The notes under the pieces were generated by a model. The model ran no database searches, was not told the origin of the DNA, and saw only the letters and a list, made by a program, of their open reading frames with translations. 64,000 nucleotides of DNA from Meghimatium bilineatum (taxonomy: Eukaryota; Mollusca; Gastropoda; Stylommatophora; Philomycidae): contig CM067298.1 in the NCBI GenBank assembly GCA_034231615.1, positions 52,356,883 through 52,420,882 of the forward strand. Direction: 5' to 3'. Numbering within the stretch: the first letter of the stretch is position 1; each line of letters opens with the position of its first letter. This document shows positions 1 to 64,000 of the stretch, in pieces. Both the position numbers and the translations under genes were made by a program.

Positions 1-1540
1 CACTAATTAAATAATCATTTTATAAGTGTTGACTTGAAATATGAATCTATACAGAATACAAAGAGTGGGACAAACAAGAACAGAAAAACCTTACACTACC
101 GTAAGGATAGATATTTGGTTGAAAGTTATCCTTAAAATAAAGATCATCACTTTGTCAAATGTATGTATACTCAATGCATATCATGTTGTCATTTTCCTAA
201 ATTTTGTTCGTAAAAAGTACCGCTTATGGTGATGTACCCAAATTTCAACCAAGGACATTAGTCCAACGTGGTTATATCAGATCTTTCAGACATATACATA
301 ATTATGGAGGTTGCTTTTTGGGTAATCGGGTTTATCATGACATATGATGTTTGGAACAACTCTTTTCCTAAAATAAAGGTGGGGCTGGGGAGAGTCTTAT
401 GCTCCAGTTCAAACATTACTGCTTCCCCATTTTACTTGTACAGCAATAAATACCCCCAAAAAAATTATCCCCAAAAAATGAATTTGTTATCATTATCCAT
501 ACCACTAGCATGCTATTTGTTGTATACAACATCTGTACACTAGCACTAAAAAAAAAAGTATCAGATATCTTAAAGTAATTGCAGCAAGAGTCAGTTTTGA
601 ATCTTTTTTTTTTTGCACTGAAGAAAAATTTTTTTTATGTGTTGTGAACAATACATGATTCAGCTGATATTTGCAATTGTCTAGACGTTGGAATACAATA
701 CAGATATGTAGATCTAAGTAATATTTTTTATATACCATGGATAATGTGTGATTCGGCAGTCACTAGCAGTATTGGAAATAATATTTAGAACAAAAACATA
801 TAAATGTAATATAAAATTATTGATATGCAATGAATAATTCATGCTTTCGCATTCATTCTGGTGTTGGAAATGACAGAACTAGTCTAAATATTTTAGCTTT
901 ATACTGTGACGCACACAAAACCTACATAGCGCAAAATAAACAATACATATACACACACAGATACTTATACTTATGCAGTCAATGCATGAGGATGAAAAAA
1001 AATCCTGTTCAGCAGGGATGAGACATAAAAATCAAGTTAACAACTGAAGGGAAAGTGTTTAAAACTGAAATATTTCTATAAATACAGAAACCAGTGAGTG
1101 CAGATTTTAAAAAAAATGCAGAAACCACTCACCAAAATGGGAAGAGAACCAAGAACTTTCAAATAAAAATTTGTAAAAATGTCTTTTTAACTCTTTACGA
1201 GGATAAAGCAACAAAAATTGCAAAAACTGCAAAGTGTACAGCAAAGTTGACACCTATGTAATTTATAAAATTATTTCCTATAATTAGAATATGCAGTAAC
1301 AAGATCTACTATACTTGATTAATATAATGATTAAATAATCCATAACAAATACAAAGATATCTAGTCAGTTCTCTTCAAACAAGTTGAAAATAAAGATAAA
1401 TCTAAAAATATCTATGCCAAATAGTTGTGATGCCAACAGGGGTGATTAGAGCTATTCCATTTCTAGAATGACCATATAAAATGCTACAAACATGTAACAA
1501 TTACAGCTAAACAATATAATCATTAAAAAATATATACACT
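1..1540. other. AT-rich intergenic stretch, nothing recognised
   Basis: Only short chance reading frames rich in Ile/Tyr/Lys are present. I see no splice-flanked coding exon, no tRNA-like box and no terminal repeat. It lies beyond the end of the TMEM106 gene and is probably intergenic or old unrecognisable repeat. Confidence 0.5.
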
Positions 1541-1625
1541 GGGATCTCTGCCATAGTGATTAAGCCATCTGTCTTGTTTTCAAGAAGTCGCTGGTTCAAT
1601 TACCGGTCATGATGTCTTGCTTCCA
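1541..1625 (+). repeat. Fragment of a tRNA-like SINE head
   Basis: ATAGTGATTAAGCC resembles an internal A box, and about 40 nt later GCTGGTTCAATTACC resembles a B box (GGTTCRANYCC). The spacing is tRNA-like, but no cloverleaf can be folded confidently, so I read it as a SINE head rather than a working tRNA gene. Confidence 0.4.
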
Positions 1626-1904
1626 AGTGAAATTTTTTGTAATTGTCAGGGATTGTCACCCGAAGATATGGTTACATGCTATGTATGGTACTTTGGCAGG
1701 TGGCGTGCTGTTTCATTGAGAGGAATACATATAGGGAAACCTGAGAACAATGAAATCAACACTCTATGCCTTTTGTGCATCATATACATGTCTTTTAACA
1801 ATACAAAAATAACAAACATGTGCATGGAACCAACAGTTTCATCAATAAATGATGATTGGCATAGGCATATGTCAACAGCATAATGAGCAAATAAAATCTA
1901 AAGA

Positions 1905-2085
1905 ATTGCAGAGCAAGTCCTGAAATGGGAAACAACAGGGAAAAGAAAAAGAGGTTGAGCCAGAGTGACACTGAAAAGAACAATAATACGAGAAGATAAG
2001 ATGATGGACATTGACTTCCTTCCTTGTAGAAATTTAGCAGCTCATCAAAAACATGGGGAGGACACTGTGAGTCATATGTGAATTC
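1905..2085 (+). pseudogene. LINE ORF C-terminal remnant
   Basis: The plus strand reads QVLKWETTGKRKRG followed by VTLKRTIIRE and then AAHQKHGEDTV. This is the pattern of a non-LTR retrotransposon C-terminus: a GKRKRGRP-type basic motif, a TWRRT-like block and a final Arg/Trp block. It is short and isolated, with no reverse transcriptase upstream. The LINE type is not assigned. Confidence 0.5.
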
Positions 2086-2685
2086 TAATCTAAGAACAAT
2101 AAGAAATCAAATGTATAAAAACATACGTATGGAGTACATGGATGGAAATGTATAAAATAAAGCATACATTACAAGTTGACAGATATGTGAACACCATATG
2201 TAAAGGTTATGTTTTGATTAGAACTGAAGTGAAACAAATTAAGTAATCATAAGACAAAAATAATACATGATTGAATGAACCAAATCTTGGCACTCTAAAA
2301 ATAATTTCTTCTTTTTTTGTTTACTTGAAACATGTCTATATCTTTTCTAAAAGTAATAAATCAATAAAGCTTCTGTATCTCATAAGAGCATCGGCCAGAG
2401 TCTCTCTAATATTCTCTGTCCTTAGATTTTCTCTGTAGGACTGTTCATATGGTGTCAATATCAATAACTTTTTGTTGTATTTCTTCTTTGCTTGTCTTCT
2501 CTTTTTCTGTGGATTCCATGTCATTGCCTGGCTTTTAATACGACAATCAATATAATAAATTAAGGAAAAAATTGGTTTTAATACAGTTTTCTGCCTTTCT
2601 AAGAGTTTTGTCTATTCTAAGAATACCAGATCATAATTCTTTGACATGAATATGCATTTAATAAATGATTAACTGGCATCCTATA

Positions 2686-2982
2686 CATTATTGGTTCTCA
2701 ACTTTTTCATCCCATGACCCTCTGTTGGGACAAATCTTCTTCTGTGGCCCCCTGGTGCCTAAAAATATGGTCATCGACTTTCTTTAAAAATCACAGATGG
2801 GATATTTTTTTAACTGTATCACTTATTGTTATTGTACTAGATATTGTACTTTTGTACTAAGATACTAAATCTTATTGTTCATCATTTAAATTATCTACCT
2901 GTGCCCCCCACCCATCCCAATTTTAAAACTGATATCTGTGGCAGAACCTACAAATTTCCATGGCTCACATTGAGAACCACTG
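2686..2982. mobile_element. hAT-like MITE (about 0.3 kb)
   Basis: The left end reads TTGGTTCTCAACTTTTTCA and the right end reads ATTGAGAACCACTG, giving inverted termini of the CAGTGGTTCTCAA type known from hAT-group MITEs. The inside is non-coding and AT-rich. The left-most bases are diverged (CATTATTGG for CAGTGG) and no clean 8-bp target duplication is visible, so this is an old copy. Confidence 0.65.
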
Positions 2983-3000
2983 ATATAAATTATTTAGAGC

Positions 3001-3125
3001 TGTCGTAACTTCGAAGTTAGTGCATGGTTTACTATTCAAGAAGTCCTGGTTTTATTTCTGTTTCAGCTTGAAAAATTTACTGACCACAAACAGCCCCTAG
3101 GTGGGCCGAGCCTAAGTAAATATAT
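3001..3125 (+). repeat. Degenerate tRNA-like SINE head
   Basis: A run resembling A-box (AGTTAGTGCATGG) and B-box (CCTGGTTTTATTTC) elements is followed by CAGCTTGAAAAATTTACTGACC and a GTGGGCCGAGCC tract. The layout follows the tRNA-like SINEs elsewhere in the window but is much diverged. Weak call. Confidence 0.3.
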
Positions 3126-4547
3126 ACTAGATCTTTTGGGAAAGTAAAGGAAGATGGACGTGATTTTTACCAAATCATTAACCATAGTACATTGTAGGTC
3201 AATGAAAAATTTAGCCCTAATAATATATTCTCCATTACATCACAATAGTGTGAAAGGAACGTTACTTTTTTATATATAGTATACATTAATTGCTTGTACC
3301 ACTGTAAGTAAAGCTATTTGACATTAGTTTTTCAAAAAATTAAATAAACTTTTCACCAGATTCTATTTTGAATACAGTTAGATTCAATCATAAAATTGAG
3401 AAACCACATATAATTATTTACACATTTTTGGTCCATTATTTACACATTTTATCTTACATCACAAACATCATCTGATACTAAAAACTACAAATATTACACA
3501 ATAATATTTATTCAGTGTACAACTAAAATAATGAGAATGTTCTGAAAAAGTAAATGCACAAAGGAATCCTCACAAACCAGAAAGGAACATTTTTTAACCG
3601 TGTATATGTTTATTTTGTTATCATACTAAATCATCTTATTAAATCTTTCCACTTCTGTTTATTGGTGTACAGTTTCACTGTATTACTATGGAAGTTATAA
3701 AATCTTTTTCATGAAAATAAGAGATAAGGTACACTTTAACAAATAGTACAATTTATGGCAAGAGATTTATGACAATAAAGATACAAGAAAATAGACAATA
3801 TGACTACTTAGTAGAAATTATTTGAAAACTCATAAAGGAAAAGGGAATTGGAAAGGAAATTATAAACAGGAAACTGAAGAAAAGTAACTTTCTACCATCA
3901 TCAATCACTTAACCCTTCAGAAACATAGTGGTGCCAATTTAAAAACAGCAAAAGAAAAATCCAGTTTTACCTCTCTGTTACTTGAGTGTGGAGAAATGTA
4001 ATCCTGTTCAGTCGTTAACATTATCAATCAATACCTTCATTTTTTTCCTCTCTTCTTTCACCCACAGCTATCACCTACAGGACAGCCCTGGAAAGGAAAT
4101 CATGCCTTATCTCATGCCCAAAATGATATGAATTTGTGACATTTCAGTATTGCCAGATGTTCTTGTTGACTTTCTAATTCTATACTAGTTGGTAAAGGAC
4201 ATTAACATAAACCTGTATTGACATTATGTCAATATTATTATGTAAAATTGACTTTCTCCAACTGGTATTTAACAATATTACCTACCATACAGTATTTCTA
4301 AATACTTATAATATTAGCTGTGCTTCTGTTCACTTACCAATAACCAATAATATAATGTCAAGTATTATGTTGCAAAACTGTGCAGGTTTGTAAAGTGTAT
4401 CATCACTCATAAAATAGTTGATGTGGATGAACATATCTGTATTAACAACCACCTCATCGATAAAAAAAAAAATTAAAACAAAGAGATACCGATTTAATTT
4501 CTTTTCAAATACAACCCTGTTTCCATATTTTTGTAACTTTAAAAAGC
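3126..4547 (-). other. Downstream flank / probable 3' UTR of TMEM106
   Basis: AT-rich sequence just after the TMEM106 stop codon. Several minus-strand AATAAA hexamers occur (plus-strand TTTATT, for example near 3609 and 3658), so the true polyadenylation site cannot be picked. An exon-like stretch at 4405-4338 was examined and rejected. No other gene seen. Confidence 0.4.
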
Positions 4548-4731
4548 TCATCTATTTATCTGAACAGCAAAAGTGGAGTCGTTTGGAGGTATAATTGTTT
4601 TTACAGTTGATGTGGGTGGTTCTGGTGGTTTAACTGTTGAAGGTGGTGGTTCTGGGTAGCAGCTAACTGTCTGGAAAGTGGTAAGAGTGGCTTGCTCCAA
4701 GTGACCCATATATGTGTAGTTTGCTGTCACT
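4548..4731 (-). CDS. TMEM106: TMEM106 last coding exon (second Cys and proline-rich tail)
   Basis: The acceptor CATATTTCAG|AGTG joins GA|A to give E218, followed by VTANYTYMGHLEQ, matching human VTVTTTYFGHSEQ. C242 lies in TVSCYP. The tail then carries two similar PPEPP/STVK units. The stop TGA is at 4550-4548. Confidence 0.94.
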
Positions 4732-7700
4732 CTGAAATATGACATTAACTTATTTAATCACATGAATAGAAATTTAGATTATTGCTCTTATATATTATTC
4801 TTCTTACATCCTTTCTATATTGTTAGATATCACACATAATTCAGTGTTTCATCATGCACCTCCATTAAATCTCAGAAAGGGATTCAATATTCATGATCAA
4901 AGCTTCTTTTGTCATACAGTATCTCTCTATGTCACTTTCCTTCATTTCCCTGTTGGTTCATATTTAAGGACTTGTTTTGTGATTCTTTTAATTAAGTAAC
5001 TGACACATGCAATGATTTTTTAAATATATTATTAATATTATTAGTGATCAATACATCATTCACTAGGGATGATACGATGATGATAAATAATCTCTTTAGC
5101 TGTGATGAAGGATGACAATGACAAAAAAGCTATTCTATCAAAATGTACCCCATCTGTAATGCAATGGAAGTGAGGATAAAGCTATCTTTGTGAATGATAT
5201 CGATGACAACAAAGTACTAGTACATAGTAAAAAAAATGTGTTTTTTAAATTTATGTATGTCAACTTGTGATTATTTTGCACTGTAGTCCAACAATTGTAT
5301 ACCTTATTGTTATAGTTTTGTTCAAACATTTATGTATCTTGACTTATTATTTCCTCTGTTATTGCAATTATCTCACTGATAGTTACCCACACAAGTACAG
5401 TTATTTGTATACAAATTCTTGAGACTAACGGGAATTGAACCAGTCTGTTCTACGGCACCAAATCGCCTAGCAACAATTGCACACGCGTTCTTCCGTACTT
5501 GACTAACCGCATCTCCCAAAAAAGATGCGATTTCATCACGCCATTCAAACCGTGCACACAAAGTCACCCGAACAGACCAATCGAGACAAGGACTATTACA
5601 ACAACAACAAATATCCCGTACAGGTATTGAAATATCCTCAGTAACAACAAACACATAACATAATATCCGTATTAGTTATTTGTATATGCATTTTGTTTTA
5701 CATGGTTCTATGTATCCATACAATTACTTTGGGCCATACATTTCTATGTGTACATATGCATATGTTATAGCATTGCATGTTAATATCTTCATGTGAACGA
5801 ATGTTTATGGTAATACATGTGTGTGCATGTTTGTGAACTACAACTTACACATTCAAGTCTCAATACTGTCTGTCACTCATGATGTATTAGGATGAAATGG
5901 ACAGAAATACTGAAGTAATAACACATGCTGAATTTGCCAGCTGTTAAGTGTAAATCATGACAACCAACACTTTATAAGGCATGTGGACTAAATTGGGAAT
6001 CACTCTTCTAATGCGGCACATTGGGCTTTTTCCATAATTTTCTATGTCTGTCAAAACAAAATGACTAATTAAAATCATGGGAATAGTCAAATGCATCACT
6101 TAGAAGGATGATGGCAGTTGAAGAAGCAGGGCTTCATAATAGATGACACACATGTAAATAATGGCTTTGGGTCACTTTTACCCTATATGGGATGGAACAG
6201 CAAACTTCACCCCATAACCTCATTAAGCATTTCTTCTGACATGCATGGAAGGTAAATGTTGATTTTCTTTGTTTCCCTCTCAGGCCTCAGCAACACAAAG
6301 GGTTGCGATGGATTAGATCACATAGTATTGATAATGTTTTATGAGAGGATACGAATAACGATACCAGCTGCAATCTTTTAAATGAAACTAGAAAACTTGT
6401 AAGGAATCCTGAAAACATGTAAAAATTACTCATGCTTGACTCTGAGACCATTAGATGTCCATAAGTTTACAAAGAAAATCTGTAATGTTGAAAACACTGA
6501 AATTCTTACTTTGATTATGATAAACATTCATAATATCATTTTGATATGAATACGATATCATTTAGATATTGAAATGAATTGCAAATGATGAACTTGATCT
6601 ATGCCACAGCAATGATTGCATTGATAGTTATCAACAGTGAAGATAGGCAGAACTGCATTAGAGTGATCAATTTGGCTGTTTCCAACCAACTCATTGTCCT
6701 GGTTACTGCTGTGACATTCAAAATGATACTACTTGTAATAAATGCATTACCATCTTCTCTCTCAGACCTGTTAAATATTTTATTTATCCTTCACCAATTA
6801 TAATCAGATTTACAGAAGTTTATCCTACACTTTGGGGCAGCATAGCGTAGTGGTTAGCAATCTAGCTTTGCATATGAGTGGTCCTGGGTTCATTCCCAAC
6901 TTGAAATGGAAATGTTTTTCAGATCACAATGGCTCCCAGGTTGATCCAACCTTAATTAGGTACCGGATTAATCCTGGAAGTAAAGACTGCGGGGGAGAGG
7001 AGATGACTACCGCCCTCATATAGCAGAACCATTGAAATGTGAGATAGCTAACATCTCACACCATACGGCATTAAGAAATGCTATGAGTTAATTTTACTTT
7101 ACATACTTACCCTACACTTATATAACTAAATTAAAAATGTATACATTCTTCTCTCTTTTTTACTTACTCAAATAAAATAGGTAGGTTATGGATCCATGAC
7201 CAGCTGCTAACACAATGAGTTCTGAGGACAAGAAAATAAGTACTTTAAGACACAGCTGTATGACATGTTATTACTGACCTATGAAAAATATCTCAATACA
7301 ATCTTGATGTTCAGTCTGCATAAAAACTTTGGTTCTTATTTGGAATGCATGCCTACTCTTTTTACTATTTTCTTGGCTATGTTTATCAGTTTATGTTTAT
7401 TATTTATAAATTTAAATATAAATTTATTTAGGGTTAGTTATGTTTTGAAACACAACTCTCCTAAACCTAACCAAGTAATATTTAAATAAATTATTGTTGA
7501 TATAATATTTGAATTAATTATCCCTAAAATAAGCAAGTAGGCACATGTTCCAAACAAGAACCACGATTTTAATAAGAAGTCCATACTGCATGATTTAGTC
7601 CTATTCCCCACCTCCCCATTAGCATTTATATTGTCTTCTATAGTTTCAGGTGAACAATTGTTATAATCAGTCTTCTTAGTCTTGTCACTAAATTCCAGAC

Positions 7701-10700
7701 TAAGTCTATTTCAGTAGATTTTTAGCTGGACAGTATACAGACAATATTATTTTTCCCTATAATTCTTATAGCACTTAATTACTATGAACATCATTTATGC
7801 TAGAATAAATTCACCTGTCTTTTGCCAAGAGTCTGAAAGGGCAGCAAAGAATAGCAACACTGTTGCCTGCCATGTATTTTGTAAGAGGTAACTAAGTATA
7901 TTTGGATGTAAAGTTGACTGTCCCATCCCAAAAATCAAAGCCATGCTGAAGTTGATGTGTCAAGTTGAAAGGAGCAGATATCACAAACAAGCTATAGACC
8001 ATGACACAACATATTTCGTACTTCAGACTACATCCTGCTAACCAGGAGTTTGAGAATTAATGTAAAAAAAAAAATGAATGAGAGTATATATGATACTTTC
8101 CTGTTAAGTGGGAACATATATTTGTGTTTTTATGTTTACAAAATCATGCTTTTTAGATAAACTGGGTGTGGGCAACAGTGCATGTCAATAAGACATAATT
8201 TTTATCATTTTTTATGCACACAACAATGACTTCTTTGAATGTTGCTAATGTGGATATTATGAACCTTCAGTGAACCAAGAAATCTTACCAAACAAACAAA
8301 TTAAAATTGTTAGCGTATAAAACTATTGATGTTCGTCCGTCGTAATCAACGATGACCAAAACTCAAACATAATAACAATAAGTAATAAAAAATAATAAAG
8401 CTAATAGTGCGTTTTTATATGACTAACAAGTCCAATGAGCGAACAAAATGTTCTTCTACAGAATTGACAACTGTAGAGGGTGTCTATGGGATGTAGAGAT
8501 GTTTTTTCTTTTCTATGTAATAAAACTATTACACTGATCACCAATACACCTTTATTGACTCCAAGGATGGAGCATGCATACTGTGGAGCTGCTACTAGGC
8601 AGTGGGAATATATATTAAAATGGGAAAAAAAGAACATCATGGAATCCCTAGCAACATCTGGGAAGTTAATTAGCTGAATTCATCTGAGATTCATGACTAT
8701 CAGTCAAGCAAAGCCCATTTGATGTGATTTTGAATAAAATACTATTCCCTAGAATATACTGTAATCATGTTTCATTTTTTAAATTTTTCTTCAAAATAAA
8801 TGTCTAATGAATACATTTCTGAATTGATTGCTTCCCCTTGTTGCAATTATATTATCAGTTGTTCCCCATTTAATCTTGGTTATGATATATTTCTTTCACA
8901 CTACGATTTATTTCCTTAAATGTTCGCTTAAGTATAATGTCCCAGGCACTATTAAAGTGCTGTGTAAAAGAGAGTGCTTAAACTATAGGTGTAGAAAATA
9001 TTGACCTGTAGGTTGATACCATGATCTTAACGGGGATGGGCTGAAGAGTGGTTAGCTCACTGGATTCGCATGAGTTGTGCTGGGTTCATTCCCCAGTTGA
9101 GGCAGAAATGTTTTTCAGACATTACCCTATCAATCCAGCCTTAATTGGGTGCCGGATGATTCCAGGAAGTAAAGACTACAAGGAACAGGAGATGGCTACA
9201 GCCCTCGCATAGCAGAGCCTCTGAAATGTGAATCACTAACATCTCACACCGCTATGGCAGTTAAATGCTATGGGTTACCCTGGTACCTTTTTATTTATTT
9301 ACTTTACCATAATTCTAATTGGAAAAAATAAAAAAATATTTCTGATACACAATAAAGAACAGAATAGTTTTCAACATTACAAAAATTTTATTTACTCCAA
9401 ATTTTTAAAAATATACTTACACTAAGCTACCATGTTCCCCTTTGAGTTCAAAGTTCATTGGTACAAAAAGCTCACTCTCAGAACGGGCAGATATTTCTAA
9501 CGGCTCTGTCTTGTATGCCAAAGATTGTGCAATTACAGCATTCCCATAAAGAGACTTCATAAATACTCCTGTAATCTTCACTGGGAAGAAATTACTGTTG
9601 GACACATTATAAAGGTTCTGAAAACACAAATTACATGTGATATTTTACACAGTGAAAACATGAAATAATATTGTGAACAAATTAAGACTTTTGTAATAGC
9701 ATGACAGGGCAGTGTTATTATCAACTTCAGTGTCTTTTAAATTATTACATTACTTAGTAAAATGTTTTTTTTATTTTTGTAAATTGCTGGTTGTGATTGC
9801 ATATTGTCCTTTACTGATTATGACATGCTGAAGGATTGTGTTTTACATTTCTAATGATGACTGAATTTCATGAGCAGATATCAAATTTTTCTTGAATATT
9901 GGGAAAATATCTACAAATCTCATACAATTTTCAATTTATGGATAACATTGTATGAGTATGAGGTAAATTATTCTTGTGTGAATTTCAGTTTTAGACCACT
10001 AAATCATCCAAAAGCACCATAATGCTGTATATTCTGGTTAACTAGCAAATTCATTCATTTTCCTTTTTTGCGCTGAAGTTAGCACATAGGGCAGATCTCT
10101 CCAATTCTGTCTGTTCAAAGCTATTCTGTGCAGTTCTTGAATAGTATGAATATTAGTTGTTTTACTTTCTCTAAGTATTGTTCTTCTGAGTGTTTCTTTT
10201 GGTCTACACATTGCTCTTTTGCCTGTAGGTATCCGTTCAAGTGATTGGTGGTGTATTCTGTAGGTGTCTGTGCGTAGGACTTGCCCGATGTAGGACCAAC
10301 GGTGTTTTCTGATAACATCTGTGATGAAATTTTGATGTGTCTCTTCTCTGATTTTAACATTGGATTATTGATAATTTGAAGAATCTTGTTTTAAATCGTG
10401 CAGTAAAAATCCTTTCATTGACTGCCTCCCAGCTTAATAACGCTTTTTCAGCCTGAGATGTCCTTATTATTGCAACTCCTTCCACGTGGAGATCAGGTTT
10501 GCCTGAGTAAATAATATGTTTACTGTCATTTCGAGGGTATAATTTCCCGGACCCAGTCCAGCGACACTCACTAATTCCCAAAATATGTATACCATAGTTG
10601 GACATTTCCCTATACACCAACTAGCAAAGAGTTGTGCAATTGATATGGTCAACACTTAAGTATCAAGATAAGACCGTCAAATCTTTATATCATTGAAAAT

Positions 10701-13700
10701 CTGTTTGCACCAAGTATAATAACATCCCAATGCCCCATTGTCCAAACAATACAGATCATAGGCTTGTCAAATTATAATTCTCCGACAGCTTCATGGCTGC
10801 TCATGCCTGAGTGGCTGGCAACTGCAGTCTCTGTCAGTGTGTTAAAAAATAAGAAAATTAGAGCCCCATTCAATTTTGCAAAGATGGTTGTTTTATCCTA
10901 TTTTCAGTAAAGTCATTATGGATTGTGATTCGGATGATGAATTCTTGGGAGATAGTTTTCACAGTAGAATATACAGTAGATCACATTGGTTTCTTATAGT
11001 GAGTTTTAGGGGAGATTAGCTTAGAGATTGACAGAGTATATCGTGCAGTGAGGGACTTAGATACGAAAATTACTTCAGGAGGAAGAACTTAGAATGGAAT
11101 TCAGTGTTCCTATATTACCAACGTAGAGCTATTTCATTTCTTCCATTTGCCCAACCCTACCTGTAGTCAATAAAATACAACTTCATGGATAATAGAGTGC
11201 AACCTTTTCATGGAGGTGTTGCCAGCCTCATAAAATCTGGAACTACCATATACCAGTGTTCTGAGATATTATATTCACTCATGATGTCTGCTGTGATGCA
11301 GCTTGTTGAAGACCCATGTCTTGACTGTTGGGAAGGGATTAATCCTTTTATCTGCAACAGAACACACGATTAAAAGAAAGCCATGCAGTCTTCTCCAGAC
11401 TAAAAAACTGCTCAGCTTGGGGAATTTCAGTATATAGACACATTAAGTAAAGCAATGATCAGGAACTTGCAAATGCTGTGGAAAACTATTTTTAAAAAAA
11501 CACAAATCTGGAGCAAAAAGTAAAATTTCATTGCATAGTATATGAAAACAAGAAACTCTACTCCCTCAGGATTCTATTATTGATCATGGTTGAGAACTTT
11601 TTCCAAACTTTAGTTAATATCTCAGAGTGCTGTTAGACTCAATGTTGCTGTAAAGTGTAATGCTATAAAACTAGGCAGTCTTCAAATCCAAAAGCTAACT
11701 TTGACTGACTCTTACAACCTCAAAAGCACAGCAGATGGTAGAGATGATTCTCTCCTAGCAGCCCAAGCATGAGCAGAAGGTATATGATATGACATTGTTT
11801 ATAATTATATATCATGTGTTCAAAATAAACAATGACACTCACCGTAACATTGAAGTTGGCAAACTTGGCTGTCACATTAATATCAATGTGTTTTGGTTGC
11901 AGGAAAGGACGGTTGCTGGATATTGTGATGTCACGTGGCATCAAGAAGAATATGAGAAGACCTCCAGTGAATACACATAATGTCACAGCTATTACTACGT
12001 ACAGAAGTCTGTAAGAAAAGAAGTACCACATGCAATTTCCATTTTTATATTAAGTTTTGATCAATTAATAAGGTAGGTAGGTAGATGATGAGTTTACCTC
12101 TCCTTTGGACAGGTAGGCTATCAACCAGCAGATAATGTCCAGGTAGACTTTATCAGGACGCACAAACAAAAAAGTATTGGAGGTCACAAAGACCCCTAAA
12201 GTATTAAAGTATAAGAGTTAAATGTAAATCAATAACTGACTATGCAGCTGAACGCTTATGGGAAACCATATGCTATGATGCTGGTTCATAACTCACCATA
12301 CCATTACTCTTTTTTCAAATTAAAAAAAAGTCACTCTATTTTCTAGGTTTGGAACCGAACCTGTTGTGAGATGGATTATTATTATATTACTCTCTCGTGT
12401 TTAGTTTCTGTAGATTTTCTGCTCAAAATGTTATAATTAATAACCAAGAACTGGAAGATGTCACAAATTTTGAATACTTTGGTGCAAAAATATACACAGT
12501 TCATGGGATTGAACAGCAGAAATCAAGTGAAGAATTGCAATTGAGCAATATCAAAACTAGCTCACTTGAAAAACCTTTAGCAAGACACTAGCAGTAAATA
12601 TTTATGTTTGTGAAACACGAACACTTAATAAAGTAGTGGCACAGACAATTTCTTCCCTTGAAATTAGATGCTAAAGAATTATATTACAAATACTATGGAT
12701 AGCAAAAAATGAATCTAGAAGTGTTCAGAACATTAAATTTGGAAGAGGGTTAGCAAACACAACTACGGTAAACAGCATTAACTAAATAACGTTATAACAA
12801 GAAAGCTAAGATTTTTTCTCATATAAAGAGACATAGCAGTATGGAAAAACTAGCAATGGAAGGAATGAATACTCAAAGTAAAATATAATATTTTTACTCG
12901 AGGACATTTACATATTTATTAGTTTGATTAGTAATAGTAACAACACTACATTATCCTTAGTGCTATCATTACTTAGCAATAGAAGGCATGGTTGCTGGTA
13001 ATAGAGGAAAGGGCTGTCAATGATGATGATGGATAGAAGATTTTTCTAAGTGTTTTAACATGTTGTTGGCTGCAGCAGGTAAACTCGCACAGAACCATGA
13101 GTTGTTAAGAGCATCCTTTAAGAAGATTACATTCTTGGAAAGAATAATCCATAAGAATTATGAATAGCTTCTAATGTTTAATGTGTACTCTGTTTTTTTT
13201 CCTTTTTATGTCTTGTTTTATTGACCACTATTTTTTTTAGTTTGTAATAAATATACAAGACTATCTACAACAAAAGATCATACTAGGAGTTGACAATCAC
13301 AGAAAAACAAGAAAGTCTTGCAAAGTGAGATTAATTTTTGTTATCTATCATTCATCAAACAAGAGAATTAGAACATTCAATGAACAAGATGAATCTAATA
13401 TACACCTTTACAAGATTAAACGTAATGGCAACATGCATTTTGTTTCAAGCAATAATGGATGTACACTCATTGAAACTGCAAATAAAAATATTTTTTTTCT
13501 TCTTCTCATTACCAATGCAAGCACAGTTTTTTCTTGATAAATGATACTGTATTTGAACCTCTTGAAGGCCCTCATACAGATGTCTGCGGATGTTTTGTCT
13601 CTGTGGTCCAGTGTTCCTTCCTCAACTGGGTTAGTTTAATGCAATATTGCAGGATATGTTCTAATGTCTGTACTGTACTTTTCATTTCCTGGTGTACCAT

Positions 13701-16700
13701 CGTGGGATGGTATTCACTGTAGACACCATTCTTTGGATGATAACTTCTCGTATGACTTCCTTCTGATCTGGCAGTTTATCGCTATCAAGTGCTTGAAAGA
13801 TTTTTGTATGAGTTCATGCTTCATTCTGCACAATTTATCTAAAACATGTACAATCTAAAAGAAAACCTCCTATTTTAATCAAAATATAAATTCATATCTT
13901 ACGTTCTTCTAGGTTTCAATCTGCCATCCTTCATTGGAATCAGTGCCACAAGCTGATTTTCAAGTTCTATTTGAGATCAAGTTAAACATTGATATATTTT
14001 TGTAATTACTCATCTGTAATAAATTTCATAATCTATAATTTAAATATGAATGGCATTTGTCTTAATAAATTTATATAAGATAGTATCTTGTCTTTCATTA
14101 CAATTAACACTGGTATGACCTAGAAAGTAAATATATGGGGCACATAGGAGGTTGGAAATTGCTATAGATATCATCTACTCATATCAATACTAGTAATTTT
14201 GGATCTTTCAATGCCTGAGTCTGACATACCAACTACCTTAGGTAAATGGAGCTAATTGACCATAACAACAATAGTAGTCTCCATAGACATATTGGGTCTT
14301 GTATGCTACATTCAACAATGACTACCACTAGCTATAAATTACGTCAACACAATTACATCTCTGGTATCAATCATTAGCTGACTAATTTCAAGGTTTATTT
14401 TCGCAATGACCAAATCAATCCATCATTCCCTGAGAAAGGCAATATTAATTTTGTGAAAGCCTACTTATGGTATCATTGATTGCATCATTCTTCTGGTAAG
14501 GTAAAAATCTGGCAACCTCTATTGTTTTTTTCAGTTTTTGGCATTCATGACATCCCACACTTGATTCTTGTGCCTTTTAAATTATCAGTATTGTTATGCA
14601 GTGAATAACTGACATGCATGCATGCTTTAATTTTGGTGAGAACATGATATAAATGTAGTAATAGTAGAAGTCCCAGAGTATACAGCATTTTTACACTGGA
14701 AGTATCCTTAGTGCAGTGGAGGTTTATATTTGTGCATAAGTTCCACTCACACAGTGAATATACAAGTGTGAGGATGTTTAATTTGTAGTCAACCAGACAT
14801 AATCAAGTCATGAAAGAGAAATACCAGTAACCATCAACTCATTTTCTCAGATAAGTCAATAAAATTACCATTTAGTTCCACCAGCTGTACTGGTAGCAAT
14901 AAAATCACCACTTAGTTTCACCAGCTGTGCAGGTTAGGTAAGCAATAAAATCATCACTTAGTTCCACCAGTTCTGCAGGTAAGCAATAAAATCACCACTT
15001 AGTTCCACCATCTGTGCAGGTAAGCGATAAAATCGCCAGTTAGTTCTACCCGCTTTGTCAGTAAGATGATAAAGTTGCCATTTCATTCTACTCGCTGTAC
15101 CTGTAAGTTGATACATCCTACATTTTTCTAGTTATGCCCTACTTCTAAGTATATTACAGCAGGAAAAGAAACCTCTTTCAGATATAAAGAGTTAACATGC
15201 AGCTACCATAACTTTAAATGCTGCAAAACCTTTATTGCATACATGACGTACGCATACTTGCTTATATGTACATCATTGTTACATTGCTGTTAAATATCTA
15301 CCATCCAATGCTTTTGTGATAGTGCCATTATTTTTGCTATTTTACTGTTTGCCTTGTATTTTCTTGAAAAAGACCCGATGGTTTAAACTATCTTGTGTAT
15401 TGTTATGTTAATATTTTTCACACCCATACCTATAACCTGATAGTCTGTACGTTCATTGTAAAGTTCATCGAACTTGTGTTTTACGTAAATACTATTGTAA
15501 TGAAGAACACAGCTCACAAATGAAACTGCTATTTGCAGATGTTCAAAGTTTAATATACGAATCTGAAGATGAATTACATTGACACACACCTGTTTCATAC
15601 AACCTGGAAACAATACAACATGAAATTAAACACATTTAAAACAGAGACTATGATGGTAAATGGTACAACAGGCCAGTTAAATGTATCTGTCAATGATACT
15701 AACTAAAGCAGGTCTAAGAATTCAAATATTTAGGAAGCGTCTTAACAGAGGATGGCAAATTCGATAGAGAGATCGAAACAAGATGTCAGAAAGCCAATGA
15801 AAGCCAGACTTACCAGCTGTTGCCAATCAAACACACATCAATCTGCATGGCTACAAAATTACAATTGATAAACAGTATCTTTACACCAACTCTATGTTAC
15901 CAATGTCAAATATGGTCCTGAACAAAGACACTAGTGAAAAACATCAGTTTGTGAAATGAAATATTTGAGGAAAGCTATAAATGTCACCAGACTAAACAGA
16001 TGGAGAAATCAGAAAAGATTTAAAGATCATCTCAAGCCAAGACTACATCAAAAGATAGCTAACCAGGTGGTTTGACCACACCATGATAATGGAACCATTT
16101 CAAACAAGTCCTTTGTTCATTCAACAGAAGATCATGTAGAAGCATGAGTAACACTAAGAACTAGATGGGCAGAAACAATTAAAGAAACCCTAAAGAGACA
16201 TGGGCTGGTCATGGCCAATGACAGACAACTCCAACCCCCCACCCCTCACGGCGACTAGCGGCACAAATGGAAATGACAATAGATAGATAGATTATTGTAT
16301 TTAAAAAAAATGTATATTAGATTTCAGATTTCATGAATCGGTGTACACTGTGACCTTCGCTCAGGTTTCGAGGTATTACCGAACCTTTGCAGTGTGATTT
16401 GTAGAATTTGTATTTAAAATAGGGTTAGGAATAAGGGTTAGGATCAGTTATAAATTAAAAAATAAATTAGTTATAAAAGTTATATTTATAAATGTGGTTT
16501 GTGTCGGGAGATCTGACGTCACGGCATCCATTGGTGTTACACGCGCAGTGTACACCGTTACGAAAAATTTACCGATAAACGATATTCAAAGATTACTTCA
16601 AGACAGGAAAATCTATCACAAAGCTTTTTCCATCTAAGATGATTCTTGATTAGGGACCAGCATCACTGCACTGGGGCCAATCCCATAAATACCATCTAAA

Positions 16701-19700
16701 GTGACCATGGGTTTAATGTATTAGTTTTCGCTATGTAATTATTTAGTGAGCACCACAACATGCCAGTCTTCTGATTAATGACTTGGGCACTTAATTTATG
16801 TACACAAGCAACCAAAGTAATACACAAGAGCAAGTGGATAAAGTTAAAAATAATCAAACAAAAAATGTTTCAAGAGGAACACGATTAAACATAACTTAAT
16901 TGGTCATCTGTGGTCAGGTAAGGTTGATAGCAAGCCCTTGAGTCTCCTAGGGTGTTTACAAATCCTTGAGTGCATAAACCACAGACAAGGATTTTCCACT
17001 TGTCTCTATTCTTGAATATGTTCTCTGCCTCATTGCATGTGATTCCCCTGTCTTCATGGCCTGTCATCATGTGTTTCTAGGTCTTCCCTGTTCCTTTCAG
17101 GTTCCATGTATTTGTTTTCTATAGCATGTTTCACTAGCTTTACCCTCAAATAAATTGTAATTATCTGATTAAATAACTAACGTATTAATTCCATTTTTCG
17201 CATATGATGTTATATATGGTTAGACCCAATAAATATATACTTTATATTTTGTGCATAATGTCCAGTTTTTTAAATAAAAGAATGAAATCTTTTGATCTTA
17301 TCTGCATACTAATTATTGTGTATCGAGAAAAGAAATGTTACCACTTCAAGCACAGATTCTGTGAGCTGATTAGGCATAGACATGTCTACTATTGCAATAA
17401 TGTATCCCACTATGTTAGCATATGAATACCTGTTGAAGATGATTTCTTAAGTGATAGAGTAGATTCATTGCAGAAATACAGAAATACTTGTGTCAGTCAT
17501 GTGATATATTCTTTCCAGTCTTCCTTATGAATCTCCTGAAATCCCCATGGTCTCTGGCAAGTTGTCCCACTTCCTCCAGCAATATACATTCCTGAATATT
17601 TCTTGTTCAATGACATCTTGGTTGACCTTTGCCTCTACTGCCTTCTTTTGTCCCCTTCAACAACACTCTTTCCATGCCATTGTGTCCCTTCACATGGTAG
17701 AAAAACCTAATTTCCTTCTTAATATAGTGTTTCTTCTTCTTCAGCGTTCATTCTCAAACTCCCGCTGGATCTCTCTTGTAGCAGGACCATGGTCCTATTA
17801 GATTTCCAGCAGGATGCAGTCCAGAGAATGGAAATGTGTTGTATTGCCGTTTTATCTGCGCCAATGGCCCGACACATCCGTCTTCGGCGGAATATAGTGT
17901 TTAAAAGCCAGTCTTCTTTAACATTGACTTTTCTTAGCACATCTTGGTTGGTTTTTCTTACTGTCCATAGTATTCTCAAGACTCTTCTACAGCACTTCAT
18001 TTCGAAGGTTTCTATTCTCTTAGCTGTAATTTTATTTATTATCTATGTTTTGCAGTTTTTCCAGTTTTTTTTCAGCTGTTTTAATTTGGACATTATTATT
18101 GCTGTTCTCCTCCTGATCTCTACTGCAATCTCCTGTGCTCTTTATGTTAGCTCCAAGACATTTGAAATTTATCACTTCTAAAACATTGTTATCAATATTA
18201 ATTCTAGTTCTTGTTTTCAAATTTTTGGTTGTAACTATTTTCTTATATCTAATATTTAGAAAGAGGTTTTGTTGTTCACTAAAGCTTTTTATTGATTTAT
18301 TTGTGATCCGCTCTAATGTCATAAAATTTATTCACAGACTCATTTTTCCTACTAACTACACTCTTTATTTTGAAACGCTTCTGACGGAGATTTTTAGCAT
18401 GCGACCGGATGCAACCTCTAAACAGTCTGTCTTGTGTTCAAGGGTACAAAATAGTCAAATTTCATGCTTAATCAAATGATTAATCATGCCAAGTGTACCA
18501 TAAACAAATGTGTAAATCACCTCAAAACTTACTGTAAAACATATTAAATATGTGTGTGCAATGTGTGTTAACAAGTAGACTTGTGATCTATATCACATAT
18601 AAATGAAAATTGAAACCCATGGCTGCTCTTTATGAAAAAAAAATGAATAGGGTCTATAACAATTCGAATTCACACACAAAATTTAAATTATATGCTGTTA
18701 TATATTTACTGAGATACATCATTTTAAAGTTGGACAAGACTGGTGAAACGTGCTGTAGTGATATCTTTCACTGATTTTCTGAGTGTAAGCCCAATCCATC
18801 TTCATTTTCTCTCCTCAATATGGGTGGCCACCAGATATTTGAGTCTCATATATATGATCACCAGGTCACCCATCAGGTCAAGTAATTTTGACCATTCATA
18901 GCATTCAGATTTGTGGTAGGGACCAGCGTGCAGTGTAAACAATGTTGATAAACAGGTTGTGACACATGGCTGATCTACAAGCAATATAGCTATTGATGTC
19001 CACCATTTAGTGGAATTGGTAAAGACACTGAAGGTATTAGACATCACCATTGAAGTCAGACATGTTGGGCCAGTGACATAAATTAAATAGCAATACATGA
19101 CAACAGCATTCTCTAGACCACATCATGCTGGAAATATAATAGGACCATTTTTCTACTAAAAAAAAGATTCAGCAGGATATAAGAGAATGCTTAAAATTTT
19201 CTTTTCAAATAAAAACCAGAAAAAAACCACCATTTAGTGTACTCTGTGACTGTGTTCCTCGCATTGCTAGTGACCAAAATGAAAGCAATGAATAGAGTAA
19301 CAATGTATCCTGCCATGCATGTCACAAGAGGTGATAAAAGGGAATGTGTGATTGGCCTGGCTACATCAAACTATAAAATATCAAAGGGACTCACAAATCC
19401 CATACTGAAATGCGATATACTAGACTTAGACAGAAAGGCACATATATTGCAATAAAGCTGTAAACCATGACACAACTCTGTCCATTCTCTGAAATACATC
19501 TTGCTAAATGGTAGGAGTTCAAGAACATACACAAAAGACAACTATCAATGACTAACCTTTAGGTACACGACCCAGACCTCTGCAGGAAGGACATGGCACA
19601 CTGTCTTTGAACAGCTCTTCATAACTGTCAGATGTTGCTGTGTTAAATGTGCCAGAGCCGTTCTGTGAAGAACTACCATATCTGTTTGTAGCCATCAAAC

Positions 19701-19728
19701 ATGTGCTTTCATTGTTAAAAGTCACCAT
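4548..19728 (-). CDS. TMEM106: TMEM106-family lysosomal type II membrane protein, six coding exons
   Basis: The vertebrate family members (TMEM106A/B/C) are single-pass glycoproteins of late endosomes and lysosomes; TMEM106B affects lysosome acidification, size and transport. Spliced exons are 19737-19557, 13966-13903, 12008-11843, 9617-9421, 7221-7168 and 4731-4548. From the ATG at 19728 they total 837 nt, giving 278 residues and a TGA stop. All introns are GT-AG and phases match (1, 2, 0, 2, 2). Visible landmarks: a CPSC motif (C46, C49) before RVPKELENQLVALIP, a membrane segment at about 80-103 ending FFLMP, and N-glycosylation sequons at N123, N132, N138 and N222. C203 and C242 are 39 residues apart, as are human C214 and C253, and His-Asn follows the first Cys with the same spacing as in human. 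The C-terminus is a Pro/Thr-rich tail (PEPPPSTVKPPEPPTSTVK) longer than in human. Whether it corresponds to TMEM106A, B or C cannot be said; a single invertebrate family member is usual. Confidence 0.95.
5380..5600 (-). repeat. tRNA-derived SINE in TMEM106 intron 5
   Basis: On the minus strand GCGGTTAGTCAAGTACGG (A-box-like), then TTGCTAGGCGATTTGGTGCC, then ACTGGTTCAATTCCCG (good B box). The region is GC-richer than its surroundings. A 93-residue open frame crosses it, but its composition and the box elements favour a SINE over a protein gene. Confidence 0.5.
6145..6310 (-). repeat. SINE-2 fragment
   Basis: On the minus strand: a run ending ATGCATGTCAGAAGAAATGC, then GTTTGCTGTTCCATCCC, then a TGACCCAAAGCCATT block. 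The same blocks in the same order occur in the SINE-2 copy at 42198-42450. The 3' tail shared with LINE A is missing or unrecognisable here. Confidence 0.5.
6833..7105 (+). repeat. tRNA-derived SINE, near full length
   Basis: The head GGGGCAGCATAGCGTAGTGG carries a good A box and is followed by TCCTGGGTTCATTCCC as B box. The body has CCAACCTTAATTAGGTACCG, then AGGAAGTAAAGACTGC, and ends in ACATCTCACACC. The element at 9030-9290 matches through the whole body, and 46140-46205 is a fragment. It sits in TMEM106 intron 5, sense to the plus strand. Confidence 0.8.
7168..7221 (-). CDS. TMEM106: TMEM106 coding exon 5 (54-nt mini-exon, first conserved Cys)
   Basis: This short exon encodes THCVSSWSWIHNLPILF. 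Splice sites are TTGTCCTCAG|AAC and TTTGA|GTAAGT. The Cys and the His-Asn seven residues later align with DFCTLISIKVHN of human TMEM106B, and the exon bridges phase 2 to phase 2 exactly. It was found by looking for a phase-compatible exon between 9421 and 4731 carrying the missing block. Confidence 0.88.
7820..8078 (+). repeat. SINE-2 copy with A-rich tail
   Basis: GGCAGCAAAGAATAGCAACA and GTTGCCTGCCATG match the SINE-2 head. The 3' part, AAGCTATAGACCATGACACA then GACTACATCCTGCTAACCAG then GAGTTTGAGAAT, matches the tail shared with SINE-1 and LINE A. It ends in an A-rich run at about 8068. Lies in TMEM106 intron 4. Confidence 0.6.
8318..8560 (-). pseudogene. LINE B 3' end with C2H2 finger
   Basis: The minus strand encodes CQFCRRTFCSLIGLVSHIKTH, a C2H2 finger of the kind that closes LINE B ORFs (compare CPNCPRTFTARIGLISHL at 30.9-31.1 kb). 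Downstream is the LINE B 3' UTR mark GGTCATCGTTGATTACGACG followed by GACGAAC. Only the last few tens of codons remain. Confidence 0.7.
9030..9290 (+). repeat. tRNA-derived SINE, second copy
   Basis: It matches the SINE at 6833-7105 through the body: GGGTTCATTCCCCAGTTGAG, AGCCTTAATTGGGTGCCGG, AGGAAGTAAAGACTAC and AACATCTCACACC. The A-box region (GAAGAGTGGTTAGCTCACTGG) is intact. It lies in TMEM106 intron 4. Confidence 0.8.
9421..9617 (-). CDS. TMEM106: TMEM106 coding exon 4 (luminal domain core)
   Basis: The acceptor GTGTTTTCAG|AAC leads into NLYNVSNSNFFPVKITG, aligning with human NTLNITNNNYYSVEVEN, the LEA-2-like luminal fold. It continues through LFVPMNFELKGEHGSLV. The donor TTAGT|GTAAGT is an ideal match, in phase 2. 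Confidence 0.94.
10060..10660 (-). pseudogene. LINE C with endonuclease fused to C-terminus (RT deleted)
   Basis: On the minus strand, 10620-10357 encodes an APE-type endonuclease segment: GIHILGISECRWTGSGK, HVEGVAIIR and ARFKTRFFKLSIIQC. Immediately downstream (10345-10070, shifted frame) comes the LINE C-terminal part: HRWSYIGQVLRTDTYRIHHQ, IPTGKRA and HTIQELHRIALNRQNWRDLP. The whole reverse transcriptase is missing between them. The C-terminal half matches the copy at 24622-24872. Lies in TMEM106 intron 3. Confidence 0.75.
10855..11130 (+). repeat. Possible piggyBac-like 5' remnant
   Basis: TGTTTTATCCTATTTTCAGT then AAGTCATTATGGATTGTGA closely matches the stretch at about 44010-44050 (TGTTTTATCGTATTTTCAGT, AAATCATTATGGATT). 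The ATG at 10917 opens MDCDSDDEFLGDSF, an acidic start of the kind seen in piggyBac-type transposases, and the frame soon breaks. The family assignment is inference from the acidic start and from TTAA-flanked relatives in the window. Confidence 0.35.
11135..11640 (+). other. Unassigned intronic sequence with a short open frame
   Basis: A 62-residue frame (11185-11373, starting MDNRVQPFHGGVASLIKSG) and a following Leu/Ser/Asn-rich frame (SVYRHIK, DQELANAVENYF) look faintly protein-like, but no family is recognised. It may be a decayed transposon. Lies in TMEM106 intron 3, opposite strand. Confidence 0.25.
11843..12008 (-). CDS. TMEM106: TMEM106 coding exon 3 (membrane span and start of luminal domain)
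   Basis: The acceptor CTTTTCTTACAG|ACT and donor ACG|GTGAGT are strong. The exon encodes LLYVVIAVTLCVFTGG then LLIFFLMPRDI, the hydrophobic span, followed by the first luminal beta strands with two NVT sequons (N123, N132). It ends in phase 0. Confidence 0.95.
12390..12890 (+). pseudogene. LINE reverse-transcriptase thumb remnant
   Basis: VIINNQELEDVTNFEYFGAK matches the NNQ.LE.V..F.YLGA.I motif after the RT fingers/palm of many LINEs. Further degenerate homology follows (ETRTLNKVV, then LEIRC). Frames are broken. Lies in TMEM106 intron 2, opposite strand. Confidence 0.55.
13540..13735 (-). pseudogene. RNase-H LINE C-terminal remnant (LINE A-like)
   Basis: The minus strand reads IPSHDGTPGNEK, then after a deletion HILQYCIKLTQLRKEHWTTE. 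These correspond to WIPSHCGIPGNEKADQLAK and to HILQECSEHETLRQTYWPEE of LINE A (47.9-48.4 kb). About 60 residues between them are absent. Lies just downstream of TMEM106 exon 2 on the same strand. Confidence 0.6.
13903..13966 (-). CDS. TMEM106: TMEM106 coding exon 2 (cytoplasmic, juxtamembrane)
   Basis: This 64-nt exon encodes ELENQLVALIPMKDGRLKPRRT, nearly colinear with human QENQLVALIP plus the basic RLRPRRT stretch before the membrane. The acceptor is CAAATAG|AAC and the donor AAC|GTAAGA. Phase runs 1 to 2, consistent with both neighbours. Confidence 0.92.
14859..15107. repeat. Minisatellite, six units of about 40-45 bp
   Basis: The unit AATAAAATCACCACTTAGTT followed by CCACCAGCTGTGCAGGTAAG recurs starting near 14859, 14899, 14944, 14984, 15025 and 15066, with the last two units more diverged. 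It lies in TMEM106 intron 1. Confidence 0.85.
15640..16270 (+). pseudogene. LINE F RT-thumb to C-terminus remnant
   Basis: In broken frames: ETMMVNGTTGQLNVSVND, YLGSVLTEDGKFDREIETRC, NAINVTRLNRWRNQK and finally ETLKRHGLVMANDRQLQ. This is the order RT thumb, connector and arginine-rich C-terminus typical of LINEs. It ends with a GATAGATAGATAG simple tail near 16290. Lies in TMEM106 intron 1, antisense. Confidence 0.65.
16338..16560. mobile_element. Short inverted-repeat element (MITE), about 220 bp
   Basis: CGGTGTACACTGTGACC at the left and the reverse complement of GCGCAGTGTACACCG at the right give a 12-bp near-perfect terminal inverted repeat. The left half (CTGTGACCTTCGCTC, CGAGGTATT, TGTGATTTG) and the internal GGGTTAGGATCAG match the ends of the 51944-54208 element, so they are one family. 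No target duplication is obvious. Confidence 0.6.
16886..17110 (-). pseudogene. Possible LINE C-terminal remnant
   Basis: The minus strand has DRGITCNEAENIFKNRDKWK, reminiscent of the A..R..W block ending many LINE ORFs, followed by LCTQGFVNTLGDSRA. No diagnostic RT motif is present. Weak call. Confidence 0.3.
17494..18330 (-). pseudogene. LINE D 3' half, split by a SINE-1 insertion
   Basis: The minus strand (18322 down) reads DNNVLEVINFKCLGANI with IKTAEKKLEKLQ, then RVLRILWTVRKTNQDVLRKV and NVKEDWLLNTI. The copy ends at plus-strand TCATGTGATATATTCTTTCC. This end, AAAGAATGTCACATGA in sense, recurs at 20088, 22897, 27357 and 60485, defining the LINE D 3' terminus. SINE-1 at 17733-17890 interrupts it. 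Confidence 0.75.
17733..17890 (-). mobile_element. SINE-1 copy with 12-bp target duplication
   Basis: Flanked on both sides by AATATAGTGTTT (17721-17732 and 17891-17902), so it retrotransposed into the LINE D copy here. Sense strand: GC-rich head beginning CCGCCGAAGACGGATGTGTC, then ATAAAACGGCAA, then ATCCTGCTGGAAATC, a palindromic GGACCATGGTCC, CTACAAGAGAGATCCAGC, and a 3' (GAA)n tail. From ATAAAACGG on it matches the 3' end of LINE A (47803-47920). Short open frames crossing it are not genes. Confidence 0.85.
18330..19249. other. Intron 1 sequence, no element identified
   Basis: AT-rich sequence between LINE D and SINE-2. A 98-residue minus-strand frame at 19098-18802 shows no recognisable domain and no splice context; I treat it as chance or old repeat. 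Confidence 0.35.
19250..19530 (+). repeat. SINE-2 copy
   Basis: GAATAGAGTAACAATGTATC and CCTGCCATGCATG form the head, and AAGCTGTAAACCATGACACA, CATTCTCTGAAATACATC and GGAGTTCAAGAAC the LINE A-like tail. The whole element lies 27 bp downstream of TMEM106 coding exon 1, in the opposite orientation to the gene. Confidence 0.65.
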
Positions 19729-19737
19729 GTTTTTAAG
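19557..19737 (-). CDS. TMEM106: TMEM106 first coding exon
   Basis: The acceptor is a pyrimidine-rich TTTTATTTCCAG before CTTAAAAAC, and the start ATG (19728) follows nine bases later. An in-frame ATG at 19761 lies inside the intron and is excluded by the acceptor. The exon encodes a Ser/Asn/Thr-rich cytoplasmic N-terminus, then KDSVPCPSCRGLGRVPK, matching the CPTCQGTGRIP region of TMEM106B. It ends AAAG|GTTAGT in phase 1. Because the acceptor precedes the ATG, at least one upstream 5' UTR exon must exist; I could not locate it. Confidence 0.93.
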
Positions 19738-20087
19738 CTGGAAATAAAATAATACATACATAAACAGTAATAGAAAACAAAGGATATATCGTTAATAAGT
19801 TGTTGGTAAAGGAGTTACCAATAAAGCAAATTTCCTGTTTTCTTGGGATCATTTATATCCTTTTTTCTAAAAATAAATTTTTTAATTTTAAAAAAAAAGG
19901 AAAAAGGAGAGAGGGGAAAGAGACAGAGAGAGAGAGAGAGAGATATTGCTACCATAATTTTTTTAAATTTTACCTGCACCAAATGTTACTTTCTGATTTC
20001 CAATAGGGAAGGGGTCTGTATCTCTCAAGCGCACATACAACCCCCCCCCCCTCCCATATTATACATATTTGGATGGGATCATCATCA
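19738..20087. other. Upstream intron with A-rich, (GA)n and (C)9 tracts
   Basis: The sequence just 5' of TMEM106 coding exon 1. It holds an AAGGAAAAAGGAGAG tract, a (GA)n run at about 19925-19943 and a C run at 20041. It must be intronic because the exon begins at a 3' splice site. Confidence 0.5.
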
Positions 20088-20645
20088 TCACGTGACATTC
20101 TTTCCAGAACATAGTTCTCCTTAAGGATCTATTGAATTCTCCTCGGTCTTAGCAAGATGTTCCTCCTCCTTTAGGGACATGTGCAGGCACTCCTGTACGT
20201 CTTCTGTCCAACTGCGTCTTGGTTGGTCTTGTTGCCCTCTATCATCCCCTCCAATATCATTCTTTGCATACCGTCATGTCTCTTAACGTAACTGAAAAAA
20301 ACCTAGCTTTTTCTTTAATATGGTGTTCAGAAGCCAGCCCTCTTGGACGCTGATTGTCCTTGGCACCTCCTGGTTTGTTTTCTTGCTGTCCATGGTATTT
20401 TCAGAACTCTTCTGTAGCACTTTCATTCAAATAATGTTATTCTCTTGAACAATGTTTTATTTAGTGTCCACGCTTCACATTCATATGTTGTCACTCATAT
20501 CACACACATGTTCATAATAAGCATAATTTGATTCTTATGTTAGTATCCTGCCATAAATTCTTTAATTTTGACAGCGCCATTGCTGTTCTTCTCTTAATCT
20601 CCTCTGCACAGGCACTGCATTGTTTATATTAGTTTATAAATAATC
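20088..20645 (-). pseudogene. LINE D 3' end
   Basis: The minus strand reads NTMDSKKTNQEVPRTISVQ, EGWLLNTILKKKLGFF, then QPRRSWTEDVQE and HLAKTEENSIDP. The GRPRRRWTDDI-type motif of LINE D is recognisable though mutated. It ends at the LINE D terminus (plus strand TCACGTGACATTCTTTCC). Confidence 0.75.
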
Positions 20646-20867
20646 AAAATGTATTCCTTCTTCTAAGTTTATGTGGGATAGCTATCAGAAATTACCAATC
20701 AATATGTACAAATAATTTCTTCAAAACAATGAAGATATAATAGAAATGAAGTTCCTACAATTTTAAAGCCAAAGAATGTTAACAATTTAAATCACTAGAA
20801 TACCTCTCCATTTGTATAATTATGTCAACATTTTAATTAATACACAGTGACAAATTTTCACAGATTA

Positions 20868-21192
20868 CAGTTACTGGTCACAAGTTATAGAGAATATTTC
20901 AACAATCATAAGGATAGAGGTAGAGAGATTACAATTATCATAAGTTATAGAGGATATTACAACTGTCACAAGTTATAGAGAGAAAACATCACATCATGAG
21001 TTATAGAAAGAATACATTACATCTACCATGAATTATAGAGAGGACATCACATCTATTATGAGTTGTATAGGCTGTACATTACATCTACCATGAATTATAG
21101 AGAGAGAGTACATTACATCTATCATGAGTTATAGAAAGAGTATATTACATCTCTCATGAGTTATAGATAGAGGACATTACATCTATCATGAG
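20868..21192. repeat. Minisatellite with ~30-37 bp unit
   Basis: Repeated units built on ATCATGAGTTATAGAGAGAG followed by GACATTACATCT occur about nine times with variation (CATGAATTATAGAGAG, CACAAGTTATAGAG). Spacer sequences are not unique, and there are no cas genes, so it is not a CRISPR array. Confidence 0.85.
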
Positions 21193-21227
21193 TCAATGGT
21201 CTGTGTGTGTTTATATATATATATGTA

Positions 21228-21460
21228 TAGATGGTCCGGTTCCATGGAGAGTGGTACAGAGCACGTCTACGACTATGACAGCTAGGGTATCGAGTTTGAA
21301 TCCGCAGGCAATATTACATCTGGACCTCTCATAAAGTTTGCAATGGCAAACTAATGAATGTATTTATATTGCCTAGAAAATCACTACAGCAGGAAAATGC
21401 TGTGTGGGTAGCTTGATGGCTACATCCAGAATATTGGATGATATGTTACCAAAATATAGT
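21228..21460 (+). repeat. SINE with tRNA-like head
   Basis: GGTCCGGTTCCATGGAGAGT then GGTACAGAGCACGTC (A-box position) and ATCGAGTTTGAATCCGC (B-box position) give a tRNA-like start. The body CTGTGTGGGTAGCTTGATGG is non-coding. No second copy was found in this window. Confidence 0.5.
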
Positions 21461-21599
21461 TCAGCAATTTTTCAAAAACACTACCCAGTAAACTAAATAA
21501 AACACCCCGCAGCATTACTTGTAAAGATATATTCTTGATATGGTTTGTTGTGCCAATGGTCTATTTGTTATAATTTTATATGATATTTTAGTTTGTGTG

Positions 21600-21790
21600 T
21601 AATGCTCAAAAAGCATAACTATAGAGACAAGATGGATACAAAGCCAGGGGAAGACCTTGCAAACGATGGATTACATAAATAAAAGAGTCAATTAAAACAA
21701 ACATATATGAAGCACACAAAAAAGCTACCTCCAAAGAATTCTTCTACCTCTAACGCTGTAAAGCATAAAGGGGTATAAAGCGAAAAGAAA
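21600..21790 (+). pseudogene. LINE G C-terminal remnant
   Basis: The plus strand reads IKESIKTNIYEAHKKATSKE, comparable to the end of the better copy at 49797-50180 (IKETTNSTIYSAHHLQRT). The preceding GRPCKRW-like sequence is present in part (GEDLANDGL frame-shifted). Ends shortly after. Confidence 0.5.
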
Positions 21791-21923
21791 AAAGGAAATA
21801 TGTTACCCATAAGTTGAAATGAGTTATGTCATAAATCACACGACTGCCATAATATTGACACCGTCCATTTTAGATGCTTCAAAGCATGGACTGAGTCCAG
21901 TACAACAACTGAATTAGTAAATA

Positions 21924-22097
21924 CAGTGGAATTCCGTTATAACAACTTGGTCGGGACCAACAAAATATTTATGTAATAATAGATATTGCTATAAACCATA
22001 CAAATAATATAGAATAAATATAATTGGGGATTTTGAAAATTGTTATATTAATTAAGAAATTTGGTAGAAAATAATGCGCTATAAAGGGATTCCACTG
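21924..22097. mobile_element. pogo/Tigger-like MITE, 174 bp
   Basis: The left end CAGTGGAATTCCGTTATAAC and the right end CTATAAAGGGATTCCACTG form an inverted repeat, flanked by TA on both sides (21922-21923 and 22098-22099). TA duplication and a CAGTGGAA terminus are characteristic of pogo/Tigger Tc1-mariner elements. A sibling lies 300 bp away. Confidence 0.85.
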
Positions 22098-22397
22098 TAT
22101 AGTCTTAGTGTCATTTTGAGGTGATTGTAACCTTAAATTCCATGCAGTTTACCAGTGTGCTCGACTATGCTTGTGAAGCAATTATCAACAATTAATGACA
22201 CATTGACTGACTAAAGTTTATGTAATATTTTGTAAAAATAAACTAAAAAACGTTCATATTCTCACAAAATAACGCAAGATCCTCAGGCCTGACATAAAAT
22301 GCTAAGATCTGGAGAGAAAAACCCAAGAGTGGCAACAGTAATCATGTGTATAGCTTTCTCATTGAAGAGCAGTCATGTAATAAACTGCTAAAATTTA

Positions 22398-22575
22398 CAG
22401 TCACATCCAATTATAACAACTTGGTCTGGACAAAATATGTATGTAATAGGGGCCTAACAGAAATTCATTATATATACCACAAACAGTAGAGAATAAAAAT
22501 AATTGGGGATTTTAAAAAGTGTTGTTATTAGGGGAAATTTGTTATAAAATGATGCTTTATAAAGGGATTCCACAT
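22398..22575. mobile_element. pogo/Tigger-like MITE, second copy, 178 bp
   Basis: Same family and orientation as 21924-22097: shared ATTATAACAACTTGGTC, AATTGGGGATTTT and TATAAAGGGATTCCAC. Termini are diverged (CAGTCACAT, CCACAT), flanked by TA. The two copies are separate insertions or a small duplication. Confidence 0.8.
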
Positions 22576-22896
22576 TATTAAAATATAAAAATCACAAAGA
22601 TTTTGTAGCATAATCAGTACTAATATATACTCATGTTAACACTAAAGCACACTGGAATTTTGTTTGAACAAAGAGGGGGGGGGGAGTGTACAATACATGC
22701 TTGATGCTTAAGAAATTGGTAAAAAAAATATGCTATAATGATATAACCGAGGTAAGATAGGGAGAAAAAAAGAAATAGTGGATAAGAGGAATAAATAGTC
22801 TTAGAACAGACAATCCATCCCACACCTGCACATGACAGATTATGCAATTGGGGAGGGAAAGATATAGTTATAGGGCCTATGAAATAGATTGTGTCA

Positions 22897-23640
22897 TGTG
22901 ACACATTCTTTCCAGAACGTTGTCTTCCAATGAATTCTCTGAACCCCTCCCTGTCTTGAGCGATGTGGCTTGCATTTTCCAACGATGTATTCATGTTATC
23001 TTTAATGTCATCAGTCCATCGTCTTCTTGGTCTGCCCTTTCCTCTCTTCCCAGGTACTCTGCCCTCCATTATTTGTTTTTCTAAACAGTTGTGTCTCTTG
23101 TCTCTTTATATGACCAAACAGGTGTATTTTTCTTTTTGTAATAGTGTTTAGTAACCAACACTCTGGAATCTTCAATGTGTTTATAATATCTGAGTTTCTC
23201 TTCTTTTCTTCCATGATATTCTAAGTATCTTTCTGTAGCATTTCATCTCAAAGGCATTGATCTTCTTTGCTGCTGTTTTACTTAGGGTCCATGTTTTGCA
23301 GCCGTATGTTGCAACAGGAAAAAAAAAAGTTTGTAACATTAGCAATGTCATTTCTATTTTGTTGTTTTTCCATGTTTTTCAACCGTGTTATTTTACAATA
23401 AGCCATTGTCAATATCTTCCTTATTTCTACCATGCAGTTGCATCGTTAATCTTTACTCCTAAGTATTCAAATTTATCCGCACATTCCATCTCAGTATTGT
23501 CTTTTCTGATTTTTAGTTATTGTGATCTTATATCTGTTGACATGATTATTGTTTTTTTAGTGTTTAAATACAAGTTTTGTGATCCACTATATTTCTTTGT
23601 GTTCTTGATTAGTTGTTCCAATCCCTTTATATCATTTGAA
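22897..23640 (-). pseudogene. LINE D 3' half
   Basis: Minus strand: KKRNSDIINTLKIPECWLLN, TITKRKIHLFGHIKRQE, then (frame-shifted) EGRVPGKRGKGRPRRRW, TDDIKDNMNTSLENASHIAQ, DREGFREFIGRQRSGKNVSH. It is the clearest LINE D C-terminus in the window. Upstream, degenerate RT-thumb sequence runs to about 23640. It ends at the LINE D terminus at 22897. Confidence 0.8.
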
Positions 23641-24590
23641 AGAAGCACTGATTATTTCATAAAAAACAGTTTAACAACAACAAAAACTATTAACTCATAT
23701 ACTGAAATACATTTTACAAACAATAACCTCATTGTGTCAGATTGCTTTATTTTAATTTTACACCTGCTGTGTTTATTTCCTGCATTCATTTGTTTCAGGT
23801 GTCTAATGTTTCAGAAAGGTGTTTTGGTCGATTTTTTAACTCATGTTGTCCTTTGTAGACATATCATACATCATATTTAATTTCCAGTCATCATTGTAGG
23901 CCTACATGAAAAAGTGCAACAATATTTCTCCATCACACACCACTCTACGGTACTATAAGGCCTAAATAAAAGTTGTTTGTGATATACCTGTTTAGCAGGT
24001 GTTAAATATACACAAACACACATAATTCACATAAATACTTACACGTATTATATATTTTCTAAACTGTGCCATAATGTAGACCTATGTGTGTCAAACACCA
24101 ATTGTTCAGTGTTATATTCTCTGTTGAAACCTAAATGAATGTGACGAGTGAAAATATCACTAGTTTTGATACTGTTTCTTTGCCAGACATAGACTGCCGG
24201 TGTAATCTATTAGCACACTATTTACTTGGAACACAATAAAAACAGATCGTCATTCCGCCAGACTGTTATGACAAAAAAAATCTGTCATGCCGTTTGACAT
24301 CGTAGTGTCGTCCGCAAACATCAACAACACAGGCTAAGCTGGTGCAACTTGTCATGTATAAACACGGTTCGTAAATAATTGCTAGTCACGCGCAGGTTGT
24401 TACATAAGATTAAGTGGGAACATGTTGTGTTTGAGTGCTCTCCTGTGCTGCTTGAGAGTTTGGCACATTTATTTGTTGGTTTTTGTGGGGGTGGGGGGAG
24501 GTTTAATGACCAATAAGAATCCTACTCCTTAATACATACAGCTAAAAGCAAAGATGTGTCTATGACTGAAAGGGTTACATGGTCAAATAT
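23641..24590. other. Repeat-poor stretch, possible upstream promoter region of TMEM106
   Basis: From about 24160 to 24430 the sequence is less AT-rich and contains several CpGs (CATCGTAGTGTCGTCCGC, GTCACGCGCAGG). A 5' UTR exon of TMEM106 must lie upstream of 19737, and this is the nearest repeat-free candidate, but no transcription start or donor can be called from sequence alone. Confidence 0.2.
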
Positions 24591-24621
24591 GTTTATATAT
24601 ATATATATATATATTCATTCA

Positions 24622-24871
24622 TTCATTTTCCTTTTGCGCTGAAGTTAGCCATAGGTCAGATCTCTCCAATTCTGTCTGTTCAAAGCTATTCTGTGCAGTT
24701 CTTGAATAGTATGAATATTGGTTGTTTTACTTTCTCTAAGTATTATTCTTCTGAGTATTTCTTTTGGTCTACCCCTTGCTCTTTTGCCTGTAGGTATCCA
24801 TTCAAGAGATTGGTGATGTATTCTGTTGGTGTCTGCGCGTAGGACATGCCCGATGTAGGACCAACGGCGTT

Positions 24872-24872
<1 letters not shown>
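24622..24872 (-). pseudogene. LINE C C-terminal remnant
   Basis: Minus strand: RRWSYIGHVLRADTNRIHHQ, SLEWIPTGKRARGRPKE, ILRRIILRESKTTNIHTIQE, LHRIALNRQNWRDLTYG. It matches the C-terminal half of the 10060-10660 copy. It is flanked by TA arrays on both sides, so insertion next to, or expansion of, TA repeats is likely. Confidence 0.75.
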
Positions 24873-24909
<37 letters not shown>

Positions 24910-24912
24910 ATA
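24872..24912. repeat. TA microsatellite abutting assembly gap
   Basis: A run of TA dinucleotides runs into the N block; a shorter TA run lies at 24594-24616. Confidence 0.95.
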
Positions 24913-25012
24913 NNNNNNNNNNNNNNNNNNNNNNNNNNNNNNNNNNNNNNNNNNNNNNNNNNNNNNNNNNNNNNNNNNNNNNNNNNNNNNNNNNNNNNNN
25001 NNNNNNNNNNNN
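24913..25012. other. Assembly gap, exactly 100 N
   Basis: The run is exactly 100 N, the conventional placeholder for a gap of unknown size. It adjoins a TA array, the likely cause of the assembly break. Confidence 0.98.
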
Positions 25013-25204
25013 AATCATAAAATTCTACCGTGAAATACTTAATGACCATAGCATTTATTTTTGTTTGATCAGAATAGTAAACAGTCCACACTAAACGGGT
25101 AATAGATTATGCGATAAAGCTAGTTTCAGGAAACAAACTGAAACTGAAGATGGATATCTGTATAAATTTATAGTCGATCCAATAAAAAAATATTAATTAT
25201 AGTC

Positions 25205-25420
25205 GATTCGAATAAAATAGAGATGTATGCAGATGTACAAGAACAATTGTTTTCAATAGTGAAACGACGAAAACTGGCATGGTTTGGTCATGTATGCAGA
25301 TACGATTTCTTGTCCAAAAATCATACTGCAAGGAACCGTCGTAAGATGGAGAAGCAGAGGACAAATAAAGACATGGACAATAACTAACCAGAACATTGCA
25401 AAATAAACACGCATGCGATT
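25205..25420 (+). pseudogene. LINE C-terminal remnant
   Basis: Plus strand: VKRRKLAWFGHVCRYDFLSK then RRKMEKQRTNKDM, the WFGHV-R-D block and basic stretch seen at the end of RT-containing LINE ORFs. Short and broken. Confidence 0.55.
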
Positions 25421-25654
25421 AACTGAACGTTTCTCCCCACAATCATGTTTAATCTATAATTCAACAAGACGAACCTCTCGATGTTCCGAAACTCTCAGTG
25501 ACAAGTGCTTTTATCAGTGTTCATTGATTATGGGCTGCATGCCACATATTTTGTTATGGTCAATACGACAGAATGTAAACGATTGAAATCAGTATGTACC
25601 GCCTTCATATGGCTAATTTTCATAGAAAATATCATAGTATCACCAAACGTATAT

Positions 25655-25876
<222 letters not shown>

Positions 25877-26074
25877 CAATCACTTCCGGGATAATGGCGC
25901 GAAGCGACAGCTGTGTTAGTTCTTGTAACCGCAAATGTACATCCAGTTCAATGTTCAGGAATCTTCACATGGAATATATGGTGTACATCTGTTTGTATTA
26001 GAGATAGTGGTGTAGCCATGTGCATTTCCTGTTACAAACAAGGATACATGATTAGCAAATCGTCAGTGACAACA

Positions 26075-27356
26075 AAATGGCTCGCAGTAAAATGGAAAGC
26101 CTAGAACCATACATCCTAACATCCAAAATTGAAGACGCAATCAGGCCATTGGCACTAGACACAATCCTAGAAAAAGAGAGACTTATGGTGTGTGGTGACT
26201 TCAACCGCCACTCTCAGAGTTAGGGCTACTATCACATGGACAAGAGAGGTGAGGAACTTGAGAGCTGGCAGGATGAAAATAAGCACATACTTATTAACCA
26301 GCCAGCAGACTCACCAACCTTCTACTCGAGAGCATGGCAGACCAGACCTGGCATTCCACTTATCAGGTCTTGAATGGAACATCACACCTGTAGTTGAAAA
26401 GCAGCTTGGAGTTAGTGACCACAAACCAGAATTTTTAGAAATCCACAATGAATTCAAGGATATCAGCACAATCACTTGGTGAAACTATAAGCATATGTAC
26501 CAGCATTTAACCAGTGCTCTTGCTAAGGACATAAACGTGGGCAAAGACAGAAATAGAGTAGTGAGTGAACTTAATAGATGCATACTACATGCTGCTAGTA
26601 AAACCATACCGGGGGGGGGGGGGAGGCACACACAAACTACAAACCCGATTGGAATGATGAACTGGAGAAGCTGCAAAATGTGATAGAAACATCTAGGCAG
26701 CAGGCAAAGCACAGATCCAGCCAAGAACATCACAACAAATATCAGCAAAGACTAAATTTTAAAAAGAGCCAAGTTAGAAGCCAGACGGAGCAGCTGGAAA
26801 GAAAAAACAGAATCGCTGAACCTTAAAAGAGACATTAGAAAATTATGGAAACTGGTAAAGCAACTAAATGATGAAGGTACAAGGAGAAATACAAGGATCA
26901 CACTTTATAAAGATAGAAACATTATAACAGGTAAACATGCAGCCGATTACTTTGCAGAAGACAAGAACATCAAAGTTAGCCCAGACAAACAATAGGAGAT
27001 TCGAGAGAACCAGCAAAACATTGGACAAGACGAACCAATACTTGAAGTCATTGAGGCACCAATCACACTGAAATAATGGATCATGTAATATTCAAATTGA
27101 AAACAAAAAATCCACAGCAGGTGATAGTGTCCAATGAAATGATTGAAAACCTGGGAACTGCAGCAAGAGAAAAGCTACTGCAGATCTTCGATACAAGCTG
27201 GACCACAGGTAATGTTCCTCGGGCATGGTGGGAAGCAATAATGACACCACTCCACAAATCAGGAAAGATGACAACAGTCTCCAATTACAGGCCCATCAGC
27301 CTCACAAGATATTTATGCAAAACAATGGAATGGATTTTAAATCTTAGCATGCAGTA
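26075..27356 (+). pseudogene. LINE A: endonuclease, linker and RT start
   Basis: Plus strand in broken frames: RLMVCGDFNRHSQ (endonuclease D-N motif), LGVSDHKPEFLE (S-D-H motif), YKPDWNDELEKLQNVIETSR linker, then an open stretch 27076-27350 with WTTGNVPRAWWEAIMTPLHK and VSNYRPISLTRYLCKTME, the first RT motifs. Several stop codons and frameshifts. This is the 5' part of the element resumed at 29248 and 31122. Confidence 0.85.
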
Positions 27357-27770
27357 TATATCAAGTGACATACTCTTTCCAGAACGTTGTCTTCGTCGTG
27401 GATACTCTGAACGCCTCTGTTCCGGGCAAGCAGGCCTGCATTGGCCAAAGACGTGCATACATTATTCGATGTCGCTGGTCCACCGTCTTCTTGGTCTTCC
27501 CCCTCTCCTTCCTGCCACTCTGCCCTCTAGAATCAGCCTTTCGATGCCATCATGTCGCTTTAAGTATCCAAAATACTGTAGCTTCTTTCTCATGATGGTA
27601 TTTAGAAGCCACCCTTCGTTTAGTTTCAGTAATTTCACAATTTCAATGTTCTTCTATTTCTCTGTCCATGATATTCGTAGGATCTTCTGTGGTACTTCAA
27701 TTCAAATGAATTTATTCTTTTGGATATTGTCTAATGTATCTATTTTGAATTTCTAGGCACATTACTCCCG
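27357..27770 (-). pseudogene. LINE D 3' end inserted in LINE A
   Basis: Minus strand: VPQKILRISWTEK, LNEGWLLNTIMRKKLQYFGY, LKRHDGIERLILEGRVAG, RRGRPRRRWTSDI. It ends at plus-strand TCAAGTGACATACTCTTTCC. It lies between the first RT motifs of LINE A and the later ones. Confidence 0.8.
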
Positions 27771-27992
27771 TAGGTTGCCGTTTCTTTCGGGAGGAAAATC
27801 CGTTGATTGAACGCCGTAAGGAAAACACATTAATTTTCGTCGGCCATTTTGGCAGAAGTGGTACCTTGAAAGTGAAAGCTTTCTGGTATCGCAGCAAGCA
27901 GGCTTCAGGTAGTGCTTCTCTACTGAAGATCAGACCACCTACCTCTTCTAAGATATTGAGGACGCCTTCCAGGATTAGAAACTGGTACCATA
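27771..27992. other. Unassigned segment within the nested stack
   Basis: GC-richer than its surroundings, with open frames on both strands but no recognised motif. It may belong to LINE D or to another insertion lying left of the transposon at 27993. Confidence 0.3.
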
Positions 27993-28384
27993 GTGCGTTT
28001 CAAAATAGTTACCCGCACATTCACTTTTATATATCAATAACCAGTTAGCGGAATTTAATGAGATTTTGCATAGCAATTTAAATACCCGGATGACATAAGG
28101 AATTTATAAATTTTATTTCACCAGGTGTTGCCATTTGCACGAGGCGGCATATTCATTTGATGTTTGTTAATGCGTGACTTCTATAGTGACAGAAGAAATT
28201 AATTGTACAGTAATTTGTCAAAATAGATTATGAGGATTATATGTGGCATATGTGTAATGCAAATTTTCTGGGCTTGTTATAGAATTGTTTACAACTAAAT
28301 AAGTGTATTGGTAAATGCACAGGAAATGGTCTTTGAAAATCAATTTTTTGCATGTTTCATAAAAGTGCTTAACTTGATTTTTTA

Positions 28385-28470
28385 TACTTTATTCTTTATC
28401 AGAAACAAGCATCACAACAATGGGGGCTTTCCCATAAATGTTCTGCTCTCCATCCTCTCAATCATCGTAA
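28385..28470 (-). repeat. LINE I 3' terminus fragment inside the transposon
   Basis: The minus strand reads TTTATGGGAAAGCCCCCATT then GTTGTGATGCTTGTTTC and AAAGAATA, matching the LINE I 3' end at 39540-39590 and 61500-61560 (ATGGGAA-GCCCCCAGTGCTG, then AATCAAGAATCA). Confidence 0.6.
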
Positions 28471-28534
28471 GGTGAATAAATTCAGTGTCCCAGTCAGCTT
28501 TAGTTAGAAGTTCTTCGAGTTCTTCCAGTTAATT

Positions 28535-28780
28535 CTTCCACGCATTTGTCTGACTTCACGTAAATACTTGCTTCTAATGACTACGATACATGGTTGCTCA
28601 CAAAACATGTTTCTTCCTCCTGCATATTTTCGGAAAGTGAATCCTGCTCCTCGTACAACCTCTACATTGTGTTTTTTGATACACCAATGCCGTTATTCTT
28701 TTTGTAATGTCACATTCACTTTCAAATCAAACATTCTGCAAATGTCTCTTCTAATAAGAACTTTGTCAAAATTGTCTAAA
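28535..28780 (-). pseudogene. IS630/Tc1-type DDE transposase N-terminal fragment
   Basis: Minus strand: DFDKVLIRRDICRMFDLKVN, then after one stop VRGAGFTFRKYAGGRNMFCE, QPCIVVIRSKYLREVRQMR. The patterns D.ID...I+R.I, GF.++K....+..ERPDIV and YLR.+ are those of invertebrate IS630/Tc1-like transposases just before the first catalytic Asp. The catalytic part is missing, replaced by LINE I-derived sequence. Confidence 0.6.
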
Positions 28781-29247
28781 AATAGTCATCCGACCTACCT
28801 CCTTCATTTAAACATTTGTCCTCACTCTCTTTGATCCATCTTTTCAATGAACATTTATTTAAATTCAAAATGTCCAATAATTATCTGTTTCTCGGATTAT
28901 TAATATAGTAATACAGCTGTTCACGTTTAGACTCCCGACAAAAATATTTATAATCTTTACAGAAATATTCTGAAGTGTTACGAATTGAGTTTTCAAACTC
29001 ATCTTCGATAAATGTCTTACAATGCCCTAGATCGACACATTTGACTCAAATTTACGTTAAAATCGTAACACAAACATTTTTAGTATTTGTATGCATATAT
29101 TATATAGACAAATTGTACATTTTTGGTTCAGTTGTGCTGCAAATATTTATCATTATGTCGTTACATTTTTAAAAATTTCTTAACATTTCATGCATATATG
29201 TAAAATAGCTGCAAAATTTTTAGAGTGGCGTGTATTTTGAAACGCAC

Positions 29248-30088
29248 TATAGCAGCATGGATAGACCTCAGGAAAGCATTTCACAATGTTTAGAAAAAAG
29301 GACTCTTAAAGAAATTTGCAGGGTTAACTCTAGAATGTACAAATGGATAAAAGCATATCTTCAAATTATAAAAGAACAGAGATACAATTGGATGGTCACA
29401 AGAGCAAGAACGTCCTAATGCGTTATGGAGTCCCTCAGGGAAGAGACCTGTCACCCACACTTTTCGTGGTTTACATCAATGACCTAGTTGCCGAACAACC
29501 ACATGTGATCAAAGTGGTAATGTATACTGACGACCTGGTGATCTGGTACACGAAAGAATAATCAGTGATCACTAAACAAATACGAAGAGCTATTGATGCC
29601 TTAACCCTATTGGCAAATATAAGTTGCGTCAGCATTATCACAGAAAAGGGCAGCAATGCACTCTTTACCCTCTCGCCAAAACAAAAAGCAGGTGTTATCA
29701 AGATAGATGGAGAACTTTTGAAAGAAGACAACCTACACCCGAGTTACTTTTGATAAGCTGATATGGAATCAACACATAAACAAAGCAACAACAAAAGCCA
29801 GAAAGAATTTAGCTATCCTGATGAAACTAAGTAGAACCACATGGGAAGACAGCGGGAATGTAATCCGTAAAGTTTACCAGCAGGGTATAAGACCAGACGT
29901 GGAATATGGTTCAGCTGCGCTGTGTCCTGTATCAAACACCACATTAAAGGATCCAGATAAAGTGCAAAACCAGGAAAATTGAATAATGTTGGGAGCAATG
30001 AAATCAACACCTATAGTAGAGATACATAAAATGGGGAGAACGCAAACACATGGCGAACGCCGAGACATAAAAGTACTAATACAAGCAA
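29248..30088 (+). pseudogene. LINE A: RT palm and thumb
   Basis: Plus strand: WIDLRKAFHNV (RT motif A), KNVLMRYGVPQGRDLSPTLF (motif B), VYINDLVAEQPHVIKV, VMYTDDLVIWYTKE (motif C; YTDD where most have YADD), then ALFTLSPKQKAGVIKIDGEL and RTQTHGERRDIKVLIQA. Continuous with the intact copy at 47803-49575, at about the same residue order. Stops and frameshifts throughout. Confidence 0.85.
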
Positions 30089-31121
30089 TGTATCTTCCCT
30101 ACAAGCAGGGATCTTCTATTTGCTGATGACTGTGCCCTAAATGCCAACTCTGAGGCTGATCTACAATGTATTATAGACAGATTTTCCAAAGCATGTACCA
30201 ACTTTGGGCTTACCATTAACACAGAGAAAACAGAAGTCATGTTACAGCCAGCACTTGGCTAAAGCTATCTCGAGCCCTTCATAAAGGTAAATGGTGTAGC
30301 ACTGAAAGTTGTGAATAGATTCACATATCTAGGCAGTACGTTATCACAAAATGCCAACGTTGATGATGAAGTGTATACAAGGATCGCCAAAGCAAGCAGT
30401 ACTTTAGGCAGATTGTACGCAAATGTTTGGCGTAGAAATGGCATTAACCTACAGACTAAGCTGAAAGTTTACAGAGCAGTGGTACTTCCAGTGCTGTTAT
30501 ACGCTAGTGAAACATGGACTGTGTATAGACATGTGAAAAAACTCAATAATTTTCATACAAATTGTCTCAGAAAATTTATTAAAATCAGATGGCAAGACAA
30601 GATTCCAGATACCACTGTCCTTGATAGAGCTGGTATCCCAAGCATTGACACGATCCTGATGAAGACACAGATTGGTTGGGCAGGTCATCTGATGCATATG
30701 CCAGACCATCGTCTGCCAAAGATACTTCTCTATGGTGAGCTAGAGAAGGGTATACGATCTCAAGGTGGCCAAAGGAAGCGCTACAAGGACTCGTTAAAGA
30801 ACTCACTGAAAGCCTTTGAAATAGACCACGATACATGGGAAGAACTTGGACAAAATAGATCTACATGGCGTTTTAAAATTAAAAAGAGCGCATCATCTTG
30901 TGAAAAGAAGAGAAATGCAGCAGCTCAACAGCGAAGAGCAGCTAGAAAGACACGGATAGACCAAGATCCGACTACAGTCGTCATTCCATGTCCAAACTGT
31001 CCAAGGACATTTACAGCTCGAATAGGGCTCATTAGCCATCTACCAACTCATAATCTAAAATTGAATTTTCAAAAGTGGATGTAACAAATGGTCATCATCA
31101 CTTGTGATGGACGAACAACAA
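30089..31121 (+). mobile_element. LINE B, 5'-truncated, with a 257-residue open frame
   Basis: It begins in the RT palm (QGSLFADDCALNANSEADLQ) and is open from 30311 to 31084: RFTYLGSTLSQNANVDDEVY, LLYASETWTVYRHVKKLNNF, WQDKIPDTTVLDRAGIPSID, GWAGHLMHMPDHRLPK, then the C2H2 finger CPNCPRTFTARIGLISHLPT ending in H. The 3' UTR has GGTCATCATCACTTGTGATG then GACGAAC. It is inserted between IQA and EKFQCMPSH codons of LINE A, so it is younger. A stop at 30262 separates the FADD segment from the open frame. Confidence 0.88.
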
Positions 31122-32165
31122 CACACGCAGAAAAGTTTCAGTGTATGCCAAGTCATCCAATGAAGGAAAGATTCCAAAATGTAGCAATGGGGCGACTGAA
31201 AAGAAGCAGCTTTATCCACCAAGCTAAACAACTCCGCAGACAACTTACAGATCTAGACCTACCTGAAGTTCATAGACCCATACGGTCTGTATCAGAACAA
31301 ACCCCTTGGAGTGAAAAACATGAAATATCAATATACATTCAGACCCATGTGAAAGGAATACTTACGAAGACGAACAGAACAGAGTGCAACGAAGGGCAGT
31401 CACCCTCAGTTTCCTGGATAAGGAATATCCACAAGACATATGGGCCAGAGTATGCACAGATGGATTAGCACAGAAAGCTGTGAGAAATGGAGATACATGT
31501 GTGTATATAGAATATCCACTAAAGTCTACAGATACGATAAGAACACCAAAATGGAAATTCTGCAATAATTATGATGCAGAAATCCAGGCAATTAGGGTGG
31601 CATCTAAAAAACTGCTGAACTTCAACTCTGGCCCACAGGTCGTGGTATTCCTAACAGATGCAAGGTCAGTACTTCAAGCTCTCCAGTCTGGAAAATTAGC
31701 ATACTTACAAAAACTACTTAATGATGATGAATATCAAAATCTTACAATGAACTGTCGTAACCATGCAGTGGATACCCTCTCACTGTGGAATACCAGGAAC
31801 TGAAAAAGTAGATCAACAGGCTAAGGAAGGTGCTGCCGAAGACCAACCAGATATACTAATCACCTAGTATCAGAAAAAATAGATGATCAAGTCAATAAGA
31901 AAGCCACAAACACCAACACAAGATGTCTATCACATTATGAAAAGAACAGAACAAGTTGTAATTCTACGCCTCAGAACGGGACACAACCGACTCCGCAGTC
32001 ACATGTACACAAAATTCAAGATTGACAATGAATGAAATCCTTTGGCATGTGTACATGCAACACAGAGTTTCAAACATATACTTCAAGAGTGTTCTGAGTA
32101 TGACACGCTGAAGCAGACATATTGGCCAGAGGAAACAACACTGGAATCAAAACTGTATGGAAGCT
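31122..32165 (+). pseudogene. LINE A: connector, RNase H and C-terminus
   Basis: Plus strand: AEKFQCMPSHPMKERFQN, then the RNase H domain in two frames: VCTDGLAQKAVRNGDTCVY, NNYDAEIQAIRVASKKLLN, VVFLTDARSVLQALQSGK, a frame-broken GIPGTEKVDQQAKEG block, and HILQECSEYDTLKQTYWPEE. Colinear with 47886-48990 minus. It ends near 32165. Confidence 0.85.
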
Positions 32166-32959
32166 AAGTGACAGTGAATTTTATTCCGGAGACAGAATTA
32201 CAGATATAGACATGTTTCAAGTGAACAAAAGAAGAGAAGAAATGTCTCTGGCAGATGATAGCTGTACTCAGTGCACCTGTGGTTTTAGAAATAGTTCCAG
32301 ATTGCCTTTTAAAATAAACCAGAGATACACAGACTATATAAATCTATATAATTCAATATAAATAAGACCAGGATTGTAGCAAACCTACCTAAAAATTAAA
32401 AAATTATAAAAAGTTATTCTCCCATTTTCTTGCGCAATTATATCGTTTCCATGAATCATTTGGTGACTTTTTAAAAAAAAAGTTACACCATAAACAGTAC
32501 ATTACAGTACACTTCACTGTACATTATTTATAGCACTCGTGCATGTCTCATAAATGAAAGCTCTGCAAATATGCGAGCAAACTTTCACGCAATTAATTGC
32601 TTGTATATCTTAAATGCTTCAATACAAGCCCACATGGGTCCAATAACAGTAAAATATGCCGGAAGGTGGCAAAATTCGTTTGAGAAGCTGCTTAACTACA
32701 CAAATCATTATCAACATAAATATGGAAAATAATAACACCCACTAATATATTCATTATTCATTAACATTTATAGATCGGGCGGTACATAGATCTTCATTAA
32801 GGGAGGGGGAATGTTTAGTCTTTAAAATAAAAAAAAAGACATTCACCTATTTTTATTGAGAAATTCCTTTTTGTTTAAACAATTTGATGATCTTGCTGTA
32901 AATAATGTTTACGGTGGTAGGGCTGCATTTCAAGTTTTAAAAGTCTTGCTCAGATTTTT
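32166..32959. other. No gene or repeat recognised
   Basis: AT-rich sequence with C and T homopolymers near its right end; nothing further seen. Confidence 0.4.
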
Positions 32960-32989
32960 TTATTTTAACCCCCCCCCCTCCACACACAC

Positions 32990-33460
32990 ACACATACACT
33001 TATATATGGCTTAAAATCAATTCTATCTTCTAGCTCAGGGTTGCTTGTTTATCATCCATCTTTCATACATTAGTATAGAATAGATGTTGCATTTTTAGTT
33101 TGTTTCTGGGTTATTTGGATATTAGTAGATTCCTCATGTTGTTGAAAATACACTGTACTTTTAACCATTCCTATTCTTCTTTTAATCTCTTTTTCACATC
33201 TACCATCATTTGTAATTACGTGTCCAATGTACAGTTAATGATCTATTTATCTCAGTATTTTCCCATGTGCTTTTATGTTTAGTGTTTGCTCCTATTTGAT
33301 TTTACTGTCCTTGTTTTTGTTTCCTGGATGTTGTGTCTAGTCCATAGAATCTAGTCTTTGCTTGATTTGTCTCTGTTAATTTGTGTATCTCATGTTCACT
33401 ATCTGCTAAAGAGGACTGTGTCATTTGCAAATCTTAGAGATTGTTTATTTTCTCACTGAT
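32990..33460 (-). pseudogene. Possible LINE RT-thumb remnant
   Basis: The minus strand has a layout like the linker between RT and C-terminus of LINE D/LINE E (for example ILNINLISV and INFRLSEKI-type stretches), and the plus strand shares the TTGTTTTTGTTTCCTGG style with those copies. No motif long enough for a confident call. Confidence 0.25.
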
Positions 33461-33480
33461 CTTCAGCCAAACTGAAATTA

Positions 33481-33925
33481 GTGTTGAGTATTTAAGGTCA
33501 CAGTGCCCTGTCTCCTTCTGATGAGTTCGCTTTCAAATAATCAGCAGTAATCAACAAGGAAACTATATGTGACCTATTGGGTCATATAGACTAAGTCACT
33601 TGTACAGCTGTATACATGAATTACCAAAGCAGTCGCCAGATCACATATTACAAGACTTCCTAGTTATACCGAGTCGTACACTCAGAGTTTAAAAGGGATC
33701 CCCTAGTGTTGAGTATTTAAGGTCACAATGCCCTGTTTTCTTCAGATGAGTTCGCTTTCAAATAATCAGCAGTAATCAACAAGAAAACTATACGTGACCT
33801 CATATTCTCCTACATATTGGGTCATATAGACTACGCCACTTGTACAGCTGTATACGTGAATTACCAAAGTAGTCGCCAGATCACATATTACAAGACTTTC
33901 TAGTTATACCGTGTCGTACACTCAG
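33481..33925. repeat. Tandem duplication, two ~205-220 bp copies
   Basis: Copy 1 (33481-33685) and copy 2 (33706-33925) start GTGTTGAGTATTTAAGGTCA and end CGTACACTCAG, with about 93% identity by eye. Copy 2 has an extra ~21 bp (CATATTCTCCTACAT region). They are separated by a ~21-bp spacer. Confidence 0.9.
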
Positions 33926-34151
33926 TAAATTTGGAGAACCAGATAAGACTTCAAGCACGCCGTCTTATTCATACTGAATGAGACTGGTCGTTGAAGATGA
34001 AAGCACTTATATCTATAATACCCGCTGTGTTATCTTGATCATATACAGTCATACATACACGAGCAAGCGCGTATACACATTCCAATTAACACTGCTCTTG
34101 CAGACTTATGCGTGCTCAGTTGTGACCTTCGACAGTATAGAAAACGTAAAC

Positions 34152-34254
34152 ATGTGCCCTAGAAGGTCCATTTTAATTATTTCCGTGTATTTCGTTGGTT
34201 TAATAATTTCGTTGTATTTCGTCAGCCGTAGCTATTTTTGGCATACGACGCCAG
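34152..34254 (+). CDS. Candidate first exon, type II membrane anchor (speculative)
   Basis: The ATG at 34152 opens MCPRRSILIISVYFVGLIIS, LYFVSRSYFWHTTP: a short basic N-terminus and a roughly 20-residue hydrophobic segment, as in Golgi-type enzymes with an uncleaved signal anchor. A possible donor CCAG|GTATAT follows at 34255 (phase 1); without splicing the frame stops at TAA eight bases later. No downstream exon was identified within the window, and chance cannot be excluded. Confidence 0.2.
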
Positions 34255-34467
34255 GTATATAAAGTGAGCAATGATAATCGCGAGAATAATAAAAAAAACG
34301 TATTGAACGAAGTCCTCATTCATTCTGTAAACATGTCTTTTTACTAGCAAAAGCCACGGTTCAGTCTTTATCAGCAGACGGCGGAAGAGTATACGAGTAA
34401 ACAGAGCACACAATTTGCTGTGTGTATAAGTTCCTCAACTGTTCTCTCACGTGTGCACAATATATGA

Positions 34468-34671
34468 TTACAAATTCCTGTAGTCGCAATAAGCGATGTA
34501 AAATGGTATGATATCGCATTGAATGCAAATGGAGCACGCTACTCTTAAGTGAACCTCAGCCATAATGCTAAAATCTCCTTCCTGATCCTGCGGTGCGTAA
34601 CGGAAAAACACTTGAGACGCGTTAATTGTCTGGAAGGACTGAAGCCTCACCAGACCACCCAATCCAATCAC
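34468..34671 (-). other. Candidate coding exon of unknown family (speculative)
   Basis: The frame contains VRLQSFQTINASQVFFRYA, PQDQEGDFSIMAEV, with balanced composition unlike the surrounding AT-rich shadows. An AG acceptor (CCACTAAG) and a weak GT donor (GCTGAG|GTTCAC) are possible. No family recognised. Confidence 0.2.
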
Positions 34672-34793
34672 TTAGTGGATATATAGATGTATATAAATAA
34701 ATGTAGCTCTCATTATTTCTATGCGTGCGCTAACTTATTCATATACTTATAGGAAGATTGAATTTGTTTAAATATTTTATTAATTTGTAAGCA

Positions 34794-35050
34794 GGCCCGT
34801 AGATATGGGGGGGGGGGAGGAATTGGAGTGTTCACTTCCTCTCCTTAAGTAAATCAGAAAATGGCTTCTAGTACTATAAACTCGGTCAAAGGCCTAAAAA
34901 CCACCCTTAGCGCTTCTAACAAAAAAGGTCTTTCGAATTTTTTATCACCATACAATTACGTAATCGTAAACACACATACCCGCACGAATTACTTTTTGGG
35001 TTAAACCCCCACCACCTATGAGGGGAGCATATTTACAGTCCTGTTTGTAA
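34794..35050. repeat. Interspersed DNA repeat with CCCGTAGATAT terminus
   Basis: It starts GCAGGCCCGTAGATATGGGG and contains AAAGGTCTTTCGAATTTTTT. Related blocks occur at 36490-36720, 55180-55290 (AATAGGTCTTTCGTGTTTTT) and 58380-58525, the last ending TATCTACGGACC, the reverse complement of this start. Probably a non-autonomous DNA transposon family. Confidence 0.45.
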
Positions 35051-35624
35051 GTAACTATAAAATTGGGGACAAGACATGTCTCTGAAGTTATGAGAAATAA
35101 AAGTCATCTGATAGATAAAATAACTTGTTTATATCAACTGAGTCTGCAAATAGAGAAGTGGCTCCACATTTCCAATGTGAGGAGTGATAGTAAAGATGAA
35201 TAGGGCAACTTTCAACAATTCTGAATCAAGTACACACCTTTAGATTTCTTTAATATTTTGTCCATTTTTGATGTGATAACAATTCGATGAATTCTTTTCG
35301 ATTGAAACTCCTATCTTAATCAGGCATTGGAAAGCGGATTCCGCATCACTCCACTACGGTACCTCATACAGGGTCATCTATTTAAAACATGATAATTCTC
35401 CAATTTTAAGGATAACCGAAAAGGACACAATATAAACATATCATAAGTAATGTCAGAAATACTTTTGAATCGTTTTAGTTGGACATTTCTATGCCATTCA
35501 TTATAATATCAATAAGGAAAATTCGACTAAAAGTGCGGAAAGTAAAAACCCGAACATTTTGGCAAATATGTACATATGAAAAAGAGATAATGTCTGGGAA
35601 ATAGACATATGGTAACCCTAGCAG

Positions 35625-35930
35625 ACGCGCAGTAGCCTAGTTGATAATGAGCTTACTTGCTATCACGAATTACTGCGTACCAGATTCGAAACCACATCAG
35701 GGAAATAAAAAATCCGGGTTGTGATTTCTCGCTTCACACGACCACTTCTCCAGTTGACTCAGCTGTAAATGAGTAACTGACGCATGAGATAGGGGAGGTA
35801 AAAACAGCAAGGAAGAGAATTGGCCACCCCACCTAATAGTTACTGCGGCTTATCACATGAAGAGTTAATCTTCATCCCCGACGGAAGATGCCATGGGACC
35901 TACCTATACCTATGGTAACCCTAGCTCTAA
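35625..35930 (+). repeat. SINE with tRNA-like head and conserved-core body
   Basis: The head GCAGTAGCCTAGTTGATAAT carries an A-box-like start, with CAGATTCGAAACCAC at the B-box position. The body contains CAGCTGTAAATGAGTAACTG, GGAAGAGAATTGGCCACCCC and ACCTAATAGTTACTGCGGC, the structure of SINEs with a conserved central domain. One copy in this window. Confidence 0.6.
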
Positions 35931-36214
35931 TGCTGGTTATTCACAGAAATTGAAGCAACGCTAAAGAGTTGAGCTCGTGGTGTCGCTCGCCACCTTTCAG
36001 TCAACATGGCACGTAAATTCCCAAAGTACAGTGTGTTCCAAAACTACTGGCTTGGATAGTGTTATATAGTTCTGCTGGCTCATCTGGAATCTTCCTTCTT
36101 AAAAGTGACGTATTTTACTTTTCTCGTGATTTGTATTGGTCACTTTGTGTCTACGGTCAATATAATTGGTTTCATCTGTTTTGGTGAAGATGTTCGCTTT
36201 TCTAAACATGAGTA

Positions 36215-36480
36215 ATGATGTCCAAGTCTAAATCATTTGCTTTGAACTTGGATCTCCTTGATTGGAACTATAGCACCGGAATTACTACAGGAATCTCCAT
36301 TCATCTGTGTTTATTAACATCTGCACTAACAAAATTGCACAGGTGCAGGCTGCTGGACCTGGTATCCTCACATATGCGGATGACCTTTTATTTTACAATC
36401 TGGGCAGAAACATATCTGACAATATTGAGATCATGTAGAGTAAACTAGAACGGTTTTCTCCTGGTGCACAAATTACTATC
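36215..36480 (+). pseudogene. LINE I RT fragment with YADD
   Basis: Plus strand: NICTNKIAQVQAAGPGILTY, ADDLLFYNLGRNISDNIE, FSPGAQITIKFVDKW. RT motif C is intact as YADDL. Separated from the next LINE I block by a DNA repeat and SINE-1. Confidence 0.7.
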
Positions 36481-36489
36481 AAGTTCGTA

Positions 36490-36780
36490 GATAAGTGGGT
36501 TCAATTCCCCCTCCCTCCCTCTCTCTCAGGAAATCAGAACATGACTTTAAGTACTAGGAATTTAGGTAAAAGACGGGTAACCTTCCATCCTTTAAAACAA
36601 TGATTTTCTATTTTTTTTAATCACAAATTTTATAAAATTTCCATAAAAACGAAATAATTGCACACGAAAATGAGCGAATTACTATTTTTAAGGTACCCTC
36701 CGCCTTATTTACTGAAAATGTATATACAGCCATGGATACAATGCAGTTATAAATTCATCCAAGTCAAAGACCTTTTTTTA
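36490..36780. repeat. Interspersed DNA repeat (same family as 34794)
   Basis: Shares the CCCTCCCTC tract, CAGGAAATCAGAACATGAC and the ACTAGGAATTTAGG style with 34800-34900. Lies between LINE I blocks. Confidence 0.4.
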
Positions 36781-36791
36781 AACAACAAGAT

Positions 36792-36943
36792 CCGCCGGAG
36801 ACGGATGTGTCGGGCCATTGGTGCAAATAAAACGGCGAGACAACGCATTTCCATTTTCTGAACTACATCCTGCTGGAAATCTAGCAGTACCATGGTCCTG
36901 CTAGATTCAGTAGGAGTTTGAGAATGAACGCAGAAGAAGAAGA
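36792..36943 (+). mobile_element. SINE-1 copy with 11-bp target duplication
   Basis: Flanked by AACAACAAGAT on both sides (36781-36791 and 36944-36954). Reads in sense: CCGCCGGAGACGGATGTGTC, GGGCCATTGGTGCAAATAAA, ACGGCGAGACAACGC, CATCCTGCTGGAAATCTAGC, the palindrome around ACCATGGT, and a (GAA)n tail. The insertion site is inside older repeat sequence. Confidence 0.88.
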
Positions 36944-36954
36944 AACAACAAGAT

Positions 36955-37860
36955 AGTTACAGACACACTGCCAGCCGCATGGGCATCAACAGAGAGAATA
37001 CTATGAAATACCAAGAAATCACGTTCGATTGAAGCCTCTCTTGCGAAACATGTCGACAATGTCATTCCGAAAGCTAAGTACATTTAAAGTCATGGTTTAC
37101 GCACAGATCGAAGAAACTTGTTCTACTAATACAGGCCGTGGTACTACATGTGATACACTGCAATCTAAGATTACCTTGTGTCGCAAACACAAGGCGTTAT
37201 CCTGAGTAGAGTCCAGAATGAAGTCATGAGGGCTGTTTTAGGATACATCAGAGATACACCCATTGCTGCCATATTTCTTCTAGATCTACTGAACATCAAA
37301 GACATCGAGTAGTGCTGGTGAAAGACTACTTTGAAGTCGCCAACATTGGGCACCATCTTTTGCACCGACCTCTAGGTAAAATATAAGGAAGGCGAATTAA
37401 ACGAGAACATTGGATGGCAGAAGCAGACTTTACCCTACTAAGAATCTGCGAGATAGAAATAGGAAGAGTATGCGAATGGGCGAAAATAAACAAAGAGAGA
37501 CAGTTCTTGACAAATATTGTGATACAACTAGGAAACTAGTGTCGCGATTGGGCAGCAACCAAGGCAGAGGGAACAATACAATAACTCAACCAACAGTACT
37601 CAAGGCCACACGATATACTGATGTACAAAGATGCTTCTGTAATAAGAAAAAAAAAGTGTGGATGAGGTTTTGTCTTCTACCAAATGGGCATGAAAGTGAT
37701 CGGGATTTCTGCTGCTGTCTATCCCACAACAAAATTGAACATGAAAATGGAAATAGAGGTAACATCGTATCTCACCACTTGACTGATGTCGCAACCACAC
37801 ACTTCTATCACCACTTGGCTGATGTCGCAACCACACACTTCTAAGTGATTCTAGCAAACT
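36955..37860 (+). pseudogene. LINE I middle part, RT thumb to RNase H start
   Basis: Broken frames along the plus strand: FRKLSTFKVMVYAQ, then RVQNEVMRAVLGYIRDTPIA (frame-corrected reading), FKVANIGHHLLH, and GDRNRKSMRMGENKQRETV. Near the right end a 39-bp unit containing GATGTCGCAACCACACACTT is tandemly duplicated (37765-37842). The order is colinear with the second copy at 38384. Confidence 0.65.
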
Positions 37861-38162
37861 CACAAGGTATGCTGCACAAGGTAGATAAGTGCATAATAAG
37901 ATAGGAGTGAGTGGAAGAGGCTGAACAACTTGCACAGAAATGAGAGGCTTACCGAGTGTCAGCGAGACAATGTTCTACAAAGGAAACGTCACATAGATAG
38001 ATACCAAATATGACAACAACTTTTCCCTATTACGTCTAGTGGTACTGCAACCTACAGTCACAAGATGGGCAGGGATTCTACTCCATAGGGGACTTTGCCA
38101 TTGCTTTTATTCTCGAGACATGCGGCAGATAAAAGGGGGGGGGGTTGACCTCCCCCCAACAG

Positions 38163-38340
38163 TCAGTGCAGGATTTACCTATAAGCTAAACAAACTATAG
38201 CTTAGGGCCCCCACTTTCTTGGGTACTGATTATAAATGATTATTAAAAAATCATATTTGGCACTGACATATATCTGGACTTATAAAGGGTCCCATATCTC
38301 AAATAGCTTAAGGCATTATAAAGTCTAAATTCAGTGTAAA
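38163..38340. repeat. hAT-like element end
   Basis: CAGTGCAGGATTTACCTATA then AGCTTAGGGCCCCCAC resembles the CAGTGGCGGATTTAC...GGGCCCC terminus of a widespread hAT type. A related end lies at 54688-54760 (GTGCAGGATTTACGTATAGG). The other terminus was not found. Confidence 0.5.
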
Positions 38341-38383
38341 TTCACGTATCTTTCATGAAACGTGGAGAATGTCATTCAGAAAG

Positions 38384-39600
38384 CTAAGATGATTGTCAGT
38401 GCAGTAAAAATCATGGCACCTGCAGAGATGTAGTAGTAAACCCTTTTTTTTAGATGAAGCAGGCAGTGATATTATCTGTGTTGGACTATGGTTTAGGTTT
38501 ACTTGCACTGTTGCAAACACAGGAGGATAGATTAGAGAGAGTTCAAAACGAGGCCATGAGAGCTGTCCTAGAATGCACAAGAGATACACCTATCGCGACT
38601 ATGAGGTTTCACCTAGACCCACTGAGCATCAAATCAAGACATAAAATAGCTCAGGTTAAAGAATACTTCAAGGTCGCCAATAATGATCATCACAATTTAA
38701 CACCAATCTCTACACAACACAAAAGGAAAGCATACCAGGAGAGGAAGGTCTTGGATGGCAGAAGACACCCTACTCAGAGATTGTGAGCTGGAGGAAGTGG
38801 GAAGATGCTGTAAATGGGTGATATTTGCAAAGAGATAAAGTTATTGACAACAGTTGTGATACAGAAGGGAAGAGAGAACTGCAACTGGGCTACCAACAGA
38901 ACAGAGGGAATGATATATGAACTCATACTGCATCACTGGAAGCCACACAATACAATAATTTACATAGACAGCTCAGTAACACAAGAAACAAACAGGTGTG
39001 GCTGGGGTTTCATGGCCTACCAAAATGGCAAGAAATTAGCTGAGAAGTCAGCTGCGTACCCCAATTACAACATTGAATATGAGAATGGAAATAGAAGCAG
39101 TGACAGCAGTTCTCATTTGGCTGGCGATGCAACCACCAACAGACTCAGTGATTCTATCGGACTCTTAATGTATGCTGTGCAAGATAGAAAAGTGTATGAT
39201 CAGAACTGAATGGGTCACTCAGTCCAGGTCATGCTGGGGTCAGGGGAAACGAAATAGTCGATGTGTTGGCTGTTAAAGCTTTGGTGAACGGCACTGAGAT
39301 AAGAAGAGACATTATTGAATTGATTAGAGCAGTCATGGATACCTTACAAGAAGACAAGGAGGAGGTAGAACGAGACAATGTACATATTCAGAGAATGGTA
39401 GAAATGTGAGTGATTAGAGACAATGGGAGAAAGTGCTCCCTCTCTGGAAAGATAAGAATGTGTAATCAGCAACTTACTGGGACAATGAGCTTATACACTT
39501 TTAGATGGCTGATGGAGCTGCAAGCAGATAATATATGGGAATGCCCCCAGTGCTATGACGCTTGTTTCTAGTCAAGAATCAATCAAATACTAATACAAAA
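38384..39600 (+). pseudogene. LINE I: RT thumb, RNase H, C-terminus and 3' end
   Basis: Open from 38454: VILSVLDYGLGLLALLQTQE, RVQNEAMRAVLECTRDTPIA, MRFHLDPLSIKSRHKIAQV. Then RNase H in shifting frames: IIYIDSSVTQETNRCGWGFM (first Asp), MEIEAVTAVLIWLAM (Glu), VILSDS (Asp), SPGHAGVRGNEIVDVLAVKA (last Asp). The C-terminus has WECPQCYDACF, then the tail TCTAGTCAAGAATCAATCAA. All four RNase H acidic residues remain although the frame is broken. Confidence 0.8.
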
Positions 39601-39894
39601 TGTAAAACTCTTAAAAGAAGCCAATATATGTAAATACACATGAAAGTCACAAAAAAAGCAGGTGATACTTATACATAGTATAGATTTATTAAAAATATCA
39701 CATCATTATCACAAACCAAAATCAATGAATGCAATATACTTAGTTCTGCAGAAATATATAGAGCTAATCATGTGATTTATACAATGCCATAGAAGAAAAA
39801 ACTAGATAAAGTAACAGATATGTGATTATATAGAAGATGCCAAATTTGATGAATAGATAACAGTCATGATGTTCTGAAAGAGTTATCTGCAGTA

Positions 39895-40030
39895 TATTTT
39901 CTTTTTTTTGCATTCATTCTCAAATTCATGAAGATTATCAGTATGTAGCGTGGAGAATGGGATGTGTTGGATCACGGTTTATAGCTTGGCTGCAAAATCT
40001 ATGCCATTTGACATGACGCATCCGTTTTCA
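39895..40030 (-). repeat. SINE-2 fragment (tail part)
   Basis: On the minus strand: ATGCGTCATGTCAAATGGC, CCAAGCTATAAACCGTGATC, CACATCCCATTCTCC and TTTGAGAATGAATGC, the SINE-2/LINE A tail order. It adjoins the LINE I copy. Confidence 0.45.
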
Positions 40031-40235
40031 GCATCAGAATAATACTAACATATATAAACAAACAAAAAAGCAGCCTTAGGTTACTTTTGTTGTATTTATG
40101 TGGGAGTCATATGAAAAGGAGTTGGGCACTTCATGGCAACAATAAAATTTCACAGAAAAAAAAAAATAGGGATACAGAAAGATAATGTTTGACAGTGAAT
40201 AAGGATGACAGAGGATGTTGGGCATTGAATAAGGA

Positions 40236-40470
40236 TTTCATCCATCTATCAAATCTAACCTTTCTATCTATTCAATCTAACCTATATACCAATCTAATAT
40301 AATCTATATATCTATCAAATCTAATCTAACCTATATATCTATTGAATCTAATCTAACTTATATATCTATTGAATCTAATCTAACCTATATATATCTATCG
40401 ATCACATCGTATCCATCTATCTATCTATATCTAATCTAACCTATATATCTATCTAACGTAACCTATTTAT
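40236..40470. repeat. Minisatellite with ATCTAACCTATATATCTATC unit
   Basis: Around ten imperfect 20-25 bp units of AATCTAACCTATATATCTAT type. Confidence 0.9.
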
Positions 40471-40479
40471 CTCGCTATG

Positions 40480-41215
40480 TTTCTTCAGCGCCGAATACAG
40501 TGCACAGGGCAGAAATCAAGAGCTCTCCAGTTCAAGTAAAGTAATGTTACGGTGAGTAATTCTTGCATGTTGTTGAGACACAGTCTCTTTTCACATTTTC
40601 TCTTTGATGGTTGTTCTGCAAAGAGTCTGTCGTGGTCTTCCTCTGTCTTGCCATCTGGTACCCATTTGATAGTTTTTAGTGGTAGTTTGTTTTCATTCAT
40701 TCTAAGTACATGTGCATCATTTTCTTCTTATTGCTGTAGAAACATATTGCTGTTTTGTGTCTTCTCTTGCTTTGCTTGTTTGACTTGAATTCTTGCCAAC
40801 CAATATTTAAGAGTATTCTAAGACATTTATTTTCAAATGAATTTAATTATTTTTTAAATAATTTAGTGCTTTTAGTATTTTCCAACTTTCACAACCATAT
40901 GTTAATACAGGTATTACATCGGAGTTGAACAGTTTTTGTATATTTACTTATTGTTTTAGATTTCATGATGTTAGTTAGTTTTTGTATATTTACTTATTGT
41001 TTTAGATTTCATGATTGTTAGTTTTTGTATATTTACTTATTTTAGATTTTCTAATGTTTGTTAAGTAGTTGACACAATTCTGGTAGAATCTCTTGTATCT
41101 CTGTGTCATTTTGATGCTTAATAGGAAAAGTTGTCAACCGTTTAATTATTTCTCCATTGAGAGTGATTTTAAAATTACAGGGTAGTTAGTAAAATTCATG
41201 ATCTTAGTCTAAAAT
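40480..41215 (-). pseudogene. LINE E C-terminal part
   Basis: Minus strand, 40700-40485: NENKLPLKTIKWVPDGKTEE, CEKRLCLNNMQELL, LNWRALDFCPVHCI, corresponding to a K.LK.VPDGKR.RGRP block and the LDW+.L.C...RR+ ending of LINE ORFs. Upstream to about 41215 is degenerate RT-thumb sequence with a small duplication at 40933-41065. Confidence 0.55.
40933..41065. repeat. Short tandem duplication, three units
   Basis: TTTTTGTATATTTACTTATT followed by GTTTTAGATTTCATGAT occurs three times with small indels. Confidence 0.85.
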
Positions 41216-41980
41216 AGAACTGCAACACAATATATAGCCGGAAAGTTATGAAGAAACATTATTATATCCCCAACTTCCAAAAGGATCATTACTGGGTATG
41301 TATTTCAGCACCAAATAACCCCTAAATTGTTATTTGACTCTAAATTCTATTTAAAAGAGTACTTTATTTAAAGTCAATACTAAAGTCAAGACAGGTGTTC
41401 TCAATGAAATCATAGTATATTCAGTACAAAATACAAAAAATCTGTAGAAGTTGAAATGAACGTATTATTGTCTATGTCAGTTGGTAAAATAAATAGAAAA
41501 TATTTAAAAGAATGTATTTACAAGAAGTCTTTTGCACAAAACACAAAGCCAATAGTGTGTCAAATATTAAATCTATTTCATTTAACACACTTTATTTCCC
41601 AGTAACCCAAGCCTGTCTTTCTAAACATAACTTGAAATGTCATTTGTGCACATTCTTTAATGTGTCAATATAAAAATATCCACTCATAAAAAAAGTATTT
41701 GCTCTCAGGCAACTTCTATTATATCACTGATGTATTTCTACATATTCTATCTATTGACAATAAACATGTGCAAGTATATCCATACACGTTTTTTAAACCA
41801 ACTTTACAGCCAGTATTTCATTAACAGTATTTTAGCAAGTAGGCTATTTTATCATTACAGCGCACAGATTATTGGTAACAAAGTATAAATGATGTAACGG
41901 AAGTAGCCCTGGCTACTTTCAAGACTTTCCCTGTAGTTGTAACCTTCGATAACAGTTACCATGTTGTTCCGACAGAGAAC
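41216..41980. other. No gene or repeat recognised
   Basis: AT-rich sequence; nothing supported. Confidence 0.4.
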
Positions 41981-41984
41981 ATAG

Positions 41985-42185
41985 GTATGTTGTGCTTGAA
42001 CTAGTACGGGCACGACATGAGTGGGCGGAACGGCAAAGAAACTTGTCGCAAGGGCCAGAGCTGTGCCCTGATGTCAATGTTTGTTTCGGCGACATTAGAC
42101 TCTGCTGCTGCTGGAACAGAGGGCAGAGCACTTATGGGAATGCCCCATGTGCTGTGAGGCCAATTTCTAATCAAGAATCAAGACT
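41985..42185 (+). repeat. LINE I-like 3' end
   Basis: It ends CTTATGGGAATGCCCCATGT, GCTGTGAGGCCAATTTCTAA, TCAAGAATCAAGA, the same 3' terminus as LINE I at 39530-39590 and 61500-61560. The upstream part (GAACTAGTACGGGCACG) encodes a basic C-terminal segment. Confidence 0.6.
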
Positions 42186-42197
42186 ATTTATCTTATT

Positions 42198-42450
42198 TTT
42201 ATTCTGTGTTCATTATCAAACTCCTGCAGATTAGAAGATTGTAGTCCAGAGAACGGAATGTGTTGTGTCATTGTTTACAGCATGGCTGGGATATGTTCGT
42301 CTTTTGGCCGATTTCAGAATGGCTTTTGGGCGACTTTGACTCTCTATAGAATGGAACAACAAATTCCACTCCAAAACATCCTTCGGCATGCATGGCAGGT
42401 AACAGTGTTACTATTCTTTGCTCCCCTTTGAGCAACAACACACGTGCAAA
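42198..42450 (-). repeat. SINE-2 copy, most complete
   Basis: Minus strand: GGAGCAAAGAATAGTAACAC, TGTTACCTGCCATGCATGCC, TGTTGTTCCATTCTATAGAG, CGGCCAAAAGACGAACATAT, GCTGTAAACAATGACACAAC, ATTCCGTTCTCTGGACTAC, CTGCAGGAGTTTGATAATG, AACAC. Longer head than SINE-1 but same tail. Directly adjoins the LINE I 3' end. Confidence 0.65.
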
Positions 42451-43690
42451 TACCATCAACATTCACATTAATATATGTCATAAGAAACTTTATGTAAAAG
42501 GAAATACAAGTGATCCAGCATTTTATTTTTGTATTTTTGATGTAAATCATGTAACCCTGTAATAAATCTGCATCAACTTTTGACCACATTTATTTATTGA
42601 ATGTTCCATCCTGATTATATTTGAATCAGTAAAATATTGTGGTGTATATCAAAGGTGAGTAAAATACAGCCCCCAAAAAAAACATTTTTACTGGCCTATC
42701 AGACTGATTTAAAATGACTATGTGCAATTGCTTCTCAGGTCAGAGAATATCAAATCAAACGCTACCTGTGAAAAACTGTAAAATACAATGCTAAATAGTG
42801 ATAATAAGGGAATTATTTCTTCACAACTTTTATGTAACTAGCTGAAAGCAGTATTGCTCACTACCAACTTCAGCATTTGACATTGAAGACTTTAAACACA
42901 ACAAGCCTTCTACTGTTTATAACGTAGCAAAAATTCTTGGAGCTGGCTGACAACTGCGTCTATGGCCTTTGCAAGCTCAAAGGATATAAAAAAGTTTGAT
43001 GGTCTCCATACGGCAACAAAAATTACTAAATTTGGCCAGCTAAATAAAAAAGGTTGCCCTCTGATCAAAATTGAAATTTTAATAAAAAGGTTGTATGCAA
43101 TCAGCAAACAAATGCATGTAAGAGAACTGTGCACCAAATGAAACAAAGGAATTGGTCCTCTAATTGTGTCTTGATTATTTAGATTTAGATACCAAGCATA
43201 GGCCTACATGTTGTAAATGCATGGAAACCAAATTGCAAAAGGTCAATGAATGAAACAAAACGGGGAGAGGTAAATTAAAATACACTGATAATTATAAACA
43301 TTTCGACCATTATTACTCACAGATAAGTAATTCAACTTCTGAGAAAATAAAGAATATTGGGAATCACAGAAAATACAATGTGTATCTAATATATACAACA
43401 ATTGATGTCTATGATGGCCTAATATAATATGAAATAATCTGTGCTGCTTTTGAAGATAGTTTAATTACAATTTGTCATGAAAGCACATAATCAATTTCCA
43501 TTATAATACAGTTATATGTGTAGCTAAACAAAACATTTAAAAAGCAAGTACTTGAGTAAGTTTATACACATAAAAGCTAGATTATATTACAATTGTTAAT
43601 ATTTAAAATTTCACTATTAGTACACAGCGCTGAATTTATCCTTTGTGTATTATAAATTACGTTATATGATAAAAAGCATAAGATTTTGTG
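42451..43690. other. No gene or repeat recognised
   Basis: AT-rich, with minor palindromes. Short frames only. Confidence 0.4.
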
Positions 43691-43699
43691 GAGTTTTTG

Positions 43700-44801
43700 T
43701 AAGATTTTTTATTCTCGTGGAGTGCGTTCGACAACAGTTTACACTGTCTAAGTTAGCCGCAGTTGAATGTATAAGCCCCACAAAGGCCCCGTTGCTAGGT
43801 CCCCTATAATCAATAAAAGAAGCCACATTTTTAAAATTCTGGTTACCAGATTATTTGAAATCTGGCAAGTTATTCAACTGACTTCAATTTTTTCTGCAAA
43901 TTTAGCGGAGGAAACGTGAACCGAATCTCAGTAACATATTGAAATTTTTTCGATCTATTGACAATTTCAAACCAGAGCAGCGCCACGATAGTGAATTGGG
44001 TTTTATAGACTTTTGTTTTATCGTATTTTCAGTAAAATCATTATGGATTATTCTCCAGAAGATAAATTATAGAGAGGTAAGTTATTAATCACACTTGAAA
44101 ATATGTTAGACCATGCAGTTTCATATATTTTGACTTCATCAGTGGTTGTTTTGAAATCATGATAACTTTTTTGTTGTTACAGATATTTACATAATATTTG
44201 CACATATAAATAAAGAATTAAATTCTGCATATATTGATGTAAGTTTTGTTTGTATGTGTGTGATAAGAGACATGTGAGAAAGTGATAAAGTCAAATTTAG
44301 ACCTATTTCGATCTAGACCTACAGTATTTTTGATCGATCGTAAGCTGTTGAATATTATATATTTTACATAGTAAGAACCTTCTGGAACCTCGTGGTCTAT
44401 TCTAATTAAACACAATGCAACACTTACCTTCAATAATTCCACATTGAATTCGGAATAAATAATGATTTTACTGAATAAATCGATGATAAAGAAGTATAAT
44501 AAACTCTATTCACTGTCATGTCACCTCGCAGCAAAGCCGATGCTTGAAGATTGCTCCAAATTCCATTCCATAATCAAACCCTGTCGTCTATCGCCATTTT
44601 GACAATAGAAACAGGAAGCTAGATAAAGTCTCTTCTCGATGTAGCCAAAAAATTCTGTCAAAAAGTTACAGATCTCAATTTTTTTCATTCGGTTCAGGTT
44701 TACCGAATCGGGCGGATGATTTCGCCTTTCGTGTCAAGAAATAACACATTTCGGGCTAAAACCTTCAACTGGTTTGTCAACACATTGTGCTAAGGGTTAA
44801 A
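43700..44801 (+). repeat. Probable piggyBac-like non-autonomous element
   Basis: The stretch at 44010-44085 (TTTTCAGTAAAATCATTATG, ATTATTCTCCAGAAGATAAA, then GAGAG|GTAAGT) resembles a first coding exon with acidic start MDYSPEDKL, matching 10890-10930. The stretch 44145-44275 (GATAACTTTTTTGTTGTTAC, ATAATATTTGCACATATAAA) matches 50465-50580 inside the TTAA-flanked element. The right edge reads GCTAAGGGTTAA at 44792. A left TTAA terminus was not found. Confidence 0.45.
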
Positions 44802-45029
44802 TATCTCTAACAACAAAAAAGTTATCAAGTTTTCAAAACAGTAACCCACTATTATGTAACATTTTCCCAAAAAAATCAGGCTGCAGAAGAGAAAAATTAT
44901 GTAATTGTAAACTAGAGTGCTTATGGTTAAATTAAATTAGTTTACATACTATTTATCTAAAAAAAAAATAGTCAGACAATGAAATAAATGCAGTGAAGTA
45001 ATAAAATTAACTAAAACTAAAAGAACAAA

Positions 45030-45345
45030 TAGATCTCTTGTGTAAAATAGGTTTGGAAATATTTATGAGGACCAAAAAGTTTCAGTAACTCATCTATAAA
45101 TAGAGACCAGTAGAAATAGAGATAGCACTTAAGATACAGCAAAAATGTATAGGCCATATAAAGGTATTTAGAAAATGTGCAGATAGCACTGCAAGATGGA
45201 CATTGTTATGGAATCAGAAAGAAAAGAGATAAAAGATCAGGAAAACCTGGAGAAACTGGTTAGAAAAAGATATAAGAGTTTGGGTAAGCCATGAAAAAAA
45301 CAGAAAGAACTAGCAAAGGACAGAAAAATATGGAAGATGTTTGTT
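45030..45345 (+). pseudogene. LINE C-terminal remnant
   Basis: Plus strand in broken frames: RSGKPGETWLEKDIRVWVSH (frame-corrected), QLAKDRKIWKMFVKDV. The order GxR..GRP...W......D and A.DR..W matches LINE ORF ends. Confidence 0.4.
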
Positions 45346-45369
45346 AAAGATGTGTATTGCAAGAAGCTG

Positions 45370-45770
45370 ATAGTTCATTAGATAAAAGAATAAATATTAA
45401 TGGATAATAGAACAAAGATGAATAGATAAAATAGATAAAAACAGATGAATAGATGAAATATAGGTAAAAAGATAATTATATTCAACAGATACAATAATAA
45501 AAAATAAAACAGAATAGACATAAAAAGAATTATTACAGAAAAGGCAAAGGAACAAAGATGAATAAATAAAATACATAATAGAACAAAAATAAATAGATAA
45601 AATAGCAAAGATGAATACCGGAGTAGATAAAATATATAAAAGAGCAGAGATTAATAGGCCTACAAAGATGAATAGATAAAATAACAAAAGTGAATAGATA
45701 TAACAGATAAAAGGATAAAGAGTAATAAATATAATAGATATGAAAGAACAAATCACACTCAATATTTTAA
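45370..45770. repeat. Degenerate tandem repeat (AAAGATGAATAGATAAAATA)
   Basis: Many imperfect ~25-35 bp units of GAACAAAGATGAATAGATAA / AATAGATAAAA. The Phe/Ile/Tyr-rich minus-strand frames over it come from this composition. Confidence 0.85.
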
Positions 45771-46139
45771 TATTATAAATACCGGGGTACTTGCTTTATG
45801 TAAACATAAAATATTGAGCTTACCTTTCGGAATATATTTGCCATCCTCTTGAATTGTTAGTTGTGTGATATGAAGAATATTGGCTTTATCATTCCTTGCT
45901 AATGTGAAACAGCACTTCAGAAACACTTCATTGTAACTAATTACAGTTACTATTGAACTATTTAAAAAAGAAAAAAAATCACAAAGAAATTTAGCTTAAC
46001 TGTTAAAATCATTGGGAGACTTATTGCATTAACTTTTTGCCCATGTAAAAACAATTAATCATTCCAGATACAAATTGATTGTGGACATAACAATAAATCG
46101 CAATTGCAGATAGGCCATCTAAATTTGTTTCCTTTTGCA

Positions 46140-46205
46140 TAGTGCACTGGCGTTGCATATGAGTGGTCCTGGGGTCATTCCCAAGTTGAGGTGGAAATTT
46201 TTTCA
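46140..46205 (+). repeat. Fragment of the tRNA-derived SINE
   Basis: GCGTTGCATATGAGTGGTCC, TGGGGTCATTCCCAAGTTGA, GGTGGAAATTTTTTCAC matches positions 35-110 of the SINE at 6833. Confidence 0.7.
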
Positions 46206-46234
46206 CAATGTAGAAATTCATGTTGAAAATCTAG

Positions 46235-46890
46235 AAATTCATGTAGAAAATCGAAAAAGAAATAGACCTAATATTATTGGTCAGGGAAAAATAACAGCTA
46301 AATAATTCTAAAAGTGTTCCCACTACTACTGTTTCTGAAGAATCAGATAGACCTAGTGACAGCAATGATAATCTTGCACTACATTATACAGGAAACAGAG
46401 TTATGACTAATGATAATATTGAGTGGAATGAAGTTCAACAGAATGTTTTAATTGGGTCATCTCTGTTTAGATTGACTGCAGTCTGATATTAAAGCACCAC
46501 TGAATGAAAATTCATCACCACTGTACTGTTTGTTTACACTGTTGACAAGTGATATTACTGACAGTTTGACAACTGATATAAATACTTACACAGAGGAGAA
46601 AATACAAAGCCATCAGTACTCTCAAAGGATAACGTATTTGTTGGCAATGTACACTTAGTTGATTATGATGGTGCAGACAGTGTGCACAGTGCAGAAATCC
46701 AAAGCTGAAAAAATGCAGCTTTTACTACTGAGATGTAAAGACAAACCCCCACCTGTGCCTCAAAGCAAGTTTTGGAGCATATAATCCAAAAAATAGGAAA
46801 ATAAGGCATCAGATGTATATAGGATCTAAATATGAACTGCCTACTAACTTTGGAAATCTAATACTTGGGAGTATTTTGTAAAGTTTCGCA
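46235..46890 (+). pseudogene. piggyBac-like transposase remnant, middle deleted
   Basis: Plus strand, broken: TTVSEESDRPSDSNDN, NIEWNEVQQNVLI, then PLNENSSPLYCLFTLLTSD, ITDSLTTDINTYTEE, like the P.d.F.lFfdd.l...iv.eTN.Y motif of piggyBac transposases. Soon after comes a Cys-rich C-terminal block, QCAQCRNPKLKKCSFYY and NPHLCLKASFGAYN. The DDD catalytic core is missing. The family call rests on these two motif blocks only. Confidence 0.5.
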
Positions 46891-46899
46891 ATTTGTTCA

Positions 46900-47795
46900 G
46901 TTCTGAAATTTGACATGAAACACAAAAATGGCATACAACACTAGGTGGTTGATAGATTTACTTCAAATAAACAAATTATGATCAGTAAATAAACAATGAA
47001 GACACCTAATTTAGTAAGATTCGATAGCAACATTTCAAGACAAGTAAAATTGAGGGTGAGTAGAATAAAATGCACGTCAAAAAAATTTATTTTCGCCTGA
47101 CATCCCTATTTATGGTTAATTTTTGTTATTATTGTTACGATTCTTATATTTTTATATTGTGTATGGATTCCATATTCAATTATTATTCTTGTGATGACCT
47201 TCAATAGTTAATACTTTGCCTTCATGAAGCTTGTGCCTAAATCATGTTGCAACCCAAAATTTAGCATAAAATTAATTACACCCAAACCCCAGAATAGTTG
47301 CATCCTGAGAGAGTTAACCAATGCAACGAAAATATTCTGGAGAAATTCATGTCTAAATGATTAGAAAATAATTTGTTTAAAAAGCTTGATAGATGGATAG
47401 CTAAAGCTTAGGCCTACTAAGGTAGGTCCCAAGACAGCAATCTGCCGTCATGTACTACTCATGTACTAAGCAGCAACAACTAATATTAACTAGTTACTAT
47501 ACAGAAAATAAATTGAAGATCAAGAAGGGAAAACATTACTGAAGTTCATTAAGAAAGGTACATACTCTTGCCAAGCAGGGATCTAAGCAAGAAACTGAAA
47601 AAAAGCTCAACAATAGATAAAAACACAAAAGTTTAGTAAATAAAGCTCCAAAAAATGGATTACTAAAATCCACATACAATAATACAATCTAATTTTAGCA
47701 CTTACAAACACAACTTTAATACATTCATCAAAACTTAGTGAATAAAAATCACTATTTATTCAAAAGAAAAAACTAAATGGATGGAAATCTTATTT
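46900..47795. other. No gene or repeat recognised
   Basis: AT-rich sequence between the piggyBac remnant and LINE A; nothing supported. Confidence 0.4.
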
Positions 47796-47802
47796 CATCT
47801 TC

Positions 47803-49575
47803 ATTGAACATTCTTAAACTCCTGCTGGATTTCTCTTGTAGCAGGACAATGGTCTACTAGGTTGTCAGCAGGGTGTAGTCTGTAGTCAAGAGAATAGAAA
47901 TCCTTTGTTTTGCCGTTTTATTTTATACAGTGTCCCATAGAGTTTTGATTCCAGTGTTGTTTCCTCTGGCCAATATGTCTGCCTCAGCGTTTCATGCTCA
48001 GAACACTCTTGAAGTATATGTTTGGCACTCTGTGCTGCCTGTCCACATGTACACATGGCCGTGTTGCCAATTTTGAACTTTGTATACATGTGACTGCGGA
48101 GTCGGTTGTGTCCTGTTCTGAGACGTAGAATTATAACTTGTTCTGATCTGTTCATATTGTGATAGTCATCTTGTGTTGGTGTTTGTGGCTTTCTTATTGA
48201 CTTTATCATCTGTTTTTTCTGATGGTAGGTGATTGGTATATCTGGTTGGTCTTCGGCAGCACCTTCCTTAGCCAGTTGGTCTGCTTTTTCATTTCCTGGT
48301 ATTCCACAGTGAGAGGGTATCCACTGCATGGTTACCCTATACTGGTAAGACAATTCGCTAAGTAGTTTTTTTAAGTCTGTTAGTTTTCCAGACTGGAGAG
48401 CTTGAAGCACTGACCTTGCATCTGTCAGGAATACCACAGGCTGTAGGTCAGAGTTGGAGTTCAGCAGTTTTTTAGCTGCCACACTAATTGCCTGGATTTC
48501 TGCATCATAATTATTGCAGAATTTTCCTGTCGGTGTTCTGATTGTATCTCTAGGCTTGTGTGGATATTCTATATATACACCTGCACCTCCATTCCTCACA
48601 GCATTCTGTGCTGACCCATCTGTGTACACTCTGACCCATATATCTTGTGGATATTCCTCATCCAGGAAACTGAGGGTGATTGTCATTCGCTGCACACTGT
48701 TCTGTTCGTCCTCGCTTAGTATTCCTTTCACATGGGTCTGAATGTATATTGGCATTCCATGGCTTTCACTCCACGGGGTTTGCTCTGGTACAGACCTTAA
48801 GGGGCTGCCAACTTCAGGTAGGTCTGTAAGTTGTCTACGGAGTCGTTTAGCTTGATGGATAAAGCTGCTCCTTTTCAGTCGTCCCATTGCTAGATTTTGG
48901 AATCTTTCCCTCATTGGATGACTTGGCATACACTGAAACTTTTCTGCTTGAATTAGTACTTTTGTGTCTCTGCGTTCGCCAAGTGTTTGCATTCTTCCCA
49001 TTTTCTGCATCTCTGCTATGGGTGTTGATTTCATTGCTCCCAACATTATTCTAAGTGCCTGGTTTTGCACTTTATCTAGATCTTGTAATGTGGTGTTTGA
49101 TGCAGGACACCACGCAGCTGAACCGTATTCCAGGTGTGGTCTTATGCCTTGCTGGTAAACTTTACTGAGTATATTTCCACTGGCTCCCCATGTGGTTCCA
49201 CTTAGTTTTCTCAGGATAGCTAGCTTCCTCCTGGCTTTTGTTGTTGCTTTGTTTATGTGCTGCTTCCATGTCAGCTTATCATCAAAAGTAACTCCGAGGT
49301 ATGTGGGTTGTTTGTCTTCTTTCAAGAGCTCTCCATCTATCTTGATATGACCAGCTTTTTGTTTTGGTGAGAGGGTAAAAAGTGTAGTGCTGCACTTATC
49401 TGTGTTAATGCTGACGCACCATCTATTAGCCCATAAGGTTAGGGCATCGATAGCTCTTTGTATTTGTTTAGTGGCCACTGTTGCATGTTCTTCCGTGCAC
49501 CAGATCACCAGGTCGTCAGCATACATTGCCACTTTGATCCCGTGAGGTAGTTCAGCAACTAGGACTGGAAGAATG
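47803..49575 (-). mobile_element. LINE A, 5'-truncated but with a long intact ORF
   Basis: The ORF is open on the minus strand from about 49575 to the TGA at 47886 (548 residues from the first Met). It starts in RT motif C (VAMYADDLVIW), continues through GELLKEDKQPTYLGVTFD, KLTWKQHINKATTKARRKL, AEKFQCMPSHPMRERFQN, then a complete RNase H: VYTDGSAQNAVRNGGAGVYI, YDAEIQAISVAAKKLL, VVFLTDARSVLQALQ, WIPSHCGIPGNEKADQLAKE, and the C-terminus CTCGQAAQSAKHILQEC. All four RNase H acidic residues are present. The 3' UTR (47885-47803) carries the stem-loop region shared with SINE-1. Endonuclease and fingers are lost by 5' truncation, so it is not autonomous. No stop codons suggests a relatively young copy. 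Confidence 0.93.
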
Positions 49576-49595
49576 ATAGTTTGTCCTTCATTCAG

Positions 49596-49660
49596 TCGAG
49601 ATTGATTATCAATTTCTCAGAGACATCTCGAGATTGCTTATCAATTTCTCAGAGACATCT
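49596..49660. repeat. 32-bp tandem duplication at the LINE A 5' junction
   Basis: TCGAGATTGATTATCAATTT then CTCAGAGACATC occurs twice in a row (one mismatch), about 20 bp beyond the LINE A truncation point. Confidence 0.9.
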
Positions 49661-49796
49661 AATTATGATTCAGGTGAAGATTAATTTCTTTAAAGATGAC
49701 CTAACTGTTATTGGCAAGACAATTGGGCATTATAGGAATATATTTATGAACTGTAAAGTTGTGATACTTATAGAAATAATTAAATAAATCAAGGAC

Positions 49797-50180
49797 AAAT
49801 ATGATAGCACACTAAACAACAACACAAGACAAACGTAAACTTGTGACAGCTGAAATGGCATGCTTACGCAGAATCCTAGGAATATCGCTAAGAGACAGAG
49901 TGAGAAATGAGGACATTAGACAAAGAACCAGCACCACCCCAATCTTGGAATATATTAAGAGCCAACAGATCAGATGGTTTGCACACATCAGCAGACTACG
50001 ACCAGGCAGCATACCACAGCAAGCTATGCTACACAGATACAGTGAAAGCAGACCACGAAAACGATGGACCACCGAAATAAAAGAGACGACAAATTCCACA
50101 ATATATTCAGCACACCATCTCCAGAGAACTCTTCTACCCCTGATGCTGAAAGGCAATAAATGGTTTAACAAATAGATAGA
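49797..50180 (+). pseudogene. LINE G C-terminal part
   Basis: Open over 49843-50175: EMACLRRILGISLRDRVRNE, DIRQRTSTTPILEYIKSQQI, RWFAHISRLRPGSIPQQAML, RYSESRPRKRWTTEIKETTN. The RRILG-RDRxRNexIR and QLRWFGHxxR blocks are typical of a LINE C-terminus. Ends with GATAGATAG simple repeat at 50175. Confidence 0.75.
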
Positions 50181-50371
50181 TAGACTAAATGTCAAACAAT
50201 GACATAAGTATCTCATATATAGATCATTTAAGAAATCATATTCAACTGGTATTCATTTCATATGCAAACATGGTTAAGACACACCAATGTCTAATCAACT
50301 AAAAGAATCTTTGTTTGAAGTGGTAAAATTTCTTTTCTTGTGAAGATCAAAGGATTTAATTCGTTTATTAA

Positions 50372-51295
50372 CCTTTAGGGCCCTGAATTAAAAATTAAGA
50401 ACATCCCCTTGGGCCTGAATCATTTTTTGGAAAATGTGCGTTATTGATGGTGGGTGTTTTGAAAATGTGATAACTTTTTTGTTTTAAAAGATATCAAAAT
50501 AATTTTTGCATATCTAAATAAAGGAGTGAATAGTGAATATAGTCATGTTTTTTTTGTTGTTGTATGTATGATATGACAGTTGTGAGCAAGTTGTGAATGT
50601 TGAAAATTCGGGGGGAAAATCGCAAAACGCCATTTACAAATCGTATATATAACTTCTTGACGACCCTAATACTTGAGAAATGCGTGGAAACATTGATCAA
50701 ATCCTCATAAATACCTATACTTATTGTATATATATTGTTTTATATCAAAACTAATATAATATGAACTAAAAATAAATTAATAAAACGTGAAGAAATCGCA
50801 TATAACGTCCGTCCGGTAAACACTAGGTCTAGCCCGACATGCGGCGTAATTATTGTCTATACACACACGTGGCACCCCTGATACATATTAATTTTGTGTT
50901 TTTGAATGACTACACAAACATTCTTATCAAATAACATCATATTAAACACAAAAAACAACAATTAAAACATGTAGCAACGATCACTTAGCCATGCCACGCG
51001 ATACTCAATTTGATAGTAAAATATGGCTAAAAAATGGACATCGTCGTTCCAGAAATTCTTTGACAAAACAAGCCGGCTTTCTCTCTTCTTGCAATCGTAA
51101 TGTGTAAAAGAATTTGACCTTTAAACTGTGACGTATTCCTAGCTTCGTTTGGCAGGTTTTATACGTCACGGGATCATTACTTCGTGAAGTTTCGTACTCG
51201 GGAATCGGGCGATGTCCTATGTAGCGGGATTGCGCCCGCAGGCACAATGGAGCTGTGCTCATAGGCACAATATTGCGACCGCAGAGTCATAAAGG
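50372..51295. mobile_element. TTAA-flanked piggyBac-type non-autonomous element, 924 bp
   Basis: TTAA at 50368-50371 and 51296-51299 flank termini CCTTTAGGGCCCTGAA and (reverse complement) CCTTTATGACTCTGCGG, so the inverted ends share CCTTTA-G-C-C. TTAA duplication plus a CCYT terminus is diagnostic for piggyBac-type elements. No transposase remains. The right part has CpG-rich sequence (GTGACGTATTCC, GCGGGATTGCGCCCG). Confidence 0.75.
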
Positions 51296-51384
51296 TTAAA
51301 AAAAACTAGCTGTGATGCACAAATATAAAGTATAAGCCCTATATTTATTGGGTCTAACCAAATATACCAATAACAACATTATAG

Positions 51385-51700
51385 GCAAAAAATGACATAT
51401 GTTAGATTGATGGCAAAGCTAGCAAAACGTCAAACATGCTATCTATATTATTTTATAACAGTAACAGCAACGATTATTATTAGAAGATGTGGGCAGTATT
51501 TAGGACATATGCTTAGATCAGACTACACCAAGCTCTGCAACAGGAAAATGAAAACATGGAAAATCCAGGACAACACTACGAAGAACAATAAAGAATGAGG
51601 CAATAACAATGGATACCACTCAAGAACAAGAGCTTGCTTCGAACCACAAGGCATACAGAAATATTATGTGCTGCCTTGGCACCAAAAGAACAAACTAACA
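51385..51700 (+). pseudogene. LINE C-terminal remnant
   Basis: Plus strand: RRCGQYLGHMLRSDYTKLCN with KMKTWKIQDNTTKN, followed by a degraded R..W.... block. The WxGHxxR block is recognisable; the LINE type is not. Confidence 0.45.
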
Positions 51701-52483
51701 CTAACAGCAAGCTTAGGCCCAAGTTATTGAACTATTGAGAGTCATTTTAGTGATTTAGGTAAACTCTGAAAGAGTGTGAGGCTTATTGTACTATAATAAT
51801 ATAATATAATATAGAGTTATAGATAATATTAATAGTAATAGACAAATAGAAAAGATACTATACTAAATACTATATTAGACATATACTACTTTACTAACTG
51901 AGATTGAGACTAACTATACCAACTGGTCTAGACAGTAAATTAGGGCTGAAGTAAAGTACAGTTCTCCGCTGTGACCTTTGCTCTAGCTTCGAGGTGTTTT
52001 CTAACCATTGTGTTGTGATTGCCTTGCAGAGTGCTAGTATTGTTGTATGATTTAGTTTTGAATATAAGTAGTACTTAAAATTAATATTTATTTAAAACGA
52101 TTACATAAGAGTTAGTATTCAGCCTGGAGTTAGGGGTTAAGGATTAGGATCAGTTTCTAGTGTTAATTCTAACCTCTTGTTAGAATTAAAGTAAATTATT
52201 ATTATGTACAATAGTGGGAAGATATAATTTAAGGGACATGCGCAGTGGTATACATTTAGCAGACGGATTCAAACAATTATGGCATCCGTGTTTATGCATG
52301 TGATCTTACTTTCGTTATAAATTCATATATGGAGAAGAAAGCGTGTGAAGTTGAATGATATATTATTAATTGAAAACGCTTGCATTAGAATTAGTGTTGA
52401 AGAGTAGAATAAGTGTTCAGTATTTAGAATTAGGTTAGATTATTATTATATAAGGTTGCAATAGTTTAGCGCTTTTCAAAACT

Positions 52484-52726
52484 GTGCTGGTTCGTTTTAA
52501 TGCATTTTGCCATTATTTGGTGCTTTCTGATGCTTATTATGAACTTTTCTGGTGCTATTATGATGAAATGAGTTGGCAACACTGGGCCAGGCATGATCGG
52601 AAACCAATTAAATCTGCGCATTTCTTCAGTAGAGCTTGTGATTTGTATTATTCTTATGATTTGAGATTTGTATTAGAAATAATGCATGGTTTACTGAGAG
52701 TTTATCCGTGGTGGAACGGTGAATAA
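52484..52726 (+). other. Open frame of 80 residues inside the inverted-repeat element
   Basis: Starts MLVRFNAFCHYLVLSDAYYE, passes MSWQHWARHDRKPIKSAHFF and ends VYPWWNGE, rich in aromatic residues. The stop TAA is followed at once by GGTAAGTGC, a donor-like sequence. No family recognised; could be chance. Confidence 0.2.
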
Positions 52727-53085
52727 GGTAAGTGCTTAATTTTACTCATTTCACACTGTTTGCATTTTTAATTAGGCAATTTCCATGGATTTCCACTAGT
52801 AAAACCACTGGTCAAATCGATCAAATATTTTTTTTTTAAATGTCCGCCACACATACAATCGCTTGACGTAGGTGCTTGGACATCCGGGATTCGAGTGTAC
52901 ACAAAATTTTCCCCAAGTTATACATTTCTTGGACTAATGTTTACATTTAGTGATTTTGCCATTTTTCATGTCTGCAACCAGATTTATTATGTTCTTTAAC
53001 CATTTTTCTTTTTATATATGTAACTTTTAAGGATGCAGCTCAATGCTGAAAATGGCAGTTAATTTTTTTAAAACATCAACGTGTT

Positions 53086-53383
53086 TTATTTATGCAAATT
53101 GGTTGTCATTTTGAATATTAATTAGTTGTACATGCCTCTGAGAATCACAGCAATGTGATCAACAGATGCATCTTGTCTTTGTGAATACAAAAATATATAG
53201 TTTCTGTGGTATTTTATTATGTTTAATAGATATTTAATTTATTTTCATTATAATTATGCAAATTAGCAGCCATTTTGAATATCAATTAGTTCTGTGTCCA
53301 TCTGAACATTCCAGAAATGTTATCATCTTAAGCGTCTTGTCTTCACGAACACAAAAATGTATAGTTTGTGTGTTGTATTATTG
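53086..53383. repeat. Diverged tandem duplication, two ~164-bp-spaced copies
   Basis: Both copies read TTATGCAAATT...CATTTTGAATAT(T/C)AATTAGTT, then CATC or CTTAAGC, CTTGTCTT...GAA(T/C)ACAAAAAT(A/G)TATAGTTT. Similarity is about 75-80%. Confidence 0.7.
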
Positions 53384-53718
53384 AAAATAACTCAGATAAT
53401 TAAGAAATTGTCAGCTCAGTTTCATGTTTGGGATCAAGTTTTATTTATATTTTCCTGTTTCATGTAAATTATTTTGATTTCAAATTAATTAGAAAAAAAT
53501 TCAGAACTTTTTTCAAGGTTGACGTACAGACTTTGTTGATGTATCGTTGAATTGCAATTTTCAAGGGCTATCTAAATATAGTATTTTTAATGATGTAGCA
53601 TTATTTTGAAAATTTTGTCCAAGTACCTACTAAGTTGACGCTGCGTGCTGCATCTCATTGGCCGACAGTTTTTCTAGCGGAACTCCGTGACCTCGCCTAC
53701 TTAGAAATGTAAATAGCG

Positions 53719-53840
53719 TGCTATTTATAGCATAGCGGAGAACTTTTCTTTACTTTCACCTAAATTAGGAATTAAGGCCTACATTTTAGGCCTACTCCTA
53801 TGAAAGTAAAGAATAGTTCTCTGCTGTGCTATAAATAGCA
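53719..53840. repeat. Hairpin with 40-bp arms and 42-bp loop
   Basis: The left arm 53719-53758 begins TGCTATTTATAGCATAGCGG and ends CTTTACTTTCA; the right arm 53801-53840 is its reverse complement with three mismatches in 40. The arms contain the AGCGGAGAAC motif of the outer inverted repeats, so the hairpin may be a collapsed copy of the same family. Confidence 0.85.
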
Positions 53841-54679
53841 CAATTTTGACAATATTAACTATCCAACGTCATGGATTCCCGTGTAACACCAATCAAAATA
53901 ATGGCTGCCGTGACGTCACATCTGACAATCACTTGAGTTCAAATCTAGACACAGATGAACTTATGCATAATCTGTTTGTTTTCCAATTTACACATTTTTT
54001 ACAATTTCCTATTATTTGTGGTGAGCGATCAGTATTTCTGCCCGCTATACACGGAGCGAGGTGCGCGCACACATTAGAAATATTATTTCTAATCCTAACC
54101 TTACTCTAAGTACTTACCCGTAAGCTTGCCAAATCACACAACAAAGGTCAAGTAACACCTCGATACTAGAGCAAAGGTCACAGCGGAGAACTATAATTTA
54201 CTTCAGCCGTTAGTTAACTTAGGTACAGCAGGGAGAGAGAGTCAAGACTAATTGAATAATAATACCAATATCTGAAAAAAACATTCAATACCCAAAATTG
54301 AAACTTTCTAGACGCGTAAGCTTAGTGCAATAATTATTAAGATTATCACAATTTACTCATAGCAGCTAATCGTTTATTTTGTTTGCTTTTCCTATCAACA
54401 AACTACGCTGACACCTTTTCTTTTATTTACACACTTAACACACCTTGTTTGTATTTGTGTCTACACACACGCATAGTTCGTATAAACGGATGTTCAATAG
54501 TTGCTAGTTGCACAATATTTGTCTAATTATAACATAACATTTTTCCACTAATAAAATGTAAATATCATAGACCTATAATAATAGTTTTCTGTCGCGAAAT
54601 ATTTTATGGACTTGCAAATCTGTGCGTACCCAAATCTGTTTAGAAATAGCAAAATGGTGTTGAGCTCACCGCTTGCAAT

Positions 54680-54790
54680 AAATATATACAGTGCAGGATT
54701 TACGTATAGGCACTAAGCTACACAAGCTATAGCTTAGGCTTAGGGCCCCCATTTTCCCTTCCCCCCCCCTCAAACAAAATATTGTCCGGG
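54680..54790. repeat. hAT-like element end
   Basis: CAGTGCAGGATTTACGTATA then AGCTATAGCTTAGGCTTAGG, GCCCCCATTTTCC, a relative of the copy at 38163-38340. Confidence 0.5.
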
Positions 54791-55016
54791 TGAGCAATTG
54801 TCATATATTACGTATAAAGGTCGTATAATTCTCTCCCCCCCCCCCCCATTTCAAATAGCGTAGAGTCTTATCTGGAGACGATTATCACACGTGACATTTA
54901 CAGCATACAAATAAGTGTAGGCCTATCCTTAGTTGCTTGGTCCATAAGGGTAAAACCATTAGGTTCAGGTATTTGATATCGTCTTAGCGAAAAAAAGGCT
55001 AGAAATTTCAGCAACT

Positions 55017-55160
55017 TTCTGTGTCCATTCTCAAGCTCATGCAGATCAGCAGGATATATTCCAGTCCAGAGAATATAGTCAGCTGTGCCATGATTTACAG
55101 CTTTGCTGACACATCCGACTTCAGAATACCTTCTGGGCCAATTTGACACTGTGGTATGAG
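55017..55160 (-). repeat. SINE-2 fragment (tail part)
   Basis: Minus strand: TCTGAAGTCGGATGTGTCAG, CAAAGCTGTAAATCATGGCA, ATTCTCTGGACTGGAATATA, TCCTGCTGATCTGCATGAG, CTTGAGAATGGACAC. The 94-residue frame across it is not a gene. Confidence 0.5.
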
Positions 55161-55414
55161 ACCATGCCATATATTTTTGCAAGGGGAGGGAGGGGTTCCC
55201 TAAAAAAAATAGGTCTTTCGTGTTTTTATGTGTAACAGTTTTTCTTGATGACCTTTACGTGAAAATCGCTACGGGGGAGGGTGGCTATTTAGCCTGTTGG
55301 CCAAAGAGATGACTGAATGAAAAGTTCAAACCTCTGCCACTTTTGGGCTTTTATGATCAGAATTGGACATCTGCGTGTTTGTTGTTTTTTTGTTTTTTTA
55401 TCTTTCGGGCAGCA

Positions 55415-56055
55415 TGCATTCTCTGTGTTATACGCTAGTGAAACATGTACTGTGTATAGACGTCATGTGAGGAAACTCAATCACCTTCACACAACTTGTC
55501 ACAGAATAGTTATGAACATCAGATGGCAAAACAAAATTCCAGATATTACAGTCCTTGACAGAGCTGGTATCCCCAGTATTGACATTATCCTGATGCAGAC
55601 ACAGATGCGTTAGGCAGGTCATGTGGTGCGTATGCCAGACCATCGCCTGCTAAAGATACTTCTCTATGGTGAGCTGGAGAAGGTTACACGATCTCAAGGT
55701 GGCTTAAAGCAACGCTACTAGGACTCGTTAAAGACATAGCTGAAAGCCTTTTAAATAGACAAAGATAGAGAAGAACTTGCACAAAATAGATCTACATGAC
55801 GTTCTACAAAAAAAAAAAGAGCGCATCATCTTGAGAAAAAAGGAGAAATGCAGCAGCTCCAACTGCGGAGAGTAGCTAGAAATCAACGGATAGACTAAAA
55901 TCCGTCTACAGTGGTAATTCCATGCCAGAACTGTCCAATGTCATTTACAGTTCATTAGCCATCTACGAACTATTATGCATGGTCATAATTCAAACTGAAT
56001 TTTCAAAAGTGGATGTAAAAAATATGGTCATCATCATTTATGATGGACGAACACA
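55415..56055 (+). pseudogene. LINE B 3' half, degenerate
   Basis: VLYASETCTVYRRHVRKLNH, LHTTCHRIVMNIRWQNKIPD, ITVLDRAGIPSIDIILMQ, then frame-broken AGHVVRMPDHRLLKILLYGE and a decayed finger (CQNCP). The 3' UTR mark ATGGTCATCATCATTTATGA then TGGACGAAC ends it. More mutated than the 30-kb copy. Confidence 0.8.
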
Positions 56056-56059
56056 CATT

Positions 56060-56400
56060 CTCCGTGCCTCTAACATTTGATGCTTATCGACGATGCAAGC
56101 ACCTTTGCTGTTGCTACGCTATACAGGGAGATTTTGAACGACAGACCCCCAGGATGTAGCGTTTATGTTAGTCAATCTTACGTTTCTTCTGTCCACCGGA
56201 AAGTTGTTGTCCCTAGAGGTCAGATGATCTCACAATACATCAGCTGTTTGGGGATGTGTGTGTCAGGCGTGCTCACAACATGTCCGACGCATCTCAACAG
56301 GGCACACTTCAGCAATGTATGAATGCTTGACATGTTGGCTCTAGTGAGGACTTCAATATCAGGTACTTATCTTGCCACTATATCCTGAAGAGCTTGTGGA
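56060..56400 (-). pseudogene. LINE C-terminal remnant (LINE B relative)
   Basis: Minus strand, frame-corrected: WQDKYLILKSSLEPTC then CALLRCVGHVVSTPDTHIPK, QLMYCEII and GQQLSGGQKKR. This follows the WQDK.PD.EVL.RA...SI...L......GHV.RMPD..+PK pattern of LINE B but in a different lineage, and directly abuts the LINE B copy on the opposite strand. Confidence 0.55.
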
Positions 56401-56639
56401 TACTGCATGTGTGAAGCCTATATGAGCAGCTTATATAGCTTATAATTATACGAGATACAAACAAATTAAACTACAAAAAAAACATGGGCTAGAGAATGTT
56501 AAAAATCTCAACTATTTTATCAGCAAGCTATCACAAGTAGGCGGTACAAGTAAATATATAGGCCTATTAACTCGCGTAAATTTAGCAACAACAAGCTTTC
56601 AAACATATAACGCCCACAAAAATTAACAAACTAAAGAAA

Positions 56640-57325
56640 TATAGACTGTTTAATGCGTGTATTGACATCAATCAATCAAGTGCCGTGGCGTAGTCGATCA
56701 TTCTTCTGCACAACTCTATGCCTCTTGTGTTATTTAACAAGTTCATTTGGTGACCCATCCAGAAATATTTTTCGTCCTGTCTCCCCCCCCCCCTTTTGAT
56801 CTTTCAGATGGTTACTAAATGTTCACGTTTTGCTTTTTTTTTCATAACATTCCTTACAAATCTTGATTGTCTGCTTTTAATTGTTACTATAATTTGTCGT
56901 TTTACTTCAGCATCTGAGGACTTCTGCATTAGTTTTCTTGGCTGTCCATGTAATTTTCATAATTATTCTTTAAAAAAAACCATCTCAGTTGCCTCCAGCT
57001 TATCTTGAGCACTTTTGTATGTCCATGATGATATGTTTCTTTTTCACAGCTTTTTTGCATTTAACCATTCCTTCTTAGCTGTGTTGCATTTATGTTTAAT
57101 TTCTTTAGTTTATCTTGTTATACTCTGTAATTTTAGCCTTCAGCTTTCTTCTTTGTTCCATCAACTTTAAGATATCTTCTGTCATCCAATCTTTCTTTGT
57201 TAGATGTTTCTTAAGTGGTGGGATATCTGCAGAATTTTGCTGTATAGATTATTTTAAGATCATCCACTGTTCGTCAACGGTTTCTATATTCTCTATGGCA
57301 TTGTACCTATTTTGTATTGCTATAT
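56640..57325 (-). pseudogene. LINE with endonuclease-RT linker joined to C-terminus
   Basis: Minus strand: DEQWMILKSIQQNSADIPP (reading past one stop), LKKHLTKKDWMTEDILKLME, QRRKLKAKITEYNKIN: the linker before RT in many LINEs. Soon after: GQPRKLMQKSSDAEV, TIKSRQSRFVRNVMKKK, and GGGRQDEKYFWMGHQMN: C-terminal blocks. The RT domain is absent, a second case of the internal deletion seen at 10060-10660. Confidence 0.5.
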
Positions 57326-58185
57326 TGTTGTTCGTCCATCACAATTGATGATGACCATTTGTTACATCCACTATTGAACATTCAATTAGAGTTATGTCCT
57401 TGATTATGAGTTCGTAGATGGCTAATGAGCCCTATTCGAGCTGTAAATATCCTTGGACAGTTCGGGCATGGAATGACCAGTGTAGACGGATCTTGGACTA
57501 TCTGTGACTTTCTAGCTTCTCTCCGCTGTTGAGCTGCTGTATTTCTCCTCTTTTCACAAGATGATGCGCTCTTTTTTAATTTTAGAACGCCACGTAGATC
57601 TATTTTGTGCAAATTCTCATGTATCTTTGTCTATTTCAATGGCTTTCAAAGTGAGGTCTTTAACGAGTTTTTGTAGCGCCTCTTTGGCCACCTTGATATT
57701 GTGTACCTTTCTCCAGCTCACCACAGAGAAGTATCTTTGGCAGACGATGGTCTGGTATACGCACCAAATGACATGCCCAGCGAATATATGTCTGCATCAG
57801 GATAGTATCCATACTGGGGATACCAGCTCTATCAACTTCATCATCAACGTTGACATTTTGTGATAACGTTCTACCTAGGTATGTGAACCTATTTACAACT
57901 TTCAGTGCTATACCATTTACCTTTATGCAGGGCTCGAGATAGTTTTTGTCAGGGGCTGGTTGTAGCATGACTTGTTTTCTCTGTATTAATAGTAAGCCCG
58001 AAGTTGGTACAGGCTTTGGAGAATCTGTATATAATACATTGTAGATCAGCCTCAGAGTTGGCATTTAGGGCACATTCATAATATTTTGGGCATCCATATT
58101 TTGCCAGAATTTTCCACAGCCCCTCTCTACTTACTGTGTCAAATGCTTTTGCCAAGTCTATGAATGCTGTGTACATGTCACAGTG
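57326..58185 (-). pseudogene. LINE B with two internal deletions
   Basis: Minus strand: FIDLAKAFDTVSREGLWKIL, AKYGCPKYYECALNANSEAD (RT core between GCPK and CALNA missing), then RFTYLGRTLSQNVNVDDEV joined in frame to DRAGIPSMDTILMQ, lacking 83 residues present in the 30-kb copy. Then, frame-shifted, SASSCEKRRNTAAQQRREAR and CPNCPRIFTARIGLISHLRT ending in H. The 3' UTR GGTCATCATCAATTGTGATG then GACGAAC is present. Confidence 0.85.
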
Positions 58186-58239
58186 TTGTAAATTGACATG
58201 TTTTGTTCTTTGTTAATAGATTTACACCTGGGGCATTAT

Positions 58240-58530
58240 TTTTCCTGAATATAGCTAGAATAAAGTGCTGAATATGTTAAAAGTGGGGTGGAGAAGATAT
58301 TCATAAAATAAATATATTTCTCACTTCATGTGGATCTTTTTAGAGAAAACTACAATTTGTTTTCACTGCATGCAGTTTTATAAAGGGAGGGTCTACCGTC
58401 TTTCAAATTTTTTTTGTTTTATTTAGTGCTAATTATCGTGCGGTCTGTTGTTTTTCCATGGAACATAAGGTTTGAAACTCCTTAACCTGCTCTTCCCCAC
58501 CCACACCATCATATCTACGGACCTTGTTAT
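58240..58530. repeat. Interspersed DNA repeat with TATCTACGGACC terminus
   Basis: Right end ACCATCATATCTACGGACC mirrors the start of the 34794 repeat. The inside has CCACTTCCC-like pyrimidine tracts. The left boundary is uncertain. Confidence 0.35.
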
Positions 58531-58559
58531 TTGATGTTAATAATTTCATCATCTTATTC

Positions 58560-59540
58560 AGACCAAGTTCAAATGTTAACCAGTAATTAAATCATGTTTT
58601 ACACAGTGGTCTGCCGAGAGACTGAAATCCAAAATTTTTCCTTTGTTCGAAAAAACTTCAAGAAACGTTGAGTTTTTATATTTATTTAAAACTTATAAAA
58701 TAATATACAAAATTACACAAAAATAATAACATGCCATGTACAACTTAATTATACAACGTTTACAATTAGAATATCAATTTGAAAATAAGCAAGTAGTTTA
58801 AGATTGCGTACATATGTTAGTGGTTCACCCAACAATGTAGGTCATTCCGTTTAACATTCTATTATAAATATTGAAACATGCATGGATAGGCCTATAGGCT
58901 GATAGATCAAGACACAAAGATCACGCACACAGTGCACGGGTACGTAAATTAAATTATTCGTCGAAAGGAAATACGTACCAATTATGTCGTCATGCTGTAC
59001 TGAACATAAGACAGACGTGCTGCGAGGTGGCAAATATAACCAGGGCCGTGTCGTGTTATGATGCGTAGAGGTGGCCGTAGAGGATCATCGAAAAGCAACA
59101 GAGAGGATTTGAACCAGGGCCATTCAGCGGGCACGTATTCGGCACATTATAATAACACCACATTGATTGGACAGTATTAAGATTCTTCACGCTAAAACAA
59201 AGAACTGATGACAGAGAGGCATAACAAAAAAATTTGGTTGTTGATTTTTTCAGAGTGACACCTCTACGACCCTGAAGGGTTATGGGTTTTATGATCATTA
59301 ATAAATCAAAGGTAAAAAAAAAAGTCACGGGAAAAAGACACAAATTTGACTTGAAAAAAAGTTAAAGGTAAAATAAAATCACAATTATTTTATGGGAAAA
59401 AGTAATAAAATCGCAGAAAATAATTTCGCTAGGAAAACAGTCACAGGAAAGAAAGTCACAATTTTGACTAGGAATGATAATGAAATATTCAAATCAGTCA
59501 TACGTACAGTTACATAAGAATTGTAAAATGCATACTGTTG
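58560..59540. other. No gene recognised; one B-box-like tRNA remnant
   Basis: On the minus strand near 59110, CCCTGGTTCAAATCCTC is a good B box and TGGCCCTGG lies beside it, so a decayed tRNA-derived SINE is possible at about 59040-59160. Otherwise AT-rich. Confidence 0.35.
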
Positions 59541-59553
59541 CTGAATGTACGTT

Positions 59554-59709
59554 CTTCTTCAGCGTTCATTCTCAAACTCCCGCTAGATTTCTCTTGTAGC
59601 AGGACAATGGTCCTACAAGATTTTCAGTTGAATATAGTCCAGAGAATGGAAATGCGTTGTGTTGCCATTTTATTTGCGCCAATTTCCCAACACATCCGTC
59701 TTCGGCGGA
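59554..59709 (-). mobile_element. SINE-1 copy with 11-bp target duplication
   Basis: Flanked by GAATGTACGTT (59543-59553 and 59710-59720). Contains the full SINE-1 order: CCGCCGAAGACGGATGTGTT, ATAAAATGGCAACACAACGC, TTCCATTCTCTGGACTATAT, CTACAAGAGAAATCTAGCGG, GAGTTTGAGAATGAACGCTG and (GAA)n. Confidence 0.88.
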
Positions 59710-60012
59710 GAATGTACGTTAAATTGCCTAGTATTATACAGTACCGTCATCAAAATACGACACCATCCATATCTGCAAGCGTTAAAGTGATTCATGTTTG
59801 TAGAAGTGTATGTAGCAGATTGCTGGTAGAAATCTTCAATGGATTATTCCTAACACGATAGTGTCCAATAAAGGCGTTCTAACTGAATTAATTAGGATCT
59901 CTTTTGTTACGTTTTTTGTTATTGTTGGGATGTTGGTTGGTCAATATTTACATTCTTGGAATCGCATTCCAAAAATAGCCAAGGCGACTCCAAGTTTATA
60001 AATAGTGACTAA

Positions 60013-60246
60013 TCGAGAGCGCAACAGCGGCCCTCTTTTCACGCAACAATTATAGGTATCAGATCTTTACTGGAGAAGGTCGCGATTCCTAACAGTAGAC
60101 TGGAGAGATGGTCACAATTAGAACTTGTCCATTACAAGGGTACTAATGCTGCTACCTGTCCAATAAATAAAAGTATTAGAGATTTATTCGAAGATGCGTG
60201 CTTTAATTTGGAAATCACTAGAAAATTGGTGTTAACTGCTGATTGA
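60013..60246 (+). other. Open frame of 77 codons, unknown, without a start
   Basis: Open from 60013 to the TGA at 60244-60246: ATIIGIRSLLEKVAIPNSRL, ERWSQLELVHYKGTNAATCP, INKSIRDLFEDACFNLEI. Composition and amphipathic pattern look coding rather than random, but no family is recognised and there is no Met until inside. Possibly part of a transposase or an exon; no clear splice sites. Confidence 0.3.
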
Positions 60247-60484
60247 AGATATTAATGTGCAGATTACTTTGCACCAATTTAAAACGGACAAATATGAAAG
60301 GGGCTACAGTAATTGCACATTATTGTCTTATTATTGTCTTAACATGTGCAATGAATGTGTTACTGCACCTTAGCACAAAGTTGCAGCAGGTTATCCAATT
60401 GTTAATTAAAAATTTGTTACTGTATAACTCAGCTCATCAACTGCTAAAATGTCTGTGGAGAAATTGACTACAAACAAGATTATT

Positions 60485-61235
60485 ATCATGTGACATATTC
60501 TTTCCAGACCGTGTCTTCCTTATGGATTCTCTGAACATTCCGCGATTCTGGGCGAGCTGACCTGCCGCAGCTAGAGACACATTTAAACAATCCGATAATC
60601 ACTGCAACATCGTTGGCTTGGGCGCCCTCTTCCTCTGTTGCCGTTAACTCTACCTTTAGCTATTTAATCTTTCCATGCTCTTATGTCTCTTTATATGACA
60701 ACCCCCCTCCCCCCACCCAAAAAACCCCCTCAACTTTCGCGTTAAGATTTTTGTTAAGGAATTAACCCCCTTCGACGATTATTGATCTTAACACTTCTTG
60801 ATTTGTCTTTTTAGCTATCCATGGCATACGTAAAATTCTTCTGTAGCATCTCATTTCGAAAGCAGCGATGCTCGTTGTTACTGTTTTTTTAATGCACTTC
60901 ACTCAAAACTCTATATTGCCACTGGAAATACGCACGTTCTGATCATATGCCTACATAGTTTGACTATGCTGCTGGTACATTGCCAAATATTTTTCATTTG
61001 CAAAAGTTACAATGTCGTCATTGCAATTCTTCTCTTGATTTCGACAGCGGAGTCTCCTTCGCTATTTTTGTTTGTGCCCAAACATTCGCAATTTGTTACG
61101 TCATCTAGTTCGAAATTGTCAATTATTATCTTTGGATGCACTTTCACATTATCCGTTGTCATAATTTTTGTTTTATATTCTTCATATTTAAGAACAGGTT
61201 TCGGACTTCACGTTGTTGTTTTTTTAATTGATGAT
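60485..61235 (-). pseudogene. LINE D 3' half
   Basis: It ends at plus-strand TCATGTGACATATTCTTTCC. Minus strand: IRRRIAMTTL-type segments, MRCYRRILRMPW with KTNQEVLRSI, then a decayed GRPRR block. A 99-residue plus-strand frame over it (60960-61259) is antisense shadow. Confidence 0.65.
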
Positions 61236-61560
61236 AACATTTGCTTTAAGCCTTGGTGAACGGCATCGAGATAAGAAGAGGCAGGATTGCATTGAATCAA
61301 TGATTGATTAGAGCAGTCATGGATATCCTACGAGAAGAGAGGAGGAAGTCGAACGAGAAAATGTACATATTCAGAGAATGGTAGAAATGGGAGTGACTAG
61401 AGGTGATGGGAGAAAGTGCTCCCTCTCCGGAAAGATCACAACAACACGTAATCAGCAACTGACTGAGACACTGAACTTTACACTTTTAGATGGTTGACGG
61501 AACAGCATATATGGGAAAGCCCCCAGTGCTGTGACGTTTTTTCCTAATCAAGAATCACTT
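61236..61560 (+). pseudogene. LINE I C-terminus and 3' end
   Basis: ALVNGIEIRRGRIALNQ then, in frames, RAVMDILREERRKSNEKMYI, FREWXKWE, WENAPSAVT-like ending and TCCTAATCAAGAATCA tail. Matches 39270-39590 closely, so a 5'-truncated insertion. It starts at 61236 inside or beside the LINE D copy. Confidence 0.75.
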
Positions 61561-62045
61561 TTCGACTCTCTATTTTATAGAGTTAATAATTATTGTTGAT
61601 TGCACTTCCGCGCTTCACTAGCAACTACACTATTTATATATTTGTTATTGTTTCCTGTTGATATCGCGAATTAGATATTATAATAATGTCTTTGCAGAGG
61701 AAATTTCAAAACCATTTAGTACAAAATATACTTAAAAATAGCAAAGGAAACCTGGAAAGGCCATGTCGATGTAAGTGCTAATATTGACTGAAGGCAATGC
61801 AATTTGACTATTAACATCCACAGTTCAGTCTCAGTACTTTCTTGCTATAATTTGGACACTTAGGCCCTACTTATAATATAAGTGATATAAGTTATATCAT
61901 ATATAAAATACATAATGATAATACAATATAATATTGAATATTGTATATATTTGAATATTTAGATAGCACTTAAAAATTGAAATTTAGCCGTCTGTACGTC
62001 CATCATGAAAAAAGTTATACTTATAGAGGCCTATGTTTTTGAATT
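61561..62045. other. No gene recognised
   Basis: AT-rich, with AATATAATATTGAATATTG palindromic runs near 61925. Confidence 0.4.
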
Positions 62046-62194
62046 TCTTCTTCAGTGTTCATTCTCCCGCTGGATCTGCCTTGCAGCAGGACAATGACCC
62101 TACTAGATTTCGAGCAGGATGTAGTCCAGAGATGGGAATGCGTTGTGTCCCCCTTTTATTTGGAACAATGGCCAGACACATCCGTCTTTGGTGG
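62046..62194 (-). mobile_element. SINE-1 copy, target duplication diverged
   Basis: Full SINE-1 order with several substitutions and a small deletion in the tail (GTTCATTCTCCCGCTGG). The flanks GTTTTTGAATT and GTTTTCAAATT are similar but not identical, consistent with an aged duplication. Confidence 0.8.
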
Positions 62195-62279
62195 AGTTTT
62201 CAAATTAATTTGGCATCAAAATAATTTAAGCCCTACATGAAAGATATGCCGATAGCCTATGCCTATTCATTTATTAGGT

Positions 62280-63290
62280 GCCATGCCCTCTATGGTTGTT
62301 AAACTGTCTAATATTTTCTTACGTTGTCATCCTCTGTCTTTGTTGCCTTCAATCTTACCTGTTGTGACTATGTTCTCCAATCCTCCTTGTCTCATAACTT
62401 GGCCAAAATAATGAAGATTGTCTTTTTCTTATATTAAGCTTTGTTTCACATTTGACTCTTTCAACACCTCCACATCAGTTTTCCTGACAGTCCATGGTAT
62501 TCTCATTATTCTTCATTAGAACTACATCTCTTTACCTCTAATTTCCCACTATCCTGTTTGTTTATTGTCCAAGACTCCCATCAATATATTTGTATAGGAG
62601 TTATATAGCACTGCAGAACTCTCTTCCTCACCTCTAATGACAAGGTCACATTACAAAATATATTTTTCATTTCTGTTTACTTTCTGTGACTACTACATTA
62701 ATTAATTCTGGATGGTCTTCCTCACTTTTTGCAATCAGAACAGTGCCATTCGCATATCTCAAATTATTTATATTATGTCCTCCCACTGATATTCCTGGGA
62801 TATCAACTATTGCACGCATTATGTTTTCACTGTATAAAGAGAACAGGTCTGGTGAAAGTACACAACCCTGTCTAACTCCTTGCTTTATTTGTTGAAAAGG
62901 GCCAAATTGATTTCCTACTCTTACTGTTACTGTTTGTTGCCAGTACATGTTGTTGATGATTCTTAAATTGTTAATTTTGATGTTCAAATTGTTTAGCATG
63001 TGTATAACTTCACTATGTTTAACTTTATCAAATACTTTTGTGTAGTCTATAAAACAGAGGTACAGGTCTGTTTTTACCTCTGTAGACCTCTCTATTATTG
63101 TTCTCAAAATATATATAGCATTGTTGGTACTTTTGTCTTCCATGAAGCCACATTGTTCTGAATTTATTTCTGTTTTTATTTTGTTTCTCACTCTCTTCAT
63201 GATGATTCTGAGAAGTATTTTTGTTATTTGGCTCATGAGGCTGATTGTACAGTGTTATTCACATTTGGTGGTCCCTGGTTTCTTTGGTAA
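62280..63290 (-). pseudogene. LINE with RT domain, YADD mutated
   Basis: The open frame 63236-62667 covers RT motifs: SQITKILLRIIMKRVRNKIK, SEQCGFMEDKSTNNAIYILR, LYLCFIDYTKVFDKVKHSEV (motif A Asp present), GVRQGCVLSPDLFSLYSENI (motif B), then NLRYANGTVLIAKSE, where motif C reads YANG instead of YADD. C-terminal blocks follow: LHYFGQVMRQGGLENIVTTG, KIEGNKDRG. Loss of the catalytic Asp pair makes it inactive. Related to LINE D by its C-terminus. Confidence 0.85.
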
Positions 63291-63296
63291 GGCTAT

Positions 63297-63450
63297 TATT
63301 CTTCTTCTTCAGAGTTCATTTTCAAACTCCCGCTGGATCTCTCTTGTAGCAGAACTACTAGATTTCCAGCAGGATATAGTCCAGAGAATGGAATGCGTTG
63401 TGTCGCCGTTTTATTTGCACCAATGACCCGACACATTCATCTTCGCTGGA
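63297..63450 (-). mobile_element. SINE-1 copy with 11-bp target duplication
   Basis: Flanked by GGTAAGGCTAT (63286-63296 and 63451-63461), inside the LINE RT sequence. Slight decay of the head (plus-strand TTCATCTTCGCTGG) and loss of the central palindrome by a short deletion. Confidence 0.88.
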
Positions 63451-63462
63451 GGTAAGGCTATA

Positions 63463-64000
63463 AATATGGATCTCATCAAGTCATCGGGTATGTGTCCATT
63501 AGCATATACATTATTCAGAAACTTTGTTATTATTTCAACACCAAAATCACTAATAATTCGTCTAATGTGATATTGTCTGGTCCTGGTGCTCTACCATATT
63601 TCAAGTGCTTTAGACTTCCCTTACCTCTGCTGCAAGTATTTATTGACCCTCACAGTTATCTTGTATGTTTATCTTGGTCAATTGTCATCATAAAGTATTT
63701 TGATATATTCCAACCATCATTGTACTATATGATTTTTTCCCATTAATACCTGCCCTGTCTTAGATTTTAGATACCCTGTAACTGTTTGAGTTCTTTTCCC
63801 TGTTATCACATCAATTTGCTTATGTAGTAATGTGTCTTGATTGTAATGTGATTCTATTTCCGTGCATTTCTTGTTAAGTCAGCTTTTTTTTGTAGCTACT
63901 TGCCTTTCTCTCTTATATCCTTATGTATTTTTTAATATTCCTCTATCTTGTGTTTTATTTTTCTTCTGGTGCTCATCAATTTTAATATATCATGTGTCAT
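63463..64000 (-). pseudogene. Upstream part of the same LINE (RT fingers, linker)
   Basis: The minus strand continues the element at 62280-63290 on the other side of SINE-1: the plus-strand AGGCTATAAATATGGATCTC, ATCAAGTCATCGGGTATGTG and GTCTGGTCCTGGTGCTCTAC reverse-complement to a frame-broken RT start (GRAPGPDNI, PDDLIRSIFI). The linker runs to the window edge. Confidence 0.6.

What the first reader, a model, noticed from the sequence alone, without database searches (positions are those of the whole stretch)
17733..17890. A short SINE built from a ~36-nt head and the LINE A 3' end (SINE-1)
Five copies (17733, 36792, 59554, 62046, 63297) share the same ends; four have clear 11-12 bp target duplications. 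From ATAAAACGGCAA to the (GAA)n tail they match the final codons and 3' UTR of LINE A at 47803-47920, including the CTACAAGAGA and CCAGC-GGAGTTT blocks. This is the signature of a SINE mobilised by a partner LINE through a shared tail. The head is unusually short and not an obvious tRNA, 7SL or 5S.
Basis: partly seen in the sequence, partly recalled or inferred. Interest (0 to 1): 0.8.

Follow-up and report, generated by a model that had tools for sequence, protein, structure and literature searches.

The report
Short LINE-tailed SINE, recycled head
This is a short parasitic DNA repeat that very probably copies itself with the enzymes of a larger repeat whose 3' end it carries; that arrangement is well known, but its tiny front part seems to be a leftover of an older, longer repeat instead of a usual start signal.

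Summary
Five ~160-bp copies share one 5' start (TCCGCCG...) and a (GAA)n end; four of five have exact 11-12-bp target duplications, the fifth is imperfect. A sixth, degraded copy lies at 19047-19189. From AAATAAAACGGC on, the element matches the last codons and 3' UTR of LINE A (RT + RNase H); before that point similarity is background. The reading as a SINE with a LINE-derived tail is supported.

The ~36-nt head has no Rfam match at curated thresholds and no good Pol III A/B boxes. New here: an older repeat (six copies) carries a related head upstream of a related tail that lacks 37 nt of the hairpin. One copy (55150) joins older upstream sequence, head and tail; another (40032) starts at the head, as SINE-1 does. 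SINE-1 is most simply a 5'-shortened relative of that older LINE-tailed retroposon. Three other copies match the head weakly or not at all, so this step is probable, not shown.

Open: LINE A's 5' end (SIDE reading), promoter, host, copy number, database status. The genome search did not complete (13 calls); no outside relatives were found. New member of a known kind; moderate interest.

The parts
17731..17891 (-). SINE-1 copy 1, closest to the consensus; TSD AAACACTATATT in element orientation
36791..36944 (+). SINE-1 copy 2, TSD AAACAACAAGAT; 7-nt gap on the 3' side of the tail hairpin
59552..59709 (-). SINE-1 copy 3, TSD AACGTACATTC
62045..62195 (-). SINE-1 copy 4, imperfect TSD only
63299..63450 (-). 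SINE-1 copy 5, TSD ATAGCCTTACC; 8-nt gap at the hairpin tip
19047..19189 (+). SINE-1 copy 6, old and degraded, with head, tail and hairpin region
   Evidence: BLAST with the hand consensus E 2e-20; nhmmer E 1.7e-33 with a profile that included it; K2P 0.48
47794..47937 (-). LINE A last codons and 3' UTR, the stretch shared with the SINE-1 tail
47886..49616 (-). LINE A open frame: end of reverse transcriptase, RNase H, C-terminus
   Evidence: Pfam RVT_1 2.8e-7, RNase_H 4.3e-16; frame
29483..32160 (+). second LINE A copy (29483-30087 and 31124-32160), split by an inserted repeat; its last ~140 nt do not align
42193..42450 (-). older related repeat (OLD), long copy; 5' end uncertain
7821..8075 (+). 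OLD long copy; 5' end uncertain
19261..19545 (+). OLD long copy; 5' end uncertain
6160..6298 (-). OLD copy, 5' half only (no head or tail)
   Evidence: nhmmer E 2.7e-20
55017..55162 (-). OLD copy that joins older upstream sequence, a clear head match (55107-55125) and the tail
39899..40046 (-). OLD copy that starts at about the head (clear head match 40014-40032) and has the tail without the hairpin part

Best explanation
SINE-1 is a non-autonomous retroposon of about 160 nt. About 125 nt are a LINE-derived tail (last codons, 3' UTR hairpin, (GAA)n) and about 36 nt are a head. Its RNA is recognised at the 3' end by the reverse transcriptase of a LINE of LINE A's kind and copied at a nicked target (TPRT), leaving 11-12-bp duplications. 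The head is a remnant of the body of an older, longer LINE-tailed retroposon (OLD); SINE-1 is a 5'-shortened relative that kept or regained mobility. Shown: family, boundaries, TSDs, tail homology, no match to known RNA genes. Inferred: the partner's action, the role of the hairpin, descent of the head from OLD. Unknown: the promoter. As no good A/B boxes are seen, I think transcription from a promoter outside the element at one or few source copies, or a short promoter in the head, is more likely than a tRNA-type Pol III promoter.
For: Common start and end in five of five copies, exact TSDs in four of five. Tail homology to LINE A in five of five with a sharp junction: in the 34 nt before AAATAAAACGGC 12 match LINE A, a value reached at 114 of 1789 LINE A positions. 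Five of the six OLD copies reach the tail; in 80 columns present in the SINE-1 consensus, the OLD consensus and LINE A, 55 are alike in all three, 12 join SINE-1 with OLD, 9 SINE-1 with LINE A, 3 OLD with LINE A. Head and OLD: in an ungapped scan with a 19-column head profile over 127,964 positions, the best two outside the five copies lie in OLD copies 55150 and 40032, upstream of their tails; the summed score over five OLD copies was reached by 2 of 2000 shuffled heads. Copy 55150 also has OLD sequence upstream of the head (summed score against four OLD copies reached by 2 of 2000 shuffles). No Rfam match at gathering score in the window; only sub-threshold ones at E up to 10 in the two SINE-1 copies tried; no tRNA; best A box 3 and best B box 4 mismatches in a hand consensus. 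The 3' hairpin of copies 17733, 36792 and 63297 folds at z -3.2, -4.0, -4.4.
Against: The head match is clear in two of five OLD copies (55150: 2, 40032: 0 of 2000 shuffles), weak in 7978 (91) and 42343 (237), absent in 19470 (1804): the three long copies are the poor ones. Copy 40032 has no detectable OLD sequence upstream of the head (1670 of 2000 shuffles), so the link rests mainly on 55150. In the profile scan the OLD hits (15.1, 14.4 bits) are followed closely by one antisense site found in both LINE A copies (13.0). In a gapped scan a LINE endonuclease-like site at 26131-26153 scores 28, the OLD sites 27 and 26; 0.2 and 0.425 hits at or above 28 and 26 are expected per shuffled head (40 shuffles). 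The hairpin shows no compensatory pair (0 of 27 pairs); copies 59554, 62046 and LINE A fold at z -0.8, -1.7, -1.5. The degraded 19052 copy shows that the SINE-1 layout is itself old, so which form came first is open.
Confidence: 0.55

Rival explanations
1. SIDE: the head is the 5' end of LINE A (or a close relative) and SINE-1 is an internally deleted LINE that carries the LINE's own 5' promoter or ribozyme.
For: SIDEs of this build are known (PMC6740152, PMC3414825) and a review table lists SINEs whose head is the 5' end of an RTE or BovB (PMC3747384). It would explain the missing A/B boxes and the fixed 5' end. A LINE endonuclease-like site resembles the head, though it is inside a coding stretch.
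Against: In OLD copy 55150 the head follows OLD upstream sequence, unexpected for a LINE 5' end. No Rfam ribozyme match. The direct test could not be made: I found no LINE A 5' end in the window.
Confidence: 0.22
2. Classic SINE with a new, unrecognised Pol III head: a separate small-RNA-derived module fused to a LINE A-type tail; the likeness to OLD is chance or later exchange.
For: SINEs with a head of unknown origin on a LINE tail are reported (ZenoSINE, PMC6685494; Entamoeba and Chlamydomonas entries in PMC3747384). The head folds into two small hairpins, and three of five OLD copies do not clearly match it.
Against: No good A/B box and no RNA-family match; likeness to OLD upstream of the tail; 36 nt would be a very short promoter module.
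Confidence: 0.17
3. Repeated 5'-truncated copies of a LINE subfamily close to LINE A, with no separate element.
For: In the LINE A frame the hand consensus of SINE-1 is open for 45 codons through the junction, and 5' truncation is usual for LINEs.
Against: Five of five copies start at the same base while truncation points should scatter; likeness to LINE A ends at the junction.
Confidence: 0.06

Closest known systems
LINE-tailed SINEs of the stringent type (58 SINE/LINE pairs in PMC3747384; passages and table 1 seen)
   Same: 3' end shared with a LINE, short 3' repeat, stem-loop in the tail
   Different: Most listed SINEs have a tRNA or 5S promoter; SINE-1 shows none. Its tail reaches into the last codons and is about three quarters of the element.
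Gecko SINE of Aedes aegypti with an I-clade partner; SINE2-1 of Anolis with a Vingi partner (table 1 of PMC3747384)
   Same: Partner LINE in or near the I group, where LINE A (RT plus RNase H) seems to belong; this placing is recalled, not tested by a tree
   Different: Both are listed with a tRNA promoter
ZenoSINE of heliconiine butterflies (PMC6685494, passages seen)
   Same: LINE 3' tail fused with a 5' head of unknown origin
   Different: Its tail is from Zenon LINEs; the SINE-1 head can probably be traced to an older repeat
SIDEs: Persaeus/Zenon (PMC6740152, abstract and two sections seen) and R2, R2/R1 SIDEs (PMC3414825, abstract seen)
   Same: Short, LINE 3' end, thought to move with LINE enzymes
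   Different: Their 5' part is a LINE 5' end; here that could not be tested, and the OLD evidence speaks against it

Membership tests
SINE with partner-LINE tail | Dispersed short copies with common ends | tested here: met
   5 of 5 copies
SINE with partner-LINE tail | Target site duplications | tested here: met
   exact in 4 of 5, imperfect in 1
SINE with partner-LINE tail | 3' end homologous to a LINE of the same genome | tested here: met
   5 of 5;
SINE with partner-LINE tail | 3' stem-loop supported by compensatory change | tested here: inconclusive
   stable fold in 3 of 6 sequences, no compensatory pair among 27
SINE with partner-LINE tail | Pol III promoter head (tRNA, 5S or 7SL derived) | tested here: not met
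   no Rfam or ARAGORN match, no A/B box with fewer than 3 mismatches; usual for SINEs but not without exception in the review table
SINE with partner-LINE tail | Mobilised in trans by the partner | not testable with these tools
   needs a retroposition assay
SIDE | 5' end homologous to the LINE 5' end | not testable with these tools
   no LINE A 5' end found in the window; genome search unanswered in 13 tries
SIDE | 3' end homologous to the LINE 3' end | tested here: met
   64 of 80 compared columns alike
OLD repeat (defined in this report) | Tail shared with SINE-1 | tested here: met
   nhmmer with the OLD profile finds five of five SINE-1 copies, E 1e-10 to 1e-5
OLD repeat (defined in this report) | Head shared with SINE-1 upstream of the tail | tested here: inconclusive
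   clear in 2 of 5 copies with a tail, sum over 5 reached by 2 of 2000 shuffles; only one of the two clear copies also has OLD sequence upstream

The most novel reading that the evidence does not exclude
SINE-1 is a minimal retroposon without an internal Pol III promoter, born by 5' shortening of an older LINE-tailed retroposon. It keeps an exact 5' end and was mobile over a long period, from deeply degraded to about 5% diverged copies. A LINE 3' end with hairpin and (GAA)n, plus any fixed transcript start, would then suffice to found a SINE family. Copy 40032, which starts at the head but lacks the hairpin part, could be a form between the two.
Probability: 0.28. Interest if true: 0.5.

Novelty: new member of a known kind. 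Interest (0 to 1): 0.33.

Why it matters
SINE families normally have a promoter head and, often, a LINE tail. A family whose head is only a scrap of an older tailed element would show how small the head can be, and would let one test whether tail recognition by an RNase H-bearing LINE is enough. It also warns that a short unknown head need not be a new RNA gene.

Tried and rejected
RNA-gene origin of the head: Rfam scans of the window (gathering score) and of two of five SINE-1 copies (E up to 10) gave nothing relevant (the 13 sub-threshold matches were mostly miRNA models, with some bacterial, lncRNA and CRISPR-repeat ones); ARAGORN found no tRNA. Two of six OLD copies also gave no relevant match. 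An A-like and a B-like box with 2 mismatches each appear in a hand-made OLD consensus; not tested for chance, not relied on.

Self-cleaving ribozyme head: tested only through Rfam and one motif look.

Head as continuation of the LINE A coding end: rejected; 12 of 34 matches ungapped (reached at 114 of 1789 positions), and gapped score reached at 231 of 596 positions. Head from a LINE endonuclease region: not compelling.

Hairpin by covariation: no support. RNAalifold also pairs the head (columns 17-22) with the tail start (46-51): 3 of 6 pairs change on both sides, and 0 of 500 shuffles reach its covariation score, but a slide by -3 scores as high, the structure was derived from these seven rows, and one row is LINE A, which lacks the head. 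Left as inconclusive.

Relatives elsewhere: viral contigs with a head pattern, a shared-tail pattern, an OLD pattern, a 3'-end pattern and the LINE A protein, none; genome contigs with the shared-tail pattern, none, and with the LINE A protein, 8 pattern matches but no relative; phages and plasmids, none. These collections are viral or prokaryotic, so absence says little.

Papers: searches. One search found no paper of the library with any of six consensus pieces in its text. Dfam, Repbase and SINEBase could not be consulted, so the family may be catalogued there. The MetaSINE paper is not held.

Full report
What was checked. Five of five start at the same base and end in (GAA)n. Four of five have exact 11-12-bp target duplications that begin at the element ends; one is imperfect. 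The flanks do not align beyond the ends, so the element is not an inner piece of a longer repeat at these sites. A sixth, strongly degraded copy lies at 19047-19189.

The LINE. The window frame 47886-49616 (-) holds the end of a reverse transcriptase and an RNase H (Pfam RVT_1 2.8e-7, RNase_H 4.3e-16). SINE-1 and LINE A are alike from AAATAAAACGGC to the end, over the last codons, the stop and the 3' UTR. In front of that, 12 of 34 positions match, reached at 114 of 1789 positions of LINE A. LINE A's second copy (29483-32160) does not align over the last ~140 nt, so one LINE A 3' end was available; SINE-1 and LINE A agree in 64 of 80 columns compared with OLD and in 111 of 140 overall. The placing in the I group is recalled from the domain set, not tested by a tree; a survey reports Nimb and Ingi as the I-superfamily clades of molluscs, beside an Unknown clade from Octopus sinensis (PMC10294476, passages). 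That the host is a mollusc, perhaps an octopus, is my guess from repeat content and was not tested.

The head. No match to RNA families at gathering score and only irrelevant sub-threshold ones in the two copies tried; no tRNA; no A or B box with fewer than 3 and 4 mismatches. Weak BLAST hits led to an older repeat, here called OLD. Six copies were found; pairwise identity is 54-69% over 15 pairs. Five of six reach the tail, which lacks 37 nt of the hairpin region. Three of these five are long, with ~130-140 nt upstream of the head position; a sixth copy has the 5' half only. Tests of the head: in an ungapped scan with a 19-column head profile, the best two of 127,964 positions outside the five SINE-1 copies are in OLD copies 55150 and 40032, upstream of their tails; the summed score over five OLD copies was reached by 2 of 2000 shuffled heads. 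Copy 55150 has OLD sequence upstream of the head (2 of 2000 shuffles), copy 40032 has none detectable (1670 of 2000) and so starts at about the place where SINE-1 starts.

Against this. The three long copies match the head weakly or not at all (237, 91 and 1804 of 2000 shuffles for 42343, 7978 and 19470). An antisense LINE A site follows closely in the profile scan (13.0 against 14.4 bits), and a LINE endonuclease-like site at 26131-26153 scores 28 against 27 and 26 in a gapped scan. The head-OLD link is therefore probable, resting mainly on one copy.

The tail hairpin. Three of six sequences fold far better than shuffles (z -3.2, -4.0, -4.4), three do not (z -0.8, -1.7, -1.5). No compensatory pair is seen in seven sequences. 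OLD keeps only the base of the stem. Recognition of the hairpin by the partner enzyme is inferred from the known stringent type (PMC3747384, passages and table 1), not shown.

How it works, as far as can be said. RNA with a fixed 5' end; 3' end recognised by a LINE A-type enzyme; target-primed reverse transcription; 11-12-bp duplications. The promoter is unknown. Five copies are at K2P 0.045-0.115 from their consensus and one at 0.48, so the layout is old and was active over a long time.

Known kinds. SINE/LINE pairs with a common tail are well known; partners of the I clade (Gecko) and Vingi are listed; promoters of unknown origin are listed for Entamoeba and Chlamydomonas elements (PMC3747384); a head of unknown origin is reported for ZenoSINE (PMC6685494, passages); SIDEs are known (PMC6740152, abstract and sections 3 and 13; PMC3414825, abstract). 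A 2026 Octopus vulgaris survey lists 893 unclassified SINE families among its recently active ones (PMC13282606, passages), so an unnamed SINE would be no surprise if the host is of that kind. SINE-1 is a new member of a known kind, if it is not catalogued already.

Limits. The genome of the window could not be searched. No outside relative was found in viral or prokaryotic collections. Repeat databases were not at hand. All counts rest on one 64-kb window.

Noticed in passing
29483-32160: LINE A copy split by an inserted piece (about 30088-31123) alike to repeats at 55426-56053 and 57325-58079; its frame ends in a stretch that looks like a C2H2 zinc finger by eye, though Pfam gave no match.
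   Followed up: partly
26056-27350: Degraded LINE-like coding upstream of the 29483 copy, with a GDFN motif seen by eye; may belong to that LINE A copy, but Pfam gave no match for 27055-27756 and no LINE 5' end was seen.
   Followed up: partly
6160-6298, 7821-8075, 19261-19545, 39899-40046, 42193-42450, 55017-55162: Old repeat (OLD) with a LINE A-type tail lacking the 37-nt hairpin part; the nature of its 5' half is unknown.
   Followed up: partly
columns 17-22 with 46-51 of alignment A1 (head with tail start of SINE-1, e.g. 17875-17841): Predicted stem joining head and tail with changes on both sides in 3 of 6 pairs; a slid control scores as high.
   Followed up: partly
10049-10307 and 24617-24872: Direct repeat, 94% alike over 259 bases; not identified.
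   Followed up: no
53678-53881: About 204-base stretch that matches its own reverse complement at 72%, a fold-back repeat.
   Followed up: no
62667-63254: Reverse transcriptase frame of another retroelement (Pfam RVT_1 9e-23) between two SINE-1 copies.
   Followed up: no
47794-47937: The LINE A 3' end carries a doubled GACTACA that the SINE-1 copies lack; OLD copy 55150 has a different small insert there. Private to this copy or a family difference, not known.
   Followed up: no
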